64,000 nt of DNA from Candidatus Schneewindia gallinarum (GTDB lineage Bacteria; Bacillota; Clostridia; Oscillospirales; Ruminococcaceae), in NCBI GenBank assembly GCA_904420175.1, contig CAJFUF010000013.1, positions 1-64,000 on the forward strand, in the 5' to 3' direction. Both the position numbers and the translations under genes were made by a program. The notes beneath the pieces are model-generated. The model did not search any database and had not been told where the DNA came from. It worked only from the letters and a program-made list of their open reading frames with translations. Below, piece after piece: positions 1 to 64,000 of this stretch (position 1 is its first letter; the number at the start of each line of letters is the position of its first letter).

Positions 1-2
1 AT

Positions 3-485
3 GACAGGCTTGTAATCGGGAAATTTTGCTCCATCGCCTGTGGGGCAAAGTTTTTGTTCACCAGCGCCAACCATACACAAGCATCCCTGTCCAGCTATCC
101 GTTCCCCATCTTTTTTGAGGAGTGGGGCTTGGATGTCCAGAACATAACGAGGGCCTGGGACAACAAAGGCGACATAATCATCGGCAATGACGTATGGATT
201 GGATATGAGGCTGTCATCCTGTCCGGCGTCACCATTGGCGATGGAGCAGTTATTGGCACACGCGCCGTTGTGACAAAGGATGTTCCTTCTTACACCATTG
301 TCGGTGGCGTTCCCGCGAAGCCGATCCGCAAACGCTTTTCGGAGGATACCATCTCGACCCTGCTGAAAATCAAGTGGTGGGACTGGCCCGAAGAAAGAAT
401 AAAACAGCATATCTCAGACATTCAGGCCGGGAAAATTGATTGTTTACAGCCGCTTAACGAAAGGAAGCGGCATGATACCCTATGA
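3..485 (+). CDS. CatB/Vat-type O-acetyltransferase, 5' end cut by window edge
   Basis: Hexapeptide-repeat acetyltransferase of the xenobiotic (Vat streptogramin / CatB chloramphenicol) type, which moves acetyl from acetyl-CoA to a hydroxyl acceptor. The frame is open from base 3 and reads [17 protein letters not shown], then the family SANH motif with its catalytic His, a YPF segment, the left-handed helix repeats ([18 protein letters not shown]) and [13 protein letters not shown]. The beginning lies outside the window, so the TTG at 54 is not the start. Drug resistance is possible, but many members of this family have other substrates. Confidence 0.85.
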
Positions 486-862
486 AAATTCCACAGGGTG
501 CCGCCGGCGTCGCCCCTTCCCCCCTGTTTGACTTTCCCTTTGTGGCGCACCTGTAAAAAGGAAAGCGCCGTGGCGGCACCGGCTGAGGCCCAGCGGAAGC
601 AGGGGCTACCGCAAAAGGAGTTTAGCGGCAGGCAGCAAGATAAAATCAGAATCAGAAGCGGCACCGGGTTTCTTCATCCTTTCAGATGTCTGAGGGAAGG
701 GTGCAGCGAATGCGAGCTTAAACTATCATAATAAAATAAATTTATTGTTATTTAAAGTGTAATTGTTTATAAAAATAAAAGATTTTATTCATGCATTATG
801 CGAATTGATGAAATTGGTAGAATCCTGTATGATAGGGGCAACTTAAAAGGGAGGTGCTCCGT
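486..862. other. 377-base intergenic stretch, AT-rich at its 3' end
   Basis: No convincing gene. The first 230 bases are GC-rich and carry only short low-complexity open frames. Bases 720-800 are very AT-rich and include the palindrome AATAAATTTATT. The promoter for the next gene lies at the end. The abrupt composition change suggests a junction between DNA of different origin. Confidence 0.5.
805..833 (+). promoter_or_regulatory. sigma-A promoter for the gene at 863
   Basis: TTGATG (805-810) and TATGAT (828-833) with a 17-base spacer. A ribosome site (GGGAGGTG, 849-856) follows before the ATG at 863. Confidence 0.6.
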
Positions 863-1303
863 ATGAATACCGTGATTCATTTCAACGACTTTGAATTGAT
901 TCTACCGCCCCCAAACAGACGAAGTGTCAGGGCGGTCAATGTCAACCAGAGCGGAAAGCTCACCGTCAACCTGTGCCTGTATGAAAGCCTGTCGTGCAAG
1001 GAAGTCCAGTTTTACATCAGTAAAGATAAGCGGACGCTGTTGCTCTGTGAGCAGGGCACACCAAACTACCGGGAAGCAAGTGCCTCTTACCGGTTGCCCA
1101 AAAACGGCACAATTCACAACTGTGAATTTACAAGGGACTATATACGCAAGGGGCTGACTTTACCCGTGCGGTACGAAATGTACTGGAATGAGCAGGAACA
1201 GCTCTGGATGGGGATCTGCACAGGCTTTCCGCCCCTCCCGTCGGTAAAGGAGCTTGCACAGAAACTGCCGCCGAAGCTCGGAAAGGCCAGGGCCGTAATA
1301 TGA
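863..1303 (+). CDS. conserved hypothetical protein, 146 aa
   Basis: Not recognised. A soluble protein of 146 residues starting MNTVIHFNDFEL, with no signal peptide or membrane segment and a basic C-terminus. The ATG at 863 is preferred over the GTG at 854 because the GTG overlaps the ribosome site GGGAGGTG. It overlaps the next gene by four bases (ATGA at 1300-1303), so the two are probably translationally coupled. With the acetyltransferase it may belong to an accessory element mostly outside the window. Function unknown. Confidence 0.6.
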   Translation: MNTVIHFNDFELILPPPNRRSVRAVNVNQSGKLTVNLCLYESLSCKEVQFYISKDKRTLLLCEQGTPNYREASASYRLPKNGTIHNCEFTRDYIRKGLTLPVRYEMYWNEQEQLWMGICTGFPPLPSVKELAQKLPPKLGKARAVI

Positions 1304-1977
1304 GAAGCTCGGCTTATCTGGAAGAACTGACCCTTCAGTCGGACAAATTACTGGAAGAACTGTGCAGACGGTACGGACGCGGATTGGATCGAGACGACGC
1401 ACGGATGGAGGCTGCCGCAGAACTGATTTGTGCCGGAAAAGACTACAAAAAAGTACAGGGCTGCTATGAATTTTGGGATTACGTCACAGGACGCGTTGTG
1501 CAGCGGCTGGAGCTGAAAAGGAAGGAAGCCAACAGAATCCGAAAGGTTGAAAGCGGATATTCACTGGATCAGCCGGTTGCAGAGGGTGAGGAAGCGGCCC
1601 GTGATGTTTTTTTTCCAATACAGGGAGATTTTGTAAACGGCGTTGTGTTGACGGACTATGTAAACGGGCTTCCCGACATGGATCGGACCGTTGCGTGGGA
1701 CTATATAAACGGCTACACCGATCAGGAAATTTTGGGCTGGCGCCGCCTGTCCTTTCAGGATTTGGAGGGGATAAAAGGGCGGCTGCGTTTAAAATGGAAC
1801 AGTATCTTTCCATCTGACCGATCAGAAGGAAGCCCTCAGCTGGGGCTGCGCCCGCCCCCGGACGGCAGAATGGGCAAAAAGAAAATCCGCCCCCCTCCGC
1901 CCATTAAAAAGGGGAAAAAGGATGGCGGAGGGAACAAAAAAGGCCGCTTCCCATCGGAAGCGGCCTTTTTTAGGTGA
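1300..1977 (+). CDS. sigma-70-region-4-like protein; reading frame runs through a terminator
   Basis: 225 residues. The first about 170 look like a real protein. Residues around 125-165 (VNGLPDMDRTVAWDYINGYTDQEI) resemble sigma-70 region 4 or a related helix-turn-helix, so a divergent sigma-like DNA-binding protein is the best guess. The last 50 residues are low complexity (RPPPP, KKGKK) and are encoded by two hairpins, the second an intrinsic terminator at 1936-1971. The natural stop has probably been lost by mutation or frameshift near 1820. Overlaps the previous gene by four bases. Confidence 0.5.
   Translation: MRSSAYLEELTLQSDKLLEELCRRYGRGLDRDDARMEAAAELICAGKDYKKVQGCYEFWDYVTGRVVQRLELKRKEANRIRKVESGYSLDQPVAEGEEAARDVFFPIQGDFVNGVVLTDYVNGLPDMDRTVAWDYINGYTDQEILGWRRLSFQDLEGIKGRLRLKWNSIFPSDRSEGSPQLGLRPPPDGRMGKKKIRPPPPIKKGKKDGGGNKKGRFPSEAAFFR
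1936..1971. terminator. bidirectional intrinsic terminator inside the end of the upstream frame
   Basis: Ten-base stem GGCCGCTTCC (1942-1951) / GGAAGCGGCC (1956-1965) with loop CATC, flanked by six A and six T, so it works for both converging genes. Another hairpin (CCCTCCGCC / GGCGGAGGG, about 1893-1932) lies just before it. Confidence 0.85.
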
Positions 1978-1979
1978 TA

Positions 1980-3002
1980 TTACCGGGCGGAAATAACTTT
2001 TTCAATATTCTCTGCCAGTGTGTTGAAATCATAGCCGTTTACCTGCTCCACCAGACGTACGTCATCCTGTTTCAACGCCTCCGGATGCAGTGCGCCCACA
2101 ATGGCGCCGGCCATGGAACCCATCATGTCGGTATCGTTTCCGAGGTTGACGGCCATCCGCAGTGTCGCAGCCGCATCGGCATCACAGGCTGCAAGGCAGC
2201 CGAACACCGCTGGGACGGATTCATTCGCGGCATTGCTGCAGCCCACCTTTTCCTCGATTTCCGTCAGGGCTTTCTCAAAATCCCCCTGGGCGGCCAGGCC
2301 GATTTCAATGGCCAGTTCCATTCTGCGGCTGACAAGAGCTGTGGCTGCGGGCTGGATGCGGTAGCTGTCCGCAATCTCGAAGCCGCGCCGTGCGCCATGC
2401 ACGCCTGCTGCCAGCACAGAGTGACAGGTCGCCCCGTCTTTCAGCGCTTCGCTGACGGCGGCGGCAATTGCTCCAGCACCCGAAAGGGACACCATATTCC
2501 CATAGATGTTTTTGAAAACCTTTATCGTCGCCTCCACTGCGGCCTCTACATCCCCGGGGAAGAACACCGCGGACGCAAAAGCGCGGGCGGCCGCCTCGTT
2601 GGAAATTTTATGGTGGTCATAAGTCAGGAAGGGATAGCGATAGCCGGTGTCGATTCCTGCAAGATGACAGTAGGATTCTCTGGTGATGCCGCCTGCAAAC
2701 TCCAAATTGGCAGGATCTGCGCCCCACTGCAGCAGGACTTCCCCTGCGTCGTACTCACTCATGGCGCCGTTGTTTTCAAGGAAGCGAGCAATCAGCTGCA
2801 GTGCATAGGGCACCGCATCGGCAGAGTGTCCCGCAGGGAATTTACCCTTCATCTTGGTGGAGGTGGGGGCGGGAAGCAGCGACTCAATCAGGCTCCCGTA
2901 TTCCTCCCTGATCATGTCGGTGGTCCAGGTGGTGACAGCCGCGCCCATGGCCTCGCCCACTGCGGCACCGGCGATACAGCCGTAAAGATTGTCTTTTCTC
3001 AT
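1980..3002 (-). CDS. ADP-ribosylglycohydrolase family protein (copy A)
   Basis: DraG/ARH-type enzyme, 340 aa, the family that removes ADP-ribose from proteins or small molecules with two Mg ions. It begins MRKDNLYGCIAGAAVGEAMG, the usual N-terminal helix, and carries the C-terminal metal motif NLGNDTDMMGSMAGAI (a variant of GGDTD). The N-terminal metal site is poorly conserved compared with copy B, so substrate or activity may differ. Its start is three bases after the stop of copy B, so the two are one operon. Confidence 0.85.
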   Translation of the reverse strand: MRKDNLYGCIAGAAVGEAMGAAVTTWTTDMIREEYGSLIESLLPAPTSTKMKGKFPAGHSADAVPYALQLIARFLENNGAMSEYDAGEVLLQWGADPANLEFAGGITRESYCHLAGIDTGYRYPFLTYDHHKISNEAAARAFASAVFFPGDVEAAVEATIKVFKNIYGNMVSLSGAGAIAAAVSEALKDGATCHSVLAAGVHGARRGFEIADSYRIQPAATALVSRRMELAIEIGLAAQGDFEKALTEIEEKVGCSNAANESVPAVFGCLAACDADAAATLRMAVNLGNDTDMMGSMAGAIVGALHPEALKQDDVRLVEQVNGYDFNTLAENIEKVISAR

Positions 3003-3005
3003 CCG

Positions 3006-4058
3006 TTATGCCCTCCTCTCATCAGCCAGCTTGGCCAGGTCCTTTGCCATTCCGCACAGGTCAAAGTGCTTGGTCAGCGCATTGTCACAGCAGTTCATTT
3101 TTTCAATCAGGATGCGGTCCTCCTCCCGGAAGGAGCCGGGCCCTTCAAACGCACCGTAAATTGCGCCGCCGATGGAGGCGATGGAATCGGTATCCCCGCC
3201 TGCATTGACACCCAAAATAACCATGTCCATGGCGCTGTCCGCGGCCATGAACAGGCCGAACAGGGCGGCGATGGACTCGGTGCAGGTTAAAGAGGTGCCG
3301 ATGAGGGAGGCCAGTTCATACAGCAGCCTGTCGGTATCATGCCCGTAACGAAGGCCCAGTTCCACCGCCATCTCAATGCGGGGGCCCATTTTGGCGCCTG
3401 CAACAGGATAGGCGGTGTCCTTAATCCGGCGGCAGGATTCCTCCACGCCGTACAGTGCCGCCTTAACAATCTCCTCTTTGGTTGCGCCGTCCACCATGGC
3501 CCTTGCGGTGGCACAGGACACGGCAGCCGCCGCTGAAATGGCCACAGAGGTGGGATGGGTGGGCATGCACATGGCAATCGTTTCGGTAATGGCACGGTCA
3601 AAATTCCCTGGGTTCATAAAGCCCATGGGGGAGGCTTTCATGGCGGTGCCGTTGGTAATCAGGTGGTTGCGGGTTTTCAGATGGGCATACTTGTCCACCG
3701 GGATTTCACCCTTCATGCGCTGAATCTCTACCTTGGTGTTGGGCCCGGAATGGTCGATAAAGTACTGGTCCAGCTCCGACCAGTCGATAAGCACCTGCTC
3801 AAAGGCCTTCTGATCCATCTGCCCTTTATTTTTTATGTAGGACAGGCCGATGAGATACACAAGGCTGAAATCGTCTGTGACCATACCACGCAGATTGCGG
3901 CGGGCAAAGCAGTCGCAAACCGGATCCAGCAGTGTGGTGACGAAACCGCCGTGCCGCTTGACGATGGCCTCGGTGGTCTTGGTCTCCGTGACGGCGCCCA
4001 TGGCGTCGCCGACGGCTGCGCCGAGAAGTGCCCCAAGGATTCGTTCCTCTGTTGTCAA
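3006..4058 (-). CDS. ADP-ribosylglycohydrolase family protein (copy B)
   Basis: 350 aa. N-terminal RILGALLGAAVGDAMGAVTE and C-terminal NAGGDTDSIASIGGAIYGAFEG give complete DraG/ARH metal-binding motifs. The TTG at 4058 is chosen over the TTG at 4067 because AAGGAG ends directly against the upstream TTG and is nine bases from this one. Transcribed first, then copy A. The tandem paralogues may act on different linkages, or on nucleosides or free ADP-ribose given the nucleoside hydrolase nearby. Confidence 0.88.
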   Translation of the reverse strand: MTTEERILGALLGAAVGDAMGAVTETKTTEAIVKRHGGFVTTLLDPVCDCFARRNLRGMVTDDFSLVYLIGLSYIKNKGQMDQKAFEQVLIDWSELDQYFIDHSGPNTKVEIQRMKGEIPVDKYAHLKTRNHLITNGTAMKASPMGFMNPGNFDRAITETIAMCMPTHPTSVAISAAAAVSCATARAMVDGATKEEIVKAALYGVEESCRRIKDTAYPVAGAKMGPRIEMAVELGLRYGHDTDRLLYELASLIGTSLTCTESIAALFGLFMAADSAMDMVILGVNAGGDTDSIASIGGAIYGAFEGPGSFREEDRILIEKMNCCDNALTKHFDLCGMAKDLAKLADERRA

Positions 4059-4254
4059 GATAATCAACTCCTTACCGAAAAAAATTGGCGGACCTCTTGA
4101 AAAATCCGTAAATATAGTATATCATAATAATACGTTATAGTAAATATGGTTTTTTAAAAATTTGGTTGGTTTTTCAAACCCGGCAGACGCATTTTTGAAT
4201 AAAACGCAGGGATTTTACCGCGCCGCGGGGTGCGGGGAAAAGGAGTGCTGTGCA

Positions 4255-5430
4255 ATGAACAACCCGAAACCGGTGCCCAGGGCGCCTGTGAAGCTGGAGA
4301 AGTTCCGTGATTTGACCCTGGCGCGCTGCGCAGGACAGTTGCTGGCGTTTGCCTGCGATTCCTCCGGCTCTGTGGGCGGCCTGCCGGAGGATGAGGTGCA
4401 AACCGGCGCTTATCAGTCCGGCATTTTCATGGTAAAGGTGCCGCTGATGGAGATCCTTGCCAGCGGGGCGGTGCCGGTGGCTGTCTATGCCGACTTCTGC
4501 TATGGCCCAAGCGCCTATAATGACGAGGTGCTGCACGGAATCAGGGATGAGCTTGCCAGCGTTGGCGTGGATCCCTCCATCATTATAAAGACATATGGAA
4601 CGGCGAAGGAACCGCAGTGCTCTGCCACTGGGGCCACAGTGGTGGGGCAGGCCGGGCCCGGGGGCCTGCAGGTCGCTGTCTCCCGGCCGGGGGACAGGGT
4701 GTACACCATCGGCAGGCCGCATGACAAGGACCGGGCTGAAGGGCAGCTGAACAACGCGGCCATCAAAAAGCTGCGCGACTGCCCCTTTATCCATGAGATT
4801 CTTCCCTGTGGTTCCCATGGGTTCCGGTATGAGGCGAACACGCTGGCCCGATCCTGCGGGCTGCAGTTTGAGGAAAAGGGGGACTACCCCCTTCTTGCAC
4901 AGGCGGAGGCCACTTGCGGGGCGTGTGCCTGTGCGGTGTTTACGCTGGCGCAGGAGGATGAGAAGTGGCTGCAGAACCTGGATCTGCCCTTTTTCCTGTG
5001 CTGTATCGGCACCCTGAAGCAGGGAAAGCCATCAAGTCCGCCCGCGCCGCCGGAACGGTTTTCACCGGTTCTGCTGCAGCCGGATGGCAGCCTGCGCTTC
5101 CGGCAGGGCGGCAGCATTGTCTCGGGGGCGGCGCTCAGCTACGGCGTGGGAATCCGCCCGGGGGACACGCGCCCCTGCCCCACACAGGCCCTGTCGCTGC
5201 GCCTGCTGGACGCAGTCCGGGCCGCGCAGCCGAAGGCTGTCCCGTTCCTGCTAATCAACAATCTGAACCTGCCCATGCGGACGCAGGGACAGGAAACGAT
5301 TGAAGTTTTGCGCCCCGCGCTCCGGCAGATGGGCGTGGATCCGGACACGGGCTTTACCGGCAGCACGGAGGACAACCATCCCAGCGCATGGACCGGGATG
5401 GCCCTGCGGCTGTTTGGCTGGAAAGAATAA
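4255..5430 (+). CDS. AIR synthase / PurM-like ATP-binding protein
   Basis: 391 aa, related to the PurM / SelD / ThiL superfamily of ATP-dependent kinases and ligases: an N-terminal Asp and Gly-rich segment (FACDSSGSVGG), a cysteine-containing middle (EATCGACACAVFTLA) and a C-terminal PurM-like half. It starts at ATG 4255 with AAAAGGAG (4237-4244) upstream. Diverges from the ADP-ribosylglycohydrolase operon, so they may share control. Some proteins of this kind are alpha-ribazole kinases (CblS), but no cobalamin gene is present here to support that. Substrate unknown. Confidence 0.7.
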   Translation: MNNPKPVPRAPVKLEKFRDLTLARCAGQLLAFACDSSGSVGGLPEDEVQTGAYQSGIFMVKVPLMEILASGAVPVAVYADFCYGPSAYNDEVLHGIRDELASVGVDPSIIIKTYGTAKEPQCSATGATVVGQAGPGGLQVAVSRPGDRVYTIGRPHDKDRAEGQLNNAAIKKLRDCPFIHEILPCGSHGFRYEANTLARSCGLQFEEKGDYPLLAQAEATCGACACAVFTLAQEDEKWLQNLDLPFFLCCIGTLKQGKPSSPPAPPERFSPVLLQPDGSLRFRQGGSIVSGAALSYGVGIRPGDTRPCPTQALSLRLLDAVRAAQPKAVPFLLINNLNLPMRTQGQETIEVLRPALRQMGVDPDTGFTGSTEDNHPSAWTGMALRLFGWKE

Positions 5431-5462
5431 AAGATGACAGGCGAATGCCTGTCATCTTTTTC
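5431..5462. terminator. bidirectional intrinsic terminator
   Basis: AAGATGACAGGC / GCCTGTCATCTT stem with loop GAAT, followed by T in one direction and A in the other. It separates converging genes. Confidence 0.9.
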
Positions 5463-6409
5463 TATGCATCTTTAAGGATTTTCATCAGTCGCTGTTTATA
5501 CAGCTGGTGATTCAGCTTTTTGACGACAACGGCATTGTCGGCGGGGATAGTCTGGGGGACTGCGAGGAAATCATTCCGGTCGTAAAAAATGACCTGGCCG
5601 TAAGTCGCCTCCTCCCTGGTGCAGCAGAGGGCATACACACTGACACTCTCCAGCACAACGTCCTCCCAAAGTGCGACGGCAACAGCCACGGCGTCAGGAA
5701 GATCCACCATGTATTCCCCTGTGCGGCGCAGGTTATAGCTCAGCAGCGTGCTGTTGCACTCGGCGGCAAACCGGCACAGCGGGTTTCCTGCTGACAGGGT
5801 ATCCAGTTCCTCCTTATACAGTGCGGCGGGACCAATGCACTGGTCAAAACCGACGATCGTCATCGGGATCCCGCTGTGAAGCAATATGGAAAAGGCATCC
5901 GCGTCGACATATACATTGAAGGTCGCAACAGGGGTGGTGTTTCCGCGCCCAAACCCGGCGGTGCCCATGATATAGAGATGCTTGACCTGCCGCATCGTCT
6001 GCCGGTCTTTCAGGATGGCGAGGGCGATGTTTGTAACGGGCCCCAGTGTGACAAGTTCAATTTCACCGGGATGTGCGCGCACGGTCTCCAAAATATAGTC
6101 TGCCGCATGTCCCGCCGCCGGCGTGGTGGTGGGATGAATCAGCCCCCTGTCGCCCATGCCGTCGTCCCCGTGCACACGTACTGCCGTGGCCAGCGGGCGC
6201 AGTAGAGGACAGTCCGCCCCCTCGTAGACGGGGATGTTTCTGCCGCACAGTTCCAATGTGGCAAGCGCATTTTTTGTGGCAAGAGGCAACGGGACGTTCC
6301 CACAGACGGTGGTAACACCAAGGATATCCACAGAGCCCTCCAGAACTGCCAGCATTAAAGCAACGGCGTCGTCGCTGCCCGTGTCGGTATCGATAATCCA
6401 TTTTCTCAT
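5462..6409 (-). CDS. nucleoside hydrolase (IunH family)
   Basis: Hydrolyses the N-glycosidic bond of ribonucleosides to base and ribose, in the cytoplasm. 315 aa, normal length. The calcium-binding Asp cluster DTDTGSDDAV is at residues 7-16 and the later ligand region reads FNVYVDADA. Ribosome site GGGAG lies ten bases before the ATG. Base preference cannot be read. Divergent from a Crp/Fnr regulator across an 89-base gap with a palindromic operator, so it is a likely target of that regulator. Confidence 0.92.
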   Translation of the reverse strand: MRKWIIDTDTGSDDAVALMLAVLEGSVDILGVTTVCGNVPLPLATKNALATLELCGRNIPVYEGADCPLLRPLATAVRVHGDDGMGDRGLIHPTTTPAAGHAADYILETVRAHPGEIELVTLGPVTNIALAILKDRQTMRQVKHLYIMGTAGFGRGNTTPVATFNVYVDADAFSILLHSGIPMTIVGFDQCIGPAALYKEELDTLSAGNPLCRFAAECNSTLLSYNLRRTGEYMVDLPDAVAVAVALWEDVVLESVSVYALCCTREEATYGQVIFYDRNDFLAVPQTIPADNAVVVKKLNHQLYKQRLMKILKDA

Positions 6410-6431
6410 TTTCTACACACTCCCTTTCTGT

Positions 6432-6484
6432 TTGTACTTTCGATAATAAATCTGGTATGATATGAAAAAAAGGTCAAATGACCT
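6432..6484 (+). promoter_or_regulatory. promoter with palindromic operator for the Crp/Fnr gene
   Basis: -35 TTGTAC (6432-6437), 18-base spacer, -10 TATGAT (6456-6461). Just downstream of the expected start of transcription is a perfect inverted repeat AGGTCA-AA-TGACCT (6471-6484). The placement fits repression of the regulator by its own product. It also lies within the promoter region of the divergent nucleoside hydrolase. Confidence 0.65.
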
Positions 6485-6498
6485 GAAATGAGGCTGCC

Positions 6499-7137
6499 AT
6501 GGAAAAATTTTTTGAGCACCTGCCGCCCGGGATATCTCACATCGAAAAACGGTATGAAAAAGGGCGGACCATTTTGGGCCCGGCGGAGAAGGGCGGCCAC
6601 CTGTACATCCTGAAGCGGGGCACCGCCTCTGTCTATAATCTGGGGTTGGAGGGGGAAGAACTGAAAATTTTTGACTATCGTCCCGGGGAATATTTTGGCG
6701 AGGTGGAATTGCTGTGCGGCCGCCGGTATCCCCTTCTGGTGAAGGCGAAAACGGCGTGTACCGTGTGGCTTGTCAGGGGGGAGGACTTTTTGCACTGGCT
6801 GCAGGAAAGCCCGGAGTTCTCCCTGTTTATAATGAAAAGCCTGTGTGAAAAACTTCTTTATAACTCCGACAGGCTTACGAGGATTTCGCTTCTGAGCATG
6901 AGGGAGCGGTTCTTACTGAGTATCTATACCTACGAACAGTCGGGCCGCCTTCCCTGCTTAAGTAAAACACAGCTGGCGGAGGATATCTGCGCCCCCATCC
7001 GCAGCCTGAACAGGCTGATTGCGGAAAACACGGCCCTTGTGCGCTATGAAAACAGGGCCTTTTCCGTTGTGGACAGGGAACGGCTGGCGTCGCTTTGCGC
7101 TGAAATTCAGGCTGTGCTGTGGCAACAAGCAGATTAA
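6499..7137 (+). CDS. Crp/Fnr family transcriptional regulator
   Basis: 212 aa. Residues about 10-110 form the cyclic-nucleotide-binding-type beta roll (YRPGEYFGEVELLCG). A dimer helix follows, then a C-terminal winged helix-turn-helix (LSKTQLAEDICAPIRSLNRLI). There is no N-terminal Cys cluster as in Fnr, so an iron-sulfur sensor is unlikely; the ligand is unknown. The ATG at 6499 has AATGAGG just upstream. Probably controls itself and the divergent nucleoside hydrolase. Confidence 0.88.
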   Translation: MEKFFEHLPPGISHIEKRYEKGRTILGPAEKGGHLYILKRGTASVYNLGLEGEELKIFDYRPGEYFGEVELLCGRRYPLLVKAKTACTVWLVRGEDFLHWLQESPEFSLFIMKSLCEKLLYNSDRLTRISLLSMRERFLLSIYTYEQSGRLPCLSKTQLAEDICAPIRSLNRLIAENTALVRYENRAFSVVDRERLASLCAEIQAVLWQQAD

Positions 7138-7275
7138 AGGGGGACCGGCTTTCCCCCCATAAAACACAGGCCCATCCTGCCGGACCGGCAGAAGGCTCTG
7201 CGGCTTTCCGGGGGCACCAGGGACCCTCTTTGGCATGATACGGATGGAAAGGACAGGAAAAGGAGGCGACAGCTT

Positions 7276-8025
7276 ATGCTGGCGTTTTTATCCCCGGCGA
7301 AAAACATGCGCCCGCCGCGGCAGGACGGCATTCCCCCCACAACCCCGGCCTTCCTGCCGCAGGTGCGGCAGCTGGCGGAACAGCTAAAAAGCCTCAGCGC
7401 GTGGCAGCTGGAGACCCTGCTGCACACAAGCCCGGAGCTTGCATTAAGGGCCTTTGTCCATTATCAGGAATTTGACACGGCCCATCCCGGCTGGCCTGCA
7501 CTGCTAAGCTACCGCGGCCTTGCGTACAGCGCCCTGTCCCCGGAGAGCTTTTCCGAAAAGGACCTGGCCTTTGCCCAGCAGCATGTGCGGATTTTATCCG
7601 CGCTGTACGGCGCGCTGCGCCCCCTGGACGGGATTCTGCCCCACCGGCTGGAGTTTCAGTGCGGTGTGCGGGTGGACGGGAAAAACCTGTATGCCTTTTG
7701 GGGCGACAGGCTGTACCGAAGCCTGTTTTCCGAGGGCGTGCCGGTGGTGAACCTTGCGTCCGCGGAGTATGCAAAGGCGGTTGTTCCGCACCTGCGGCCC
7801 GGCGACCGCCTGGTGACGTGCGAGTTTTTGCAGCCGGTGCGGGGGAAATTTGTGACAAGGCCCACCGAGGCGAAGCAGTGCCGGGGCGGGATGATCCGGT
7901 TTTTGTGTAAGAACCGGCTGAACCGGCCGGAGCAGCTGCAGGCGTTCGAGGGAAATGGCTACTGTTTCCGGGCGGATTTGTCCGATGAAACGCGCTACCG
8001 CTTTGTAAAGGAGGCAGGTAGATGA
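7276..8025 (+). CDS. yaaA: peroxide stress protein YaaA
   Basis: 249 aa, the YaaA (DUF328) family; E. coli YaaA limits free iron and DNA damage during peroxide stress. The signature N-terminus LAFLSPAKNM and the ALYGALRPLDGI and FWGDRLYRSL segments are present. Ribosome site AAAAGGAGG is before ATG 7276. Overlaps the next gene by four bases (ATGA). Confidence 0.93.
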   Translation: MLAFLSPAKNMRPPRQDGIPPTTPAFLPQVRQLAEQLKSLSAWQLETLLHTSPELALRAFVHYQEFDTAHPGWPALLSYRGLAYSALSPESFSEKDLAFAQQHVRILSALYGALRPLDGILPHRLEFQCGVRVDGKNLYAFWGDRLYRSLFSEGVPVVNLASAEYAKAVVPHLRPGDRLVTCEFLQPVRGKFVTRPTEAKQCRGGMIRFLCKNRLNRPEQLQAFEGNGYCFRADLSDETRYRFVKEAGR

Positions 8026-8744
8026 AGGAGCAGCTTTGGAACCCGTGGCACGGCTGCCACAAAATCAGCGAGGGGTGCCGCCACTGCTACGTCTACCGGT
8101 CGGACGCACGGTATGGGCGCCGGCCCGACGTGGTGGAGCGTACGGGGGAGTTTGACCTGCCGGTCCGCAAGGACCGTTTTGGAGAGTGGAAAATTGCGCC
8201 GGGCACCTTGGTGTACACCTGCTTCACTTCCGACTTTTTTGTGAAGGAGGCGGATGCGTGGCGGCCGCAGACGTGGGAGATGATCCGGCGCCGCAGCGAT
8301 CTGGACTTTCTGTTTATCACAAAGCGCATCCACCGGTTTTACGAGTGTATCCCGCCCGACTGGGGCGACGGCTACAAAAATGTGAAAATCTGCTGCACTG
8401 TGGAAAATCCGGACCGGGCGGCCTTCCGCCTTCCCATCTTTACACAGGCGCCCATCCGCCGCAGGGGCATTGTGTGCGAGCCGCTGCTGGGGCCGGTGGA
8501 TCTGTCCCGGTTTCTCGGGCCCGGTATTGAGGATGTGATGGCGGGCGGCGAGTCCGGGCCGGAGGCCCGTTTGTGCGATTACAGCTGGATATTGGATCTC
8601 CGGCGGCAGTGTGTGGAAGCGGGCGTACGCTTTTGGTTCAAGCAGACGGGCACCCGCTTTCTGAAAGACGGGCGACTGTACCGCGTCCCGCGCAGGCTTC
8701 AGCACAGCCAGGCCCGCAAAGCGGGAATCAATTATGACCCATAA
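8022..8744 (+). CDS. DUF5131 / phage Gp37-Gp68 family protein, cysteine-rich N-terminus
   Basis: 240 aa. N-terminal WNPWHGCHKISEGCRHCY gives C12-x6-C19-x2-C22, the hallmark of this family, reminiscent of an iron-sulfur or radical-SAM-like cysteine motif. The rest (FITKRIHRF, VMAGGESGPEARL, WFKQTG) matches the family, whose role is unproven. Translationally coupled to yaaA, which suggests work in stress or repair. The spacing between the first two cysteines is not the classical radical SAM CxxxCxxC. Confidence 0.85.
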   Translation: MKEQLWNPWHGCHKISEGCRHCYVYRSDARYGRRPDVVERTGEFDLPVRKDRFGEWKIAPGTLVYTCFTSDFFVKEADAWRPQTWEMIRRRSDLDFLFITKRIHRFYECIPPDWGDGYKNVKICCTVENPDRAAFRLPIFTQAPIRRRGIVCEPLLGPVDLSRFLGPGIEDVMAGGESGPEARLCDYSWILDLRRQCVEAGVRFWFKQTGTRFLKDGRLYRVPRRLQHSQARKAGINYDP

Positions 8745-8750
8745 GGAAAA

Positions 8751-8793
8751 AGCAGGGCCGCCGGGGTATCCCGGCGGCCCTGCTTCCTTTTTT
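8751..8793. terminator. strong intrinsic terminator
   Basis: Fifteen-base perfect stem AGCAGGGCCGCCGGG (8751-8765) / CCCGGCGGCCCTGCT (8770-8784), then a T-rich tail. Placed between converging genes. Confidence 0.9.
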
Positions 8794-8800
8794 CAATCAG

Positions 8801-10612
8801 CTAGGCCTGTTTTCTTTTTTTGTACAGTACGGCAAGCCCTGCTGCCACAGACAGGACAGCCAGCGTCAGCAGGCCGCCCACCCGGGAAATCTCACCCGTC
8901 TGCGGGACGGAGGGCTGCACCGGATCTTCCTCCGGGGTCTGGGGCTTTTCCTCGGGAACAGAGGGGACGGGCTGCTGCTCCGCCGCGGTGCCGTAGACCG
9001 CCACGGTTCCGCTGACCTCATGGGCGCACAGCAGCAGCGCGCCGCCGGTGGGGGACTGCTCCGCAGGGACAAAGCACAGCCCCTCGGGGGAGACGTCGCC
9101 GGCAATCGCCTGCGAGTAGTCGCGTGAATTGATGTAACCGGCATAAACAGGGGCGCTGGGATCGGTGATGTCATACAGCATCACGCCGCTGACCCGCTCC
9201 AGCCCGATGAAAGCAAAAGTCCGGTCCCCGATGGTGCCGGTGGTTATGCCCTCCGGCTCCGGTCCTTTTTTGCTGCTGCGGCTCTTTTTGTCCGCATCGT
9301 CGTTGGAACAGTTGAACCAGGCTGCGGTCAAGGGGTTTTCCGCCGTCAGCTGTTCAAAATCCGCGCCGCTGTCATAGACAAGGCTCATATCCTGCGTGTC
9401 CCACACGGAGAAGGAGCGGCCGCCCAGCAGGTAGTAGGCGCTGCCGTCGTCGATTTCAAAGCCGTCCATCTTGCTCACATCAAGGATGTCCACCTTTTTG
9501 TACAGCTTCTGCTGGTCCTCGGTGCCGGGCAGCATGTCCCGCGTGTCGTCCAGATTGGTGTACTCCGTGGCGCCGCTGCCCCACTCGCGCGCGTCACCCT
9601 CGTTTGCCGTCAGCAGGTAGGTCTTTCCGCCCGCCGTGACGGTGGCGACGGCATCCGGCATATAGACGCCGTACACATTGTCGTAGTGGATGATGTTCGC
9701 CTCATCCGACCAGCCTGTTTTGTCCGTATCCGGGCGCTGCAGGTCGATGCGGTTGTCCCCGGTGGAGTAATCCTTGAAGCCGAGGCCGTTGATGGCAGTC
9801 ACGCTGCCCGCCTCAATGTCCACTGTGGCAATGGCGTTCGCCTCCTGAAGGGAGACGTAGGCCGTTTTCCCGTCCGGCGTCACAGCGATGTACTCCGGTT
9901 CCAGGTCGACGGACGGATTGGTGTCCTTCTTTAGCAGGACGTTGTCCGCCACCAGCGCCGCCCGGGCCTGTGCCCCGTCAAAGGCGGTAAAATCCGCGGT
10001 AGTTACCGCCCCGGTGTCGAGCCGGACAATGCTGACAGATCCCTTCGGGTCGGTTACCCCGGGGCCGTAGCCGTCCCGCGGTTCCCCTTCGTCCGCAGTC
10101 AGGGCAGTAAGCCCGTCCGGCGTCAGGGCCACCATATCCGGCTGCACCCCCACCATGTAGTGGGCCAGATAGCCGCCGTCGTAGTCGAGCACCAGCAGCA
10201 TGCCCGGATCGGCAGTACCCGCCGCCTGAACGGCACAGACAATCCCTTTTTTCTGCGTGCTGACAGCAACAGAGGTAAAGTCCCCAAAGACAAAACCGGG
10301 CTCCGCCTGCTGTGCAATGTCGCCGATGCTGATATCCGTACCGGCGCCGAGATCCGCCGTGCTGCCGGCCTGCACCCCGGCCAGGTCCACAATGCGCAGG
10401 CTGCGGGTTGCACCGCTGACCACGTACATCTTGCCGTTGTCCGGATTGTATTCCACAATTTCCGCCACACCGCCGTCCGCATTCTGCACCCCGACGGAGT
10501 AACTGGCCAATTTGGTAAAGACGGCGCTCTCCTCCGCGCCGGCGGGCACCGCAGCGCTGACTGCCAGTGCGACGCAAAGCAGCGCAGCCGCGGCCTTTTT
10601 CAAACCTTTCAT
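8801..10612 (-). CDS. choice-of-anchor I protein, sortase-anchored extracellular beta-propeller
   Basis: 603 aa. Signal peptide at 1-27 (MKGLKKAAAALLCVALAV..AGAEE). Residues about 35-530 form a propeller-like domain typical of choice-of-anchor I proteins (MYVVSGATRSLRIVDL, LTANEGDAREWG, GLERVSGVMLYDITDP). A Pro/Glu-rich spacer precedes the sorting signal VPQTGE (569-574), a hydrophobic stretch and the tail KKRKQA. It should be linked to the wall by a sortase accepting PQTG. Ligand or enzyme activity is unknown; some relatives are annotated as phosphatase-like. Starts after AAAGGAG. Confidence 0.85.
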   Translation of the reverse strand: MKGLKKAAAALLCVALAVSAAVPAGAEESAVFTKLASYSVGVQNADGGVAEIVEYNPDNGKMYVVSGATRSLRIVDLAGVQAGSTADLGAGTDISIGDIAQQAEPGFVFGDFTSVAVSTQKKGIVCAVQAAGTADPGMLLVLDYDGGYLAHYMVGVQPDMVALTPDGLTALTADEGEPRDGYGPGVTDPKGSVSIVRLDTGAVTTADFTAFDGAQARAALVADNVLLKKDTNPSVDLEPEYIAVTPDGKTAYVSLQEANAIATVDIEAGSVTAINGLGFKDYSTGDNRIDLQRPDTDKTGWSDEANIIHYDNVYGVYMPDAVATVTAGGKTYLLTANEGDAREWGSGATEYTNLDDTRDMLPGTEDQQKLYKKVDILDVSKMDGFEIDDGSAYYLLGGRSFSVWDTQDMSLVYDSGADFEQLTAENPLTAAWFNCSNDDADKKSRSSKKGPEPEGITTGTIGDRTFAFIGLERVSGVMLYDITDPSAPVYAGYINSRDYSQAIAGDVSPEGLCFVPAEQSPTGGALLLCAHEVSGTVAVYGTAAEQQPVPSVPEEKPQTPEEDPVQPSVPQTGEISRVGGLLTLAVLSVAAGLAVLYKKRKQA

Positions 10613-10780
10613 TTCCGTTTTTCTCCTTTCACTGTGCTTGGTTCTATCCTACCCCGGACGAAAGCCCCTTCACAACCAGCCGCAGGTGAAAAAACGGTAA
10701 AGCCATGGTAAAGGTTCCCCGCAGGAACGGAAAAACGTGGTATAATACAGGCAGAAAAAAGAAAGGAGTGGTTTCATACC

Positions 10781-11128
10781 ATGCCGTTTATTAATACGAA
10801 AGTGAACATGCCGCTGGACAGACAGCAGCAGCGCGAGGTGAAAGAGCGTCTGGGCAGGGCCATTGCCCTGCTGCCCGGCAAAAGCGAGCAGTATTTAATG
10901 GTGGGCTTTGAGCCGGACTATCCACTGTATTTCCAGGGGGACGACGGGGAGCGCCCCGCCGCCATGGTGGAGGTCTCCGTGTTCGGCAGCGCGCCGGCCG
11001 CCGCCTACGGGAAACTGACTGCCGCAGTGACAAACACCCTTTCCGAGGTGCTGAAAATCGACCCCTCCCGCATCTATGTGAAATATTCTGAGCACCAGCA
11101 CTGGGGCTGGAACGGCTCGAACTTTTAG
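10781..11128 (+). CDS. MIF-like tautomerase
   Basis: 115 aa of the macrophage migration inhibitory factor / phenylpyruvate tautomerase fold. Pro2 (MPFINTKVN), exposed after Met removal, is the catalytic base. The GKSEQYLMVGFEP and DPSRIYVKYSEHQHWGWNGSNF segments are typical. AAAGGAG lies upstream, and the next gene follows after 15 bases with its own site, so the two are probably cotranscribed. Confidence 0.88.
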   Translation: MPFINTKVNMPLDRQQQREVKERLGRAIALLPGKSEQYLMVGFEPDYPLYFQGDDGERPAAMVEVSVFGSAPAAAYGKLTAAVTNTLSEVLKIDPSRIYVKYSEHQHWGWNGSNF

Positions 11129-11143
11129 AGGGGAGGGGAAGCA

Positions 11144-11560
11144 ATGAAATCCTACCGGAAGGAACTGTGGTTCCATCTGCCCCGGCGCAGGGGCCTTGTC
11201 AACATCACGGGACAGGTGGAGGAGGCGCTGCACGACAGCGGCGTCAAGGAGGGACTTATCCTTGTCAATGCCATGCACATCACCGCCAGCGTCTTTATCA
11301 ATGACGATGAAAGCGGCCTGCACCGGGATTTTGAACGCTGGCTTGAAAAACTGGCGCCGGAAAAACCCTACGACCAGTACGACCACAATGGGTTTGAGGA
11401 CAACGCCGACGCGCACCTGAAACGCACCGTCATGGGACGGGAAGTGGTGGTGGCCGTCACAGACGGCAGGCTGGATCTGGGCCCGTGGGAGCAGATTTTT
11501 TACTTTGAATTTGACGGCATGCGCGACAAACGCGCACTGATTAAAATCATCGGGGAATAA
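11144..11560 (+). CDS. YjbQ / UPF0047 family protein
   Basis: 138 aa, the YjbQ family; members show weak thiamine-phosphate synthase activity and their true role is unsettled. Conserved blocks: [45 protein letters not shown] and [14 protein letters not shown]. The length is normal. Follows the tautomerase gene and is closed by a long palindrome at 11561-11592. Confidence 0.9.
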
Positions 11561-11592
11561 AGGCAGGGGATGGGCGCGCCCATCCCCTGCCT
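11561..11592. terminator. 32-base perfect palindrome, likely terminator
   Basis: AGGCAGGGGATGGGCG pairs with CGCCCATCCCCTGCCT with no unpaired centre. The T tail is weak (CTTTGCC), so termination is inferred from position. Confidence 0.7.
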
Positions 11593-11734
11593 CTTTGCCT
11601 GAACACCGGACAAAAAGCGAAAAAGTAACGGTGCCTGCTGTGTGCACAGTCCGTTTTTTGGGACACATTTTTCATTATAATAAGGACAGACGGGGACGGA
11701 AGGCCCCGCATATTCTGGAAAGAAGGTGTCAGGA

Positions 11735-11869
11735 ATGGAATACAGGCTGCAGTGGGTTGCCGGACATGTGGAGGTATACGACAGGATGGGGACATTCCTG
11801 TTTTCTGCCGATACAGAGCACGAGGCGCTGGAGGATTTGGCGCTGATGGAGCAGAAGGAAGCGGCTTAA
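11735..11869 (+). CDS. small conserved-looking protein, 44 aa
   Basis: Translates as MEYRLQWVAGHVEVYDRMG, then a TFLFSADTEHEAL segment, and ends with EQKEAA. It is preceded by AAGAAGG and followed by its own terminator. The form (hydrophobic N half with a HVEVYD core, then SADTxxEA) looks like a compact folded miniprotein and not a random frame. I do not know its function. No neighbour shares its transcription unit. Confidence 0.6.
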   Translation: MEYRLQWVAGHVEVYDRMGTFLFSADTEHEALEDLALMEQKEAA

Positions 11870-11878
11870 CGGCGGGAC

Positions 11879-11925
11879 AAACTGCGCACGCGCATCTTGG
11901 CGGGCGCAGTTTTTTATTGTATAAT
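11879..11925 (+). terminator. terminator overlapping the next promoter
   Basis: AAACTGCGC (11879-11887) / GCGCAGTTT (11904-11912) plus a T run ends the small gene. A promoter for the following gene is built into the same stretch: TTGGCG (11897-11902), 17 bases, TATAAT (11920-11925). Confidence 0.65.
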
Positions 11926-11966
11926 GGAGCAAAAGGCGGTCACGCGCAGGAAGGGAGGGGGCGCCC

Positions 11967-12311
11967 ATGGCCAGAAGGATCGTTCTGCGCCACCTGCTGC
12001 TGGCCTGCGTGCTGGCGGCGGCGCTGGCCTTTTTCTGGCTGACGGGAATCGGCTGCCCGTTTCGGGCCCTGTTTCACATTCCATGCCCGGCCTGCGGCAC
12101 CACCCGGGCCCTGCTCTGCCTGCTTCGGGGGGATGTTGCGCACTCGCTCTACTACCATCCGCTGGCGGTCCCGCTTGTGGCGGCGGTGCTGGCGGGAATC
12201 CACCGCGAAAAAATCCCATGGCTTAAAAAGCGCGGCGTTACGGTGTACCTGTATTTTACAGCTGCCGCTGTTCTCGTGCTGTATCTTGTACGGTTTTCGT
12301 CCATTCCTTAA
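11967..12311 (+). CDS. DUF2752 membrane protein
   Basis: 114 aa with three predicted membrane helices (about 8-28, 60-80, 90-110) and the family motif CPxCGTTR (IPCPACGTTRALLCLLRGD). Found widely in Firmicutes and Bacteroidetes with unknown role. Starts at ATG 11967 after GAAGGGAGG. Stands alone. Confidence 0.85.
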   Translation: MARRIVLRHLLLACVLAAALAFFWLTGIGCPFRALFHIPCPACGTTRALLCLLRGDVAHSLYYHPLAVPLVAAVLAGIHREKIPWLKKRGVTVYLYFTAAAVLVLYLVRFSSIP

Positions 12312-12407
12312 ACAGATGGTAAATTATTACCGTGGCCCTCTGTTTTTTATTGACAGGGCATGGAAAACATAGTATACTAATAGCACCGCACATGAGGAGG
12401 GGTTGAA

Positions 12408-12743
12408 ATGGATACACAGAAAGTAGACATGTATATCATGGCGAATCAAAAGTACTTTCCGGCAGAAAAAATGATCTTTATCCGCGAGCGCCTGCTTAGC
12501 ATGGACGACGCAAAGTTCCCGATGATTGCTTCACTAGGCCTTCAGGACCCGACAACGCTGCTAATTGTGTCCATTTTTGCAGGCAGCTTTGGGATCGACC
12601 GGTTCATGCTGGGCGATGTGGGACTCGGAGTGCTTAAGCTGCTGACGATGGGCGGATGCGGCATTTGGACGATTGTGGACTGGTTCACGGTCCAGCGCCG
12701 CACACAAGAACAAAACCTTAGCAAACTGATGATGTTTCTGTAA
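12408..12743 (+). CDS. TM2 domain-containing protein
   Basis: 111 aa. A soluble N-terminal helix region (1-45) is followed by two membrane helices of the TM2 domain with the linker GSFGIDRFMLGDVGLGVLKLLTMGGCGIW, matching the family pattern GxxGxHRFYLG. Role unknown. GAGGAGG lies upstream of ATG 12408. Confidence 0.88.
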   Translation: MDTQKVDMYIMANQKYFPAEKMIFIRERLLSMDDAKFPMIASLGLQDPTTLLIVSIFAGSFGIDRFMLGDVGLGVLKLLTMGGCGIWTIVDWFTVQRRTQEQNLSKLMMFL

Positions 12744-12756
12744 ACGAGTTGGCGAT

Positions 12757-12793
12757 GGCAGCGGCGGGAAGGATCCTGCCGCTGCCGTTTTGC
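12757..12793 (+). terminator. intrinsic terminator
   Basis: GGCAGCGGCGGG / CCTGCCGCTGCC stem (one G-T pair) followed by GTTTTGC, right after the TM2 gene. Confidence 0.75.
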
Positions 12794-12857
12794 ATAGAAG
12801 AACGGATGTTGTGCCGCAGGGATGCGGCAGGCTGTTATGGGATAGGAGGAAAAAACA

Positions 12858-14078
12858 ATGGATGAACGAATCAGGCGTTATGCCCGGCTTGCAATCCGGG
12901 CCGGGATTCATTTGCAGCAGGGGCAGGAGTTGGTAATCTCCTCCCCGGTGGAGTGCGCGCCCTTCACCCGGCTGCTTGCGGCGGAGGCGTTTGCCTGCGG
13001 CGCGGGGGACGTCACCGTGCACTGGACGGATGAAGCGGTGACCCGCCTGCGGTACGACCATCTGCCGGTGGAGGCGTTCCAGACCGTCCCCAGCTGGCTG
13101 AGGGAGCTGAACAACGGCAGCGCACGCAGGGGCGCGGCGCACCTCTCCATCTCTGCAGGCAACCCGGAGGCCATGAAGGGCGTGGACCCGAAGAAGCCCT
13201 CCGCCTATATTGCTGCCTCCCACCGGGAGTGTAAGGAGTTTTACGACGCGCTGGATATGGGCCGCAACCAGTGGTGCATTCTGTCCGTTCCCACCCAGGC
13301 CTGGGCGGACAAGGTGTTCCCGGGGGACTCCCGCGCGGTGGAGCGCCTGTGGGACGCCATTTTAAAGGCGGTGCGGGCGGACAGCGAGGACCCTGTGGCC
13401 GCATGGGAACAGCACCGCCGATCCTTCCAAAGGCGGACTGCATGGCTGAATGGGGCCGGACTGGACCGGCTGCATTTTCAAAACGGCCTCGGGACGGATA
13501 TCACTGTGGGCCTGCCGGAGGGATACCGCTTTACAGGCGGCGGCGACCGGACGGTGGGCGGGGTGGACTTCTTCCCCAACATGCCCACGGAGGAAATTTT
13601 CTGCACCCCGGACAAAAACCGGGTGGACGGCGTGGTATACAGCGCGCTTCCGCTGAACTATCAGGGAACGCTGATTGACCGCTTCCACCTGCGCTTTCAG
13701 GGCGGCGTGGTGACGGAGGCCCACGCAGAAACCGGCGGCGACGCATTGAACGCCCTGCTTGAGACGGACGAAGGTGCGCGCAGGCTGGGGGAACTTGCCC
13801 TGATTCCAAAGCAGTCCCCCTTAAGCGAGATGGGCATCCTGTTTTACAACACCCTGTTTGATGAAAATGCCGCATGCCATTTCGCCCTTGGCAAAGGCTT
13901 CCCGGAATGCATTGAAAACGGCCTGACCATGACGCCGGAGCAGTTGGAACAAAAAGGCATGAACGACTCGGCCACGCATGTGGACTTCATGTTCGGCACA
14001 GGGGATCTGTGTGTGACGGGCTTTGACAAAAAGGGAAACGCCGTGCCCGTGTTCCGCGACGGCGGCTGGGCAGAATAG
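12858..14078 (+). CDS. M29 family aminopeptidase
   Basis: 406 aa, the AmpS/PepS-type two-metal aminopeptidase that trims N-terminal residues from peptides in the cytoplasm. Conserved blocks include NMPTEEIFCTPDKNRVDG, AETGGDALNALLETDEGARRLGELALIP, FYNTLFDENAACHFALG and SATHVDFMFGTGDL, which contain the Glu, His and Asp metal ligands. First gene of a tight unit: ywbE, a hydrolase, xth and a nitroreductase follow with gaps of at most about ten bases or overlaps. Confidence 0.93.
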   Translation: MDERIRRYARLAIRAGIHLQQGQELVISSPVECAPFTRLLAAEAFACGAGDVTVHWTDEAVTRLRYDHLPVEAFQTVPSWLRELNNGSARRGAAHLSISAGNPEAMKGVDPKKPSAYIAASHRECKEFYDALDMGRNQWCILSVPTQAWADKVFPGDSRAVERLWDAILKAVRADSEDPVAAWEQHRRSFQRRTAWLNGAGLDRLHFQNGLGTDITVGLPEGYRFTGGGDRTVGGVDFFPNMPTEEIFCTPDKNRVDGVVYSALPLNYQGTLIDRFHLRFQGGVVTEAHAETGGDALNALLETDEGARRLGELALIPKQSPLSEMGILFYNTLFDENAACHFALGKGFPECIENGLTMTPEQLEQKGMNDSATHVDFMFGTGDLCVTGFDKKGNAVPVFRDGGWAE

Positions 14079-14088
14079 AGGAGGAGAC

Positions 14089-14292
14089 ATGGACGGAAAG
14101 AACAGAAAAAACATCCACCCGGGGCTGACGGTGGACATTGTACTGAAAAAGGACCAGCCCACCGGCAGGCTGACCCGCGGTGTGGTGGCCCGGATTTTAA
14201 CCCGCAGCGCCACCCATCCTCATGGGATAAAAGTCATGCTGACGGACGGACAGGTGGGCCGCGTCCAGCATATTGTGGAGGCCGGGGAATGA
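14089..14292 (+). CDS. ywbE: YwbE family protein
   Basis: 67 aa with the YwbE (DUF2196) pattern: HPGLTVDIVLKKDQPTGRLTRGVV and THPHGIKVMLTDGQVGRVQHI, a small basic OB-like fold of unknown role. GAGGAG lies four bases before ATG 14089. Overlaps the next gene by four bases. Confidence 0.93.
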   Translation: MDGKNRKNIHPGLTVDIVLKKDQPTGRLTRGVVARILTRSATHPHGIKVMLTDGQVGRVQHIVEAGE

Positions 14293-15014
14293 CCCGCGGC
14301 ACGGTTGCGGGGGGACTCGTCCACTACTGGCAGACAGGGAAGAAGGACGGGCCGGCGCTGCTGTTCTTGCACGGCAACGGGGCCGATCACACGGAATTTT
14401 CCCGCCAGGTGGACGCGTTTTCCGCAGACTACCGCCTGCTGTTTATGGACAGCCGCGGCCACGGCGCTTCGGCGGATGTGCAGCCGCTAACGCTGGCCGC
14501 CATGGCGCAGGACGCGGTGCAGGTGCTGGATGCGGCGGGGGTGAAGCGGGCCGCGGTGATTGGCTTCAGCGACGGGGGCAACATCGCCCTGCACATGGGG
14601 ATCCGCTTCCCCGGGCGGGTGGCCGCCCTGGTGCTGGCCGGTGCAAACCTGCATCCGTCCGGCGTCAAGCGCAGCACCCAGTGGCCCATCGACATCGGCT
14701 ACGGCCTTACTGCGCTGTTTGCACCCTTCTCCCAAAAGGCCCGGCACAACCATCAGATTCTGGGCCTGATGATAAAGGAGCCACGGTTTACAGACCTGCA
14801 GCTGCGCGGCATTACAGCGCCCACGCTGGTGCTTGCAGGGGACCGGGACCTGATTAAGGAGAAGCACACAAGAAAAATTGCCGGGCTGATTCCCGGGGCG
14901 GCGCTGCGGTTTGTGACGGACTGCGGGCACTTTGTGTTTGCAAAACAGCCCGGGCAGACCAATGCACTGATTGCGGAGTTTTTGGAGGAACAACGGAGGG
15001 TGAACGCATGGTAA
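14289..15014 (+). CDS. alpha/beta hydrolase
   Basis: 241 aa. Oxyanion-hole motif HGNGADH near residue 28, nucleophile elbow GFSDGG (about residue 95), a candidate acid in LAGDRD and the catalytic His in DCGHFVFA. Esterase, lactonase or similar; the substrate cannot be told. Its end overlaps the start of xth by seven bases. Confidence 0.9.
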   Translation: MTRGTVAGGLVHYWQTGKKDGPALLFLHGNGADHTEFSRQVDAFSADYRLLFMDSRGHGASADVQPLTLAAMAQDAVQVLDAAGVKRAAVIGFSDGGNIALHMGIRFPGRVAALVLAGANLHPSGVKRSTQWPIDIGYGLTALFAPFSQKARHNHQILGLMIKEPRFTDLQLRGITAPTLVLAGDRDLIKEKHTRKIAGLIPGAALRFVTDCGHFVFAKQPGQTNALIAEFLEEQRRVNAW

Positions 15015-15784
15015 AACTGGTATCGTGGAATGTAAACGGGCTGCGGGCCGCAGTGAAAAAGGGCTTTCTCGAATTTGTACAGCAGGAGAGCCCCGATGTG
15101 CTGTGCCTTCAGGAGACAAAAATGAAGGAGGGGCAGCTGACACTGGACCTGCCCGGGTACCACCAGTATTTCTACTCGGCAGAGCGGCCCGGCTACTCCG
15201 GCACGGCGCTGTTTTCAAAGGTGGAGCCGCTGTGTGTCACCCGCGGCATCGGCGTGGCGGAGCATGACACGGAGGGGCGGGTGCTGACGGCGGAGTATGA
15301 GGACTACTTCCTTGTGTGCGTCTACACGCCCAACTCCGGCCGGGAGCTTGCGCGCCTGCCCTACCGCGTGCAGTGGGAGGAGGCGTTCCGCACCTATCTC
15401 ACCGGGCTTAGGCAGCGCAAGGGCGTGGTGGTCTGCGGGGACATGAACGTGGCGCACGAAGAAATTGATTTGAAAAACCCGAAGCCCAACCGGGGTAACG
15501 CAGGCTTCACCGACGAGGAGCGGCAGTGCTTCTCCACCCTGCTGTCATCCGGTTTTATTGACAGCTTCCGCTATTTTTACCCGGATAAAACCGGCGCCTA
15601 CTCGTGGTGGAGCTATCTCTACCACGCAAGGGACAACAACGCAGGGTGGCGTATCGACTACTTCCTCGTGTCGGAGGACATGGCACCGCGCATGGCGGAC
15701 AGCCTGATTTTAAAGGATGTTTACGGCAGTGACCACTGCCCGGTGGCCCTGCTTTTAAACGAAACGAAAGAAAAGGAGTGTTGA
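15008..15784 (+). CDS. xth: exodeoxyribonuclease III
   Basis: 258 aa AP endonuclease / 3'-5' exonuclease of base excision repair. All catalytic blocks are present: WNVNGLRA, CLQETKM, GDMNVAHEEIDLKNP, WRIDYFLVSE and GSDHCPV. Length is normal. Inside the operon between the hydrolase and the nitroreductase, with a GGAGG site inside the upstream gene. Confidence 0.96.
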   Translation: MVKLVSWNVNGLRAAVKKGFLEFVQQESPDVLCLQETKMKEGQLTLDLPGYHQYFYSAERPGYSGTALFSKVEPLCVTRGIGVAEHDTEGRVLTAEYEDYFLVCVYTPNSGRELARLPYRVQWEEAFRTYLTGLRQRKGVVVCGDMNVAHEEIDLKNPKPNRGNAGFTDEERQCFSTLLSSGFIDSFRYFYPDKTGAYSWWSYLYHARDNNAGWRIDYFLVSEDMAPRMADSLILKDVYGSDHCPVALLLNETKEKEC

Positions 15785-15787
15785 CAG

Positions 15788-16306
15788 ATGAATGAAACCA
15801 TAAAAACCATTCTCTCGCGGCGCAGCATCCGCGTCTTTCGGCCGGAACAGATTCCGGCGGAGGCGCTGGAGGAGGTTGTGACCGCCGGACAGTATGCCCC
15901 CAGTGCCATGGGCGCGCAACAGTGGCTGCTGGTGGCCGTCCGCGACCGTGAACTGATGGCCCGGCTGGGGGAGGACTGCAGGCGCACCCTTAACCGGGAG
16001 GGAGATCCCTTCTACGGCGCGCCCGCAGCGGTGCTGGTGTTTGGCGAGGCGGACGGATACGAGCCCATCCGGGACGGCTCCTGTGTGATGGCCACCATGG
16101 GCATCGCCGCGGCATCCCTGGGGCTTGGCTCCTGCTGGATTAACGCCGGGAAGGAATTCTTCCCCACGGACAAGGGAAAGCAGTATCTGAAAGAACTGAA
16201 GGTGCCGGATGGGTATGTGCCTGTGGGCACGCTGATTCTCGGCTATGCCGCTGAGACGCCGCAGCCCGCGCCCCGCCGGGAGGGGACGGTTATCCGGATC
16301 GGCTGA
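15788..16306 (+). CDS. nitroreductase family protein
   Basis: 172 aa FMN-dependent NAD(P)H oxidoreductase. N-terminal RRSIRVFRPEQIPAEALEEV with the FMN-phosphate-binding Arg pair, the APSAMGAQQW loop and ASLGLGSCWIN. The length fits the short nitroreductase class seen in anaerobes. Last gene of the operon; the CIRCE palindrome follows within nine bases of its stop. Confidence 0.92.
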   Translation: MNETIKTILSRRSIRVFRPEQIPAEALEEVVTAGQYAPSAMGAQQWLLVAVRDRELMARLGEDCRRTLNREGDPFYGAPAAVLVFGEADGYEPIRDGSCVMATMGIAAASLGLGSCWINAGKEFFPTDKGKQYLKELKVPDGYVPVGTLILGYAAETPQPAPRREGTVIRIG

Positions 16307-16314
16307 AAAAAGGA

Positions 16315-16341
16315 TTAGCACTCTATGTCATAGAGTGCTAA
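16315..16341 (+). promoter_or_regulatory. CIRCE element (HrcA operator)
   Basis: TTAGCACTC (16315-16323), nine bases, GAGTGCTAA (16333-16341): an exact match to CIRCE, the HrcA repressor site of class I heat-shock genes. It lies 116 bases before the hsp20 start and upstream of the best promoter. As an inverted repeat followed by T it may also end the nitroreductase transcript. Confidence 0.92.
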
Positions 16342-16369
16342 TTTTAACAAAAAAGACATATTTCATCCC

Positions 16370-16397
16370 TTGTTTCGTTACATTCCAGGGTTATACT
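16370..16397 (+). promoter_or_regulatory. promoter for hsp20
   Basis: TTGTTT (16370-16375), 16-base spacer, TATACT (16392-16397). It sits 28 bases downstream of CIRCE, leaving a leader of about 55 bases before the hsp20 ATG. Confidence 0.55.
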
Positions 16398-16457
16398 ATA
16401 CTCAGAAAAGCAAAAGAGAGGCTTTTCAGAAATCCAAAATGAAACGAGGTTTTTGAT

Positions 16458-16883
16458 ATGTTTGATTTAATGCCTTTTGGAAGAAGGTCCCGTGATCTGG
16501 CCGGCTACTTTGACGACATGGAAAAAAGCTTCTTTGGGGATAGCGGTGTGTTCGCCTGCAAGACGGATGTTCTCGACAAGGGCGACCACTATGAACTGGA
16601 TGCGGAACTGCCCGGCTTTAAGAAAGAGGACATCAAGCTGGATGTGGAGAACGGCTATTTGACCATCAGCGCCGAGCACAGCGAGGAAAACGAGGATAAG
16701 GATGAAAAGAAAAACTATATCCGGCGCGAGCGCAGCTACGGTTCGTTCAGAAGAAGCTTTGATCTAAGCGGCGTGGTGGAGGATGGAATCACCGCCGAGT
16801 ATAAGGACGGTGTCTTAAAGCTGAAACTGCCCAAGAAGGAAGCAACGCCGGAGCCCACGGCAAGGCGCATTGAAATCCGCTGA
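16458..16883 (+). CDS. Hsp20/alpha-crystallin small heat-shock chaperone
   Basis: 141 aa ATP-independent holdase that binds unfolding proteins. The alpha-crystallin domain covers about 38-130 (YELDAELPGFKKEDIKLDVENGYLTISAEH, SYGSFRRSFDLSG, AEYKDGVLKLKLPKKE). A short N-terminal MFDLMPFGRRS segment and C-terminal RRIEIR complete it. Starts at ATG 16458 after GAAACGAGG. Likely HrcA control through the CIRCE upstream. A terminator follows at 16927. Confidence 0.95.
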   Translation: MFDLMPFGRRSRDLAGYFDDMEKSFFGDSGVFACKTDVLDKGDHYELDAELPGFKKEDIKLDVENGYLTISAEHSEENEDKDEKKNYIRRERSYGSFRRSFDLSGVVEDGITAEYKDGVLKLKLPKKEATPEPTARRIEIR

Positions 16884-16926
16884 AAGGACGCTTGCAAACA
16901 GGGTGTTCCGGTAGTATAATGGAAAA

Positions 16927-16954
16927 AAACAGGCCTCATATGGGGCCTGTTTTT
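16927..16954 (+). terminator. intrinsic terminator after hsp20
   Basis: AAACAGGCC (16927-16935) / GGCCTGTTT (16944-16952) followed by a T run. Confidence 0.85.
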
Positions 16955-16977
16955 CTGTAGGGGGGAACGCTTGTCCA

Positions 16978-18375
16978 ATGGAAACGACGGAGAACAAACT
17001 GGGAACTGCGCCGGTGGGAAAGCTGCTGTTCAGCCTTGCGCTGCCGGCCATTGCAGCGCAGGTTATCAACGCGCTGTACAACATTGTGGACCGCATTTAT
17101 ATCGGCAGGCTGCCGGGCAGCGAGGGGTCGCTGGCGCTGGCGGGGCTTGGCATCGCCTACCCGCTGATCCTGATTATTTCTGCCTTTGCGTCACTGGTGG
17201 GCATGGGCGGCGCGCCGCGCGCCTCCATCAAGATGGGGCAGAAGGATCACGACGGGGCGGAGCGGATTCTCGGGAATTCCTTTGTAATGCTGTTGATCCT
17301 GTCCGCGGTGCTGACAGCGTTTTTCCTCGCATTGAAAACCCCGCTGCTGTCCCTGTTCGGTGCGACGGAGGACATCCTGCCCATTGCGGACGAGTATTTT
17401 ACCATCTATCTGTGCGGCACCCTGTTTGTGCAGCTGCCCCTTGGGTTAAACCCCTTTATTTCCGCGCAGGGCTTTGCAAAAACCGGCATGCTGACAGTGG
17501 CCATCGGTGCGCTCAGCAACATCATTCTTGACCCCATCCTTATTTTCGGACTGGACATGGGGGTCAGCGGCGCGGCCATCGCCACTGTGGCATCCCAGTT
17601 CATCTCTGCCGTGTGGGTGATGGCGTTTCTGTGCAGCAAAAAATCCGGCCTTCGCATCAGAAGATGCCGGCTGGGCCTTCAGCCGAAGGTCATCGGCCCG
17701 GTCATTGCCCTCGGCGTGTCGCCCTTCATCATGCAGGCCACGGAAAGCTTGGTGCAGCTGGCGCTGAATGGGGGGATGAAAAGCTACGGCGGGGCCGAAG
17801 CCAACACCCTGGTGGGCGCCATGACGATTATGATTAGCATCATGCAGTTCCTGCTGATGCCGCTGGTGGGGCTGACACAGGGCGCGCAGCCCATTATTAG
17901 CTATAATTATGGCGCAAACCGGCTGGGACGGGTGAAGAGGACGTTCCGCCTGCTGTTCATCAGCTCCATGACATACTCCACCCTGATGTGGGCGCTGTGT
18001 ATGCTGTTCCCCCAGCTGTTTATGCTGGTTTTCACAAACGACGCCCCCACGGTGGCGGCAGGGACGTCCGGCCTTCGCATTTTTGCAGCCGGCCTACTGC
18101 TGCTGGGTGCGCAGTACTCCTGCCAGCAGACGCTGGTGGCACTGGGCCAGGCGAAGGTGTCGCTGGTTCTGGCACTGCTTCGCAAGGTAATCCTGCTGAT
18201 CCCGCTGGCAGTGGTGCTGCCCATGTTCTTCGGCGTCGGCGGCATCTATGTCTCGGAGCCCATTGCCGATGTGGTTGCGGCCCTGACCACCACCACGGTA
18301 TTTTACTTTATTCAAAAAAAACTGTTCCGCTCCCCCGGCCTTCCGGCTGGGGAGAAGAAGCAGGCCGGCATATAA
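16978..18375 (+). CDS. MATE family efflux transporter
   Basis: 465 aa, twelve predicted membrane helices in two homologous halves, cation-coupled drug or metabolite exporter in the cytoplasmic membrane. Begins with the family pattern GKLLFSLALPAIAAQVINALYNIVDRIYIG, and the second half carries LTQGAQPIISYNYGANRLGRVKRTF. ATG 16978 follows GGGGGGAA. Substrate unknown. Alone between two terminators. Confidence 0.95.
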   Translation: METTENKLGTAPVGKLLFSLALPAIAAQVINALYNIVDRIYIGRLPGSEGSLALAGLGIAYPLILIISAFASLVGMGGAPRASIKMGQKDHDGAERILGNSFVMLLILSAVLTAFFLALKTPLLSLFGATEDILPIADEYFTIYLCGTLFVQLPLGLNPFISAQGFAKTGMLTVAIGALSNIILDPILIFGLDMGVSGAAIATVASQFISAVWVMAFLCSKKSGLRIRRCRLGLQPKVIGPVIALGVSPFIMQATESLVQLALNGGMKSYGGAEANTLVGAMTIMISIMQFLLMPLVGLTQGAQPIISYNYGANRLGRVKRTFRLLFISSMTYSTLMWALCMLFPQLFMLVFTNDAPTVAAGTSGLRIFAAGLLLLGAQYSCQQTLVALGQAKVSLVLALLRKVILLIPLAVVLPMFFGVGGIYVSEPIADVVAALTTTTVFYFIQKKLFRSPGLPAGEKKQAGI

Positions 18376-18378
18376 GAA

Positions 18379-18420
18379 AAGGCCCCGGCGCAGCTTTCGC
18401 TGTGCCGGGGCCTTGTTTTT
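18379..18420. terminator. bidirectional terminator
   Basis: AAGGCCCCGGCGCAG pairs with CTGTGCCGGGGCCTT around a CTTTCG loop (18379-18413); T-rich on one side and AAAA on the other. Shared by converging genes. Confidence 0.85.
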
Positions 18421-19376
18421 CAGTAGCCCGCCTTTCGGTCCACCACCTGATGAAGCGGCTCACCCGCGCGGTACCGGGCCAGATTGTCGAGAAACAGCCT
18501 GCCAATCCGCTGCACGTTGCCGTCAAGGCTGTTTCCCCCGCTCATGTGCGGGGTGATAAACACCTGCTGCATGTCCCACAGGGGGTTGTCCTGCGGCAGA
18601 GGCTCCGGATCGGTCACATCAAGGGCTGCACCGGAAAGTAAGCCGTCGTCCAGTGCCTCCTTCAGCGCACCAAGCTCAAGCGCACTGCCCCTTCCCACGT
18701 TCAGCAGCACCGCGCCCCGTTTGCAGTGGGCAAGCATCTGCCTGTCGAACAGCCGCTTTGTTTCTGTTGTCTCCGGCAGGCACAGCGCCACCACGTCGGC
18801 CCGGCCCAGCGCATGGGGCAGATGGTCCGGCGTGATGGTTTCGTCCGCCAGCGGATGGGCCGCGCCGCTGCGCCGGACACCGATAATCCGGCAGCCAAAG
18901 GGCCGCAGCCGGGCGGCGAACTCCCCGCCGATGTCCCCCAGCCCGACAATCAGCACAGTTGCCCCGTAAAGGGAGCGCAGCGGCCCCGCGGCCGACCAGT
19001 CGCGGGCCTGCTGCTTGCGGTCATATTCCCTGACACGGCGGAGCAGCACCAGCGTCATGGTGACAAGGTGCTCTGCAATTCCGATGCCGTATGCACCGGA
19101 GGAGTTGGTGAGCACCACCTCCTCCGTGTGATAAACACCCGGGCTGCAATAGGGGTCGACCCCTGCCGAGGGGGTCTGGTGCCAGCGCAGCTTCACCGCC
19201 TTTTGCAAAACGGAAGGGTCCTTCACAAGACCGAACAGGATTTCCGTATCCGCAAGATCCGCACCGTCGGTCCGGGGCGGGACGGTGCGCACCTCATACT
19301 CCGGCGCGACGGCTTTCACCTCCTCCAACAGGGGGGTGGTAAAGGGGGAGTTTACAATGGTCAATACCGGTTTCAT
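18420..19376 (-). CDS. D-2-hydroxyacid dehydrogenase family protein
   Basis: 318 aa NAD(P)-dependent enzyme interconverting 2-keto and D-2-hydroxy acids. Dinucleotide fold IVGLGDIGGEFAARL (near residue 140), catalytic Arg in NVGRGSALE, Glu in DVTDPEPLP and His in ITPHMSGG are all present. The N-terminal substrate domain is diverged, and the substrate cannot be assigned. AAGGAAGTG lies before the ATG. Confidence 0.9.
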   Translation of the reverse strand: MKPVLTIVNSPFTTPLLEEVKAVAPEYEVRTVPPRTDGADLADTEILFGLVKDPSVLQKAVKLRWHQTPSAGVDPYCSPGVYHTEEVVLTNSSGAYGIGIAEHLVTMTLVLLRRVREYDRKQQARDWSAAGPLRSLYGATVLIVGLGDIGGEFAARLRPFGCRIIGVRRSGAAHPLADETITPDHLPHALGRADVVALCLPETTETKRLFDRQMLAHCKRGAVLLNVGRGSALELGALKEALDDGLLSGAALDVTDPEPLPQDNPLWDMQQVFITPHMSGGNSLDGNVQRIGRLFLDNLARYRAGEPLHQVVDRKAGY

Positions 19377-19509
19377 ATTTTGTCACTTCCTTTTTGGGAA
19401 CACCCGGGGCCGCAGCCCGGCGAAGGCCGTTGTACCCGCGGGAGCCCCTGCACAGGTCTGTTTTGCCCGGGCTTTTACCAGTATACCACAAAAAAGTTTT
19501 TTCGTGTGC

Positions 19510-19538
19510 TTGACAGGCCGCGTCGGGTGTGTTATACT
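19510..19538 (+). promoter_or_regulatory. near-consensus promoter of the T-box leader
   Basis: TTGACA (19510-19515), 17-base spacer, TATACT (19533-19538). Transcription should start about 19545, giving a leader of about 375 bases before the coding start at 19922. Confidence 0.88.
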
Positions 19539-19544
19539 CCTTTT

Positions 19545-19822
19545 CGATAGCTTGAAATGTGAGGATAAGAGACACGGGCGCAGCGCCCCCTCATTGCAGA
19601 GAGCCGCCGGTTGGTGCAAGGCGGTATGATGGTGCCGGGCCTATCCCTCTTTAGCAGTCTGCTGAAAAATCAGTAAGCAGCACCGGCTTTTCCCCGTTAC
19701 AGGAAACCGTATTGCGCCGCAGGGCAAGATAGGGAATAAGTGGCTGTGGCTTTCACAGCAAACGAAGTGGTACCGCGGAAGTTTGGCTTTCGTCTTCGAC
19801 AGGAAGACGGGGGCTTTTTTTA
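19545..19822 (+). ncRNA. T-box riboswitch leader
   Basis: The T-box core AACGAAGTGGTACCGCGG is at 19761-19778. Stem I shows the conserved AGAGA and distal-loop motif GGTTGGTGCAAGGC (19609-19622). A terminator follows: GCTTTCGTCTTC / GAAGACGGGGGC (stem 19786-19814) and seven T. Such leaders read the charging state of one tRNA and prevent termination when it is uncharged. The tRNA-contacting bulge reads UGGU, which pairs with an ACCA end, so the tRNA should have A73. I could not fix the specifier codon by hand folding. Confidence 0.93.
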
Positions 19823-19921
19823 TTGCCTTTTCCGTCGGCCGCCGACCACATTTTCAGGTTCCTTTCCGGGAGTTCGCCGCCCCGGGAAGCAAAACTGGCG
19901 GAATGAAGGAGTACGAGGAAA

Positions 19922-22198
19922 ATGGAAAATCCGTTAAGTCTGGTTGCAGAGCGTGTCCGGGGCCTTCGTCAGATGATGGACATCCCGCTGGAGGAGATGG
20001 CCGCCGTGACCGATTCCACCGTGGAGGAATACGCCGCCTTTGAGGAGGGGCGTGTGGACGCCAATTTTACGTTCCTGTTCAAGTGCGCCGTGCGGCTCGG
20101 CGTGGATTTAAGCGAGCTTGTCACCGGCGACGACCCGAAGCTGAGCTTTTACACCGTAACCCGCAAGGGGGAGGGCATGCCCATCAAACGCCGCGCCGGG
20201 TTTGATTACCAGCACCTTGCGGCCATGCTGAAAAACCGCTTGTCCGAGCCGTTTGTGGTCACGGCCAAGTACTCGGAGGAGGAACAGCACGCGCCGATCC
20301 ACCTGTCCACCCATGAGGGGCAGGAGATGGACTTTGTCCTGTCCGGCGCGCTGAAGGTCCAGTTGGAGGACCACACCGAGGTGCTGCACGCCGGGGACAG
20401 CGTGTACTACGACGCATCCCACCGGCACGGCATGATTGCCGTCGAAGGGGAGGACTGCCAGTTTTTAGCGGTGGTGGTCCGCGGCGGCGAGATGGAGTAC
20501 CGCTCCCCGGAGGAGCAGACCAAGGTGGTAAAACCTGCCGACCGGGAACTGCTGTACAAGCAGTTTGTCCATGAGACGCTGGATGAAAACGGCCATTTGA
20601 AGGATATCACCTTCCAGAACACCGAGCAGTTCAACTTTGGCTTCGACGTGGTGGACGCCCTTGGCAAAAAATGCCCGGATAAGCTGGCCATGAAGTGGGT
20701 GTCCAACCAGTATGAGGAGAAGGACTTTACCTTCGGCGATATGTCCCGCTACTCCAGCATGACGGCCAACTACCTGAAAAGCCTTGGCATCGGCAAGGGC
20801 GACCGGGTGATGCTGGTGCTGAAACGGCACTACCAGTTCTGGTTCAGCATTGTGGCGCTGCACAAGCTGGGCGCTGTGGCCATCCCCGCAACCAACCAGC
20901 TGATGAAGAAGGACTTTGTGTACCGCTTCAATGCCGCCGGAATCAAGGCGGTGCTGTGTACGGCGGATGGAGAGGTGTCGGACGCCGTGGACGAGGCGCT
21001 GGCCGAATCCCCCACCGTGCAGGTGAAGGTGCTGGTAAACGGCAGCAAGCCCGGTTGGCATAATTTTAATGAGGAATTCACCGCGTTCCCGGATACGTTC
21101 CAGCGCCCGGTGGGCGAACTGTTTGCCGGCGGGGAGGACCCGATGCTGATGTACTTCACCTCCGGCACCACCGGCTACCCCAAAATTGCTTCCCACAGCT
21201 TTACCTATCCCCTCGGCCACATTGTCACTGCACGCTGGTGGCACAACGTGGATCCCGACGGGCTGCACTTTGCCATCTCGGACACCGGCTGGGGCAAGGC
21301 CGTGTGGGGCAAGCTGTACGGCCAGTGGCTGTGTGAGGCGGCTGTGTTCACTTACGACTTCGACCGCTTCCATGCGGACGATATCTTGAAGATGTTTGCA
21401 AAGTACCACATCACCACCTTCTGTGCGCCGCCCACCATGTACCGCATGTTTATCAAGGAGGACCTGTCCAAATATGATCTGTCGTCCTTAACCTACTCCT
21501 GCACCGCGGGAGAGGCGCTGAACCCCGAGGTGTTCCAGCAGTGGTACAACGCCACGGGGCTGAAAATGATGGAGGGCTTTGGCCAGACGGAGACGACGCT
21601 GGTGCTGGCCAACCTCATCGGGATGGAGCCGAAGCCCGGCTCCATGGGCAAGCCCAACCCCCAGTATGATGTGACGCTGCTGACGACGGACGGCGTACCC
21701 GCCAAAGTGGGCGAAGTGGGGGAGATCTGCCTTAGGACCGATGCAAGAAAGCCCGCAGGCGTGTTCCTCGGCTACTTCCGGGATGAGGAGAAAACCCGGG
21801 CGGCATGGCATGACGGCTACTACCACACCGGAGACATGGCGTGGATGGATGAGGAGGGCTACTACTGGTATGTGGGCCGCATTGACGACCTTATCAAGTC
21901 CTCCGGCTACCGGATCGGCCCGTTTGAGATCGAGTCGGTCATCATGGAGCTGCCCTATGTGCTGGAGTGTGCCGTGACCGGCGTCCCGGATGAGGTGCGC
22001 GGCCAGCTGGTAAAGGCGACGATTGTCCTTGTCAAGGGAAATACCCCGTCAGAGGCGCTGAAGAAAGAGATTCAGAACTATGTCAAGGAAAAGACCGCCC
22101 CCTACAAATATCCCCGTGTGGTGGAATTTGTGGAGGAACTGCCCAAAACCATCAGCGGAAAGATCCGCCGCAACGAAATCCGCGGCGACAAGCAGTAA
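19922..22198 (+). CDS. XRE-HTH / cupin / AMP-dependent acyl-CoA ligase fusion
   Basis: 758 aa with three parts. An XRE-type helix-turn-helix at about 6-62 (VAERVRGLRQMMDIPLEEMA); a cupin at about 110-195 (HLSTHEGQEMDFVLSG, LHAGDSVYYDASHRHG); and an AMP-forming acid-CoA ligase from about 225 to the end, with the nucleotide loop YFTSGTTGYPK (near 410), GFGQTE, GRIDDLIKSSGYRIGP and the catalytic Lys in TISGKIRR (near 744). It likely activates a carboxylic acid to its CoA thioester and may also bind DNA. ATG 19922 follows GAAGGAG. Controlled by the T-box upstream. Substrate unknown; medium-chain and aryl acid ligases are the nearest types. Confidence 0.88.
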   Translation: MENPLSLVAERVRGLRQMMDIPLEEMAAVTDSTVEEYAAFEEGRVDANFTFLFKCAVRLGVDLSELVTGDDPKLSFYTVTRKGEGMPIKRRAGFDYQHLAAMLKNRLSEPFVVTAKYSEEEQHAPIHLSTHEGQEMDFVLSGALKVQLEDHTEVLHAGDSVYYDASHRHGMIAVEGEDCQFLAVVVRGGEMEYRSPEEQTKVVKPADRELLYKQFVHETLDENGHLKDITFQNTEQFNFGFDVVDALGKKCPDKLAMKWVSNQYEEKDFTFGDMSRYSSMTANYLKSLGIGKGDRVMLVLKRHYQFWFSIVALHKLGAVAIPATNQLMKKDFVYRFNAAGIKAVLCTADGEVSDAVDEALAESPTVQVKVLVNGSKPGWHNFNEEFTAFPDTFQRPVGELFAGGEDPMLMYFTSGTTGYPKIASHSFTYPLGHIVTARWWHNVDPDGLHFAISDTGWGKAVWGKLYGQWLCEAAVFTYDFDRFHADDILKMFAKYHITTFCAPPTMYRMFIKEDLSKYDLSSLTYSCTAGEALNPEVFQQWYNATGLKMMEGFGQTETTLVLANLIGMEPKPGSMGKPNPQYDVTLLTTDGVPAKVGEVGEICLRTDARKPAGVFLGYFRDEEKTRAAWHDGYYHTGDMAWMDEEGYYWYVGRIDDLIKSSGYRIGPFEIESVIMELPYVLECAVTGVPDEVRGQLVKATIVLVKGNTPSEALKKEIQNYVKEKTAPYKYPRVVEFVEELPKTISGKIRRNEIRGDKQ

Positions 22199-22206
22199 AA
22201 ACAGAG

Positions 22207-22240
22207 GTGGCCCGGGGGAATCTCCCCCGGGCCACTTTTT
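22207..22240. terminator. bidirectional terminator
   Basis: GTGGCCCGGGGGA (22207-22219) / TCCCCCGGGCCAC (22223-22235) then T run. Shared by converging genes. Confidence 0.9.
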
Positions 22241-23252
22241 ACAGAAGGCCTTTCAGCTCCTGTATCAGCTTTGCTTTTTTCTCCGGTGCAAGGAAGGCTG
22301 CCTCCGCGGAATAGAGGTTCATCTGAATCAGATCCTTTTCCGTAAAGCCCATCTCCTTCATGCACACTTCATACTCATGATCAAGGGTGATGCCGGACAG
22401 GACCGGATTGTCCGTGTTGACGGTGACGCGCATTCCCATGTCGTACAGGGCTTTCAGCGGGTGCTCACGGTAGCTGGGCTGGCTTTGGCACTGGATGTTG
22501 CTGGTGGGGCACACCTCCAGCGTGACCCCCTCCCTGATGGCCCGCTCACACAGCTGTTTGTCGTCAAAAATATGGTGGCCGTGGCCGATGCGCTTGGCTC
22601 CGAAGTCCAGCGCGTCCCTCACCGTGTCCGGCCCCTGGGAATCGCCCGCATGGCAGGTGAAGGGCACGTGCAGCCCCCGCGCCAGCTCAAAAATTTCTGC
22701 GTAGTCGCTCAGGGGGCACAGGCCCTCCGCCCCGGCAAGGTCGACAGCCACGACCCCCTCCCCAAGGTAATGCGCCGCCAGCCGCACCGTCTCGATGTTC
22801 TCGTGGCGGTTCTTGTCCGCCCCGCCCACGGCCATGGCGCACAGAATGATGTTTGCATCCATGCAGGGCGCTTCCTCCAGCCCCTGCCTGCGTCCCTCCA
22901 GCACCGCCTCAACCGCGTCCTGCTGGGTCAGGGTCTGCCGTGTGTGCAGCTGCGGGGCAAAGCGGATTTCTGCATAGCGCAGCCCCTCGTCTGCAAGCCG
23001 GACAATCAGCTCTTTTGTCACCCGGCTTAACGCCTGGCTGTTCTGCAAAATTTTCAAAGGGATTTCAAACCGGGCCAGATATTCGTTGACACTGCGGCAA
23101 TTCGCCGTAACGGTGAGAAAATGGCGGAATTCCTCCACCGTGTCGGCAGGCATCGGAATCCCCTCCTCCTTTGCAAGCTGAAAGGCGGTCTCCGGCTGGA
23201 CGGCCCCGTCCAGATGCAGGTGCAGGTCAATTTTGGGAAAATCAAACGACAT
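22239..23252 (-). CDS. add: adenosine deaminase
   Basis: 337 aa zinc enzyme turning adenosine or deoxyadenosine into inosine forms. Metal and active-site motifs: [35 protein letters not shown] and [10 protein letters not shown]. Length is normal. AAAGGAG lies before the ATG. Not in an operon, but it fits the purine salvage seen elsewhere in the window. Confidence 0.95.
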
Positions 23253-23325
23253 GGCGTGCGCTCCTTTACCTCAGTTTTCCTTATTATACCAGAAAAAAAC
23301 TTTTAAAAAAACTGAAAATTCCCTC

Positions 23326-23354
23326 TTGCAAAAGAAATACCTTTGTGGTATACT
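23326..23354 (+). promoter_or_regulatory. promoter for rubrerythrin
   Basis: TTGCAA (23326-23331), 17-base spacer, TATACT (23349-23354). The gene starts 50 bases downstream. Confidence 0.7.
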
Positions 23355-23404
23355 TTAGACAAACAAGAACAGTTACTATTTTTACAATGAAGGAGGACTT
23401 TTCC

Positions 23405-23947
23405 ATGAAGAAGTTTGTTTGTTCCGTTTGCGGTTATGTGTATGAGGGCGAGCAGCCGCCGGAGTTCTGCCCCCAGTGCAAGGCCCCCGCTTCCAAGTTT
23501 ACGGAGGCGGCCGGCGAGATGAGCTGGGCGGACGAGCACAAGATCGGCGTGGCGCAGGGCCTGGATGCTGAGGTTGTTTCCGGCCTGAAGATGAACTTTG
23601 AGGGCGAGTGCACCGAGGTTGGCATGTATCTTGCCATGGCCCGCCAGGCACATAGAGAGGGCTATCCTGAAATCGCCGCTGCGTTTGAGAAGTACGCCTA
23701 TGAGGAGGCGGAGCACGCTGCCAAGTTTGCAGAGCTGCTGGGTGAGGTTGTGACCCCCTCCACCAAAAAGAATCTGGAAATGCGCGCCATGGCTGAGAAC
23801 GGCGCCTGCGACGGCAAGAAGAAGCTGGCTGCCCGTGCGAAGGAGCTGGGCTACGACGCGGTACACGACACCGTACATGAGATGGCCAAGGACGAAGCAC
23901 GTCACGGCTGCGGCTTCCAGGGCCTTTTAAAGAGATATTTCGGCTAA
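23405..23947 (+). CDS. reverse rubrerythrin (rubredoxin domain first)
   Basis: 180 aa peroxide-reducing di-iron protein of anaerobes. The rubredoxin-type zinc/iron ribbon is at the N-terminus (C6, C9, C22, C25) and the ferritin-like four-helix domain follows, with ligands in [30 protein letters not shown] and KDEARHG. Domain order is the reverse of classical rubrerythrin. AAGGAGGAC lies before ATG 23405. Single-gene unit with its own promoter and terminator. Confidence 0.93.
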
Positions 23948-23975
23948 ACCATTTGTTTGTACTCCTTTTTCTATC

Positions 23976-24014
23976 AAAAAGAGCATCCGGAGTGTTTCCG
24001 GATGCTCTTTTTTT
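23976..24014 (+). terminator. intrinsic terminator after rubrerythrin
   Basis: AAAAAGAGCATCCGG / CCGGATGCTCTTTTT with a seven-base loop and a long T run. Confidence 0.92.
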
Positions 24015-24048
24015 CTAAAAAGCTAATGTAATTTGCGCCGCAGTTTGC

Positions 24049-24054
24049 TATAAT
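24049..24054 (+). promoter_or_regulatory. -10 box TATAAT for the ROK kinase gene
   Basis: A perfect TATAAT whose last two bases form the first two of the ATG at 24053, which therefore cannot be the start codon. The -35 is poor. A leader of about 30 bases reaches the GTG at 24089. Confidence 0.6.
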
Positions 24055-24088
24055 GGAACAGGTAACGCAAACGAAAGGGGTGACGCCG

Positions 24089-25033
24089 GTGCCGGTACGG
24101 ATTGGCGTGGATTTAGGAGGGACGAATATCGCCGTGGGCCTGGTGGACGACGGCTGTAACCTGCTTGCTAAGGCAAGCGTCCCCACCCGGGCGGGCCGTC
24201 CCTTTGGTGAAATTGTGGACGACATGGCAGGGGCGGTACAGGACCTTGTAAAGGAACAGGGCCTTTCCCTGCACGACTGCACGGGCGTGGGGGTGGGCGT
24301 ACCCGGCACCTGCGACGGAAACACCGGAACAGTGTGCTTCGCCCCCAATCTGTTTTGGAAGGACGTGCCGCTGCGGGACGCGCTGCACACCCGTCTGGGT
24401 GTCCCGGTGCACATCAGCAACGACGCCAACTGCGCCGCCCTGGGGGAGCAGCTGACAGGCGCGGCAAAGGGCTACGGCAGTGTAATCTGCATTACCCTCG
24501 GCACCGGCGTGGGCGGCGGCATCATCCTGGACGGCCGGCTGTTTGAGGGGAACCGTGCCATGGGGGCGGAGGTCGGCCACATGGTTATCGACCCGGACGG
24601 CCCCCTGTGCGGATGCGGCCGCCACGGCTGCTTTGAGGCGTTCGCCTCCTCCACGGCGCTGATCCGCCAAACACGGGAACTGATGGAGAGGGAGCCGGAC
24701 AGCGGACTGGAGGCGTTTTTAAAAGCGGACGGGACGGTCAGCGGCCGCACGGCATTTCTGGCCGCCCGCGCCGGGAATGAGGCGGGCGCAAGGCTGGTGA
24801 AGCAGTATGTGCGCTATCTCGGAATTGGCGTTACAAACCTGATTAACGTGTTTATGCCGGAGGCCGTTCTCATCGGCGGCGGGATTTCCGGCGAGGGGGA
24901 GTATCTGCTTACCCCCCTGAGACGGTATGTGAAGGAGCATGTGTACGGCGGAAACCGCGCCCCCGAGGTGGCCATTTTGAAGGCGACCCTCGGCAACGAC
25001 GCGGGCATCATCGGCGCGGCCATGCTGAGATAA
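24089..25033 (+). CDS. ROK family sugar kinase (glucokinase type)
   Basis: 314 aa. ATP-phosphate motif [12 protein letters not shown] at the N-terminus, a sugar-binding [12 protein letters not shown] segment, GTGVGGGII, and the ROK zinc motif [14 protein letters not shown]. Most such enzymes phosphorylate glucose; other hexoses are possible. GTG 24089 is chosen because AAAGGGG is seven bases upstream and the ATG at 24053 lies in the -10 box. Followed 31 bases later by the hydratase gene. Confidence 0.9.
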
Positions 25034-25064
25034 AAGCAAGGAAGGCAAGGAGAGAAGAACAGGT

Positions 25065-27305
25065 ATGAAATTTATTGACGAGAAGGTTTATGTATACGGA
25101 GGCAAGCGCTACGGCACCGCCAACGAAACGGGCAAATCCTTTGAGGAACTGAAAAGCGGCACCATTGCCGCAGGCATTCTTGACCGGCACAATCAGGGCA
25201 AGGACAGCGGGTTGTACCAGCTGAAATTTGATTCGCTGGCCTCCCACGACATCACCTACGTGGGAATTATCCAGACGGCGAAAGCAAGCGGGCTGTCCTC
25301 CTTCCCTGTGCCCTATGTGCTGACCAACTGCCACAACAGCCTGTGCGCCGTGGGTGGCACACTGAATGAGGACGACCATGTGTTCGGCCTGTCCGCCGCA
25401 CAGAAATACGGCGGCATTTATGTGCCGGCCAACGTGGCGGTCATCCACCAGTATATTCGGGAGATGATGGCTTTTTCCGGCGGGATGATCCTCGGTTCGG
25501 ACAGCCACACCCGGTACGGCGCCCTTGGCTGCATGGGCGTGGGCGAAGGCGGGCCGGAGCTGGTAAAGCAGATTCTGTCCTGCACCTACGACGTGCCCAG
25601 ACCCGGCATTGTGGCCATCTGGCTGGAGGGGAAGGTCCGTCAGGGCGTGGGCCCGCAGGATGTGGCGCTGGCCATCATCAAGGCGGTCTATGCAAAGGGC
25701 CTTGTAAAAAACAAGGTGATGGAGTTTATCGGCCCCGGTGTCAGCGGCCTGTCTGTTGACTTCCGGAACGGCGTGGACGTCATGACCACCGAGACCACCT
25801 GCCTGTCCTCCGTGTGGCGTACGGACAGCAAGGTGGAGGAGTTTTATGCCCTGCATGGCCGTGCGGATGCCTACCGGCAGCTGGATCCGGCGGATGAAGC
25901 GGCGTACGACGGCATGCTGGTGGTGGATTTGTCTGAGATTGAGCCCATGATTGCGCTGCCCTTCCACCCCTCCAATGCATATACCATCCGGGAGCTGAAC
26001 GAGAACCCCTACGAGATTTTGAAAGAGGCGGAGGAGCGCTGCCAGGCACAGCTTGAAAACAACGGCGTCACCATCCGTCTGACGGATAAGATTGTGGATG
26101 GGAAAATCAAGGTGGATCAGGGCGTTATCGCAGGCTGCAGCGGCGGCATTTATGAAAATGTGGTGGCGGCGGCGGACATCCTGAAGGGCCGCACAGTCAC
26201 AAGCAACTACTTCGCCCTGTCCGTGTATCCCAGCAGCCAGCCCATCTACCTGGAACTGATTAAAAACGGTTGCGCCGCCGATTTGATGGAGGCGGGCGCC
26301 ATTCTGAAGCCGGCCTTCTGCGGCCCCTGCTTCGGCGCGGGCGACACCCCCGCCAATGAGGGGCTGTCCATCCGTCACACCACCCGCAATTTCCCCAGCC
26401 GCGAGGGCAGCAAGCCCGGCGCAGGCCAGATTTCCTCCGTTGCACTGATGGATGCGCGTTCCATCGCCGCCACGGCGGCCAGCGGCGGCTTTTTGACCCC
26501 GGCGACGGAGCTTGCCTATGAGGCCAGCAGCCGACCCTACTACTTCAACAGCGCCCCCTACGACAAGCTGGTCTATAACGGCGCAGGCCGTCCCCAGCCG
26601 GAGGCGGAACTGCGTTACGGCCCCAATATTGCCGACTGGCCCAGCATGATTCCCATGACGGACAACATGCTGATGAAAATTGCCACGGTTATCCGCGACC
26701 CGGTAACCACCACGGACGAGCTGATCCCCTCGGGTGAGACGTCGTCCTACCGCTCCAACCCGCTGAAGCTGGCGGAGTTTACCCTGTCCCGCAAGGATCC
26801 GGAGTATGTGGGTCGTGCCAAGGCCGTGTACGCGGCAGAGTGTGCCCGCCGGGAGGGGCAGCCTCTGCCGGAGGACATGCAGGCGGTGCTGCGTGAAAAC
26901 GGCGTCAGCGAAAAGGACACCTCCGTCGGCTCCTGTGTGTTTGCCATGTCGCCGGGCGACGGCTCCGCCAGGGAGCAGGCCGCCTCCTGCCAGCGGGTGC
27001 TGGGCGGAAACGCCAACATCTGCTATGAGTATGCAACCAAGCGCTACCGCAGCAACCTTATCAACTGGGGAATTGTTCCCTTCACGCTGGACGAGGGGAC
27101 GGAATTCCCCCTCAAGCGGGACGACTACCTGCTGGTAAAGGGCCTTCGGAAGGCCATTGAAGAAGGCAGGGAGACGATAGAGGGAATTTTCAGCGGCTCT
27201 GCATCCGGCACGCTGACGCTGAACCTGCCGAAACTGACGGAGGATGAGCGGGAAATCCTGCTGAAGGGCTGTCTGATTAACTACTATGCGGATAAAAATA
27301 AATAG
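25065..27305 (+). CDS. aconitase-family hydratase (YbhJ-like)
   Basis: 746 aa, aconitase superfamily with the small C-terminal swivel domain. The three 4Fe-4S cysteines fall at about 357 (IAGCSGG), 419 and 422 (FCGPCFG). [20 protein letters not shown] is the substrate-pocket block. The N-terminus ([19 protein letters not shown]) is unlike true aconitase and matches the uncharacterised YbhJ-type hydratase group, so citrate may not be its substrate. AAGGAGAG lies before ATG 25065. Confidence 0.88.
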
Positions 27306-27396
27306 TTTATACTAATTGGATTCTGCTTTCCCGCTGGCAACTCCGCAGCGGGAAGGCAGATGGAAAAGGGACTTCAAACGGGGAGAGGGAACACGT

Positions 27397-28224
27397 ATGA
27401 CAGGCGTGGTACTGGCATTGGGCATCCTGCTGCTTCTATTTTTGCTTCTGGTGTTTTTGGTGGCCCCGGGCCGTCCGCCGCAGGGCGGGGCGGCACTGCC
27501 GCCGGGGGAGTTTGCCCATCGGGGACTGTATGAGAAAAACCAGCGGCCACCGGAAAACTCCCTTGCTGCTTTCGGCCGCGCAGTAAAGGCGGGCTACGGG
27601 ATTGAATTGGACGTCAATCTCACGGCCGACGGCCATGCCGTCGTGTTCCACGACGACACACTGACAAGAATGTGCGGACTTGAGCGCCGGGTGAACGACT
27701 GCACCCTCCGCGAGCTGCGCGGTCTGGCGTTGGCCGGAACGGGGGAGGGAATCCCGCTGTTTTCCGAAGTGCTGCAGCTGGTGGACGGCCGTGTCCCACT
27801 GATTGTGGAACTGAAAAACTGCCCCCGTTATCAGGAATTGTGTAAGGTTACCGCCGCCGCGTTAAAGGCGTACGGCGGCAGCTACTGTGTGGAATCTTTT
27901 TCCCCGCTGATTGTCCGGTGGTTTAAAACAAAGGCACCCGGTGTGGTGCGGGGACAGCTTGCCATGGGCAGCGCACGCTACCGGAACCTGCCGTGGTATC
28001 TTCGCTTTTCTGCGGCAAACCTGCTGTCCAATGTGCTGACGCGGCCGCATTTTGTCGCATACCGGATTGAGGATGCGCGGCACAGCCTGCCCCTGACGCT
28101 GTACCGTGCGCTCGGCGGGAAACTGGTGGCGTGGACGGTACACGAGAAGGATGATCAGCAGTTTGCCGGGCAAAAATTCCACAGCCGGATTTTTGAGTGG
28201 TACCGGCCGAAGCAGGTGCAGTAG
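27397..28224 (+). CDS. membrane-anchored glycerophosphodiester phosphodiesterase
   Basis: 275 aa. One N-terminal membrane helix (about 4-25), then a GDPD TIM barrel: AHRGLYEKNQRPPENSLAAF with catalytic His and Glu, GIELDVNLTADGHAVVFHDDTLTRM, and ELKN. Releases glycerol-3-phosphate from glycerophosphodiesters, probably at the outer face. ATG 27397 with GGGAGAGGG upstream is taken in place of the ATG at 27316, which has no ribosome site. Confidence 0.9.
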   Translation: MTGVVLALGILLLLFLLLVFLVAPGRPPQGGAALPPGEFAHRGLYEKNQRPPENSLAAFGRAVKAGYGIELDVNLTADGHAVVFHDDTLTRMCGLERRVNDCTLRELRGLALAGTGEGIPLFSEVLQLVDGRVPLIVELKNCPRYQELCKVTAAALKAYGGSYCVESFSPLIVRWFKTKAPGVVRGQLAMGSARYRNLPWYLRFSAANLLSNVLTRPHFVAYRIEDARHSLPLTLYRALGGKLVAWTVHEKDDQQFAGQKFHSRIFEWYRPKQVQ

Positions 28225-28470
28225 ATGATTACGCAGAGAAGCAGGCTGAAAGAGGTTATGAAAAATCCCTGCGGACGGCGCTTTGTTGTGGATGTATTTA
28301 CCCGGATGGGCATGCGGGAACAGTTTGCCGACAACCCGATTGTACGCAGGACAAGGATTGGACTGCTTCCCAAACTGACCGGCGGGGCCGTCAGTGAAAG
28401 GGATATTGCAGAGCTTATCCGTCACCTTAACCGCCGCCCAAACGGAGAGGACATTGAAAAACAGGGGTAA
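28225..28470 (+). CDS. hypothetical protein, 81 aa
   Basis: Not recognised. A basic 81-residue protein (MITQRSRLKEVMKNPCGRRF, TRIGLLPKLTGG, SERDIAELIRHL) whose ATG directly follows the TAG of the GDPD gene, so it is probably made by translational coupling. No signal or membrane segment. The next promoter is inside its 3' end. Confidence 0.6.
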   Translation: MITQRSRLKEVMKNPCGRRFVVDVFTRMGMREQFADNPIVRRTRIGLLPKLTGGAVSERDIAELIRHLNRRPNGEDIEKQG

Positions 28471-28482
28471 TTATTGTATAAT
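28454..28482 (+). promoter_or_regulatory. promoter of the polysaccharide export cluster
   Basis: TTGAAA (28454-28459), 17-base spacer, TATAAT (28477-28482), within the end of the 81-aa gene and 45 bases before the ABC permease start. Confidence 0.75.
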
Positions 28483-28526
28483 GTACAAATACTTTACAAA
28501 GGGACAAGCAATGAGGAGGAACGCGC

Positions 28527-29324
28527 GTGACCAAATATATTAAAACGTTCATGCGGTACCGGTACCTGCTGATGAATTTTATCGAGCGGGACATTAAGGT
28601 CAAATACCGCCGGTCCGTGCTTGGGCTGCTGTGGAGCGTACTGAACCCGCTGCTGATGATGGCGGTTATTTCCACCGTGTTTTCTACAGTGATGCGAATC
28701 AGCGTTGCAAACTTTCATCTGTATTATTTAACTGCCGCCGTGGTGTACAATTTTATTTCCGAGGCGACCAACGGTGCGATGACCTCCGTGTTTACCTCCG
28801 GGGCCATTATGAAGAAGGTCTATATTCCAAAGTACATCTTCCCGCTGGAGAAGGTGCTGTTTTCCTTTGTCAACATGCTGTTTTCCCTTATTGCGGTTTT
28901 AATCGTGATTATCATCACCATGGTGGTGAATCCGGGCTCGGTCAGTTTTTCATGGACCATGCTGCTGTTCCCCATCCCGCTTATCATGGCGCTGATTTTT
29001 TCTTTCGGCCTCGGCCTGCTGCTTGCAGCAGCAACGGTTTTCTTTCGGGATATTATGCACTTGTATGGGGTTTTCCTTACCGCCTGGATGTATGCGACAC
29101 CGATTATTTGGGACATGGCAAGTATGCAGAACCCCTTGATTCTCACAATTATGAAATTCAACCCAATGTATTATTATGTAACCTTTTTCCGGGACGTAAT
29201 GATTTACAACCGGGTTCCCAGCATCCCTTTTATGCTGGCGGGGCTGGCCTGTGCCGTTGTGATGCTTCTAATCGGTCTGGCTGTGTTTAAGAAAAAACAG
29301 GACATGTTTGTCCTGTACATGTAG
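28527..29324 (+). CDS. polysaccharide ABC exporter, permease subunit (Wzm/TagG type)
   Basis: 265 aa ABC-2 type permease with six membrane helices. N-terminal RDIKVKYRRSVLGLLWSVLNPLLMMAVI is the family signature. With the next gene it should carry a lipid-linked glycan such as teichoic acid or a rhamnan across the membrane. GTG 28527 follows GAGGAGGA. Confidence 0.93.
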   Translation: MTKYIKTFMRYRYLLMNFIERDIKVKYRRSVLGLLWSVLNPLLMMAVISTVFSTVMRISVANFHLYYLTAAVVYNFISEATNGAMTSVFTSGAIMKKVYIPKYIFPLEKVLFSFVNMLFSLIAVLIVIIITMVVNPGSVSFSWTMLLFPIPLIMALIFSFGLGLLLAAATVFFRDIMHLYGVFLTAWMYATPIIWDMASMQNPLILTIMKFNPMYYYVTFFRDVMIYNRVPSIPFMLAGLACAVVMLLIGLAVFKKKQDMFVLYM

Positions 29325-29335
29325 GGGGGAGCAGT

Positions 29336-30079
29336 ATGGGCGACTATGCAGTAGAGGTCAACAATGTGACCATGCGGTTCAACCTTGCAACACAGAAGGT
29401 GGACAGCCTAAAGGAATATGTTATCAAGCTTTTTAAGAAGCAGCTGTTTTTTAAGGAGTTTCTGGCCGTTAACGACGTCTCCTTCAAGGTGAAAAAGGGG
29501 GAGGTGTTCGGGCTGATTGGCCTGAACGGCTCTGGGAAAAGTACCCTGTTAAAAATGATTGCAGGCGTCTATAAGCCGTCCAAGGGATCCATCCGGACAG
29601 AGGGGGTCATTGCCCCCATGATTGAACTGGGCGCCGGGTTTGATATGGAGCTGACGGCAAGGGAGAACATCTACCTGAACGGATCGGTTCTTGGTTTTTC
29701 CAAGCAGTTTATCAACAGTGTGTTCGACGAGATTGTAGAGTTTACGGAACTGGCACCGTTTCTCGATGTACCAATGAAGAACTATTCCTCCGGTATGGTG
29801 GCCCGGGTTGGTTTTGCCATTTCCACCGTTACAAAGCCGGATATCCTGATTGTGGATGAGATTCTGGCAGTGGGGGACTTTCTCTTTCAGCAGAAATGCG
29901 AGGCGCGGATTAACCAGCTGATGGAGCGGGGAACCACCGTCATCATTGTGTCGCACTCGATCGAGCAGATTGAGCGGTTGTGCGACCGGGTTGCATGGCT
30001 GGAAAAGGGTAAACTTAAAATGATTGGCGAATGCCAGGAAGTATGCGACATTTATAAAAACAGCGGGAGAACAGAGTGA
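29336..30079 (+). CDS. polysaccharide ABC exporter, ATPase subunit (Wzt/TagH type)
   Basis: 247 aa. An N-terminal extension (about 40 residues with VDSLKEYVIKLFKKQLFF) is typical of Wzt/TagH. Walker A GLNGSGKST, signature YSSGMVARVGFA and Walker B ILIVDEILAVGD follow. There is no C-terminal glycan-binding domain, so it belongs to the short class. Starts 12 bases after the permease. Confidence 0.94.
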   Translation: MGDYAVEVNNVTMRFNLATQKVDSLKEYVIKLFKKQLFFKEFLAVNDVSFKVKKGEVFGLIGLNGSGKSTLLKMIAGVYKPSKGSIRTEGVIAPMIELGAGFDMELTARENIYLNGSVLGFSKQFINSVFDEIVEFTELAPFLDVPMKNYSSGMVARVGFAISTVTKPDILIVDEILAVGDFLFQQKCEARINQLMERGTTVIIVSHSIEQIERLCDRVAWLEKGKLKMIGECQEVCDIYKNSGRTE

Positions 30080-30088
30080 GGAAACCAC

Positions 30089-31867
30089 ATGAAGGACAAA
30101 ATACTACGAGGATGGCGTTATTTTAAAAAAAATGGTTTTGTTAAAACCGTTAAAAGACTATTTTTAGGATTAAAAATAAAACTGTTTGGGCAGAAAAAAC
30201 AGCCAGAGCCTCAAGAATACCCTGTCGGACCGGATGAAGTAGAACTTCAGAGGCAACGGGAAACAGTATTCCCAGAACCACCTTTCATCAGTGTAGTAGT
30301 ACCACTTTATAATACAGAGTTATCCTATCTGGAAGAGATGGTAAACTCGGTGCGTGCACAGACATACTCCAGATGGGAACTTTGCCTGGCGGATGCTAGT
30401 GATTCGAATCATGCACAGGTAGGGGAATATTGCCTTTCCGTAGCATGCAAAGATTCCCGCATCCGATACCGGCACTTGGAAAAGAATCTGGGCATTTCCG
30501 GAAATAGCAACCAGGCTGCCGAAATGGCCAGAGGGGACTATATTGCCTTATTAGATCACGATGATACTTATACGCCGGATGCACTTTTTGAAATTGCACA
30601 GGCGGTTGTACAATTTCACCCGGATGTTATTTATACGGATGAAGATAAAATTTCTATAGAGGGGAAGCGGTACCATCCCTTCTATAAACCGGATTGGTCC
30701 CCGGATCTGCTATATTCACAGATGTATATTTGTCATCTTCTGGTTTTTACAAAGGAACTATTTTTTGCAGTCGGAGGATTTGATGAGAAGGCCTCCGGAA
30801 GCCAAGATTATGATTTAATGTTGCGCCTGTCGGAACAGACAAAACAAATTTATCATATTCCAAAGGTCCTGTACTCCTGGAGGGAGACACCGTCCTCCAC
30901 CTCCATTAACCCAAATTCAAAACCCTATGCTCATATGGCGGGCTTGAATGCGCTGGACGCCCACTTGAAAAGGAGGTATCAAGGGCGCGCCCATGCTGAA
31001 GAAACTGAGTATACTTATGTTTACAGGGCACGGTTTCACACACTGGAAAAGAATCCGAAAGTTTCTGTTATTATACCAACCAAGGATCATCCGGAACTTC
31101 TTCAAAACTGCGTGGAAAGTATTCTCCAAAAAACAAATTACCCGAATTATGAAATTTTGGTTTTGGACAATAATTCAGAAGAGGAAAAAACTTTCCAGCT
31201 GTTTAAAACATTGGCCCAGAACGAAAGGATCTCGGTTATTCCCGCGAAATTTGACTTTAACTGGTCAAAATTAAATAATTTTGGGATGCAGCATGCCACT
31301 GGAGACGTTTTTATATTTTTAAACAATGACACACAGATTATATCTCCGGATTGGATGACATTTTTGGCAGAAAATGCACTCAGGGAAGAGATTGGAGTCG
31401 TTGGGGCATTATTATTGTATGAAGACGGAACGATTCAGCATTCGGGTGTGGTTGTCGGCATGGGGGGATGGGCTGACCATGTGTATAAAGGCGAAAAACC
31501 AGTGCATTACGCCCCTGTTTTTATTTCTCCGGTTATTAACCGAAATGTCCTGGCAGTGACAGGCGCGTGCATGGCAATTTCACGCGCCACAATTAAAAAA
31601 ATTGGCCAGTTTAATGAAGACTTTATTATCTGTGGCAGCGATGTGGAGATTTGTCTTCGCGCTTATCATGCTGGGTTATATAACTTGCTTTGTGCAGATG
31701 CACGGTTGTACCATTTGGAGTCAAAAAGTAGAGATGCATATATACCAGAGATTGATTTTACCCTTTCAAAGAAGTTCTATGCTCCTTACAGAGAAGGGGA
31801 AGATCCTTTCTACAACCCCAATTTAGACAAATTTAGCTGTGTTCCGCGGGAAAGGAGTTTAAAATGA
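30089..31867 (+). CDS. bifunctional GT2 glycosyltransferase (rhamnan / cell wall glycan)
   Basis: 592 aa with two GT-A family 2 domains. The first (about 70-300) carries ISVVVPLYNTELSYLEEMVNSV, ALLDHDDTY and YTDEDKI; the second (about 325-560) carries VSVIIPTKDHPELLQNCVESI, FLNNDTQI and VTGACMAISR. Builds the glycan exported by the ABC pair, working on the cytoplasmic side. Base composition drops sharply from here, unlike the two ABC genes, which points to an exchanged cassette. Overlaps the next gene by four bases. Confidence 0.92.
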   Translation: MKDKILRGWRYFKKNGFVKTVKRLFLGLKIKLFGQKKQPEPQEYPVGPDEVELQRQRETVFPEPPFISVVVPLYNTELSYLEEMVNSVRAQTYSRWELCLADASDSNHAQVGEYCLSVACKDSRIRYRHLEKNLGISGNSNQAAEMARGDYIALLDHDDTYTPDALFEIAQAVVQFHPDVIYTDEDKISIEGKRYHPFYKPDWSPDLLYSQMYICHLLVFTKELFFAVGGFDEKASGSQDYDLMLRLSEQTKQIYHIPKVLYSWRETPSSTSINPNSKPYAHMAGLNALDAHLKRRYQGRAHAEETEYTYVYRARFHTLEKNPKVSVIIPTKDHPELLQNCVESILQKTNYPNYEILVLDNNSEEEKTFQLFKTLAQNERISVIPAKFDFNWSKLNNFGMQHATGDVFIFLNNDTQIISPDWMTFLAENALREEIGVVGALLLYEDGTIQHSGVVVGMGGWADHVYKGEKPVHYAPVFISPVINRNVLAVTGACMAISRATIKKIGQFNEDFIICGSDVEICLRAYHAGLYNLLCADARLYHLESKSRDAYIPEIDFTLSKKFYAPYREGEDPFYNPNLDKFSCVPRERSLK

Positions 31868-33135
31868 ACAAGAATGGGAAGGTAGCTCGGGTTTTAAAAA
31901 AATCTGAGTTCTTAAAACGGGCATACCGCGCTGCGAAAATTATGAGCGGCGGGATAAAAGTAACAAACACTGCAATTGAGGAGATTATGCCCCTCAGACC
32001 AAGAAAAGCGGAATCCCAAAAACTTAGACTTAATCTTTTGGTTCCTTCCATAAAAAAAGAGCATGTTTTTGGCGGAATCTCAACTGCATTAAAATTTTTT
32101 AATAACTTGGCGGACGAACTGGGTGCAGAAAGAAGGCTTCTTGTCCTTGACGCGAATGTCTCAAAGAAGGACATAGAGAATGGATTTTCCGATTATGTAC
32201 TGGTTCCCTGCTCACAAAATGTCTGTTGTGATAAGCAGATTGTAGATTTAAAAGATAGAAAGAATGAGACATTCCCTGTTACTGGAAAAGATTTGTTTAT
32301 TGCCACCGGTTGGTGGACTGCTTATACAATTGCACCGGTCATAAAATGGCAGGCAATGACGTATCAACAGAAAATTAAAAACTTAATCTACTTGATTCAG
32401 GACTATGAGCCTAATTTCTATCCTTGGTCCACACGGTACATGCTTGCGGAAGGCACCTATAAAATGGATATTCCCACAACGGCCGTTTTTAATTCTTCCC
32501 AACTGAGAGACTATTTTAAGGCCAATGGGTATGTGTTTGATAAAGAATATTGCTTTGATCCTGTTTTAAACGAAGTTTTGAAGCGGTATTTGAATACACA
32601 TCCTGCAGAAAGTGTGCAGAGGAAAAAGCAGATACTTGTTTACGGAAGGCCTTCCGTCTCAAGAAATGCATTCGAGTTATTGATAGATGCCTTAATGCGG
32701 TGGAGTGAAGAGTATCCTGAAGCGAGGGAATGGAAAGTCTATTCTGCTGGTGAGGCATTCGATAATATCGAACTAAAAAACAAAGTCGTTTTAGAGGTGT
32801 TGGGAAAGCTTTCTTTAGAGCAATATGCAAAATTTATGACAGAAACTTATGCTGGAATTTCGCTCATGGTCTCTCCCCATCCCAGCTACCCCCCCCTGGA
32901 AATGTCTACATTTGGCATTAAAACGATAACCAATACTTATGCAAATAAAGATTTAAAAAGCTTTAATGAAAGCATTGTTTCGTTAAAGTATTGCACGCCT
33001 GAGATAATTTCGAATGAATTAACGAAGATATGTATTGGTTATCAAAAATTTTCTGACTACAGTATTAACAGAGAATATCTGCGAGGACATGGCTCCTTTT
33101 TTGAAGTGATTCAAAAGTTAGCGGAAGAGGTGTAG
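31864..33135 (+). CDS. WsaF-like glycosyltransferase
   Basis: 423 aa. NLLVPSIKKEHVFGGISTALKFF at the start of the catalytic part, then ATGWWTAYTI, LIQDYEPNFYPWSTRY and a nucleotide-binding half with ILVYGRPSVSRNAFE and LMVSPHPSYPPLEMSTFG. These match the GT4-like C-terminal domains of rhamnosyltransferases such as WsaF. AT-rich codon use. Starts inside the stop of the preceding gene. Confidence 0.85.
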   Translation: MNKNGKVARVLKKSEFLKRAYRAAKIMSGGIKVTNTAIEEIMPLRPRKAESQKLRLNLLVPSIKKEHVFGGISTALKFFNNLADELGAERRLLVLDANVSKKDIENGFSDYVLVPCSQNVCCDKQIVDLKDRKNETFPVTGKDLFIATGWWTAYTIAPVIKWQAMTYQQKIKNLIYLIQDYEPNFYPWSTRYMLAEGTYKMDIPTTAVFNSSQLRDYFKANGYVFDKEYCFDPVLNEVLKRYLNTHPAESVQRKKQILVYGRPSVSRNAFELLIDALMRWSEEYPEAREWKVYSAGEAFDNIELKNKVVLEVLGKLSLEQYAKFMTETYAGISLMVSPHPSYPPLEMSTFGIKTITNTYANKDLKSFNESIVSLKYCTPEIISNELTKICIGYQKFSDYSINREYLRGHGSFFEVIQKLAEEV

Positions 33136-33143
33136 TTCCTTAG

Positions 33144-35096
33144 ATGCGTAAGAGACAGAAAATAACTTTGTTAATTATAATAGGAATAATAATTATTTTT
33201 TGCATAGGATTTTATTTGCTATGGGTTCGTCCCGCATCATTTCAAGACTATACCGAGTCCAACAGTGTCCAAACTGAAGCAAGTACTTTAACCTATCTTT
33301 CCAATAAAAAGCTTGTACAGTCTTTTGAGGTGGATAATGACATTAAAAGTTTTAGTGTGTCCTTTTTCTTCCCTGGGGCTGATACAGGAGAACTAATAAC
33401 AGTACAATTGCAGGACCAAAATGGAAATATTTATTTTCAAGAAACCTATACGTTTAATGAGTTAAAAGAGAACTCTAAATTTATACTGGAAGAGGAGATA
33501 ACAGGAAAACAGGGGGAAATTTTTGAGATAGTTATAAAAGGGAGTCCATCCAATACTACTGATAGTATAGGCGTATTAACTTCCGTACACAGCGAATACA
33601 GTGAAGGCGAACTATTTGTTGATGGGAAAAGCACCCAGCAGGACATTGCTTTTTCCTTGACAGGTGGTAACTGTGCATTTTTAAATTCTGTTTATATAAT
33701 TTTTGTGCTTTTTATCTTATTCTCAGTAATTCTTATATATTATTTTGTGCTTGTAAAGAAAGCGACAATAGAAAAATGTTTCGCTGTAATTGCTTTGGTT
33801 TGTGGAATTATTTACCTGTTTTTAGGTACGCCTTATTCTGGCTATGATGAGGCCGCTCATATGGATACAGCATATAGATTTTCCGACTTAATGATGGGAA
33901 ATGGATTTGAGACAGAAACGGGCGGGTACTTAAGAAGATCCGGAGATACGATGGAGGGATTTACCCAAGGACAGGCTGGTTTAAGCCAGCTTAAGGTTAT
34001 TCATGATGAGTTGTTTTCTTTTTCCTCAGATTCTAGACTAATAGAAGTGAAGGGGAGAAATGTTAGCCAAAATCCGTTTTTTTATGGTCCAGCTGCACTA
34101 GGAATAACGATAGCGCGTTTATTTAATTTGGGAAGAGTTCCAATGATTTATTTGGCCAGACTTCTCAATCTATTATATTTCATTGGGATGGCATATTTTT
34201 CGATTAAACGAGCGCCTTTGGGAAAGATGATATTTGCAGCTGTCGGGTTACTTCCGATGACCTTGTCCCTAGCTGCTTCTTTTTCATATGATGCGTTTAT
34301 GATGGGAATTACCTTTTTATGTATTTCTTATCTTTTAGCGCTTATCTACGAGAAAGAAAAAATAAAAACAAAGGATTTGTTTTTATTTATAATATTTGCA
34401 GCTTTAATGGCTCCAGCAAAAGTGATTTATATTTTAATATTAGGGCTTATTTTTTTGATACCAAGAGAGCGTTTTTCAAATTCTTCAAAATACTATCGTA
34501 CGATAGTAATGATTCTTGGCTTTTCGATTTTATCGCTTGTTATTTTTAATTTTTCGAGTGTTGTCAACATTTTTTTGCCGAAAGTCAGTAGATATCCTGG
34601 AACAGAAGGACTAAGCTATTATTCTCTAGGCTATGCATTAACTCATATTCCATATATGATTAGTATTGCATACAATACTTTGATCCATAAGCTGGATCAC
34701 TATTTAACGTATATGATAGGGGGAGTATATACACAGCCTCTAAGTATTTGGTTATGCAGCGCTTTTGGAGTGACTTTACTGTTAAGTGCATTAAAAACAG
34801 AAAAAAAACCACTTCTCATTTCAAAAAAACATAAAATTTGTTATGCTGTAGTTTTTTTAGGTGTATTTGTAGCTGCTCATCTTGCAATGCTAACTTCGTT
34901 TACTATAATGGGTTCGCCAGTAGTTGAAGGCGTACAAGGGCGATACTTATTACCGGTTCTTCCGTTAATATTATTATTAGGAAGAAGTGGGATTGTTGTT
35001 TTGAAGAAAAATATAGATAAGTCATTACTTTTTATAGCATTTTCTCTTCATGGGGTAGCAGCAATTCAAATATTTCAAAGAATTATTACTAGATAA
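33144..35096 (+). CDS. DUF2142 multi-pass membrane protein
   Basis: 650 aa. First membrane helix at about 8-28, an extracellular domain at about 30-185, then some ten helices. The GTPYSGYDEAAHMDTAYRFS segment is characteristic of DUF2142 proteins, which resemble GT-C glycosyltransferases acting outside on lipid-linked sugars. It likely decorates the exported glycan. The most AT-rich gene in the window. Confidence 0.82.
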   Translation: MRKRQKITLLIIIGIIIIFCIGFYLLWVRPASFQDYTESNSVQTEASTLTYLSNKKLVQSFEVDNDIKSFSVSFFFPGADTGELITVQLQDQNGNIYFQETYTFNELKENSKFILEEEITGKQGEIFEIVIKGSPSNTTDSIGVLTSVHSEYSEGELFVDGKSTQQDIAFSLTGGNCAFLNSVYIIFVLFILFSVILIYYFVLVKKATIEKCFAVIALVCGIIYLFLGTPYSGYDEAAHMDTAYRFSDLMMGNGFETETGGYLRRSGDTMEGFTQGQAGLSQLKVIHDELFSFSSDSRLIEVKGRNVSQNPFFYGPAALGITIARLFNLGRVPMIYLARLLNLLYFIGMAYFSIKRAPLGKMIFAAVGLLPMTLSLAASFSYDAFMMGITFLCISYLLALIYEKEKIKTKDLFLFIIFAALMAPAKVIYILILGLIFLIPRERFSNSSKYYRTIVMILGFSILSLVIFNFSSVVNIFLPKVSRYPGTEGLSYYSLGYALTHIPYMISIAYNTLIHKLDHYLTYMIGGVYTQPLSIWLCSAFGVTLLLSALKTEKKPLLISKKHKICYAVVFLGVFVAAHLAMLTSFTIMGSPVVEGVQGRYLLPVLPLILLLGRSGIVVLKKNIDKSLLFIAFSLHGVAAIQIFQRIITR

Positions 35097-35372
35097 GTGC
35101 AAGTGTTACTTAAGTTATTTTTATTTTGTAACCTGCTGACTTTGTTTTTAATGGGCTTTGATAAACACCGCGCGCGACGGGGAGGGCGGCGCATTCGGGA
35201 GCGGACGCTGCTTCTCTGTTCTGCCTGTTTCGGCGGTTTCGGAGCATTGCTTGGGATGTTTTTATTCCGGCATAAGACAAAGCATCTGCGCTTCCGGATC
35301 CTGCTTCCGTTATTCTGCGTGCTGCAGGCTGCGGCGCTGCTGTTCCTCGTGCATAATCAAAATTTCATTTAA
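35097..35372 (+). CDS. DUF1294 family membrane protein
   Basis: 91 aa with two or three helices. MGFDKHRARRGGRRIRERTLLL, then GGFGALLGMFLFRHKTKHLRFRILLP, is the DUF1294 pattern. The GTG directly follows the previous stop; the ribosome site is weak, so the exact start is unsure. Its first 60 bases are AT-rich and the rest GC-rich: the island edge runs through this gene. Confidence 0.82.
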   Translation: MQVLLKLFLFCNLLTLFLMGFDKHRARRGGRRIRERTLLLCSACFGGFGALLGMFLFRHKTKHLRFRILLPLFCVLQAAALLFLVHNQNFI

Positions 35373-35390
35373 AAGGAGAGACCAAGTACA

Positions 35391-35843
35391 ATGGAAACAA
35401 CACCCATGAAGCAAACCGGCAGAATCATCTGCATTACCGGCTTGGTGGCGGTACTTCTCGAACTGCTGTCCACCCTAATCTACGTTATTTTCCCTTATAA
35501 CAGCACCAGTGCGCTGTGGAGCAACGAGCTGGTTGTTAAGTTCATGTCCATGATTTACCCTGTGCTGATTGCCGCTGCGGCTGTGTTGTTCTTTTCCATG
35601 CTGCTGTTTGGCAAGGACAGGGACTGCTCCCGTGTTTTGAAGGTTTGCTCAGTCATTGCCTTTGTGGCAGCGGCCTACAGCCTTGTTTACACAGCAACCG
35701 ACTCCCTGTTGATTTTAAACAACTCCTCCGTTTACCGTGCTTTTGGCGAGATTTTTTACAACATCCGCCTGTTTTTAACCTCCCTGCTCTGGCCGTCCTT
35801 CATTGTGGGCGTGCTGGCGGAAGGGCTGCGGCGCGCACGTTGA
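35391..35843 (+). CDS. hypothetical four-helix membrane protein
   Basis: 150 aa with four predicted membrane segments (about 10-30, 48-68, 82-102, 120-142). No family recognised. AAAAGGAGAG lies before ATG 35391. It follows DUF1294 by 18 bases, so they may be cotranscribed. Confidence 0.7.
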   Translation: METTPMKQTGRIICITGLVAVLLELLSTLIYVIFPYNSTSALWSNELVVKFMSMIYPVLIAAAAVLFFSMLLFGKDRDCSRVLKVCSVIAFVAAAYSLVYTATDSLLILNNSSVYRAFGEIFYNIRLFLTSLLWPSFIVGVLAEGLRRAR

Positions 35844-35980
35844 CAGACCGGGAATGGAATTGCGGCTTCTCTGCTTCTATGCTACAATAGGGGCAGAGAA
35901 GCCTTTTTATTTTGGGCGGGCCGCCGGCCGGAATTGGCGGCCGCTGCGTGCCGGAGCGGCGCAGTGAAGGAGAGTGAACA

Positions 35981-37069
35981 ATGGCACATATTATCATTGC
36001 CCCTTCAAAATACGTGCAGGGTGCCGGGGAACTTCGTAATCTGAAAACATATGTGGAAACATTGGGCAACAAGCCACTGGTTTTGGTCAGCCCCTCCGGG
36101 ATGCAGCGGGTGCGGCCTGCAATTGAGGAGAGCTTTGGCGGTGCGGAACTTGTGTTCGACGCCTTTGGCGGCGAGTGCTGTAAACAGGAAATTGACCGGC
36201 TGTGCGCCGTGATGGAGGCAAAGGGCTGCGACCTGGTGATTGGCGTCGGCGGCGGAAAAATTCTTGACACGGCCAAAGCAGTGGCCTATTACCAAAAGAC
36301 GCCGGTGGCGGTGGTGCCCACCATTGCCTCCACAGATGCACCGTGCAGCGCACTTTCCGTCCTGTACACTCCCGACGGGGTGTTTGAGCGGTACCTGTTC
36401 CTGCCGGCCAACCCGAACCTTGTCCTGGTGGACACCGACATTGTCAGCCGTGCCCCGGCCAGGCTTCTGGTGTCCGGTATGGGCGATGCGCTTGCAACCT
36501 ATTTTGAAGCGGCTGCCACGGCGGCCAGCGGAAGCGCCACCTGTGCAGGCGGCGCCGTTACCACCGCGGCGCTTGCCCTTGCCCGGCTGTGCTATGATAC
36601 ATTGTTGGAGAACGGCCTGAAGGCCCGGCTTGCGGTGGAGCAGGGGGTGTGCACCCCGGCAGTGGAAAAAGTGGTGGAAGCCAACACCTATTTAAGCGGG
36701 ATCGGCTTCGAGAGCGGCGGCCTCGCAGGGGCGCACGCCATCCATAACGGCCTGACGGTGCTGAAGGCCTGCCACGGCATGTACCACGGGGAAAAGGTGG
36801 CATTCGGCACCCTGACCCAGCTTGTGCTGGAGAACGCCTCAAACGAGCAGCTGGATGAAGTAATCACCTTCTGCCTGGATGTGGGGCTGCCTGTAACGCT
36901 GGAGGATCTTGGCATTACCGATCCCAGTGATGAGGATTTGATGGCGGTGGCCCATGCGGCCTGCGCCGATGGGGAAAGCATTTACAATATGCCGGTTCCC
37001 ATCACCCCGGAAAAGGTGTTTGCGGCCTTAAAGGCGGCGGATGCCATCGGCCATTATTACAAGGACTAA
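35981..37069 (+). CDS. gldA: glycerol dehydrogenase
   Basis: 362 aa iron-containing alcohol dehydrogenase family enzyme oxidising glycerol to dihydroxyacetone with NAD. Typical blocks: SKYVQGAGEL, VIGVGGGKILDTAKA, PTIASTDAPCSALSV, SGMGDALATYFEA, GGLAGAHAIHNGLT and the metal His in HGEKVAFG. AAGGAGAG lies before ATG 35981. It could serve glycerol released with the help of the GDPD at 27.4 kb, though it is not linked to it. Confidence 0.93.
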   Translation: MAHIIIAPSKYVQGAGELRNLKTYVETLGNKPLVLVSPSGMQRVRPAIEESFGGAELVFDAFGGECCKQEIDRLCAVMEAKGCDLVIGVGGGKILDTAKAVAYYQKTPVAVVPTIASTDAPCSALSVLYTPDGVFERYLFLPANPNLVLVDTDIVSRAPARLLVSGMGDALATYFEAAATAASGSATCAGGAVTTAALALARLCYDTLLENGLKARLAVEQGVCTPAVEKVVEANTYLSGIGFESGGLAGAHAIHNGLTVLKACHGMYHGEKVAFGTLTQLVLENASNEQLDEVITFCLDVGLPVTLEDLGITDPSDEDLMAVAHAACADGESIYNMPVPITPEKVFAALKAADAIGHYYKD

Positions 37070-37106
37070 AAAAAGCCCGGATGTCAAAGACATCCGGGCT
37101 TTTTTC
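37070..37106. terminator. bidirectional terminator
   Basis: AAAAAAGCCCGGATGTC / GACATCCGGGCTTTTTT with loop AAA, between converging genes. Confidence 0.92.
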
Positions 37107-37114
37107 TTTTCCGC

Positions 37115-38434
37115 TTACAGCGTATCGTCGTATTTCAGCATGTCCTGCCACAAGGCGTCATATTCGGCAGAGGTCAGGCCGTGGAACCCGGACAGGATTT
37201 CCTTTGCCTTTTTGGCCCCATCGTACAGCAGGTCCACTGCGGTCATGGCCATGGCTTTTGCCGGGGCGATGTAGGCCTTGTTCTTGTCCACCACCCGCAG
37301 GTGCTGGCTGTGGAAACCGCCTGCAAAGCCGCCCAGCGTGGGCTGGATGGTGGGCATGATGGAGGAGACATCCCCGATGTCGGAAGATGCGCCGCCCATC
37401 TCCTCTGTCTCCACCACAGGGCTGTCAAACAGGCTGCAGGCATTGTCACGGAACAGCTCGCTCATTTCGGCGTTCTGCCGGACGGGCAGATACCCGGGGA
37501 TGTCCTCAATAACAGCCTGCGCCCCAATGGCGTAGGCCGCCCCCTTAATGGCACGGTTGACACGGTAGTTGGCGTCCTTAATGGCCTCAATGCTGCGGCC
37601 GCGGACGTAGGCCTCCAGACGGACATCTGCCGGGACAATGTTGACAAGGTCGCCGCCCTTGGTGATGATGGGATGGACGCGGATGCAGTCGCTGTCCTTA
37701 AATGTCTCCCGGATGGAGTTGATCGCCATCAGGGCGAGGCTTGCGGCATTCAGTGCGTTGACGCCGTTTTCAGGACACAGGCCCGCGTGCGCCTCCTTCC
37801 CGATGAACTGCACTTTTTTTGTAACAAAGCCCACGCTGCCGGAATTGACGTTGACCACATTTTTGTCGCTGTTCTCCATCCCGTGGACCAGCATGGCCAT
37901 GTCGATGTCGTCAAACACGCCGGCATGGATAAGTTCCTGTTTGCCGCCGTAATAATGAATACGGCCCTGCTTCATCATCTCGCCGCGCCACTCCAGCTCC
38001 ACACATTCCTCTGCAGGGACCGCCAGAAATGCCACGTCGCCGCCGAGCGCATCCTTAACTCCGCTGAGCGCAAGCCCGTGCGCCGCCCCCAGCATGGCCG
38101 CAATCTGCCCGTTATGCCCGCAGGAATGCGCGGCGCCGGTGTCCGGATTGGCGTTGGGGTGCAGGGGGCAGACCACGGCGTCCAGTTCGCCCATGATGGC
38201 GACGGTGGGCCCCTCTCCATTCCCTTTCAGACGCGCCTTGACCCCGGTAATGGCCAGGCCGTCCTCATGGGGAAGCCCCAGCTTATCAAAGGTGTCCCGC
38301 ACAATGCCGCTGGTCCGCACCTCTTTGTAGCCCAGCTCCGGATGGGCAAAAATGTCGTCGCCGATGGCGATGATTTCCTCTGCATGCGCATCAATCGCGG
38401 CGCATACGGCCTGTTTTATCTGTTCTTTATTCAA
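37115..38434 (-). CDS. M20D amidohydrolase (AbgB-like)
   Basis: 439 aa metallo-amidohydrolase cutting N-acyl or aminobenzoyl-type amides. HPELGYKEVRTS, MGELDAVV, SCGHNGQIAAMLGA, VPAEECVE with the catalytic Glu and metal ligands, and a GSVGFVTKKVQFIGKEAHAG dimer domain. Starts at TTG 38434 after AAAAGGAGGGG. Diverges from a DUF5058 membrane unit with a second M20 enzyme beyond it, suggesting a joint uptake and hydrolysis system. Confidence 0.9.
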   Translation of the reverse strand: MNKEQIKQAVCAAIDAHAEEIIAIGDDIFAHPELGYKEVRTSGIVRDTFDKLGLPHEDGLAITGVKARLKGNGEGPTVAIMGELDAVVCPLHPNANPDTGAAHSCGHNGQIAAMLGAAHGLALSGVKDALGGDVAFLAVPAEECVELEWRGEMMKQGRIHYYGGKQELIHAGVFDDIDMAMLVHGMENSDKNVVNVNSGSVGFVTKKVQFIGKEAHAGLCPENGVNALNAASLALMAINSIRETFKDSDCIRVHPIITKGGDLVNIVPADVRLEAYVRGRSIEAIKDANYRVNRAIKGAAYAIGAQAVIEDIPGYLPVRQNAEMSELFRDNACSLFDSPVVETEEMGGASSDIGDVSSIMPTIQPTLGGFAGGFHSQHLRVVDKNKAYIAPAKAMAMTAVDLLYDGAKKAKEILSGFHGLTSAEYDALWQDMLKYDDTL

Positions 38435-38459
38435 GGGAATCCCCTCCTTTTCTGCCTTT

Positions 38460-38489
38460 ATTATAGGCGAAAACCACGGCGCTTTGCAA
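38460..38489 (-). promoter_or_regulatory. promoter of the M20D gene
   Basis: On the minus strand TTGCAA (38489-38484), 18-base spacer, TATAAT (38465-38460), 26 bases before the TTG start. Confidence 0.65.
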
Positions 38490-38619
38490 GGGGGGCTGTG
38501 TCCGAAACATGATAAAGCCGCAGGAAAAGAAAAAATTACAGTAGAATGTGGGAATTCACTGGACGAAATGTAAAAAATGGGCTATCATGGTAGTAACACA
38601 AAACAGGGGGGTATGTTTT

Positions 38620-39345
38620 TTGAAGGATTTTAATCTCAACAGTCCGTTTTTGTTCACCATTGCAGGTGCGGTAATCCTGTTTGTGGTGGCACAGGCCGTC
38701 TTTTTCCTGATAAAGGCGGTCCGCAGGGCAAAGGTCATCGGTATGGACATGAAGTCTGTCAAAAAGACCATGGTAAGCAGTGCGGTGTTTACCGTGGCGC
38801 CGGCGGTGTCCATCCTGCTTGGCGTAATTACGTTAAGCAAGTCGCTGGGTCTGCCGCTGCCGTGGATGCGCCTGTCCGTCATCGGCTCGCTGACTTATGA
38901 GCTGACTGCGGCAGAGACGGCGGCCACCGCCGTGGGGGCCAGCATTGCCTCCGCCGTGACAGACCCGGCAACCTACGCGGCCATTGCCTGGGTGATGACG
39001 CTGGGCATCCTGCCCGGCCTTATCATCATTCCGCTGTTCATGAAAAAGATTCAGGGCAGCATCACAAAGGTAAAGACCAAGGACAACAAATGGGGCGAGA
39101 TTTTAATCACTTCCCTGTTCCTTGGCATGATTTCCGCTTTCCTCGGGGTGATTTTTGCCACCGTGTCCGAGGGGCTGAAGGGTTGGATTCCGGTGTTTGT
39201 CATGCTGTGCAGCGCGGTGATTATGTCCGTTGTGGGCCTGCTTGTGAAAAAGTGCAAGGTGCGCTGGCTGGAGGACTTTGCGCTGCCCATCAGTATGCTG
39301 GGCGCCATGGCGCTGGCCATCCCCATTACCGGGGCCATTGTCTGA
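38620..39345 (+). CDS. DUF5058 family membrane protein
   Basis: 241 aa, about six helices, with conserved intramembrane stretches (FTVAPAVSILLGVITLSKSLGLPLPWMRLS, AETAATAVGAS) that look like a transport core. TTG 38620 is preferred because GGGGGG lies about seven bases upstream; the ATG at 38548 has none. Followed 13 bases later by a partner membrane gene. DUF5058 has no proven function; with M20 hydrolases on both sides an import role for peptides or acyl amino acids is my inference. Confidence 0.8.
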   Translation: MKDFNLNSPFLFTIAGAVILFVVAQAVFFLIKAVRRAKVIGMDMKSVKKTMVSSAVFTVAPAVSILLGVITLSKSLGLPLPWMRLSVIGSLTYELTAAETAATAVGASIASAVTDPATYAAIAWVMTLGILPGLIIIPLFMKKIQGSITKVKTKDNKWGEILITSLFLGMISAFLGVIFATVSEGLKGWIPVFVMLCSAVIMSVVGLLVKKCKVRWLEDFALPISMLGAMALAIPITGAIV

Positions 39346-39358
39346 GGAAGGGGGAGAC

Positions 39359-40024
39359 ATGATGAAAAAAGAACGAACCTATTTTGACTCTGTCCACTTT
39401 ACCGGGCGGATCTGGATGCTCAGCGCCGTGACGCTGATGCTGATGGTCCCCGCGGCCATCTGTGTATACTACAATGCATGGCCGGAAATTACCGGCGTGC
39501 TCAAAGGCCTGCTGGGCGTGGCGCCCATCTTCTGGACGGTGGGCGTGATTGAGGTGTTCACCTACACCCCCATGCTGGGGGCCGGAGGTTCCTATGTGGG
39601 GTTTGTCACAGGCAACCTGAGCAATTTGAAGGTGCCCTGCGCGCTGAACGCCATGGAAAACGCCAAGGTGGAGCCCGGCAGTGAAGAGGGGGAGATTATC
39701 TCCACCATCTCCATCTGCATCTCCTCCATTGTGACCATGGTGGTCATCTCCCTCGGCGTGCTGCTGCTGGGTTATCTGCAGCCCATCCTGCAGTCGCCGG
39801 TGCTGCAGCCTGCCTTCGACAACATTCTGCCGGCGTTGTTCGGCGGCCTCGCAGTGGTCTATGTCTCGAAGAACTGGAAAATTGCGCTGGCGCCGCTGAT
39901 TTTCATGCTGGTGCTGTTTATCAGCGTGCCGTCGCTGGCAAGCAGCGTGGGTGTGCTGGTGCCTGTCGGCGCGCTGATTGCCATCGGCGTGTCCCGCATT
40001 CTGTACAAGAAAAATTTATTGTAG
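39359..40024 (+). CDS. membrane partner of DUF5058
   Basis: 221 aa, about six helices, with a soluble cytoplasmic loop near 100-125 (NAMENAKVEPGSEEGEIIST). Segments such as FTYTPMLGAGGSYVGFVTGNLSNLKVP look functionally constrained. ATG 39359 follows AAGGGGGAG; an ATG follows directly at 39362. I do not recognise a named family. Its position between DUF5058 and an M20 gene suggests a two-part transporter. Confidence 0.75.
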   Translation: MMKKERTYFDSVHFTGRIWMLSAVTLMLMVPAAICVYYNAWPEITGVLKGLLGVAPIFWTVGVIEVFTYTPMLGAGGSYVGFVTGNLSNLKVPCALNAMENAKVEPGSEEGEIISTISICISSIVTMVVISLGVLLLGYLQPILQSPVLQPAFDNILPALFGGLAVVYVSKNWKIALAPLIFMLVLFISVPSLASSVGVLVPVGALIAIGVSRILYKKNLL

Positions 40025-40043
40025 CAAGAAAGAAGGTCTTTGT

Positions 40044-41483
40044 ATGTGGTGGCTGTTGTTGCTGATTCCGGCGGCTCTGGTGGTGTTTCTTGCGGTGATT
40101 TTTATCCGCGCGGCACTGTTCCGTCCCCGTCCGGAGGAGAAGAGGACGCCCACGGCGGTGACCCTTGACGAGGAGAAGATGACCCGGGACATGCAGGAGC
40201 TGGTGCGCTGCAAAACCGTCTCCTACCGTGAAAAGGGGCTGGAGGACGAAGCGGAGTTCGACAAGTTCAAGCAGACGCTGGAAGCGCTGTATCCCGCGGT
40301 GCACAGCACCTGTGAGAGGGAGTTTCTCGGCACCCGCGCCATTCTGTACCGTTGGAAGGGGAAGTCCGACAAGGACGTAACGGTGCTCATGTCCCACTTT
40401 GATGTGGTGCCCGTCAATGAGGACCAGTGGGAAAAGCCTGCCTTTGACGGCCTGATTGAAAATGGGGAGCTGTGGGGCAGAGGCACACTGGACACCAAGG
40501 TGACGCTGTGCAGCATTATGGAGGCGGCAGAGCAGCTGATTGGCGAAGGCTTTGTCCCTGAAAACGACATCTATTTCGCTTTTGGCGGCGATGAGGAGAT
40601 TGCCGGCGAGGGCGCGCCCCTGATTGTGGAGGCATTCCGGCAGCGTGGAATCCATCCGGCCCTTGTGGTGGATGAGGGCGGCGCCGTGGTGGAAGAGATC
40701 TTCCCCGGCGTAACGCAGCCCTGTGCGCTGATCGGCATCGGCGAAAAAGGGATGATGGACATTAAGATGACCGTGCGCTCCAAGGGCGGGCACGCCTCCT
40801 CCCCGCCGCCGCACACCCCGGTGGGCGTGCTGGCGAAAGCGGTGACCAAGGTGGAAAACAACCCGTTTAAGGGCAGCCTGTCCAAGCCTGCGGCGGAGAT
40901 GTTTGATACCCTCGGCCGTCATTCCACCTTCCTGTACCGGCTGATTTTTGCCAACCTGTGGTGCTTTAAGCCGGTGCTGGACAGCATGTGCAAAAAAAGC
41001 GGGGGCGAGCTGAATGCCCTGATGCGCACCACCTGCGCCTTCACCATGATGAAGGGCGGCAAGGCCAGCAACGTGATCCCGCCGGAGGTTTCCGTATACG
41101 GCAACATCCGTATAATGGGCGGGGAGACGCCGGAGACGGTGCTCCAGTATCTCAATGAGACCATCGGGGACAGCGACGTAAAAATTGAGAAGGTGCACGG
41201 GCAGAATCCCTCCCCCTATTCCCCCACAGAGGGGGCCGGCTGGGACAAGGTGACCGGCGCCATCCGGGAGACGTGGCCCGACGCGCTGGTGTCCCCCTAT
41301 CTGATGATTGCGTGCAGCGATTCCCGCCATTATGCGGGGCTGGCCGACAATGTGTACCGCTTTTCCGCCATGGCGCTGAGTAAGGAGGAACGCGGCTTTA
41401 TCCACGGCAATAACGAGCGGATTAAGCTGGACACCCTGCATACGGCGGCAAAGTTCTACTTAAGGCTTATTAAATCCTGCTAA
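40044..41483 (+). CDS. membrane-anchored M20 family carboxypeptidase (carboxypeptidase S type)
   Basis: 479 aa. N-terminal membrane helix at about 2-24 (WWLLLLIPAALVVFLAVIF), then the M20 domain: MSHFDVVPVNEDQWEKPAFDG, WGRGTLDTKVT, FGGDEEIAGEGA with catalytic Glu, and KGGHASSPPPHTP. Likely frees amino acids from peptides or acyl amino acids near the membrane. ATG 40044 follows GAAAGAAGG and is 19 bases after the preceding stop. Last gene of the DUF5058 operon. Confidence 0.9.
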   Translation: MWWLLLLIPAALVVFLAVIFIRAALFRPRPEEKRTPTAVTLDEEKMTRDMQELVRCKTVSYREKGLEDEAEFDKFKQTLEALYPAVHSTCEREFLGTRAILYRWKGKSDKDVTVLMSHFDVVPVNEDQWEKPAFDGLIENGELWGRGTLDTKVTLCSIMEAAEQLIGEGFVPENDIYFAFGGDEEIAGEGAPLIVEAFRQRGIHPALVVDEGGAVVEEIFPGVTQPCALIGIGEKGMMDIKMTVRSKGGHASSPPPHTPVGVLAKAVTKVENNPFKGSLSKPAAEMFDTLGRHSTFLYRLIFANLWCFKPVLDSMCKKSGGELNALMRTTCAFTMMKGGKASNVIPPEVSVYGNIRIMGGETPETVLQYLNETIGDSDVKIEKVHGQNPSPYSPTEGAGWDKVTGAIRETWPDALVSPYLMIACSDSRHYAGLADNVYRFSAMALSKEERGFIHGNNERIKLDTLHTAAKFYLRLIKSC

Positions 41484-41494
41484 AACATAGGAAA

Positions 41495-41530
41495 GGAGCC
41501 GTGCGGCGAAGGCCGCACGGCTCCTTTTTT
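41495..41530. terminator. bidirectional terminator
   Basis: GGAGCCGTGCGGC (41495-41507) / GCCGCACGGCTCC (41512-41524), loop GAAG, then T run. Confidence 0.92.
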
Positions 41531-41538
41531 TACTGGTT

Positions 41539-42039
41539 TTACCGGCCCATGGCCGCAATTTGCTGCGCGGCCTGCCGGGCGGTACAGCTGCTGACATCCA
41601 GCTTTACCGTGCGGACCCGGTCGTACAGCGGAAGCCGCGCCACGCTGCGTTCGATAACATCCGGCGCACGCAGCCCGGCGTCCACATCCCGCTGCAGCCG
41701 CAGGCGCAGCGCCTGCTCGGACACGGTCAGGGTAACCCGGTGGACTGCCACGTTTTGAAGGGGCAGGTTTGCGGCAATCCCCTGCCAGATGGCGTCCTCC
41801 TGCAGCACCCAGCAGAACAAGATGTTCTGAAAACCGGAGTTGCCAAGGAAGCTGCGCAGCAGGCAGGTGATGTTGTTTGTCACCATGCGCTTGTTTTCCT
41901 CATTCACCACAAAGGGCTGCATATCCCAGCACCAATCCCCGTCCAGAAAGACGTTGTGGGGCAGCAGCTTTTGCAACTCCCTGCAGACAGCGGTTTTCCC
42001 CGCGCCCATGGTGCCGCCGATTACATACAGATGCTTCAT
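41539..42039 (-). CDS. P-loop nucleotide kinase-like protein
   Basis: 166 aa AAA/kinase-type ATPase with Walker A GGTMGAGKTAV at about 8-18, LDGDWCWDM as a possible Asp/acceptor site and an Arg-rich lid (RLRLQRDVDAGLRAPDVIERS). Small-molecule kinase of unknown substrate. ATG 42039 follows GGGAGGAG. Third gene of prmA-rsmE-kinase, 20 bases after rsmE. Confidence 0.82.
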   Translation of the reverse strand: MKHLYVIGGTMGAGKTAVCRELQKLLPHNVFLDGDWCWDMQPFVVNEENKRMVTNNITCLLRSFLGNSGFQNILFCWVLQEDAIWQGIAANLPLQNVAVHRVTLTVSEQALRLRLQRDVDAGLRAPDVIERSVARLPLYDRVRTVKLDVSSCTARQAAQQIAAMGR

Positions 42040-42059
42040 TTTTCTCCTCCCCTGTATTG

Positions 42060-42785
42060 CTAGGCAAGGCCGCCCAGCAGAAGGTTCACTGCGGACAGAG
42101 CCGCCACTGGCGCGGTCTCGCAGCGCAAAATTCGTTTTCCAAGGGTGCACAGGCTTAACCCTGCGGCTTTTGCGGCAGCCGCCTCCTCTGGGGAAAAGCC
42201 GCCCTCGCACCCGGTGACAAGCGCCACGGACGCTGGGCTGTCCGCAAGCACGTCGGGCAGCGGCGCACCGCCATGCTCATAAAACAGGACCGCCCTGTCG
42301 AAGCCTGCGGTCTGCGTCAGCATTTCGTCAAAATCCAGAAATGGATGCACGGAAGGAAGCACCGCCCGGCCGGACTGCTTGGCAGCCTCCAGGGCAATTT
42401 TCTGATACCGCTCAAGCCGGCTTTTGCGCGCCTTCCCGTCCGGCCGGGCCACACAGAAGGAGGACAGAAAAAAGGTCACATCATTGACGCCCAGTTCCAC
42501 CGCGGCCTTGAGCACGCGCTCCGCCTTGTCCCCTTTGGGAAGCCCCATGTACAGTGCAAGTCGGAAGGGGTTTTCCACAGGGGAGGGGACGGGCGCGCCG
42601 CCGGACAGCAGCACCTCCCCGCCGGAAAAGGCCGTGATGGCGCACTGCCGTTCGCACCCGTTTCCGTCGCACACGGTCAGGCTGTCCCCCACGCGGTGGC
42701 GCAGCACCCGCTCGATATGGCGGGCGTCCTGTCCGGTGATGCGCAGCACGTCGCCCTCAATGGATGTTAGAAAAAAACGCGGCAT
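42060..42785 (-). CDS. rsmE: 16S rRNA (uracil-1498-N3)-methyltransferase
   Basis: 241 aa SPOUT methyltransferase acting on helix 44 of 16S rRNA. MPRFFL.., QDARHIERVLRHRVGD in the PUA-like N domain, then KGDKAERVLKAAVELGV, ARPDGKARKSRLERYQKIALEAAKQSGR, and the knot motif VTGCEGGFSPEE with GKRILRCETA. Starts 12 bases after prmA, the usual Firmicute pair. Confidence 0.95.
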   Translation of the reverse strand: MPRFFLTSIEGDVLRITGQDARHIERVLRHRVGDSLTVCDGNGCERQCAITAFSGGEVLLSGGAPVPSPVENPFRLALYMGLPKGDKAERVLKAAVELGVNDVTFFLSSFCVARPDGKARKSRLERYQKIALEAAKQSGRAVLPSVHPFLDFDEMLTQTAGFDRAVLFYEHGGAPLPDVLADSPASVALVTGCEGGFSPEEAAAAKAAGLSLCTLGKRILRCETAPVAALSAVNLLLGGLA

Positions 42786-42797
42786 AACGCTTCCTCC

Positions 42798-43748
42798 CTA
42801 TGGCCTGCAAACAATGCAGAACCAGCCCCCGTCGGACCGGATTTCCACCGGATTCAGGCCGGACTGCGCCAGCCGCAGCCTTACTTCTTCCGCCCGGTCG
42901 TCAATAATGCCGGAGGTAATAATCCACCCGCTAGGCTTTACCACCCGCTTCATCAGCGGTGCGGCCTCTATAATGACATCCGCCACAATGTTGGCCACCA
43001 CCAGGTCGAAGGGGCCGTACGGCTCCACCAGATGGGGCTGGGCCAGCACATTGCCCGGGAAAACCGTCAGCCTGTCCGTCACGCCGTTCTCCACTGCGTT
43101 TTCCCTTGCGGTTTTGGCGGCCAGCGGGTCGATGTCCACCGCCACCGCCTGCTTTGCACCCAACAGCAGCGCCGCAATGGACAGGATGCCGCTGCCGCAG
43201 CCGAGATCCAGCACCTTTTCGCCGCCGTTAACAAGCCGGGAGAGCTGCTGAAGGCACAGCCGGGTGGTGTGGTGGGTGCCGGTGCCGAAGCTCATCTTCG
43301 GGTCAATTTGCACAACCGTCCGGCCCTGCTTGTTATCGTACTGCTCCCAGGACGGCTTGACCACCAGCCTCTCGTCAATCTCAAGGGGTTTGAAGAACTG
43401 CTTCCAGTTGTTGGCCCAGTCTTCCTCCTTGACGCCGTGCAGCTCCACCTCCAGTGTGCCAAGGCGCGGATCCCCTTTCACCCGCTCCAACGCCTCCCTT
43501 ATCAGGGCAAGCTGCTCCGCCCCCTCGGGGGACTCCGGCAGATAACATTTAATTTTTGTGGGTGCTTCGGCCAAAGACATCAGGCTTTCGTCCACATAAT
43601 CCCACTGGGGTGTGGTCTGCTTAAGAAACTCCTTAAAATCCTCTTTATCCTCTACCACAACGCCGCCGACGCCCTGCATCAGTACGATGCCCGTCACATC
43701 CTCAATCCCCTCGGTGGTGGTTGTAATGCTGATTTCCGTCCAGTTCAT
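42798..43748 (-). CDS. prmA: ribosomal protein L11 methyltransferase
   Basis: 316 aa SAM-dependent enzyme that trimethylates L11. N-terminal [11 protein letters not shown] substrate domain; catalytic part with [35 protein letters not shown] and [14 protein letters not shown] 43748 matches the family N-terminus; the open frame upstream has no ribosome site. Heads the operon. Confidence 0.95.
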
Positions 43749-43805
43749 GCGTGTCCTCTTTTCCCTTTGTTTTTTACCAGTATACCACAGCCGCCGCGCC
43801 GGGGG

Positions 43806-43834
43806 AACCGGGCGGCGCATTTTTTCATAAACTG
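43806..43834 (+). promoter_or_regulatory. possible sigma-K-type sporulation promoter
   Basis: AACC (43806-43809), 16 bases, CATAAACTG (43826-43834). Close to the sigma-K pattern AC-N16-CATAnnnTA with one mismatch. It sits 57 bases before the collagen-like gene, fitting mother-cell expression. Confidence 0.4.
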
Positions 43835-43891
43835 TACTGGGACGCGGGCCGCAGCAGACCCGTGCTTATTGCTGGGGAGGAGAGAAGTGCA

Positions 43892-44680
43892 ATGAACAAT
43901 CACGATACTTTAAAAATGAAATTTGTACATGGTGGGGCGGGGTGGATGTGCCCCTGCCCGTATGGGTGCTGTGTCAGAGGGACCGCTGGTGCCACAGGCC
44001 CCACCGGCCCACAGGGGGAGAGAGGAGAGCCGGGCCCCGCCGGTCCAACAGGACCGACAGGAGCAACCGGCCCCGCTGGAGCACTCGGCCCCACCGGCCC
44101 ACAAGGGGAGCAGGGGGAACCGGGCCCTACTGGCCCCGCAGGGGTTCCAGGCCCGATTGGCCCCACCGGCCCCATAGGAGCAACCGGGCCCACCGGCCCC
44201 GAAGGGCCCGCTGGTGCTACGGGCGCCACAGGCCCCACCGGTGCTACCGGCCCCACCGGGCCCGCTGGGGTTCTGCCGGAGGGTTCCTTCGCATCCTTTG
44301 CCACGTTTGGGGTTTTGTTTACAAACGGAAGCCTGATTCCTTTCGGGACAGCCACCGCGGACCCCTCCGGCCAGATTGTACTGGAGGATCAGCAGCATGT
44401 CCGGCTTTTACCGGGATATTATTTTGTATCCTTCCACGTGTCGGTACTGCTGCGGGAAGACGGCTATATGCAGATCACCCCCTCCTACAGCGGTATGTCC
44501 CACATTGAGTACGGGATTTATGTGAAGACGGCAGCGCAGACCACTGCTTACGGCTCCAATGCGCTGATTCTGCAAATTCCGGAGCAGACCACCTTTACGC
44601 TGGCTTACAACAGCAATGTGGCCAGCGTGGACGGGGCCGCGACCCTGGCTGTTATCAAACTGAACCCGTCCCTTCCCTAG
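43892..44680 (+). CDS. BclA-like collagen-repeat surface protein
   Basis: 262 aa. Residues about 30-135 are unbroken Gly-X-Y, mostly GPTGPxG and GATGPTG, forming a triple helix with many Thr for glycosylation. A cysteine-bearing N-terminus (CPCPYGCC) and a C-terminal jelly-roll-like domain from about 140 ([33 protein letters not shown]) follow the BclA exosporium plan. ATG 43892 has GGGGAGGAG upstream. A glycosyltransferase gene follows. The spore-surface location is inferred. Confidence 0.85.
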
Positions 44681-44740
44681 CGGGGGCCGTGCCCGGCTTC
44701 CGAAAACAGCCGGGCCTACATACAAGAAGGAGGATGAGCC

Positions 44741-45841
44741 ATGGGGAAATGGAAGGTGTGCGTCTATGCCATCTGCAAAAACGAGCGGCAGTTTGTGGAG
44801 CGCTGGATGGACTCCATGAGAGAGGCGGACGAAATTGTGGTGCTGGACACCGGTTCCACCGACGGAACACAGGAGGCGCTGCGCCGGGCAGGCGCCAGGG
44901 TCACAGAGGAAACCATCAGCCCCTGGCGGTTTGACACGGCGCGCAACCGCTCCCTTCAGCTGGTGCCGGAGGATACGGACATCTGCGTCTGCACCGACCT
45001 TGACGAGGTGTTCCATCCCGGCTGGCGTGCGGCGCTGGAGGCGGCGTGGAAGCCGGACACCTGCCTTGCCAACTACCGCTACACCTGGAGCTTTACCCCG
45101 TCCGGCGGGGAAGGGGTGGTGTTCTACATCGCCAAAATCCACCGGCGCGGGTGCTTCCACTGGGTGGGCCCGGTGCATGAGGTGCTGCAGTATGAGGACA
45201 GCGGGGCCTTTCCCTCCGTCGTGGCGCAGGGAGTGCAGCTGGATCACCACCCCGATCCGGCCAAATCCCGCGGGCAGTACCTGCCCCTGCTGGAACTGGC
45301 GGTGCAGGAGGACCCGGAAAATGACCGCAACATGCATTATCTCGGCCGGGAATACCTGTTTTACGGCCGCTGGGAGGACTGTATCCGCACGCTGCAGCGG
45401 CATCTGAAAATGAAAAGCGCCACATGGGCGGACGAACGCTGTGCCTCCATGCGTTATATTGCAAGGGCCTACCGGCGGCTGGGGAACGGGTATGAGGCAG
45501 CCCGCTGGCTGCACCGGGCCGCTGCGGAGGCGCCGCACCTGCGGGAGCCATATGTGGACGCCGCCCTGCTGTGTTATGAACAGGGTGATGATGACGGGGT
45601 GCTGTATTACACCGGGCAGGCGCTGGCCATTACCCAGCGGCCTGCCACCTACATCTGTGAGGCGGACGCGTGGAACAGCCTGCCGCATGACTTGCGGGCT
45701 GTCGCCCTGTACCGCCAAGGCCGGTACAAGCAGGCGCTGAGCTCTGCAAAACAGGCGCTGGCCTTTTCGCCGGAGGATGAGCGGCTGAAAAACAACGTAC
45801 TGCTGATAGAGCAGAAGGTTTCCGGCGGCAACATGCCCTGA
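44741..45841 (+). CDS. GT2 glycosyltransferase with TPR-like C-terminus
   Basis: 366 aa. N-terminal GT2 domain: VCVYAICKNERQFVERWMDSM, VVLDTGSTDGT, WRFDTARNRSL and DLDEVF as the metal site. From about 195 an alpha-helical repeat region (HYLGREYLFYGRWEDCIRTLQRHL, RYIARAYRRLGNGYEAARWL) resembles TPR. Follows the collagen-like gene by 60 bases, so protein O-glycosylation of its Thr-rich repeats is the natural hypothesis, as for SgtA beside BclA3 in C. difficile. Confidence 0.88.
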   Translation: MGKWKVCVYAICKNERQFVERWMDSMREADEIVVLDTGSTDGTQEALRRAGARVTEETISPWRFDTARNRSLQLVPEDTDICVCTDLDEVFHPGWRAALEAAWKPDTCLANYRYTWSFTPSGGEGVVFYIAKIHRRGCFHWVGPVHEVLQYEDSGAFPSVVAQGVQLDHHPDPAKSRGQYLPLLELAVQEDPENDRNMHYLGREYLFYGRWEDCIRTLQRHLKMKSATWADERCASMRYIARAYRRLGNGYEAARWLHRAAAEAPHLREPYVDAALLCYEQGDDDGVLYYTGQALAITQRPATYICEADAWNSLPHDLRAVALYRQGRYKQALSSAKQALAFSPEDERLKNNVLLIEQKVSGGNMP

Positions 45842-45854
45842 GACGGGGAAGAAA

Positions 45855-45897
45855 GAAAAAACAGCGCCCATGAAAAATGGGAACGCTGTTTTTTCTT
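45855..45897 (+). terminator. intrinsic terminator
   Basis: GAAAAAACAGCG / CGCTGTTTTTTC with an inner CCCAT / ATGGG stem. Confidence 0.88.
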
Positions 45898-45950
45898 TCC
45901 ATTTTGTGATATGCTAAGAAAAAGAAGAAAACGGAAAAGGAGGAAGAAAA

Positions 45951-46910
45951 TTGAACGACGAAAACAGGAAAGTAGTGATTATCGGCACCGGCATGGTGGG
46001 GATGAGCTACGCCTACGCGCTGTTAAACCAGAACGCCTGTGATGAGCTGGTGCTGATTGACATCGACCGCGAACGGGCGGAGGGGGAGGCGATGGACCTG
46101 AACCATGGCCTGGCCTTCTCCGCATCCCATATGAAAATTTACGCCGGGGAATACCGGGACTGCGCCAATGCGGACATTGTGTGCATCTGCGCCGGCGTGG
46201 CCCAGAAGCCGGGGGAGTCCCGGCTGGAACTGCTGGGACGCAATGCCGCCGTGTTTAAATCTGTCATTGACCCGGTGACGGAATCCGGCTTTAACGGCAT
46301 TTTCCTTGTGGCAACCAACCCGGTGGATATTATGACCCACATCACCTGCACGCTGTCCGGCTTCAATGCCCGGCGGGTGCTGGGCAGCGGCACGGCGCTT
46401 GACACAGCACGCCTGCGCTACCTGCTGGGGGAGTATTTCTCCGTCGACCCGCGCAACATCCATGCCTACGTCATGGGGGAGCACGGCGACAGCGAGTTTG
46501 TACCGTGGAGCCAGGCCATGCTTGCCACCAAGCCCATCCTCGACATCTGCGGGGAGTCGGGCGGCCGCTGCTGCTATGAGGATATGGAGAAAATCAGCGA
46601 GCAGGTGCGCACCGCCGCACAGAAAATTATTGCGGCGAAGCGTGCCACCTATTATGGCATCGGCATGGCGCTGGTCCGTATCACCCGCGCCATCTTCGGA
46701 AACGAAAGCAGTGTGCTGACCGTATCCGCCGCCCTGAAGGGCGAATATGGGGAAAGCGGCGTGTATGTGGGAGTGCCCTGCATCGTCAACCGCAACGGCG
46801 TGCAGCGGGTGCTGACGCTGAAACTGGACGAGAAGGAGGAACAGCAGTTTAAGGCCTCCTGCAAAACCCTGCGCGAATCATACGACAGCCTGAACCTGCC
46901 TGCATTTTAA
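45951..46910 (+). CDS. ldh: L-lactate dehydrogenase
   Basis: 319 aa NAD-dependent enzyme reducing pyruvate to lactate in fermentation. GTGMVGMSYAYALLNQ dinucleotide fold, VATNPVDIMTH, GSGTALDTARLRYLL, and the catalytic His in GEHGDSEF. The start is TTG 45951 with AAAAGGAGG in ideal position; no ATG is available. Single-gene unit with a strong terminator. Confidence 0.94.
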   Translation: MNDENRKVVIIGTGMVGMSYAYALLNQNACDELVLIDIDRERAEGEAMDLNHGLAFSASHMKIYAGEYRDCANADIVCICAGVAQKPGESRLELLGRNAAVFKSVIDPVTESGFNGIFLVATNPVDIMTHITCTLSGFNARRVLGSGTALDTARLRYLLGEYFSVDPRNIHAYVMGEHGDSEFVPWSQAMLATKPILDICGESGGRCCYEDMEKISEQVRTAAQKIIAAKRATYYGIGMALVRITRAIFGNESSVLTVSAALKGEYGESGVYVGVPCIVNRNGVQRVLTLKLDEKEEQQFKASCKTLRESYDSLNLPAF

Positions 46911-46920
46911 AGGAACAGAG

Positions 46921-46959
46921 AAAGGGACACGCCAAACGGTTTTGGCGTGTCCCTTTTTT
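46921..46959. terminator. bidirectional terminator
   Basis: AAAGGGACACGCCAAA / TTTTGGCGTGTCCCTTT and a T run, between converging genes. Confidence 0.92.
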
Positions 46960-46961
46960 GC

Positions 46962-47741
46962 TTAGGCCAGATACAGGCGAATTCCGCGCTGCTGCAGCTC
47001 GTCCCTCCATTCGGCGGACAGGCCGCTGTCCGTGACCACGGCCTGAAAGGCGTCCAATGGGGCGAAGAAAGCGGGTTTTACGGCGCCGAACTTGCTGGAG
47101 TCGGCCACCAGGATGTTTTCCAGCGCCCCTTTCATTACCGTGCACTTCGCCTCCACTTCGCAGCTGTTCACACAGGTGACGCCAAGCTTTGCATTCACTC
47201 CCGCGGCGGAGATGAATGCCCGGCTGATACGGGTGCTTGCAAGCAGGGCAACGCCCTGTTTGCTTTCAAACATCTGCAGGTCGGGCCGGTAAACGCCCCC
47301 TGCCACAATCAGCCGTTCAGGCGCCTTTTTCTGCAGTTGGGTCAGAGCGTTCATGGTGCAGCAGACGGCGGAAATTCCCTGCCCGTCGGGAAGGAAGGGG
47401 ATGATGTGGGGTGTGGTGGTGCCCACGTCGAAGTAGAGCACGTCGTCCGGCTGCACCAGTGAGGCGGCCAGCTTCCCAATCCGGCGTTTCTCTGCGGTCC
47501 GCAGGCCGTCGTGGACCGCCAGCTCGTATGTTTCGGCCTCCGGCAGGGCGGACGCGGCACTGCCGCTGTACAGCACCGCGCCTGCCACCACCCGGACAAG
47601 GCCGGCGGCCTTCAGCTGCTCCACATCCCGGCGGATGGTCATCTCCGTCACGCCGAACTGAAGGGCCAGCGTCCGGATGGACTCGCCGTTTTGGTCCTTT
47701 ACCCGCTCGAGAAGCTTTTGCATCCGTGTCTGTTTATCCAT
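46962..47741 (-). CDS. DeoR/GlpR family transcriptional regulator
   Basis: 259 aa. N-terminal helix-turn-helix (SIRTLALQFGVTEMTIRRDVEQL) and the DeoR C-terminal sugar-phosphate sensor (YFDVGTTTPHIIPFL, ISAAGVNAKLGVTC, DSSKFGAVKPAFFAPL). Last gene of a nucleoside operon; deoxyribose-5-phosphate or a related sugar phosphate is the likely inducer. Candidate operators lie at its own start (47764-47785) and at the operon promoter (50123-50140). Confidence 0.92.
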   Translation of the reverse strand: MDKQTRMQKLLERVKDQNGESIRTLALQFGVTEMTIRRDVEQLKAAGLVRVVAGAVLYSGSAASALPEAETYELAVHDGLRTAEKRRIGKLAASLVQPDDVLYFDVGTTTPHIIPFLPDGQGISAVCCTMNALTQLQKKAPERLIVAGGVYRPDLQMFESKQGVALLASTRISRAFISAAGVNAKLGVTCVNSCEVEAKCTVMKGALENILVADSSKFGAVKPAFFAPLDAFQAVVTDSGLSAEWRDELQQRGIRLYLA

Positions 47742-47763
47742 GCTGCGTACCCATCCTATCCAC

Positions 47764-47785
47764 TGTTATCCGTACTATTATAACA
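47764..47785 (-). promoter_or_regulatory. candidate DeoR operator over the regulator's own -10 box
   Basis: TGTTAT (47764-47769), ten bases, ATAACA (47780-47785). A minus-strand TATAAT (47782-47777) overlaps the right half. The half-sites are the same as in the operator at the operon head. Confidence 0.55.
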
Positions 47786-47875
47786 CAGACAAGCTTCCCG
47801 CACCATTTTGTGTGGGAAGCTTGCCTTGCTGCCCCGAACACAGGGGCACCGCTGTCCGGCGGCGGGGCAAGGCCG

Positions 47876-48604
47876 CTACTTTTGATCCGCTTTAATCAGA
47901 AGGCGGACGGCGTCGCAGGCCACCTGAATGGTGTCCTTCATGTCCTTAAAACTCATGATAGAGGCGGCGCGGCAGCCCCGGATGCTGGCCAGGACGAACA
48001 GTGCGGCTGATTCCATCTCAGAGCAGACCACATTCCCGCGCTTCCATGCATTCCAGCGGATTTGCAGCAGGTCCGCAAGGGGGGCGTTCTCCGGCTCCAC
48101 CTCCCCATAGAAGGAGTCCTTGGATTGGGTAATGCCCTCAATATACCGCTTGCCGTTCTGCTTTGCGGCCTGCGCCAGTGCGGCAACAACGTGCCGGTCG
48201 GCCACGGCGGGGTATTCAATCGGAATATACTGGCGGGTTGTCCCCTCGTCCCGGACGGCCGCCGTGCAGATCGCGCCGTCCAGCGCCTCGTCCATGGAGC
48301 GCTCGCACACACGGCCTGCCGTACCGATCCGGATAAAGGTGTCCGCGCCGATTTTCATCAGCTCCTCCACAGCGATGGCGGTGGAGGGGCAGCCCATCCC
48401 GGTGGAGGTGACGGACACGGGCACGCCGTCAAGGGTTCCCGTCCACGTCTTGTGCTCCCGGTTGTGGGCGATAAGTTTTGCATCGTCAAGGTAACCGGCG
48501 ATAAGGTCCGTGCGGAAGGGGTCGCCGGGCAGAAAGACGTAACGCCCCACATCCCCCTTTTTCAGCTGAATGTGGTACTGCTTTTCTCCGCGTACAAATG
48601 CCAT
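47876..48604 (-). CDS. uridine phosphorylase-type nucleoside phosphorylase
   Basis: 242 aa of the PNP/UDP family; cleaves pyrimidine nucleosides with phosphate to base and (deoxy)ribose-1-phosphate. VFLPGDPFRTDLIAGYLDD, STGMGCPSTAIAVEELMKIGADTFIRIGTAG, and CSEMESAALFVLA with the ribose-binding Met-Glu. Third gene of the operon, 15 bases after deoC. Confidence 0.9.
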   Translation of the reverse strand: MAFVRGEKQYHIQLKKGDVGRYVFLPGDPFRTDLIAGYLDDAKLIAHNREHKTWTGTLDGVPVSVTSTGMGCPSTAIAVEELMKIGADTFIRIGTAGRVCERSMDEALDGAICTAAVRDEGTTRQYIPIEYPAVADRHVVAALAQAAKQNGKRYIEGITQSKDSFYGEVEPENAPLADLLQIRWNAWKRGNVVCSEMESAALFVLASIRGCRAASIMSFKDMKDTIQVACDAVRLLIKADQK

Positions 48605-48619
48605 GCCGCTCCCCTCCTT

Positions 48620-49285
48620 TTAGTATCCGGTGTGCTCGTCACCCTTCAACAGGGCGACCGCGCCGCTGGTGCCAATCCGTTCGCAGCCCTCGCTTAAAAA
48701 CAGCTCCAAATCCTCCTTCGTGCGCACGCCGCCGGCCGCCTTCATTTTGACGCCGGGGCCGATGTGCTGCTTAAACAGGCGGATGTCCTCAATTTTTGCG
48801 CCTGCCGTTCCAAACCCGGTGGAGGTTTTGATGTAGTCCGCGCCCGCATCGGTTACTGCCCTGCACAGCGCAATTTTCTCCTCCCCGGTGAGATAGCAGG
48901 TCTCAATAATGACCTTGAGGATGTGGCTGCCTGCGGCGGCCTTCAGCTGGCGGATTTCCTCCGTCACCCTGTCGAAGCGGCCGTCCTTCACATCCCCGAG
49001 GTTCACCACCATGTCCACCTCGTTCGCCCCTTCGGCGATGGCGGTTTTCGTCTCAAACACCTTGACCGCCGTGGTATTGTAGCCGAGAGGGAAACCGATA
49101 ACGGTGCAGATGTTGAGCGTATCTCCATATTTTTCCTTTACCCTGCTTACAAAGCTGGGGGGGATGCAGACGGAGGCAGTCCCATAGCGCACCGCCTCGT
49201 CACACAGGGAAAAGATTTGCTCTTCTGTGGACACTGCCTTTAGCAGGGTGTGGTCGATGTGAGATAAAATTTCTTTGTTGTCCAT
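48620..49285 (-). CDS. deoC: deoxyribose-phosphate aldolase
   Basis: 221 aa class I aldolase splitting 2-deoxyribose-5-phosphate into acetaldehyde and glyceraldehyde-3-phosphate. IDHTLLKAVST, TVIGFPLG, NEVDMVVNLG, KVIIETCYL and the Schiff-base Lys in YIKTSTGFG are all present. Starts two bases after the upstream phosphorylase gene ends. Confidence 0.96.
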   Translation of the reverse strand: MDNKEILSHIDHTLLKAVSTEEQIFSLCDEAVRYGTASVCIPPSFVSRVKEKYGDTLNICTVIGFPLGYNTTAVKVFETKTAIAEGANEVDMVVNLGDVKDGRFDRVTEEIRQLKAAAGSHILKVIIETCYLTGEEKIALCRAVTDAGADYIKTSTGFGTAGAKIEDIRLFKQHIGPGVKMKAAGGVRTKEDLELFLSEGCERIGTSGAVALLKGDEHTGY

Positions 49286-49287
49286 GG

Positions 49288-50091
49288 TTAAACCCGCCCT
49301 TCTTCCTTGTCAATTTCATACAGCTTACGGACAGCCTCGCAGCCCATAAGGGACAGCCTACGGATGTGATCCTCGCCGTGCTCCACACCGGTCTGCGGAT
49401 CGAACTGTCCGCTTTCGCCCGCCACCTCGCACACATTGTCGAGGGACACGGAGATACCGCCTGCACGCAGGCCCCACAGCCGTGCCAGCACGAAGATAAT
49501 GCTCGCCTCCATCTCGGCGCCCACCACGTTCATCCTGCGCAGGTCGTCAAACCGGTTGGCCCAGTCCGACTGCCAGTAGTTGTTGAAAGAGGAGCCGGGC
49601 CGTGCATGGGAGGCGTAGAACGTGTCGGCAGAACGGGTCGTGCCCACATGGTAGGGGAAGCCAAGCTCCTTCCCGGCCTGGATGCATGCCGAGACCACCT
49701 CGTGGGTCGCCACGGCCGGATATTCCAGCGGGGCATATGCTTTGGAGGCGCCGTCGTACCGGCAGGCGGAGTCAAAGACAATCATGTCGCCGTTTTTCAC
49801 ATAGCTTTGAAACGTGCCGCAGGTACCGATGCGGATAAAGGTGGTGGCGCCGCAGCGTGCCAGCTCCTCCATGGCGATACCGGTGGAAGGACAGCCCATG
49901 CCGGTGCTGGTGCAGGTGATGGGCACACCCTTGTACACGCCGGTATAGGTGACATGCTCCCGGCTATCCGCCACAAAGTGTGCCTCGTCCCAGTAGCTGG
50001 CGACAATGGGCACCCGTTTGGGATCGCCGGGCAGCAGAACGTAGGGAGCCACGTCCCCGGGCTTCAGCTGAGTATGGTACTGTAGTGACAT
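49288..50091 (-). CDS. nucleoside phosphorylase (uridine/purine type)
   Basis: 267 aa, a paralogue of the 47.9 kb enzyme: YVLLPGDPKRVPIVASYWDEA, TSTGMGCPSTGIAMEELARCGATTFIRIGTCG, and GAEMEASIIFVLA. About 25 residues longer, with an insertion around NNYWQSDWANRFDDL, so it probably prefers a different base. First gene of the operon; ATG 50091 follows AGGAGGG. Confidence 0.9.
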   Translation of the reverse strand: MSLQYHTQLKPGDVAPYVLLPGDPKRVPIVASYWDEAHFVADSREHVTYTGVYKGVPITCTSTGMGCPSTGIAMEELARCGATTFIRIGTCGTFQSYVKNGDMIVFDSACRYDGASKAYAPLEYPAVATHEVVSACIQAGKELGFPYHVGTTRSADTFYASHARPGSSFNNYWQSDWANRFDDLRRMNVVGAEMEASIIFVLARLWGLRAGGISVSLDNVCEVAGESGQFDPQTGVEHGEDHIRRLSLMGCEAVRKLYEIDKEEGRV

Positions 50092-50122
50092 AATAAACCC
50101 TCCTGTGTTAAAATCTGAATAA

Positions 50123-50181
50123 ATGTTATAAAAATAACATCTTGTTGATTGAATCATAACACTGAGCGGGAGGGTTGTCAA
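50123..50181 (-). promoter_or_regulatory. deo-type operon promoter with perfect palindromic operator
   Basis: Minus strand: TTGACA (50181-50176), 17-base spacer, TATGAT (50158-50153). Just after the expected start is ATGTTAT-AAAA-ATAACAT (50123-50140), a perfect seven-base inverted repeat. More half-sites occur at 50105-50109 (TGTTA) and 50156-50161 (ATAACA). This fits repression by the DeoR-type regulator encoded at the end of the operon. Confidence 0.8.
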
Positions 50182-50196
50182 GCGCCATTTTCTCCG

Positions 50197-51465
50197 CTAC
50201 GCCCCGTACACCCTGCACACGGCCCGGATGGCCTCAGTTAAAATATCAAAGCCGGTCTGAAGGCTTTTTTCACTCCAGCACTCGTTTTCCCTGTGGAAGG
50301 TAATTTCCTCACCGGGGAACAGCATTCCGAATGCCACCGCATTGGGGAACTCCCTTGCGTAGGTGGCCCCGCCGGAAGAGACGGGCGGGCGCATGTCCCC
50401 GGTGACCTGCCGGTAGGCCCCCAGAAGCGCCGTGACCAGCGGCCCGTCCTGCGGCACGTGCAACGGCGGTAGGAACTGTTCTGCCCCCAGGGTGAAGCCG
50501 AGGGGCTGCACCCGGTCCCGAATGGCACGCACAACCGCCTCCTTATTCACTGTGACGGGAACGCGGATGTCGCACTGAAGGCTGCAGCGGCCCATCTCAT
50601 CCAACTCCGCAATCGCGGGATTGAAGGTCAGGGGCCCGGACAGCTCGTCGGAAAAACAGATGCCGAGGCCCTCGGTGCTGGCGATGTCCAGCAGCCGAAG
50701 CAGGGGATGGTCTGCCCCCCGCTCCCTTAACAGGCGCCCCAGTTTTAACAGCGCATTGACGCCAAGCGAAGGGGCCATGGCATGGGCGGAGACGCCGGTG
50801 GCGCGGATGGTCTCCCCGTGCCAGTGCGCACAGGCGGACGACGGTACCACATTGACCTGCGTTCCTGCGGACAGGGTAAAGTCCTCCGGTGGGAAGGTGC
50901 CGGACAGGGTGATGCGCAGAATTCCCTTTTCTGCAAAAATCAGCGGGAAGTCCCCGTCGGGGGAAAAGGCGGCGACGGGCGCCTCCTCCGTCTTTTTGTA
51001 GCGGGCAAGGCAGCGGTTGCCGCCCGACTCCTCATCGCCGCCCACAATCAGCCGGACGCGGCACGTCGAACAGTAGCCGCTTTCCCGCAGCGCCTGCATG
51101 GCATACAGGCTGACAAGGGCCGGGCCTTTGTCGTCGCACACGCCCCGCCCGTACAGCTTACCCTCCCGGCGGGTCAGGGCAAAGGGGGAAGCCGCCCATT
51201 CCCCACCGGCAGGAACCGTATCCAGATGGGTGAGAATGGCGACGACAGGTCCAGTGTCCCCCCACTGGACATAGCCTGCGTATCCGTCCAGATTGACAGT
51301 GTGAAAGCCCATCCGGCGGCCGATGGCAAGAAACGCCTCAATGGCCTGGGCCACACCGCGCCCAAGGGGCGCATCCGGGCCTGTGGGGCCGCAGTCCCCA
51401 TTTACGCTGCGAATGCTTAGCAGGCAGCTTAAATCCTCATAAAATATATCGGGTAGTGTTCCCAT
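50197..51465 (-). CDS. M20 family dipeptidase (Sapep-like)
   Basis: 422 aa zinc peptidase. LTHLDTVPAGGEWAASPFALT, YGRGVCDDKGPALVSLYAM and VGGDEESGGNRCLARY give metal ligands and catalytic Glu, with a long lid domain and SSGGATYAREFPNAVAFGMLFPG at the end, as in Sapep/PepV. Cuts small peptides. It starts 14 bases after the glycerate kinase stop, so they are one unit. Confidence 0.9.
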   Translation of the reverse strand: MGTLPDIFYEDLSCLLSIRSVNGDCGPTGPDAPLGRGVAQAIEAFLAIGRRMGFHTVNLDGYAGYVQWGDTGPVVAILTHLDTVPAGGEWAASPFALTRREGKLYGRGVCDDKGPALVSLYAMQALRESGYCSTCRVRLIVGGDEESGGNRCLARYKKTEEAPVAAFSPDGDFPLIFAEKGILRITLSGTFPPEDFTLSAGTQVNVVPSSACAHWHGETIRATGVSAHAMAPSLGVNALLKLGRLLRERGADHPLLRLLDIASTEGLGICFSDELSGPLTFNPAIAELDEMGRCSLQCDIRVPVTVNKEAVVRAIRDRVQPLGFTLGAEQFLPPLHVPQDGPLVTALLGAYRQVTGDMRPPVSSGGATYAREFPNAVAFGMLFPGEEITFHRENECWSEKSLQTGFDILTEAIRAVCRVYGA

Positions 51466-51479
51466 GCTTTCTCTCCTCC

Positions 51480-52616
51480 TTACAGTTCCATGCGCTTGAA
51501 AAAGCGCATCAGGTTATCCATTGTCCAATACAGGTCGTCCTTTGCGCGCGGCCGCGCCTCCTCATAGGGAACGGCCACCCGGTTGATGCTGAAGATGGCG
51601 GAGACCCCCTTTTCGTACAGGGCGCCGGCCCCGTCACCAATGTCGCCCACCACGGCGATAAGCGGGACGCCGGCCGCCGCAGTCCGCAGGGCCACGCCGG
51701 AGACGACCTTCCCCCGCGCAGATTGGCTGTCGATTTTTCCCTCACCGGTGAAAACCATGTCCGCGCCGGAAAGAAGGCGGTCAAAATGAACGGTGTCCAG
51801 CACCGTCTCAATCCCCATTTGCAGGCGGGAGTGGAAAAACGCCGCCATACCGCAGCCCATGCCGCCTGCCGCGCCTGCCCCCGGCAGCTGCGCCGTGTGA
51901 AGGCCCAGACAGTGCTGAATAACACGGTCAAGATGCTGAAGGCCGTCGTCCAGCAGGGCCACCTGCTTCTCGTCCGCCCCCTTCTGCGGGGCAAAGACAT
52001 GGGCGGCCCCGGAGGGGCCGTACAGCGGGTTGTCAATGTCGCACATGGTGATGATGTCCGTTTCCGCCAGCTGCGGCAGCATGTGGGACAGGTCGATTCT
52101 GCAAATTTCCTTCAGTGTGCCGCCCACAGGGACAAACTCCTTCCCGTCAGGGCCGAGGAACCGCGCGCCTGCGGCCGCCGCGGCCCCGCAGCCCCCGTCG
52201 TTGGTGGCACTGCCGCCAAGCCCCATGATAACGGTCCGGCAGCCGCTTTCCACGGCGTGGCGGATCAGTTGTCCCACGCCGTAGGTGGTGGCCTCCAGCG
52301 GATTGCGCCGCCCCTCTGTAAGGGGCAGGCCTGCGCAGGCTGCCATTTCAATGACAGCGGTTTTCCCATCGTCCAAAACGCCGTAGAAGCTTTCCATCTC
52401 CTGAAAAAACGGCCCGGCGACGCGTACGGTGCGCCGCTGGCCGCCCACGGCGCAAAGGAATGCGTCCACGCTGCCCTCCCCGCCGTCCGCCACCGGCACG
52501 GACACCACCTGTGCCGCGGGGTAGTGGGCCAGCACGGCCCGCCGCATAATAGCGCAGATTTCCCCGGAGGACATGGTGCCCTTGAAAGAGTCGGGGATTA
52601 GCACCACTTTTTTCAT
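51480..52616 (-). CDS. glycerate kinase (GlxK/GarK type)
   Basis: 378 aa glycerate 2-kinase class, ATP-dependent. IPDSFKGTMSSGEICAIM, VADGGEGSVDAFL, GLGGSATNDGGCGAAAAAGARF, GMGCGMAAFF and FTGEGKIDSQSARGKV are the family blocks. AAAGGAGGGG lies before the ATG. First gene of a two-gene unit with the dipeptidase. Confidence 0.94.
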   Translation of the reverse strand: MKKVVLIPDSFKGTMSSGEICAIMRRAVLAHYPAAQVVSVPVADGGEGSVDAFLCAVGGQRRTVRVAGPFFQEMESFYGVLDDGKTAVIEMAACAGLPLTEGRRNPLEATTYGVGQLIRHAVESGCRTVIMGLGGSATNDGGCGAAAAAGARFLGPDGKEFVPVGGTLKEICRIDLSHMLPQLAETDIITMCDIDNPLYGPSGAAHVFAPQKGADEKQVALLDDGLQHLDRVIQHCLGLHTAQLPGAGAAGGMGCGMAAFFHSRLQMGIETVLDTVHFDRLLSGADMVFTGEGKIDSQSARGKVVSGVALRTAAAGVPLIAVVGDIGDGAGALYEKGVSAIFSINRVAVPYEEARPRAKDDLYWTMDNLMRFFKRMEL

Positions 52617-52788
52617 CCTGCAGCCCCTCCTTTAAAAGTTCCAAAAACAGTATAGTCGAAACACGGGCAAAATGCCATAGCCGCAAAAGAAAAACACATT
52701 TTTTAAGGCGGGTCCGCCCTGCAAAATGCGGCTTGTAAAAAAGAAGAAGGCACGCTATACTAAAGAAAAGAAGGAGGTAGGGAAGTTT

Positions 52789-53421
52789 ATGGATAAAACC
52801 GCGTTATTTAAACTCAGCTACGGCCTGTTTGTCGTGGGCGTGCAGGAATCCGGCAGGGAGAACGGCTGCGTCATCAATACCGCCGCCCAGGCCACCGACA
52901 CCCCGTGCCGGATGCTGGTGACCATGCAGAAGCAAAACCTGACGACGCAGATGATTATCATGAAAAAAAGCTTCACAGTTTCCGTGCTTTCAGTGAACTG
53001 CCCGCTGGCTGTGGTGGAGCAGTTCGGCTACCGCTCCGGCCGGGATGTGGACAAGTTTGCCGGGGGCGAATACCTGCACGACGGGAAGGGGAATCCCTAC
53101 TTAAAGAACGGCACCGTGGCGTATATGAGCTGCACGGTGGAGTCGGTAACGGACCTTGACACCCACTACCTGTTTGTGTGCAGCGTGGACGAGGCGGAGG
53201 TCACCGGCGAGGGCGCGCCCATGACCTATGCGGACTACCGCCGTATCAAGGCGGGCGGCAGCGCCGCGCCTGCCGCCGGGGCGGCGCCGGTGGTGAAGTA
53301 CGTCTGCTCCGTCTGCCACTATGTATATGATGGGGACATCCCCTTTGAGGAGCTGCCGGACGATTATGTCTGTCCCATCTGCAAGCAGCCAAAAAGTGTG
53401 TTCCAGAAAATAACCGAGTAA
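52789..53421 (+). CDS. flavin reductase-rubredoxin fusion (high-molecular-weight rubredoxin)
   Basis: 210 aa. Residues about 1-150 are an FMN-binding flavin-reductase-like domain ([31 protein letters not shown]). An Ala-rich linker ([12 protein letters not shown]) leads to a C-terminal rubredoxin ([30 protein letters not shown]) with four Cys for iron. In acetogens such Hrb proteins pass electrons to flavodiiron oxygen reductases. ATG 52789 follows AAGGAGGTAGGG. No flavodiiron gene is adjacent. Confidence 0.92.
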
Positions 53422-53425
53422 AAGC

Positions 53426-53456
53426 GGAAGCAGGGCCGTCCGGCCCTGCTTCTTCC
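53426..53456 (+). terminator. hairpin terminator
   Basis: GAAGCAGGGCCG / CGGCCCTGCTTC (53427-53452), loop TC; weak T tail. Confidence 0.65.
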
Positions 53457-53557
53457 ATAAAAAAAGGGCAGGATACCGGCCTGCCGCAGTTTTCAAAAAA
53501 GAAGTTGGGTTTTCCTCTTGACATTTTCCGTAAAATAGGCGAAAATAGATAATACAC

Positions 53558-53631
53558 GCGGACATAGTTTAGTGGTAGAACTCCAGCTTCCCAAGCTGGT
53601 CGTGGGGGTTCGATTCCCCTTGTCCGCTCCA
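53558..53631 (+). tRNA. tRNA-Gly (CCC)
   Basis: Acceptor GCGGACA / TGTCCGC, anticodon stem CCAGC / GCTGG around TTCCCAA (anticodon CCC), T-arm GGGGGTTCGATTCCCC, discriminator T and an encoded CCA. A TTGACA at 53518-53523 with a poor -10 17 bases on may be its promoter. U73 is normal for Firmicute tRNA-Gly. Confidence 0.97.
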
Positions 53632-53657
53632 CGTCGGAATGGACTGCGCTCCATTCA

Positions 53658-53685
53658 AAATCCCCAGCCAAATGGCTGGGGATTT
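53658..53685 (+). terminator. hairpin downstream of tRNA-Gly
   Basis: Perfect twelve-base stem AAATCCCCAGCC (53658-53669) / GGCTGGGGATTT (53674-53685), loop AAAT. Likely ends the tRNA transcript. Confidence 0.75.
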
Positions 53686-53712
53686 CTCATACCGCTCCGT
53701 CATTCCTCCTCT

Positions 53713-53793
53713 CCGCAAAAAGTCACGCTTGCTGCGGCTATGCCCTTGTAAACGCGGGCATGACGCCTCCGCTGTGCTACCAACTTTTTGCGG
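53713..53793. repeat. nested inverted repeat after tRNA-Gly, unidentified
   Basis: Outer arms CCGCAAAAAGT (53713-53723) and ACTTTTTGCGG (53783-53793) are perfect complements 59 bases apart. Inside are ATGCCC / GGGCAT and further GC pairs, so the whole 81 bases can fold into one long rod. Not a known RNA to my eye. It may be a repeat family member or a remnant of a mobile element's end. Confidence 0.55.
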
Positions 53794-54110
53794 GATGTGC
53801 GAGGGTTCAAATTCCCTTCTAAAAAACACCGGGAATTCTTTTTGTTTCACCCTTACACCAGGCTGGCCTTCGACGCAAGTCGCGTTCGGGGCTTTTTCTT
53901 TCTTACAGCTTGGCACTTGCACGGTGGCAAGCTGTACAGGCTTGTCCCGGAAAATGTAAAACCGGAAAGGGGCCTGCGCCGGAAGCCTTGAAAAAGGCTG
54001 CTGTCCTTAGGAAGCACTGCCGATGCAAGCCGCCGGTTTGACGGAGGGGTCAGAGGGACGTACCGGCAGCAGGGGCTTTTACGGCCCCGGGTGGAAAGGA
54101 GAATGGAACA
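53794..54110. other. structured intergenic stretch of unknown nature
   Basis: Begins with a T-arm-like sequence, GAGGGTTCAAATTCCCTTC (53801-53819), without the rest of a tRNA. Then come a GC-rich hairpin with T run (about 53867-53899), a stem TACAGCTTG / CAAGCTGTA (about 53905-53940), and some 150 GC-rich bases with small stems up to the HD gene's ribosome site. No coding frame is convincing. It could hold an unrecognised RNA or the leader of the HD gene. Confidence 0.4.
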
Positions 54111-54659
54111 ATGGGTACTGTGCCGACGCCTGAACAGGCACTGGAACTGGTCAAACGGTATAATCAGGAGGAGTTCCACCTTCAGCATGCAAAGACGGTG
54201 GGAAGGGTTCTCGGTTGGTTCGCGCGGGAGTATGACCCGGGAAATGAGGACTACTGGATCAGTGTGGGCATCCTGCACGACATTGATTTTGAACAGTGGC
54301 CGCAGCAGCACTGCGCCAAGGCAGACAGTCTGCTCAGGGAGCTGGATGTGGACGAAAGCGTCATTCATGCCGTGGTCAGCCACGGTTACGGCCTTTGCTC
54401 CGAGGTGGAACCGACCCGCTATATGGAGAAGGTCCTGTATGCGGTGGACGAGCTGACCGGCCTTATCGGCGCGGTCGCCCTGGTGCGACCCGGAGGGTAT
54501 GAGGGCATGCAGGCAAAATCCGTAATGAAAAAGTTTAAGGATAAGAAGTTTGCCGCAGGCTGTTCCCGGGATGTGATTACAAACGGCGCACAGATGATGG
54601 GTATCAGCGTGCCGGAACTGGTAAGCAAAACACTGGAAGCATTGACACAGACGGAATAA
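54111..54659 (+). CDS. HD domain phosphohydrolase
   Basis: 182 aa metal-dependent hydrolase fold. The HD signature is HLQHAKTVGRVL then WISVGILHDIDFEQWPQQHCAKADSLL, with a later His/Asp pair (VVSHGYG, AVDELTG). Small HD proteins of this kind act on nucleotides or phosphate esters; the substrate is not evident. ATG 54111 follows GGAAAGGAG. Confidence 0.85.
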   Translation: MGTVPTPEQALELVKRYNQEEFHLQHAKTVGRVLGWFAREYDPGNEDYWISVGILHDIDFEQWPQQHCAKADSLLRELDVDESVIHAVVSHGYGLCSEVEPTRYMEKVLYAVDELTGLIGAVALVRPGGYEGMQAKSVMKKFKDKKFAAGCSRDVITNGAQMMGISVPELVSKTLEALTQTE

Positions 54660-54667
54660 AAAATGAA

Positions 54668-54701
54668 CAAGGCCCGGCCTGCGAAAGCAGGCCGGGCCTT
54701 G
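54668..54701. terminator. bidirectional hairpin terminator
   Basis: CAAGGCCCGGCCTGC (54668-54682) / GCAGGCCGGGCCTTG (54687-54701), loop GAAA, between converging genes. Confidence 0.8.
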
Positions 54702-54729
54702 TGTTTGCTGTATGAAATAGAGAAGGGGG

Positions 54730-56634
54730 TTAATCAAGCTCCAGCGCGCCGGTATATAGCTGGTAATAGGTACCCTTCAGGGCAAGCAGCTCCTCATGGG
54801 TGCCGCGTTCAATAATCCGGCCGTGATCCAGCACCATGATGGCGTCGGAATTTTTGACCGTGCTCAGCCGGTGGGCAATGACGAATACGGTGCGCCCGGT
54901 CATCAGCGCATCCATACCCCGCTGGACGATGGCCTCCGTCCTGGTGTCGATGGAGCTGGTGGCCTCGTCGAGGATCATGACGGGCGGGTCAGCCACTGCC
55001 GCACGGGCAATGGCCAGCAGCTGCCGCTGGCCCTGGGACAGGCTGGCGCCGTTACCGGACAGCGGCGTGTCGTAGCCCTTCGGCAGCCTTGTGATAAAGT
55101 CGTGTGCGCCTGCCAGCTTTGCGGCGGCAATACATTCCTCATCACAAGCATCCAGTCTGCCGTAGCGGATGTTGTCCATCACGGTGCCGGTGAACAGGTT
55201 TGTGTCCTGAAGCACCACGCCCAGGCTGCGGCGCAGGTCAGCCTTTTTAATCTTGTTGATGTTGATTCCGTCATAGCGGATTTTTCCGTCCGCAATGTCG
55301 TAGAACCGGTTGATGAGGTTGGTGATGGTGGTTTTGCCTGCGCCGGTGGAGCCGACGAAAGCCACCTTCTGCCCGGGCTTTGCGTACAGCGACACGTCAT
55401 GCAGTACGGTTTTGCCCTCCTCATAGGCGAAGTCCACATTGAACATGCGCACATCGCCCTGAAGCCGGGTATAGGTAACGGTGCCGTCGCTGTGGGGATG
55501 CTTCCAGGCCCACACATTGGTGCGCTCCTCACACTCCACCAGCTGGCCGTCTGCCGTTTCTTTTGCGTTGACCAGCGTCACATAGCCGTCGTCCGTCTCA
55601 GGCTGCTCGTCGATTAGTTCAAAGATACGCTTTGCGCCGGCGAGCCCCATGACCACAGGGTTAATCTGGTTGGAGACCTGGCTGACGGTGCCGGAGAACT
55701 GCTTTGTCATGTTTAGGAACGGCACCACAATGCTGATGCTGAAGGCAAGCCCGGAGAAGCTGACATTGGTGGCCCCGCTAAGCAGCAGGATACCGCCCAC
55801 CAGGGCGACCACGACATACAGCACGTTGCCGATGTTTAACAGAATCGGCATCAGGATATTGGCATAGCGGTTGGCAAGCCGTGCATTGGAAAACAGCGTG
55901 TCGTTGATAGAGTCGAACGCCTTTTGCGCCTCCTCCTCGTGGCAGAAGACCTTGATGACCTTCTGGCCGTTCATCATTTCCTCAACGAAGCCCTCCGTCT
56001 GTGCCAACGCCTTCTGCTGGCGCATGAAGTACCGCGCGGAGTGGCCGCCCACCTTCCGGACGACCAGCACCATGAGGATCACCCCGACAACCACAACCAG
56101 GGCCATCCACAGGCTGTAGTACATCATAATGGACAACACGGAAATTGCGGTGACGCAGGAGATCATCAGCTGCGGAAAGCTCTGGGAAATCATCTGACGC
56201 AGCGTATCAATATCGTTGGTGTAGTAACTCATCACGTCGCCGTGGTTATGCGAATCAAAATATTTAATGGGCAGGTCCTGCATGCCGTTGAACATCTTTT
56301 CACGCAGCTTTGCAAGTGAGCCCTGAGTGATGTAGGCCATCAGCTGGTTGTAGGCAATGCCGGCCAGCAGGCTGATGACGTAAAAGGTTGCCAGGATTCC
56401 CACCAGTCCCAGGATATGGCCGGACACGGAGGCCCAGTCGCCGGTCTGCCAGCTTTGCTCCACAGCGGCAATTACGTTTTGCAGGAAGATGGAGGGGATG
56501 GAGCTGACAATGGCGTTAATCAGGATGCAGATGATGGCCACGGGAAGCAGGACGGGGAAAAAGCCGAACAGTGTGCGGATAAGACGCCACAGCACACTTT
56601 TCCTGCTGCCCTTCTGTGTGGTTTTATTCGACAT
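54730..56634 (-). CDS. heterodimeric ABC exporter subunit, catalytic half
   Basis: 634 aa, six-helix membrane domain (about 20-330) plus nucleotide-binding domain. Walker A GSTGAGKTT, signature LSQGQRQ and Walker B MILDEATSSID with a normal catalytic Glu. An unusual insert of about 25 residues (VECEERTNVWAWKHPHSDG) precedes the NBD. The ATG at 56634 with AGGTG upstream is preferred over the GTG at 56643. Overlaps the partner gene by eleven bases. Confidence 0.93.
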   Translation of the reverse strand: MSNKTTQKGSRKSVLWRLIRTLFGFFPVLLPVAIICILINAIVSSIPSIFLQNVIAAVEQSWQTGDWASVSGHILGLVGILATFYVISLLAGIAYNQLMAYITQGSLAKLREKMFNGMQDLPIKYFDSHNHGDVMSYYTNDIDTLRQMISQSFPQLMISCVTAISVLSIMMYYSLWMALVVVVGVILMVLVVRKVGGHSARYFMRQQKALAQTEGFVEEMMNGQKVIKVFCHEEEAQKAFDSINDTLFSNARLANRYANILMPILLNIGNVLYVVVALVGGILLLSGATNVSFSGLAFSISIVVPFLNMTKQFSGTVSQVSNQINPVVMGLAGAKRIFELIDEQPETDDGYVTLVNAKETADGQLVECEERTNVWAWKHPHSDGTVTYTRLQGDVRMFNVDFAYEEGKTVLHDVSLYAKPGQKVAFVGSTGAGKTTITNLINRFYDIADGKIRYDGININKIKKADLRRSLGVVLQDTNLFTGTVMDNIRYGRLDACDEECIAAAKLAGAHDFITRLPKGYDTPLSGNGASLSQGQRQLLAIARAAVADPPVMILDEATSSIDTRTEAIVQRGMDALMTGRTVFVIAHRLSTVKNSDAIMVLDHGRIIERGTHEELLALKGTYYQLYTGALELD

Positions 56635-58369
56635 CTTGATCACCTGCCTTGTTCTGGGAAGTATAGACTTCCCGATAGATTTCGTTGTTTTTCAGCAGCT
56701 CTTCATGGGTGCCGACGGCATTGATGGTACCGCCGTCCATGACAATGATGCGGTCCGCATCCTGGACGGAAGCAGTACGCTGGGCGATGATGATTTTCGT
56801 TGTCTCAGGGATGTACTGCCGGAACGCCTGCCGGATCAGTGCATCTGTCCGCGTATCCACTGCACTGGTGGAGTCATCCAGAATCAGGATTTTCGGTTTC
56901 TTCAGCAGCGCCCGGGCAATGCAAAGCCGCTGCTTCTGTCCGCCGGAAACGTTGGTTCCGCCCTGCTCAATATAGGTGTCGTAGCCCTTCGGGAACTGCT
57001 GGATGAACTCGTCTGCCTGTGCAAGGCGGCAGGCCTCCATCAATTCCTCGTCGGTGGCTTCCTTGTTACCCCAGCGCAGATTCTCCTTGATGGTGCCGGA
57101 GAACAGCTCGTTTTTCTGAAGCACCACGGCCACCTGGTTACGCAGCACCTCCAAATCGTAATTCTTTACGTCCACACCGCCCACTTTAACAGTGCCCTCC
57201 GTGGCATCATACAGGCGGGGGATCAGCTGAATCAGCGTGGACTTGGAAGAACCGGTGCCGCCGATGACGCCGATAATTTCACCAGAGCGGATATGTAGGT
57301 TGATGTTTGAAAGAGACATCCGCTCGGCCGTCTTAGAATATTTGAAGCTGACGCCGTCGAAGTCGATGGAGCCATCTTTCACCTCGGTTACGGGGTTCTC
57401 CGGGCTGTGCAGCGTGCTTTCTTCCTTAAGCACCTCGGTAATACGCTGTGCGGACTCGGTCGCCATGGTGATCATGACGAAGACCATGGACAGCATCATC
57501 AGGCTCATCAAAATCTGGAAGCTGTAAGTTAACAGCGCAGACATCTGGCCCACGTCCAGCTCCAGCCCGCGCGAGGTAATAACCGTGTAGGAGCCGAAAG
57601 ACAGCACAAACACCATCACCGTGTAGATGCAGAACTGCATCAGCGGGTTGTTGAAGGCGAGGATCCGCTCGGCCTTTGTAAAGTCGGCCCGGACGTTTTC
57701 TGCCGCAGCGTCAAATTTTTTCTTTTCGTAATCCTCTCTCACATAGGATTTGACCACACGCATGCCGCGGATGTTCTCCTGCACGGAGCTGTTCAGTGCA
57801 TCGTACTTTTTAAACACGCGCCGGAACAGCGGCATGGTTTTCTTCACGACCAGCGCCAGGCCGCCGCCCAATACAGGAATGGTCAGCAGGAAAATAAGCG
57901 CCATTTTCCCGCCCATGACAAATCCCATAACAAAGGAAAAGATCAGCATCAACGGGCAGCGGATGGCGGTACGCACGATCATCATGTACGCCATCTGCAC
58001 ATTGGTCACGTCGGTGGTCAACCGGGTGACCAGGCTGGACACGGAGAACTTGTCGATGTTTTCGAAGGAGTACCCTTGAATTTTGTAGAACATATCCTTG
58101 CGAAGGTTACGTGCAAAACCGCAGCTGGCTGTGGCGCAGGCAGAACCGGCCAATGCGCCGAAAGTCAGCGACAGCGCGGCCATTGCCAACAAAGCAATTC
58201 CATAGCCGATAATGACCTCAATGCCGCAGCCCGCCTTTATCTCATTGACGAGATTGGCGGTGACAAACGGAATGATACATTCCATCACCACCTCGCCCGA
58301 GACCAGGATCGGTGCGAGCAGCGACGGCTTTTTATACTCTCGGATACTTTTTGCCAGAGTTTTTATCAT
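56624..58369 (-). CDS. heterodimeric ABC exporter subunit, degenerate-site half
   Basis: 581 aa, same layout. Walker A GGTGSSKST, signature VSGGQKQR, but Walker B reads LILDDSTSAVD: the catalytic Glu is Asp. This asymmetry is known in BmrC/D and TM287/288-type heterodimers, where one ATP site is non-hydrolysing. Together the pair likely exports drugs or peptides. Overlaps the marR gene by four bases, so the repressor and pump are one operon. Confidence 0.93.
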   Translation of the reverse strand: MIKTLAKSIREYKKPSLLAPILVSGEVVMECIIPFVTANLVNEIKAGCGIEVIIGYGIALLAMAALSLTFGALAGSACATASCGFARNLRKDMFYKIQGYSFENIDKFSVSSLVTRLTTDVTNVQMAYMMIVRTAIRCPLMLIFSFVMGFVMGGKMALIFLLTIPVLGGGLALVVKKTMPLFRRVFKKYDALNSSVQENIRGMRVVKSYVREDYEKKKFDAAAENVRADFTKAERILAFNNPLMQFCIYTVMVFVLSFGSYTVITSRGLELDVGQMSALLTYSFQILMSLMMLSMVFVMITMATESAQRITEVLKEESTLHSPENPVTEVKDGSIDFDGVSFKYSKTAERMSLSNINLHIRSGEIIGVIGGTGSSKSTLIQLIPRLYDATEGTVKVGGVDVKNYDLEVLRNQVAVVLQKNELFSGTIKENLRWGNKEATDEELMEACRLAQADEFIQQFPKGYDTYIEQGGTNVSGGQKQRLCIARALLKKPKILILDDSTSAVDTRTDALIRQAFRQYIPETTKIIIAQRTASVQDADRIIVMDGGTINAVGTHEELLKNNEIYREVYTSQNKAGDQDVE

Positions 58370-58851
58370 GCCCTCTCTCTCCTCTCTTTTTCATTTAAAC
58401 CTGTGTCCGGTTTGCTGGCCTTCTGCTGATCATCCAGATTGTCGTACATCCGGACAGCCGTTTCAAGGAAAATGCGCCGCTGTTCCTCTGAAATTCCGTC
58501 CATCATGACAAGCTCGATTTCGCGGATAAACGCGCGTACCTGCGCATCCATCAGAACGGCCTTTTCTGTGGGGACCAGGCTTTTCAGACGGGCGTCATCC
58601 GGGACGCTCTCCCTACGGATCAGCCCGCTTTTTTCCATCAGGTTTAAGGTGCCGGTGGCGGTGGAGCGGCTCATTCCAAAGGCAACCTCCAAATCCCGCT
58701 GGAAAACGGGTCCACAGGAACGATGGTCAAGGATAAAGTGCAAAATCCTGCTCTGCACCCCCGTAATGCCCAGATTGGCAAGCGCGGCATTCATGCGCTT
58801 TTTTACCCGGTGCGACAGCTTGCTCACCCAGAAACCACAGTCATGTTCCAT
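58366..58851 (-). CDS. MarR family transcriptional regulator
   Basis: 161 aa winged helix-turn-helix repressor. NAALANLGITGVQSRILHFIL, QRDLEVAFGMSRSTATGTLNLMEKSGLIRRE and DDARLKSLVPTEKA match the family. First gene of the operon with the two ABC subunits; it likely represses the pump until a ligand binds. An inverted repeat sits at its promoter. Confidence 0.92.
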   Translation of the reverse strand: MEHDCGFWVSKLSHRVKKRMNAALANLGITGVQSRILHFILDHRSCGPVFQRDLEVAFGMSRSTATGTLNLMEKSGLIRRESVPDDARLKSLVPTEKAVLMDAQVRAFIREIELVMMDGISEEQRRIFLETAVRMYDNLDDQQKASKPDTGLNEKERRERA

Positions 58852-58877
58852 TGGCCTGTACCAGCTTCCTTTCCATA

Positions 58878-58926
58878 ATTGTTAGGACACGAACAATATA
58901 ATACAACGCTTTTCTTGATTTGTCAA
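58878..58926 (-). promoter_or_regulatory. MarR-ABC operon promoter and candidate operator
   Basis: Minus strand TTGACA (58926-58921), 17-base spacer, TATTAT (58903-58898). The inverted repeat ATTGTT-N8-AACAAT (58878-58897) abuts the -10 on its downstream side, a classical place for MarR autorepression. Confidence 0.8.
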
Positions 58927-58999
58927 CAACTATTTTTTAAATAATTCTACAGCTTTTTTAAAGAGGAAAAACGGCCGGAAAAACAGGGAAAAATCGACA

Positions 59000-59040
59000 A
59001 AAAAAGGGCGCCGGGCCTTTCGGCCACGACACCCTTTTTT
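59000..59040 (-). terminator. terminator of the cold shock gene
   Basis: AAAAAAGGG / CCCTTTTTT outer arms with an inner GGCC-TTTC-GGCC stem, imperfect in the middle; T run on the minus strand. Confidence 0.7.
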
Positions 59041-59049
59041 CTGCATTCC

Positions 59050-59262
59050 CTAGGCGATGTTGACGTTGACAGCGCGCAGCTTGCCGGGATCGCGAGGATC
59101 CGCTTCCGTGTCAAAGGTGACCTTCTGCCCCTCGGACAGGGTTTTGAAGCCGTCCATCTGGATGGCGGAGAAGTGCACAAACACATCCTCCCCGGTCTCA
59201 TCGTTGGAGATGAAGCCGTAGCCCTTTTCTGCATTGAACCATTTTACCGTACCGTTATTCAT
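59050..59262 (-). CDS. cold shock protein (CspA family)
   Basis: 70 aa OB-fold RNA chaperone. RNP1 KGYGFISND and RNP2 VFVHFSAI are intact; starts [17 protein letters not shown] 59262 with AAGGAGG upstream. Has a long structured leader of about 125 bases, as in cold-inducible csp genes. Confidence 0.96.
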
Positions 59263-59387
59263 TGAACAGCACCTCCTTAAAAACAATTACATCTTCGCAA
59301 CAAAATAAAAATCACATGCTCTCTATAAACCATCAAACAAATGATTTACAAAAACATGTGAGATCAATCGTGTAGGTCAAAGATATG
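59263..59387 (-). promoter_or_regulatory. structured 5' leader of the cold shock gene
   Basis: From the predicted start of transcription near 59387, the leader contains the pair TCACATG / CATGTGA enclosing an inner AAATCA / TGGTTT stem, then AT-rich sequence and the ribosome site. Likely temperature-sensitive folding, by analogy with csp leaders. Confidence 0.5.
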
Positions 59388-59392
59388 GCTAT

Positions 59393-59421
59393 AGTATAGC
59401 ATAGCGGGAAAGGGCTGTCAA
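59393..59421 (-). promoter_or_regulatory. promoter of the cold shock gene
   Basis: Minus strand TTGACA (59421-59416), 17-base spacer, TATACT (59398-59393). Confidence 0.85.
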
Positions 59422-59444
59422 GTTTCTCTTTATCACCGAACCCG

Positions 59445-59473
59445 TTGACAGCCGGGGTGGATTATGTTACCCT
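59445..59473 (+). promoter_or_regulatory. probable promoter of the ABC-F transcript
   Basis: TTGACA (59445-59450), 17 bases, TACCCT (59468-59473). The -35 is perfect and the -10 weak. Divergent from the cold shock promoter. Confidence 0.5.
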
Positions 59474-59513
59474 TAAGGCAGAATTTTTGAAAGGGGAGAT
59501 GTCAGGGTGCGCA

Positions 59514-59537
59514 ATGTTTCTTGCCGGTAAGAAATGA
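59514..59537 (+). CDS. leader peptide MFLAGKK, candidate ribosome-stalling uORF
   Basis: ATG 59514 to TGA 59537 encodes MFLAGKK; an in-frame ATG at 59499 would give 12 residues. AGGG (59504-59507) is a possible ribosome site. The codons overlap the 5' arm (59517-59527) of the leader's main hairpin, so a stalled ribosome would open it. An alternative GTG frame at 59507 encodes MRNVSCR. Assignment is from position and structure only. Confidence 0.5.
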   Translation: MFLAGKK

Positions 59538-59691
59538 TGAGGGGCAGCAGTGCAGCGGCGGTATCCGCCCTGTTTTCCTGCGCCCCGGCAAGAAAGCGCG
59601 CCCTTCCATTAACCCGCCTTTTGGGACGTACCCACCCTGGATACGCCCCGCTGTGCCGATGCAGGAAAGCCGTGCGCTTTCCTGCATTTTT
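59517..59691 (+). promoter_or_regulatory. transcription attenuator upstream of the ABC-F gene
   Basis: Three mutually exclusive pairings: (1) TTTCTTGCCGG (59517-59527) with CCGGCAAGAAA (59585-59595); (2) a terminator, ATGCAGGAAAGC (59659-59670) with GCTTTCCTGCAT (59676-59687) plus T run; (3) an antiterminator, GAAAGCGC (59592-59599) with GCGCTTTC (59674-59681). Pairing 1 hides part of the antiterminator; translation stall on the uORF would free it and let the gene be read. The terminator ends just before the ribosome site GGAGGA. Confidence 0.8.
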
Positions 59692-59708
59692 GTTTGGAGG
59701 AATCAGCC

Positions 59709-61184
59709 ATGTCACAGTTACAAGTCAACCATTTAACATTTACCTATGAGGGAAGCTTCGACCCGGTGTTTGAGGACTGCTCTTTCCAGCTGGACACCAG
59801 CTGGCGGCTGGGCCTGACCGGACGCAACGGGCGGGGGAAAACCACACTGCTGAAGCTGCTGTGCGGGCAGTATGACAGCGGCGGCAGCATTATCACCGAT
59901 GTGCGGAATTTTGACTACTTCCCCTTTTCCGTGCCGGACGAAAGCCGGACGGTTTTGCAGGTGGCGGAGAGCCTGGCCCCCGACTGCCAGCAGTGGCAGC
60001 TGTGCCGGGAACTGGGGCTGCTGCAGGTGCCAGACCGGGTGCTGGAACAACCGTTTCAGACGCTCAGCAAAGGGGAACAGACCAAGGTTTTACTGGCGGT
60101 GCTGTTTGTCCAGCCTGGGCACTACCTGCTGATTGACGAGCCGACCAATCACCTGGATATGGAGGGCCGAAGGATGGTGGGGGACTACCTGCGGCGCAAG
60201 CAGGGATTTATCCTCGTCTCGCACGACCGGGCATTTCTTGACCGGTGTGTGGACCACATCCTGTTTCTCGGCCGGCAGGATCAGTTTGTGTGCGCGGGGA
60301 ACTTTTCCGCCTTTTGGCAAAACAAGCAGTACCGGGATCAGTTCGAACTGGCGGAGAATGAGAAGCTCAGCCGGGAAATTGCCCGGCTTTCGGAGGCGGC
60401 AGGCCGCACCGCAGGCTGGGCCGGGCGGGCAGAAAAGCAAAAAAGTGCCCGGAACTCCGGCCTTAGGCCGGACAGGGGATATGTGGGGCACAAGGCGGCC
60501 AAGGTGATGAAGCGCGCCAAAACCATTGAGCAGCGCAGGCAGAGAGCGGCCGAAGAAAAGCAGACGCTGTTACACAACATTGAGAAAACGGAGACGCTGA
60601 AGCTGTCCTGCCTGCCGGCAAAGGGAACGCTTGCGCAGCTGCAGGATGTTACCGTCTGCTACGGGCAGGCACCGGTCTGCGGGCCGGTATACCTCCGGCT
60701 GGAAGCGGGGATGCGCATGGCGCTGACGGGAAAAAACGGCTGCGGCAAGTCAAGCCTGCTTCAGCTGGTGCTGGGGCATCCCGTTCCCCATGAGGGGACA
60801 GTCCACAGGCAGTCCGGCCTTACCGTTTCCTATGTGGCACAGGACACCTCGTTTTTGCAGGGCAGCCTGTCCGCCTTCGCCGCCGGGCGCGGGGTGGACG
60901 AGACACAGCTGAAAACCATTTTGAGGAAGCTGGATTTTTCCCGTGAACAGTTTGAGAAGCCAATGGAAAGCTACAGCGGTGGGCAGAAGAAAAAGGTGCT
61001 GATTGCTGCCAGCCTGTGTGAAAGGGCCCAGCTGTATGTCTGGGATGAACCGCTGAACTACATTGACATCTATTCCCGTATGCAGATAGAAGAACTGTTG
61101 CTGGACTTCCAGCCGACCATGCTGTTTGTGGAGCATGACAGTGCTTTTGTGGAACGTGTGGCCACAGATGTGTTTTCTATGTAA
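59709..61184 (+). CDS. ABC-F ribosomal protection protein (Lsa type)
   Basis: 491 aa, two ATP-binding domains and no membrane part; such proteins enter the ribosome E site and dislodge lincosamide, streptogramin A or pleuromutilin drugs. First site: GRNGRGKTT (38-46), LSKGEQTK, LLIDEPTNHLD. Basic interdomain linker (about 210-290). Second site: GKNGCGKSS, YSGGQKKK, VWDEPLNYID. N-terminus MSQLQVNHLTFTYEGSFDPVF is Lsa-like. ATG 59709 follows GGAGGA. The drug spectrum is not predictable here. Confidence 0.9.
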   Translation: MSQLQVNHLTFTYEGSFDPVFEDCSFQLDTSWRLGLTGRNGRGKTTLLKLLCGQYDSGGSIITDVRNFDYFPFSVPDESRTVLQVAESLAPDCQQWQLCRELGLLQVPDRVLEQPFQTLSKGEQTKVLLAVLFVQPGHYLLIDEPTNHLDMEGRRMVGDYLRRKQGFILVSHDRAFLDRCVDHILFLGRQDQFVCAGNFSAFWQNKQYRDQFELAENEKLSREIARLSEAAGRTAGWAGRAEKQKSARNSGLRPDRGYVGHKAAKVMKRAKTIEQRRQRAAEEKQTLLHNIEKTETLKLSCLPAKGTLAQLQDVTVCYGQAPVCGPVYLRLEAGMRMALTGKNGCGKSSLLQLVLGHPVPHEGTVHRQSGLTVSYVAQDTSFLQGSLSAFAAGRGVDETQLKTILRKLDFSREQFEKPMESYSGGQKKKVLIAASLCERAQLYVWDEPLNYIDIYSRMQIEELLLDFQPTMLFVEHDSAFVERVATDVFSM

Positions 61185-61222
61185 ATCAGGCAGGGGCGGC
61201 ACATGCCGCCCCTGCCTGATTT
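61183..61222. terminator. bidirectional terminator
   Basis: ATCAGGCAGGGGCGGCA / TGCCGCCCCTGCCTGAT around a CA loop, A- and T-flanked; shared by converging genes. Confidence 0.92.
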
Positions 61223-61237
61223 TAGAAACGTTGCCCT

Positions 61238-62407
<1,170 letters not shown>

Positions 62408-62462
62408 AAGAAAAACCTCCCTGTCTTTAAAACAGTAATATGGGGGAAGATTCCCCTCCTTC

Positions 62463-62471
62463 TACTGTATG
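62463..62471 (-). promoter_or_regulatory. possible sigma-E/K -10 box for the collagen gene
   Basis: On the minus strand CATACAGTA, which fits both the sigma-E (CATACAnT) and sigma-K (CATAnnnTA) -10 patterns. No good -35 was seen. It lies 55 bases before the TTG start. Confidence 0.4.
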
Positions 62472-62633
62472 ACACAGGGAGGGAAACCGGCACAGCAAAA
62501 CGGTTTTTTCAGAGGGCCTCCGCTTTCGCAATGCCGGCGCCAAGGGCCTTTTTTACCGCTGGCAGGGGAGATGCCAGGCGCTTTTACAAAGATTTCATTC
62601 TTTTCGGATTCCCGGACACATCCGTCCGACATG

Positions 62634-62664
62634 GGAAAACGGCGCAGCTTTCGCCGCGCCGTTT
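62634..62664 (-). terminator. terminator of the accD-accA operon
   Basis: AAACGGCGC (62637-62645) / GCGCCGTTT (62656-62664) with TTTTCC on the minus strand. The 62472-62633 stretch between it and the collagen promoter holds nothing I can identify. Confidence 0.65.
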
Positions 62665-62706
62665 ATGAAAGATGCCGTTTGTGTTCCTTCGCCTGAAAGC
62701 CGGCCT

Positions 62707-63486
62707 TCAGCGTTCCTCATACACGCCGATATTCCGGAATTTCTGAAACCGTTCCTCCGCCAGTTCCACGCCGGACTTCTGGCACAGCAGGGGCAGCGTA
62801 ACGGCCAGCTCCTTCCTCAGCAGGCGAAAGACGCTTTGGCCGGATTCCTCCGGGATAATTTTTTCAATGACGCCTAATTCCAGCAGATCCTGGGCGGTCA
62901 GGTGCAAGTCGTCAGCCGCCTTGTCCGCCAGTGCCGCATCCTTATACAGAATGGAGGCACAGCCCTCCGGCGAGATGACGGAGTAGACGGAGCGCTCCAG
63001 CATCCAAACCTGGTTGGCCACGGCCAGCCCCAGCGCGCCGCCGCTTCCGCCCTCCCCGATGATGATGGAGATGATAGGCACCTTAAGACCCATCATTTCG
63101 GAAATGTTTTCCGCAATGGCCTGGCCCTGTCCGCGCTCCTCCGCGCCGATACCGCAGTATGCACCGGAGGTGTCCACAAGACAGATAACCGGCCGGTGGA
63201 ATTTTTCCGCCTGTTTCATCAGCCGCAGGGCCTTGCGGTACCCCTCGGGATGCGCCATGCCGAAGTTGCGGGCAATCCGCTCCTTGGTGTCGGTACCCTT
63301 TTCAATGGCAAGCACGGTCACGGGAATGTCCTGAAAGCGGCCGATGCCGCCGATAACGGCCGTGTCGTCGCCAAAGCGCCGGTCGCCGTGCAGTTCCATA
63401 AAATCAGAGAACAGCCTGCGGATGTAGGTGCTGCTGGTGGGCCGCTTCTTGCTGCGGGCCGCGTACACGTTTTCAATCGCCTTCAT
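62707..63486 (-). CDS. accA: acetyl-CoA carboxylase carboxyltransferase subunit alpha
   Basis: 259 aa; with AccD moves carboxyl from biotin to acetyl-CoA, making malonyl-CoA for fatty acids. [69 protein letters not shown] and [17 protein letters not shown] are diagnostic. Shorter than the E. coli protein at the N-terminus, as usual in Clostridia. Overlaps accD by 14 bases. Confidence 0.96.
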
Positions 63487-64000
63487 TGCCGTTCACCTCC
63501 GTATGCAGACTCAACAGCCGCGACAGGACTTTTTTCAGCCGCGTTCTGGGGACAATGGCGTCCACGAAGCCTTTTTTCAACAGGAATTCTGCCTTTTGGA
63601 AGCCCTGCGGCAGCTTCTCCTTGGTGGTCTGCTCAATGACGCGGGGGCCTGCAAAGCCGATAAGGGCGCCCGGCTCGGACAGGATGATGTCCCCCTGCAT
63701 GGCGAAACTGGCCGTCACGCCGCCGGTGGTGGGGTTGGTCAGCACGGTGATGTACAGCAGCCCCTGATCACTGTGCTGGCGCACGGCGCCGCTGGTTTTC
63801 GCCATCTGCATAAGGGACAGGATCCCCTCCTGCATTCTGGCCCCGCCGGACACGGTAAAGCCGATTACCGGCAGCCGGTGCTCCGCCGCATACTCGAACA
63901 GGCGGGTGATTTTCTCCCCCACAACGCTGCCCATGCTGCCCATCATGAAGTTGCCGTCCATGACGAACAGGGCCGCGGTCTGCCTGTCAATTTCCCCCAC
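63473..64000 (-). CDS. accD: acetyl-CoA carboxylase carboxyltransferase subunit beta, 5' end beyond window
   Basis: The last 175 residues: [85 protein letters not shown] and [21 protein letters not shown] are all AccD. The start and the zinc finger lie outside the window. Cotranscribed with accA. Confidence 0.95.

Follow-up and report, generated by a model that had tools for sequence, protein, structure and literature searches.

Positions 1980–5430 of the window, i.e., the whole 64,000-nucleotide stretch that was analyzed, are best explained as one unit of three genes, in which a tandem of ADP-ribosylglycohydrolase (ADPRGH) genes, A and B, is transcribed divergently from the gene of a remodeled CblS-type kinase, CblS2. 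CblS is the α-ribazole kinase of the CblT/CblS salvage route of Listeria innocua and Lactobacillus, for which the literature cites Gray and Escalante-Semerena 2010. We propose, with a probability of roughly 0.45, that the CblS2-type kinase would phosphorylate and copy B would hydrolyze α-ribosides, CblS2 acting as a pseudo-dimer and A being a dead paralog.

All four reading frames named in an earlier, sequence-only reading of this DNA (A, B, a PurM-like protein, and a nucleoside hydrolase) are present. Copy A (positions 1980–3002, minus strand, 340 aa) and copy B (3006–4067, minus strand, 353 aa, TTG start) are separated by 3 bases and match PF03747 with E-values of 2.5e-29 (103.3 bits) and 2.4e-42 (146 bits), both above the gathering cut-off of 26.2 bits. 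CblS2 (4255–5430, plus strand, 391 aa) starts with ATG and is preceded by AAGGAG at 4240–4245. Its sigma-A-type promoter-like site (4097–4125, plus strand, TTGAAA-17-TATCAT), the same block of which lies 5′ of the kinase gene at the Neobittarella locus (L031), overlaps a divergent promoter-like site for B-A (4116–4144, minus strand, TTTACT-17-TATACT with TG) that is a consensus match only; positions 1900–6700 hold three promoter-like sites against 2.1 expected from shuffles. A terminator-like hairpin with a 14-pair stem (5429–5460, minus strand; nine such sites observed against 5.2 expected) occupies the gap between CblS2 and the nucleoside hydrolase gene (5462–6409, minus strand, 315 aa). The nucleoside hydrolase is identified by its PF01156 match (1.5e-76, 258.4 bits) and by the DTDxGxDD motif, present as IIDTDTGSDDA at the N-terminus, and a CRP/FNR-type regulator (6499–7137, plus strand, PF00027 1.6e-16) is divergent from it. 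Among NCBIfam models, A and the kinase had no match, and B and the nucleoside hydrolase none above cut-off; positions 1–8000 gave no megablast match to phages.

The trio of A, B, and the kinase also occurs, in the same arrangement, in Neobittarella, the sole other genome found with orthologs of both the kinase and A. The identities are 66% for A, 77.6% for B, and 57% for the kinase. A gene-neighborhood check had been suggested for the locus, and the pattern of scattered, unlinked homologs did not arise for the trio, which is linked in both genera. More distant ADPRGH paralogs are scattered across the two trio genomes, which hold 11 and 13 PF03747 matches. The nucleoside hydrolase, previously counted among the members, drops out: its counterpart beside the trio in Neobittarella shares just 33% identity with it, a conserved pathway role is therefore rejected, and the hairpin separates its gene from that of the kinase. 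No match to transporter genes (CblT, EcfT, BMP, or nucleoside ABC permease) was found in the window or L031; thus, the import part of the operons compared below is absent from the trio.

Pfam recognizes nothing in the PurM-like protein at 1e-3, but when 24 members of its wider family were scanned (limit E 1), every one matched AIRS (PF00586), the best at 3.6e-9. CblS2 matches a CblS profile along the full length of CblS, with 168.6 bits for residues 14–249 of the frame at 4252–5430 and model positions 8–247 of 253, and the N copy keeps 33 of the 48 near-invariant CblS positions. Related sequences are present in 93 other genomes (398 searched), and tblastn aligned CblS2 to the Lactobacillus plantarum (L. 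plantarum) MF1298 plasmid gene located between cblT and cobS (27% identity, 2e-10). PurM, ThiL, or SelD proper is ruled out, since the relatives are CblS. In the PDB, the kinase sequence alone reached at best E 0.46, and the hits of the CblS profile, at E 0.07–0.13, were ThiL, PurM, and an unrelated histidine kinase. Six plasmid records match the kinase, all below 60% identity; of the two annotations viewed, one is a cobamide operon and the other is unannotated. On viral contigs, neither the kinase nor canonical CblS had relatives passing tblastn.

Several features set CblS2 apart from the CblS of the salvage route, namely an extra half-domain, ADPRGH partners, and the lack of CblT, CobS, and a riboswitch alongside. 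The C-terminal part (5071–5427, left bound approximate) contains a second, partial CblS A-domain, the matched stretch of which spans about 5236–5421. This domain scores 26.3–28.9 bits against the CblS profile in CblS2 and 36.5–39.7 bits in the Neobittarella ortholog; the best of 2000 shuffles reached 3.8 bits. In both orthologs, S-T-E-N (model positions 109–111 and 113) is lost from the N copy and kept only in the C copy. Judged from these profile matches, CblS2 is a divergent CblS relative fused to a partial second CblS domain, with complementary motif losses. A single composite site may draw its RD/ACDSxG half from the N copy and its GSTEDN half from the C copy, so that one chain would form a putative pseudo-dimer. 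The AF2 model of CblS2 from two sequences (window and L031) was poor (pLDDT 41). The large PurL (FGAR amidotransferase) is an internally duplicated PurM-superfamily protein and likewise repeats PurM-type domains with unequal sites in one chain, whereas CblS2, of ~390 aa, combines a CblS-type domain with one partial A-domain around a putative composite site.

The two ADPRGH copies differ sharply. Copy B keeps the scored catalytic positions (T D D, T H, D D S, and E at the ARH3 E41 position), i.e., the two-metal ligands corresponding to ARH3 T76, D77, D78, D314, D316, and T317 and the TH motif, with S at T317. Human ARH1 likewise has S at this place (Ser305). The predicted two-metal site of B is intact. 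Copy A reads T/A/D/A/IY/D/D/M at E41/T76/D77/D78/TH motif/D314/D316/T317 and is altered at 10 of 16 positions conserved in the other copies. The Neobittarella A ortholog is also altered at 10 of these 16 (G D A at T76-D77-D78, I Y at TH, and D D M at D314/D316/T317), and the set of metal ligands and TH motif needed for an active ADPRGH is thus incomplete in both. An earlier suggestion of a weakened N-terminal metal site in A had the right direction and understated the change, which extends to the C-terminal part and leaves a copy that looks catalytically dead. With dN of 0.28 and dS of 1.89 (dS near saturation) between the two orthologs, A appears to be under purifying selection though depleted of motifs, and is therefore a probable pseudoenzyme. 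The AF2 model of A (5 sequences, pLDDT 88.5, pTM 0.91) matches the folds of 1t5j (Z 36.0), DraG (2woc, Z 34.5), and mouse ARH3 (2qty, Z 33.9). On viral contigs, A had no relatives passing tblastn. The division of labor once suggested for the two copies gains support from context.

Elsewhere in the phylum, CblS and ADPRGH genes of other families are linked away from cobamide genes. An ADPRGH lies within ~7 kb at 8 of 94 CblS loci against 0.53 expected (Poisson P 1e-7), an expectation raised by the fragments and few below-cut-off proteins among the PF03747 matches counted per genome (E-value limit 0.001) and based on rounded genome sizes; since five of the eight loci come from one family (f79), independent events are few, and counting only four families gives a crude P of 0.002. 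Chance is ruled out as the source of the linkage by the observed and expected counts. Among the CblS-bearing genomes, 54 of 80 have a PF03747 protein over the cut-off. The eight linked CblS fall in one clade (support 100/96). None of their loci has a B12 riboswitch, compared with 22 of 26 unlinked loci examined (Fisher 2.7e-5), and CobS is present in two of seven linked genomes versus 77 of 80 others (Fisher 3e-5). G163, which falls within the linked clade, has CobS. CblS2 itself, with a branch length of 2.33, is placed outside this clade; the AU test does not reject grouping them together (p 0.449), which makes a joint clade a candidate only.

Six of the linked loci share the order GntR-cblT-cblS-ECF-ADPRGH on one strand, the ECF part being EcfA and EcfT (gene identities at L104 were assigned by Pfam). 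Another has nucleoside ABC-NH-NH-CblS-ADPRGH, and the last has PsuG, an IF-2B-family protein, CblS, nucleoside ABC, PfkB, and ADPRGH. At the E41 position, where B has E, seven of the eight linked ADPRGHs carry S, Q, or Y; thus, the substrates may differ. ADPRGH genes are repeatedly seen in the vicinity of genes for CblS, nucleoside transporters, nucleoside hydrolases, and PfkB kinases, and kinases of the PfkB type, to which the putative Escherichia coli sugar kinase YegV belongs, adjoin or neighbor many ADPRGHs in both trio genomes. Among open-licence PMC papers, none was found joining CblS or α-ribazole with ADPRGH, or describing an ADPRGH with a pseudoenzyme; the background used here comes from parts of PMC6722938, PMC5064896, PMC6461909, PMC9503650, PMC9738213, PMC8141533, and PMC10819704.

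The homologies, the motif losses, the trio in two genera, and the CblS-ADPRGH linkage in other families are observed, and from there we infer the substrate, the order of the steps, the composite site, and the role of A. The substrate would be an α-configured riboside, i.e., an α-ribazole-like or α-nicotinamide riboside-like compound or a breakdown product of an α-ADP-ribosyl conjugate. CblS2 would phosphorylate its 5′-OH, after which the two-metal site of B would cleave the α-glycosidic bond to yield ribose 5-phosphate and the base, and A would bind ligand or partner B. The earlier idea that these ADPRGHs and a kinase of the PurM superfamily jointly process small ribosides is retained as a putative role, for which the genomic context speaks through the CblS-relative kinase and the recurrent ADPRGH neighbors; its nucleoside hydrolase component is not. 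A published survey of NAD/ADP-ribose systems makes the case that ADPRGH domains favor macromolecular conjugates and also allows a wider range, which counts against the proposed pathway.

A different order of events, in which B frees ribose from a nucleoside-like conjugate, CblS2 replaces PfkB in phosphorylating ribose or a ribosyl product, and nucleoside hydrolases take β-nucleosides in parallel, is unlikely, although several parallels speak for it. In the window's genome, PfkB directly adjoins ADPRGH on contig C35 and lies one gene away on C9, where ADPRGH, GntR, and PfkB occur together. It also directly adjoins ADPRGH on G816 contigs C8, C9, C13, C14, and C16, and G753 is a further case of PfkB near ADPRGH. 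The one linked cluster with a PsuG-family gene argues the other way, as this family acts on nucleoside 5′-phosphates. The published substrate of CblS is a nucleoside, α-ribazole, rather than ribose. E. coli yegTUV with its GntR repressor YegW/GgaR has a matching makeup, with a nucleoside symporter, an ADPRGH (YegU), a small-molecule kinase (YegV), and GntR (PMC10819704). It differs from the trio in that YegV is a putative sugar kinase outside the PurM superfamily, the ADPRGH is single, and the symporter and GntR regulator are its own; searches of the window for PfkB, nucleoside ABC permease, BMP, and GntR came back empty.

Reversal of protein ADP-ribosylation on host or phage targets by A and B, in the manner of DraT-DraG or ART-ARH immunity and with an unrelated kinase, is improbable. 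The fold and family shared with DraG, ARH3, and ART-ARH immunity proteins and the preference for macromolecular conjugates noted above fit it; A shares the fold of ARH1, ARH3, and DraG, and B their two-metal residues and TH motif. Unlike ARH1, ARH3, and DraG, the genes here keep the company of riboside metabolism, A is without the motifs, and the trio is conserved with its kinase. As already remarked from the sequence, no ADP-ribosyltransferase is visible: Pfam detected none among the neighbors scanned in both trio genomes (11 proteins on the window side and seven at L031). A genome-wide search for DraT (PF07357) matched none of five genomes, and none of 14 controls either. PADLOC at E 0.01 matched none of A, B, the kinase, the nucleoside hydrolase, or the CRP-type regulator.

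Cobamide salvage, in which CblS2 is an α-ribazole kinase for B12 assembly and the ADPRGHs are incidental or trim lower-ligand ribosides, is very unlikely despite the CblS homology, the CobS of the Neobittarella genome, and the B12 riboswitches in both trio genomes, given that S-T-E-N is gone from the CblS-homologous part of CblS2, that the window and L031 have no match to CblT (present at 86 of the 94 CblS loci) or CobS and no B12 riboswitch, and that no CobS or CobT match was found in the window's genome, which at 86.65% completeness could lack one by omission.

The proposed α-riboside pathway tentatively extends to the phylum as α-nucleoside catabolism, in which ECF or ABC import would be combined with a recruited CblS-type kinase and an ADPRGH acting as an α-riboside (5′-phosphate) hydrolase, the lineage of the window having evolved a split-site CblS pseudo-dimer and an enzyme–pseudoenzyme pair. 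PF03747 proteins are common, and their linkage to a kinase whose known substrate, α-ribazole, is an α-N-riboside suggests that some may be α-ribosidases. The published α-stereospecificity of ARH1 and ARH3 is consistent with this. If true, many of the bacterial ADPRGHs now labeled as protein de-ADP-ribosylation enzymes would be α-ribosidases, α-ribosides would gain a fate other than B12 synthesis, and the fused CblS2 would be a compact, clear example of how a symmetric kinase dimer can become a single asymmetric chain.

The locus at 1980–6409 comprises two ADP-ribosylglycohydrolase genes (PF03747) on the minus strand, A (1980–3002) and B (3006–4067), a divergent gene on the plus strand (4255–5430), here called CblS2, and a nucleoside hydrolase gene on the minus strand (5462–6409). 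A and B are separated by 3 bases. Overlapping promoter-like sites pointing in opposite directions occupy the intergenic region between B and CblS2, and the rightward one (TTGAAA-17-TATCAT, 4097–4125, plus strand) is also present upstream of the Neobittarella kinase gene. A terminator-like hairpin (5429–5460) lies between CblS2 and the nucleoside hydrolase gene, separating them. The window opens with the first base of contig C13 (92.6 kb), which belongs to a genome of 1.77 Mb that is 86.65% complete. Near this end (54–485) is a short Vat/CatB-like hexapeptide acetyltransferase ORF of 143 amino acids, which falls under the curated cut-offs of resistance families. Further along, positions 28527–35096 have a G+C content of 0.37–0.50 versus ~0.6 in their neighbors and contain an ABC exporter pair and glycosyltransferase-like genes; read by eye, this is probably a surface-glycan locus.

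The kinase CblS2 had no match in 60 relatives, and the phylum sample contained no full-length match beyond the window's own genome. A scan of genome contigs revealed a single full-length relative; it belongs to Neobittarella massiliensis, where A, B, and the kinase are arranged alike. A search with A across 396 family genomes, the window's own included, gave just one further orthologue (67% identical), which agrees in coordinates and sequence with the Neobittarella record; the remaining matches are paralogues with 28–37% identity. The trio of A, B, and CblS2 is rare, and it is linked in both known cases. The neighborhood proposed by the sequence-only reading is conserved for these three genes, in the only other genome found, but not for the nucleoside hydrolase, since the one near the Neobittarella trio is different (33% identity).

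CblS2 itself has no Pfam match at 1e-3. Its relatives occur in 94 of the 398 phylum genomes searched, the window's own among them; in the other 93, the match is confined to the first 270 residues of CblS2, and the frames are mostly ~250–300 amino acids long. Because each of the 24 family members checked has a match to AIRS (PF00586; E limit of 1, lowest value 3.6e-9), the family belongs to the PurM superfamily, bearing out the earlier description of the protein as PurM-like. Of the stretches fetched around 94 loci of this family (~7 kb on each side, less at contig ends), 86 hold a CblT-like ECF S component and 30 hold CobS. By tblastn, CblS2 also matches a plasmid gene of L. plantarum MF1298 that is flanked by an ECF S component gene and cobS; the genome paper reports a CblT-CblS-CobS-CobC operon at this place. 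From these loci and the MF1298 operon gene, the family is therefore identified as CblS, the alpha-ribazole kinase of cobamide salvage.

CblS2 and its Neobittarella orthologue, which are 57% identical, both possess ~135 additional C-terminal residues. This extension is a second match to the CblS A domain (26–40 bits; best of 2000 shuffles, 3.8 bits). Of 48 near-invariant CblS positions, the N-terminal copy keeps 33 in the window and 32 in Neobittarella; in both species, S-T-E-N (positions 109–111 and 113) is gone from the N-terminal copy, and all four residues are kept in the C-terminal copy, which aligns to too few of the remaining positions to carry the N-terminal motifs. The sites of PurM-superfamily enzymes form between the A domains of a dimer, and by analogy we infer that CblS2 is a single-chain pseudo-dimer with one composite site. 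The AF2 model of CblS2 is poor.

For ARH3, published accounts report E41, T76, D77, D78, D314, D316, and T317 as critical, D77A, D78A, D314A, and D316A as impairing activity, and a conserved TH motif as also being used by ADP-ribosylglycohydrolases. Among 28 distinct ADP-ribosylglycohydrolases from the loci compared, metal-ligand losses beyond T/S exchange occur only in the two A orthologues; one further protein carries Y in place of E41, and a truncated sequence is unreadable at that position. In A, T-D-D is replaced by A-D-A or G-D-A, T-H by I-Y, and T317 by M; the weakened metal site noted previously is real but was understated. The model of A (pLDDT 88.5) displays the full fold. Because A is 66% identical between the two genera, with dN/dS ~0.15 (dS near saturation), it is kept by selection. 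A is probably a catalytically dead but conserved ADP-ribosylglycohydrolase. Matches to PF03747 number 11 in the window's genome (1.77 Mb) and 13 in Neobittarella (3.2 Mb), versus 0–6 in 80 CblS genomes. Of the 24 in the two trio genomes, 19 were scored (one part-readable; five unrecovered by the profile), and two further copies have broken metal sites, each adjoining a copy whose metal site is intact: the second copy (T-G-N, D-S-A) of the cluster on contig C9 of the window's genome (L162, 7903–11813) and the first copy (S-D-F, D-P-T) of that on Neobittarella contig C9 (L166, 6962–9980). Both pairs are accompanied by a PfkB kinase, the former also by a GntR-UTRA regulator; in a further pair, on C35 of the window's genome, both copies are intact. 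The intact-degenerate tandem recurs, which suggests that the degenerate copy may act as a partner of the intact one.

Elsewhere in the phylum, an ADP-ribosylglycohydrolase is present in 8 of the 94 CblS loci, with 0.53 expected from its numbers in those genomes. The eight linked loci represent seven genomes and four families, and five of these loci are from a single family (f79); if each family is counted once, a crude estimate of the probability is 0.002. GntR, CblT, CblS, EcfA, EcfT, and ADP-ribosylglycohydrolase are encoded on one strand in six of the loci (at L104 named by Pfam; the GntR gene of L124 is cut by the contig end). The G171 locus reads BMP-ABC-permease-permease-NH-NH-CblS-ADPRGH, and that on G182 contig C45, partly by eye and in the direction of transcription, ADPRGH-PfkB-BMP-ABC-permease-permease-CblS-IF-2B family-PsuG. 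At L042, an IF-2B-family protein (7292–8359), of the methylthioribose-1-phosphate or ribose-1,5-bisphosphate isomerase type, lies between CblS and PsuG; in L109 and L111 (G140, G333), a PsuG-family gene shares one stretch with CblS and CobS genes.

A B12 riboswitch occurs in none of the eight linked loci versus 22 of the 26 unlinked loci examined, out of 86 available (Fisher 2.7e-5). Two of the 7 linked genomes have CobS (G171, G315), compared with 77 of 80 unlinked ones, one by a weak fragment in G128 (Fisher 3e-5; G344, G272, and G414 left out). Three more unlinked genomes (CobS in G163, none in G264 and G289) bring the latter to 78/83; all of them fall within the linked clade, and their contigs are not long enough to reveal the downstream gene. 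CobT, searched in the seven linked genomes only, with no matched control set, was found in G171 and G315. The linked CblS loci are not typical cobamide loci. Their eight CblS proteins and those of G163, G264, and G289 form one clade (100/96). CblS2 is a long branch outside it. The AU test (p 0.449; 65 of 97 rows) does not reject a grouping of CblS2 with this clade, nor does the tree establish one. For the window trio, a cobamide role is disfavored because its genome (86.65% complete) has no CobS or CobT match.

Each protein family involved is already known, and the open literature searched contained no CblS–ADP-ribosylglycohydrolase linkage, split-site CblS fusion, or conserved dead ADP-ribosylglycohydrolase partner. 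The makeup of E. coli yegTUV with YegW is like that of the glycohydrolase-kinase clusters here; the function of yegTUV is itself described as unsettled, and its regulator YegW is reported to sense ADP-glucose (PMC10819704), a result not pointing to alpha-ribosides. In the two trio genomes, PfkB adjoins an ADP-ribosylglycohydrolase on C35 of the window's genome and on five Neobittarella contigs, and lies one gene away on C9 of the former. On C1 of the window's genome (L163, C1:5000–22000), six nucleoside hydrolase genes are followed by a CRP-type regulator and a 498-residue ADP-ribosylglycohydrolase on one strand (1173–8982). These surroundings agree with riboside use. Published work describes ARH1 and ARH3 as alpha-stereospecific. 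Alpha-ribazole, the CblS substrate, is an alpha-N-riboside. In the proposed route, the CblS-type kinase would convert a riboside to its 5'-phosphate, phosphorylation being favored as the first step because CblS acts on a nucleoside, and the ADP-ribosylglycohydrolase would then hydrolyze this to ribose 5-phosphate and the base. Kinase and hydrolase would share the alpha-ribosyl group, forming a two-step route.

Follow-up and report, generated by a model that had tools for sequence, protein, structure and literature searches.

The window, a stretch of 64,000 nucleotides from Candidatus Schneewindia gallinarum, carries a gene for an ABC-F ribosome-protection protein of 491 amino acids, which is preceded by a structured leader of about 230 nt from promoter to gene. 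Over its full length the protein matches the NF000167 profile (ABCF_Lsa_all) better than any other family (648 bits, E 1e-194), and since this score does not reach the curated cutoff of 750 bits, we name the protein Lsa-type rather than Lsa. It also scores 439 bits against NF000355 (ribosomal protection-like ABC-F), above the cutoff of 380. Its best match among solved structures is Lsa(A) (7nhk, E 8e-123), and the closest named plasmid resistance genes are lsa(E) and lsa(B), at 54.5% and 53.5% identity, respectively. By analogy with Lsa(A) and Lsa(E), the protein would be expected to give resistance to lincosamides, streptogramin A and pleuromutilins. Directly downstream, and convergent with the ABC-F gene, lies a gene for a 389-aa collagen-like protein with long GPTGPTG repeats (61238-62407, minus strand). 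At 54730-58851, also on the minus strand, a MarR-like regulator is followed by two ABC exporter half-transporters (assigned by eye), possibly a second drug-export operon beside the ABC-F gene. The leader and its gene comprise the following features:

59445..59473, plus strand: putative promoter (TTGACA, 17 nt, TACCCT), with an extended -10 TG at 59465-59466 and a weak -10 (3/6)
59490..59498, plus strand: ribosome-binding site of the uORF, AAAGGGGAG, 8 nt before GTG 59507 and in the register of GGAG/GAGG in alignment A1
59507..59530, plus strand: uORF GTG CGC AAT GTT TCT TGC CGG TAA, MRNVSCR-stop, at the invariant start column of A1
59505..59527, plus strand: 5' arm of P1 (segment A), the predicted anti-antiterminator, spanning the uORF start codon and the UUUCUUGC element
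59541..59586 (approximate limits), plus strand: P2, an apical hairpin in the P1 loop, from folding and alignment
59585..59603, plus strand: 3' arm of P1 (segment B), of which 59588-59601 doubles as the predicted antiterminator 5' strand
59658..59695, plus strand: predicted intrinsic terminator, with stem 59658-59670 (C) / 59676-59688 (D) and U-tract 59687-59695
59672..59685, plus strand: predicted antiterminator 3' strand (loop end and part of segment D), pairing with 59588-59601
59695..59700, plus strand: ribosome-binding site of the ABC-F gene, TGGAGG, directly 3' of the U-tract and outside the terminator
59709..61184, plus strand: Lsa-type ABC-F ribosome-protection protein, 491 aa, from profile scores and structure match

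The promoter was missed by a promoter scan because its -10 scores below the cutoff; TTGACA-N17-TATAAT-like sequences are nonetheless seen by eye at the equivalent place in homologous leaders. An earlier note on this DNA had described a short ORF in the 5' arm of an 11-bp hairpin and had suggested energy folding as a check. The fold indeed reaches -106.7 kcal/mol (z -5.5), and none of 200 dinucleotide shuffles was as stable. The hairpin is present, with TTTCTTGCCGG (59517-59527) pairing to CCGGCAAGAAA (59585-59595), and is longer than described: below a 4-nt bulge it is extended by GGGTGCGC (59505-59512) and GCGCGCCC (59596-59603), so that the uORF start codon sits within the stem. The ORF itself proved to lie in another frame, as discussed below. 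The strong terminator that the note had placed against the ribosome site of the gene (59658-59688, with its U-tract and TGGAGG) stands as described, and the alternative pairing of GAAAGCGC with GCGCTTTC is likewise present, extending to a helix between GCAAGAAAGCGCGC (59588-59601) and GTGCGCTTTCCTGC (59672-59685) of 13 pairs and one mismatch. This B:D pairing is mutually exclusive with both P1 and the terminator.

Among 394 genomes of the order to which the window belongs, 102 carry an Lsa-type gene; homologous loci came from these, together with 80 loci from named genomes. The three pairings were put to a partner-swap test. It drew on 60 non-redundant leaders, all preceding Lsa-type ABC-F genes in genomes of this order or of other Clostridia, and compared the duplex energy of each leader's own segments with that of segments exchanged between leaders. 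Own partners paired better in A:B (z -14.2), C:D (z -19.2) and B:D (z -6.8), as well as in lower P1, which holds the start codon (z -13.7). When segments were exchanged only with the most similar leader, a control that retains the relatedness between leaders, the preference persisted for A:B (p 3e-8), C:D (p 7e-10) and lower P1 (p 8e-5), while B:D was not clearly above this control (p 0.057 and 0.28) because the B and D segments are highly conserved. RNAalifold found both-side changes in five of the eight core P1 pairs. As the 60 leaders had been chosen partly by the A element, the test was repeated on 45 held-out leaders, recovered with covariance model R1 mainly from the wider class and phylum and unused in building R1; own partners were again favoured (lower P1 z -7.9, A:B -8.2, C:D -13.1, B:D -4.3). 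The covariation that the earlier note had asked for in all three pairings is thus found in both sets, and this conservation lends strong support to its central claim, that the Lsa-type ABC-F gene is preceded by a ribosome-mediated transcription attenuator. A permissive search found a terminator-like hairpin in 155 of 170 leaders. A pause-like motif after P2, T[TC]TG[CT]T[AG][TC], occurs 17 times where about 3 are expected, and was set aside as it is missing in most leaders.

Which small ORF would be read by the ribosome is decided by alignment A1, in which, across 53 leaders, the start codon is invariant and lies at a fixed distance from the conserved TTTCTTGC element. In the window this start-codon column (T18-G19) falls on GTG 59507, which has GGGGAG 8 nt upstream, with homologues in the same register. 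The distance from this start to TCTTGC is exactly +12 in 57 of the 60 leaders. The uORFs of relatives, such as MRNFSC, MINFSCK, MRHFSC and MSSISCR, give the consensus M-x-x-[F/T/I/V/L]-S-C-(K/R)-stop, which the window's MRNVSCR fits, and one of them (L193) has the same TGC CGG TAA ending as the window. The earlier note had instead read the leader peptide as MFLAGKK, from ATG 59514, and a sensing peptide of this kind, or MSGCAMFLAGKK from ATG 59499, would leave the rest of the attenuator unchanged. The MFLAGKK ORF is open, and AGGG lies 6 nt upstream of its ATG; however, among the 60 leaders only the window has an ATG in this frame, so ATG 59514 is without counterpart elsewhere, and the spacing from the GGGGAG would be 15 nt for ATG 59514 and 0 nt for ATG 59499. 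We therefore reject MFLAGKK as the leader peptide and regard either of these ATG starts as very improbable. A similarly small chance attaches to an amino-acid attenuator of the trp type, in which the Ser-Cys (or Arg) codons would sense scarce charged tRNA. Ser-Cys is in fact the most conserved part of the peptide in the 53 leaders, yet Ser is always TCT or TCC and Cys is TGC in 52 of 53, the very codons that pairing with GCAGGAAA calls for. In 18 leaders, moreover, the uORF stops after two or three codons (MK, MR, MI, MRK, MRN, MKK, MKL), before the element, and UCUUGC is retained outside the ORF; this count leaves out a nineteenth leader (L276), in which the start is probably wrong. The element is shifted by one base in L163, where it reads Leu-Ala, and reads Ser-Arg in L068 and L173, with pairing kept in all three, and the regulated gene is an ABC-F gene. 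Since the element persists beyond early stops and frameshifts, UCUUGC serves RNA pairing rather than the peptide, and a peptide-level function of Ser-Cys is ruled out by these leaders. For the attenuator read from GTG 59507, the early-stop uORFs that retain the element place the probable site of drug sensing at the start codon or close to it, the site suggested for vmlR and cplR as well.

The leader occurs across many gut-type bacteria: a covariance model recovered it from some 140 genomes, almost always immediately upstream of an Lsa-type gene. In the 394 genomes of the order, R1 gave 80 matches, 69 of them at E<=1e-5, and about 66 of these 69 lie directly upstream of an Lsa-type gene (a count that includes one contig end and one decayed gene). 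Of the rest at this threshold, one lies at a contig end, one is an orphan leader (G296) and one is a leader in G211. This last (L238, G211:C16:28654-28777, minus strand), with uORF MIYVSC and a terminator, precedes a 575-aa half-size ABC exporter that is not an ABC-F protein. Three weak R1 matches (G031, G351 and G186; E 2e-4 to 8e-3) lack the leader anatomy and were taken as chance. In samples of the class and phylum most R1 matches again precede an Lsa-type gene, the exceptions including truncated lsa genes (L249, L250) and an orphan leader (L268). These three, with L239 and L240, have intact-looking leaders beside an lsa gene that is truncated, decayed or absent; it seems that the lsa gene has been lost repeatedly, with the leader staying behind. 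A further exception, L293, has a leader with uORF MIIFSCK followed by the gene of a different ABC-F protein, which shares 26% identity with that of the window. The leader is not peculiar to the window genome; it is one of a large RNA family, of which the leader of mobile lsa(E) is also a member.

The lsa(E) leader (NZ_KR936172, L299) matches R1 with 69.4 bits (E 6e-15) and has a uORF (MYNFSC), P1, the terminator and B:D all present. It is homologous to the leader in the window, from which it differs in being AT-rich and in a gap of about 160 nt between terminator and gene. The stretch from leader to gene occurs at >=99% identity in 110 of 111 matching plasmid records, 102 of which cover at least 80% of it; the records are mostly from Enterococcus, with Listeria and Staphylococcus also represented. 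A genome of the same phylum, 2.76 Mb in one contig (G689), carries a locus 93% identical to lsa(E) (L302, G689:C1:972000-985000), and the identity spans 2.3 kb, taking in the leader and 400 nt beyond it (about 800 nt upstream in another count). From this identity, the donor lineage of lsa(E) is likely to have been close to G689. By eye, a lincosamide-nucleotidyltransferase-like gene follows the lsa(E)-like gene in G689. We give about even weight to a broader proposal, that this is an unnamed RNA family of Clostridia and beyond, with a sensor reduced in places to a two-codon Met-Lys-stop, which moved together with lsa(E) from a clostridial chromosome to enterococci, Listeria and staphylococci and would thereby make lsa(E), a transferable gene of clinical resistance, drug-inducible. 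We found no description of an attenuator linked to transferable lsa(E), a weak negative, as the bracketed gene name is not searchable; our literature search likewise returned no relevant paper containing MRNFSC, MINFSCK or MRHFSC, which is again a weak negative.

Two further lsa genes, lsa(B) and an lsa of Priestia, are attenuator-like in appearance and were excluded from the family, as neither gave an R1 match. Before lsa(B) (L300:1110-1290, and the same part of L301) the attenuator looks unrelated; it has a terminator and a candidate uORF of three codons, ATGATTTACTAA (MIY). In lsa(B), a Priestia lsa and some clostridial lsa genes, a second small ORF (MVLELDVTHELLRISR..., MSNLDTIVTHVILCISR, MNSAEQIVTHDSLRIVSVPFGEIYTE, MKNKDTLLTHDNLHIKP...) with a hairpin lies between terminator and gene (L300:1359-1440, L301:1353-1410, L236, L040, L098, L125, L140). 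A pairing of CCGACTTTG with CAAAGGAGG that accompanies this ORF could hide the ribosome site of the gene, and the ORF is perhaps part of a second, translational attenuator.

We consider it highly probable that the leader in the window is a ribosome-mediated transcription attenuator, in which a ribosome stalled by drug at or next to the uORF start codon would free B to pair with D. In the absence of drug, ribosomes would pass the tiny MRNVSCR uORF quickly and P1 (A:B) would form behind them; with P1 formed, the terminator (C:D) would form and transcription would stop just before the ABC-F gene. A lincosamide, streptogramin A or pleuromutilin would hold the ribosome at or next to the start codon, where it would cover the 5' arm of P1 and leave B free as D emerges from RNA polymerase, and B:D would replace C:D so that the ABC-F gene is transcribed. 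What we infer here comprises the translation of the uORF, the stall, the inducing drugs, the read-through and the switch in cells. When a ribosome was placed on the lsa(E) uORF in silico, the folding optimum flipped entirely from terminator to antiterminator. In the window, with the ribosome footprint blocked, the full-length terminator fold (-70.6 kcal/mol) is more stable than the antiterminator fold (-62.5 kcal/mol), and only for a transcript in which D still lacks its last 4-8 nt is the antiterminator the optimum. Because the finished terminator is the more stable, the switch in the window would have to be kinetic, and equilibrium folding, which gave more than 30% antiterminator in only 14 of the 60 leaders, is unconvincing as proof of it.

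Two accounts dispense with a sensing ribosome. In the first, the leader would act like a riboswitch with an incidental uORF and would itself bind the drug or some other ligand, as a long, conserved and structured leader ending in a terminator might suggest; the 3' flank of P2, which is UUUUGUUGUGCC-like, is also partly conserved among relatives. The best conserved features, however, are the start codon, the ribosome site and their spacing, while the apical loop is highly variable in length and sequence, and Rfam 15 at gathering score has no match over the leader in the window or 20 relatives, so that we hold direct ligand binding to be a slim prospect. Slimmer still is the chance that an inert terminator of an upstream transcript, surrounded by incidental structure, is simply read through constitutively. 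Drug dependence is a prediction here, which would allow such an account, but covariation of alternative, mutually exclusive pairings would be unexpected in an inert terminator, as would the strict tie to one gene family across many genera.

The ribosome-mediated attenuator favoured here closely resembles systems whose attenuation logic is proven. In Bacillus subtilis, vmlR has a 219-nt leader with a three-codon uORF in the first, anti-antiterminator hairpin, a terminator and an antiterminator; it is induced by lincosamides and pleuromutilins, and start-codon stalling has been proposed (PMC9226507). Its uORF is MIN, with MRK also working, less well, and MRK is among its natural variants (PMC9226507). 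It differs from the window in that MIN falls outside the M-x-x-x-S-C family, in the ABC-F subfamily, and in having its ribosome site sequestered in a fourth hairpin, whereas that of the window is free after the U-tract (PMC9226507). The cplR leader of Clostridioides difficile is, like that of the window, clostridial, with a uORF in a 5' hairpin and a terminator adjoining the ABC-F start codon, but its uORF is MR[I/M], its gene belongs to the ARE1 subfamily, and its ribosome site lies inside the terminator, which adds translational attenuation (PMC10201436). In both systems lincosamides and pleuromutilins are thought to stall ribosomes early (PMC9226507, PMC10201436). A short uORF has also been predicted by uORF4u before the Lsa-type gene lsaA of Enterococcus faecalis; its consensus is MAGN, and the comparison made here covers the gene type and the uORF (PMC10201436).

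Sequence conservation therefore gives strong support to the view that the leader is genuine, is conserved widely and belongs to a known kind, the ribosome-mediated attenuators of ABC-F resistance genes. Ribosome-mediated attenuation of ABC-F genes has been known in a few cases, and the uORF differs from one to the next. In the present family, homologous leaders are shared by a large part of the clostridial Lsa-type genes and by transferable lsa(E). The natural variants, which run from seven codons to two, suggest that the leader can do without the peptide past its first residues but not without the RNA pairing, and they make the start-codon stalling model directly testable. The leader family also predicts that lsa(E) is drug-inducible; if this is true, resistance due to lsa(E) may be under-read by tests performed without induction.
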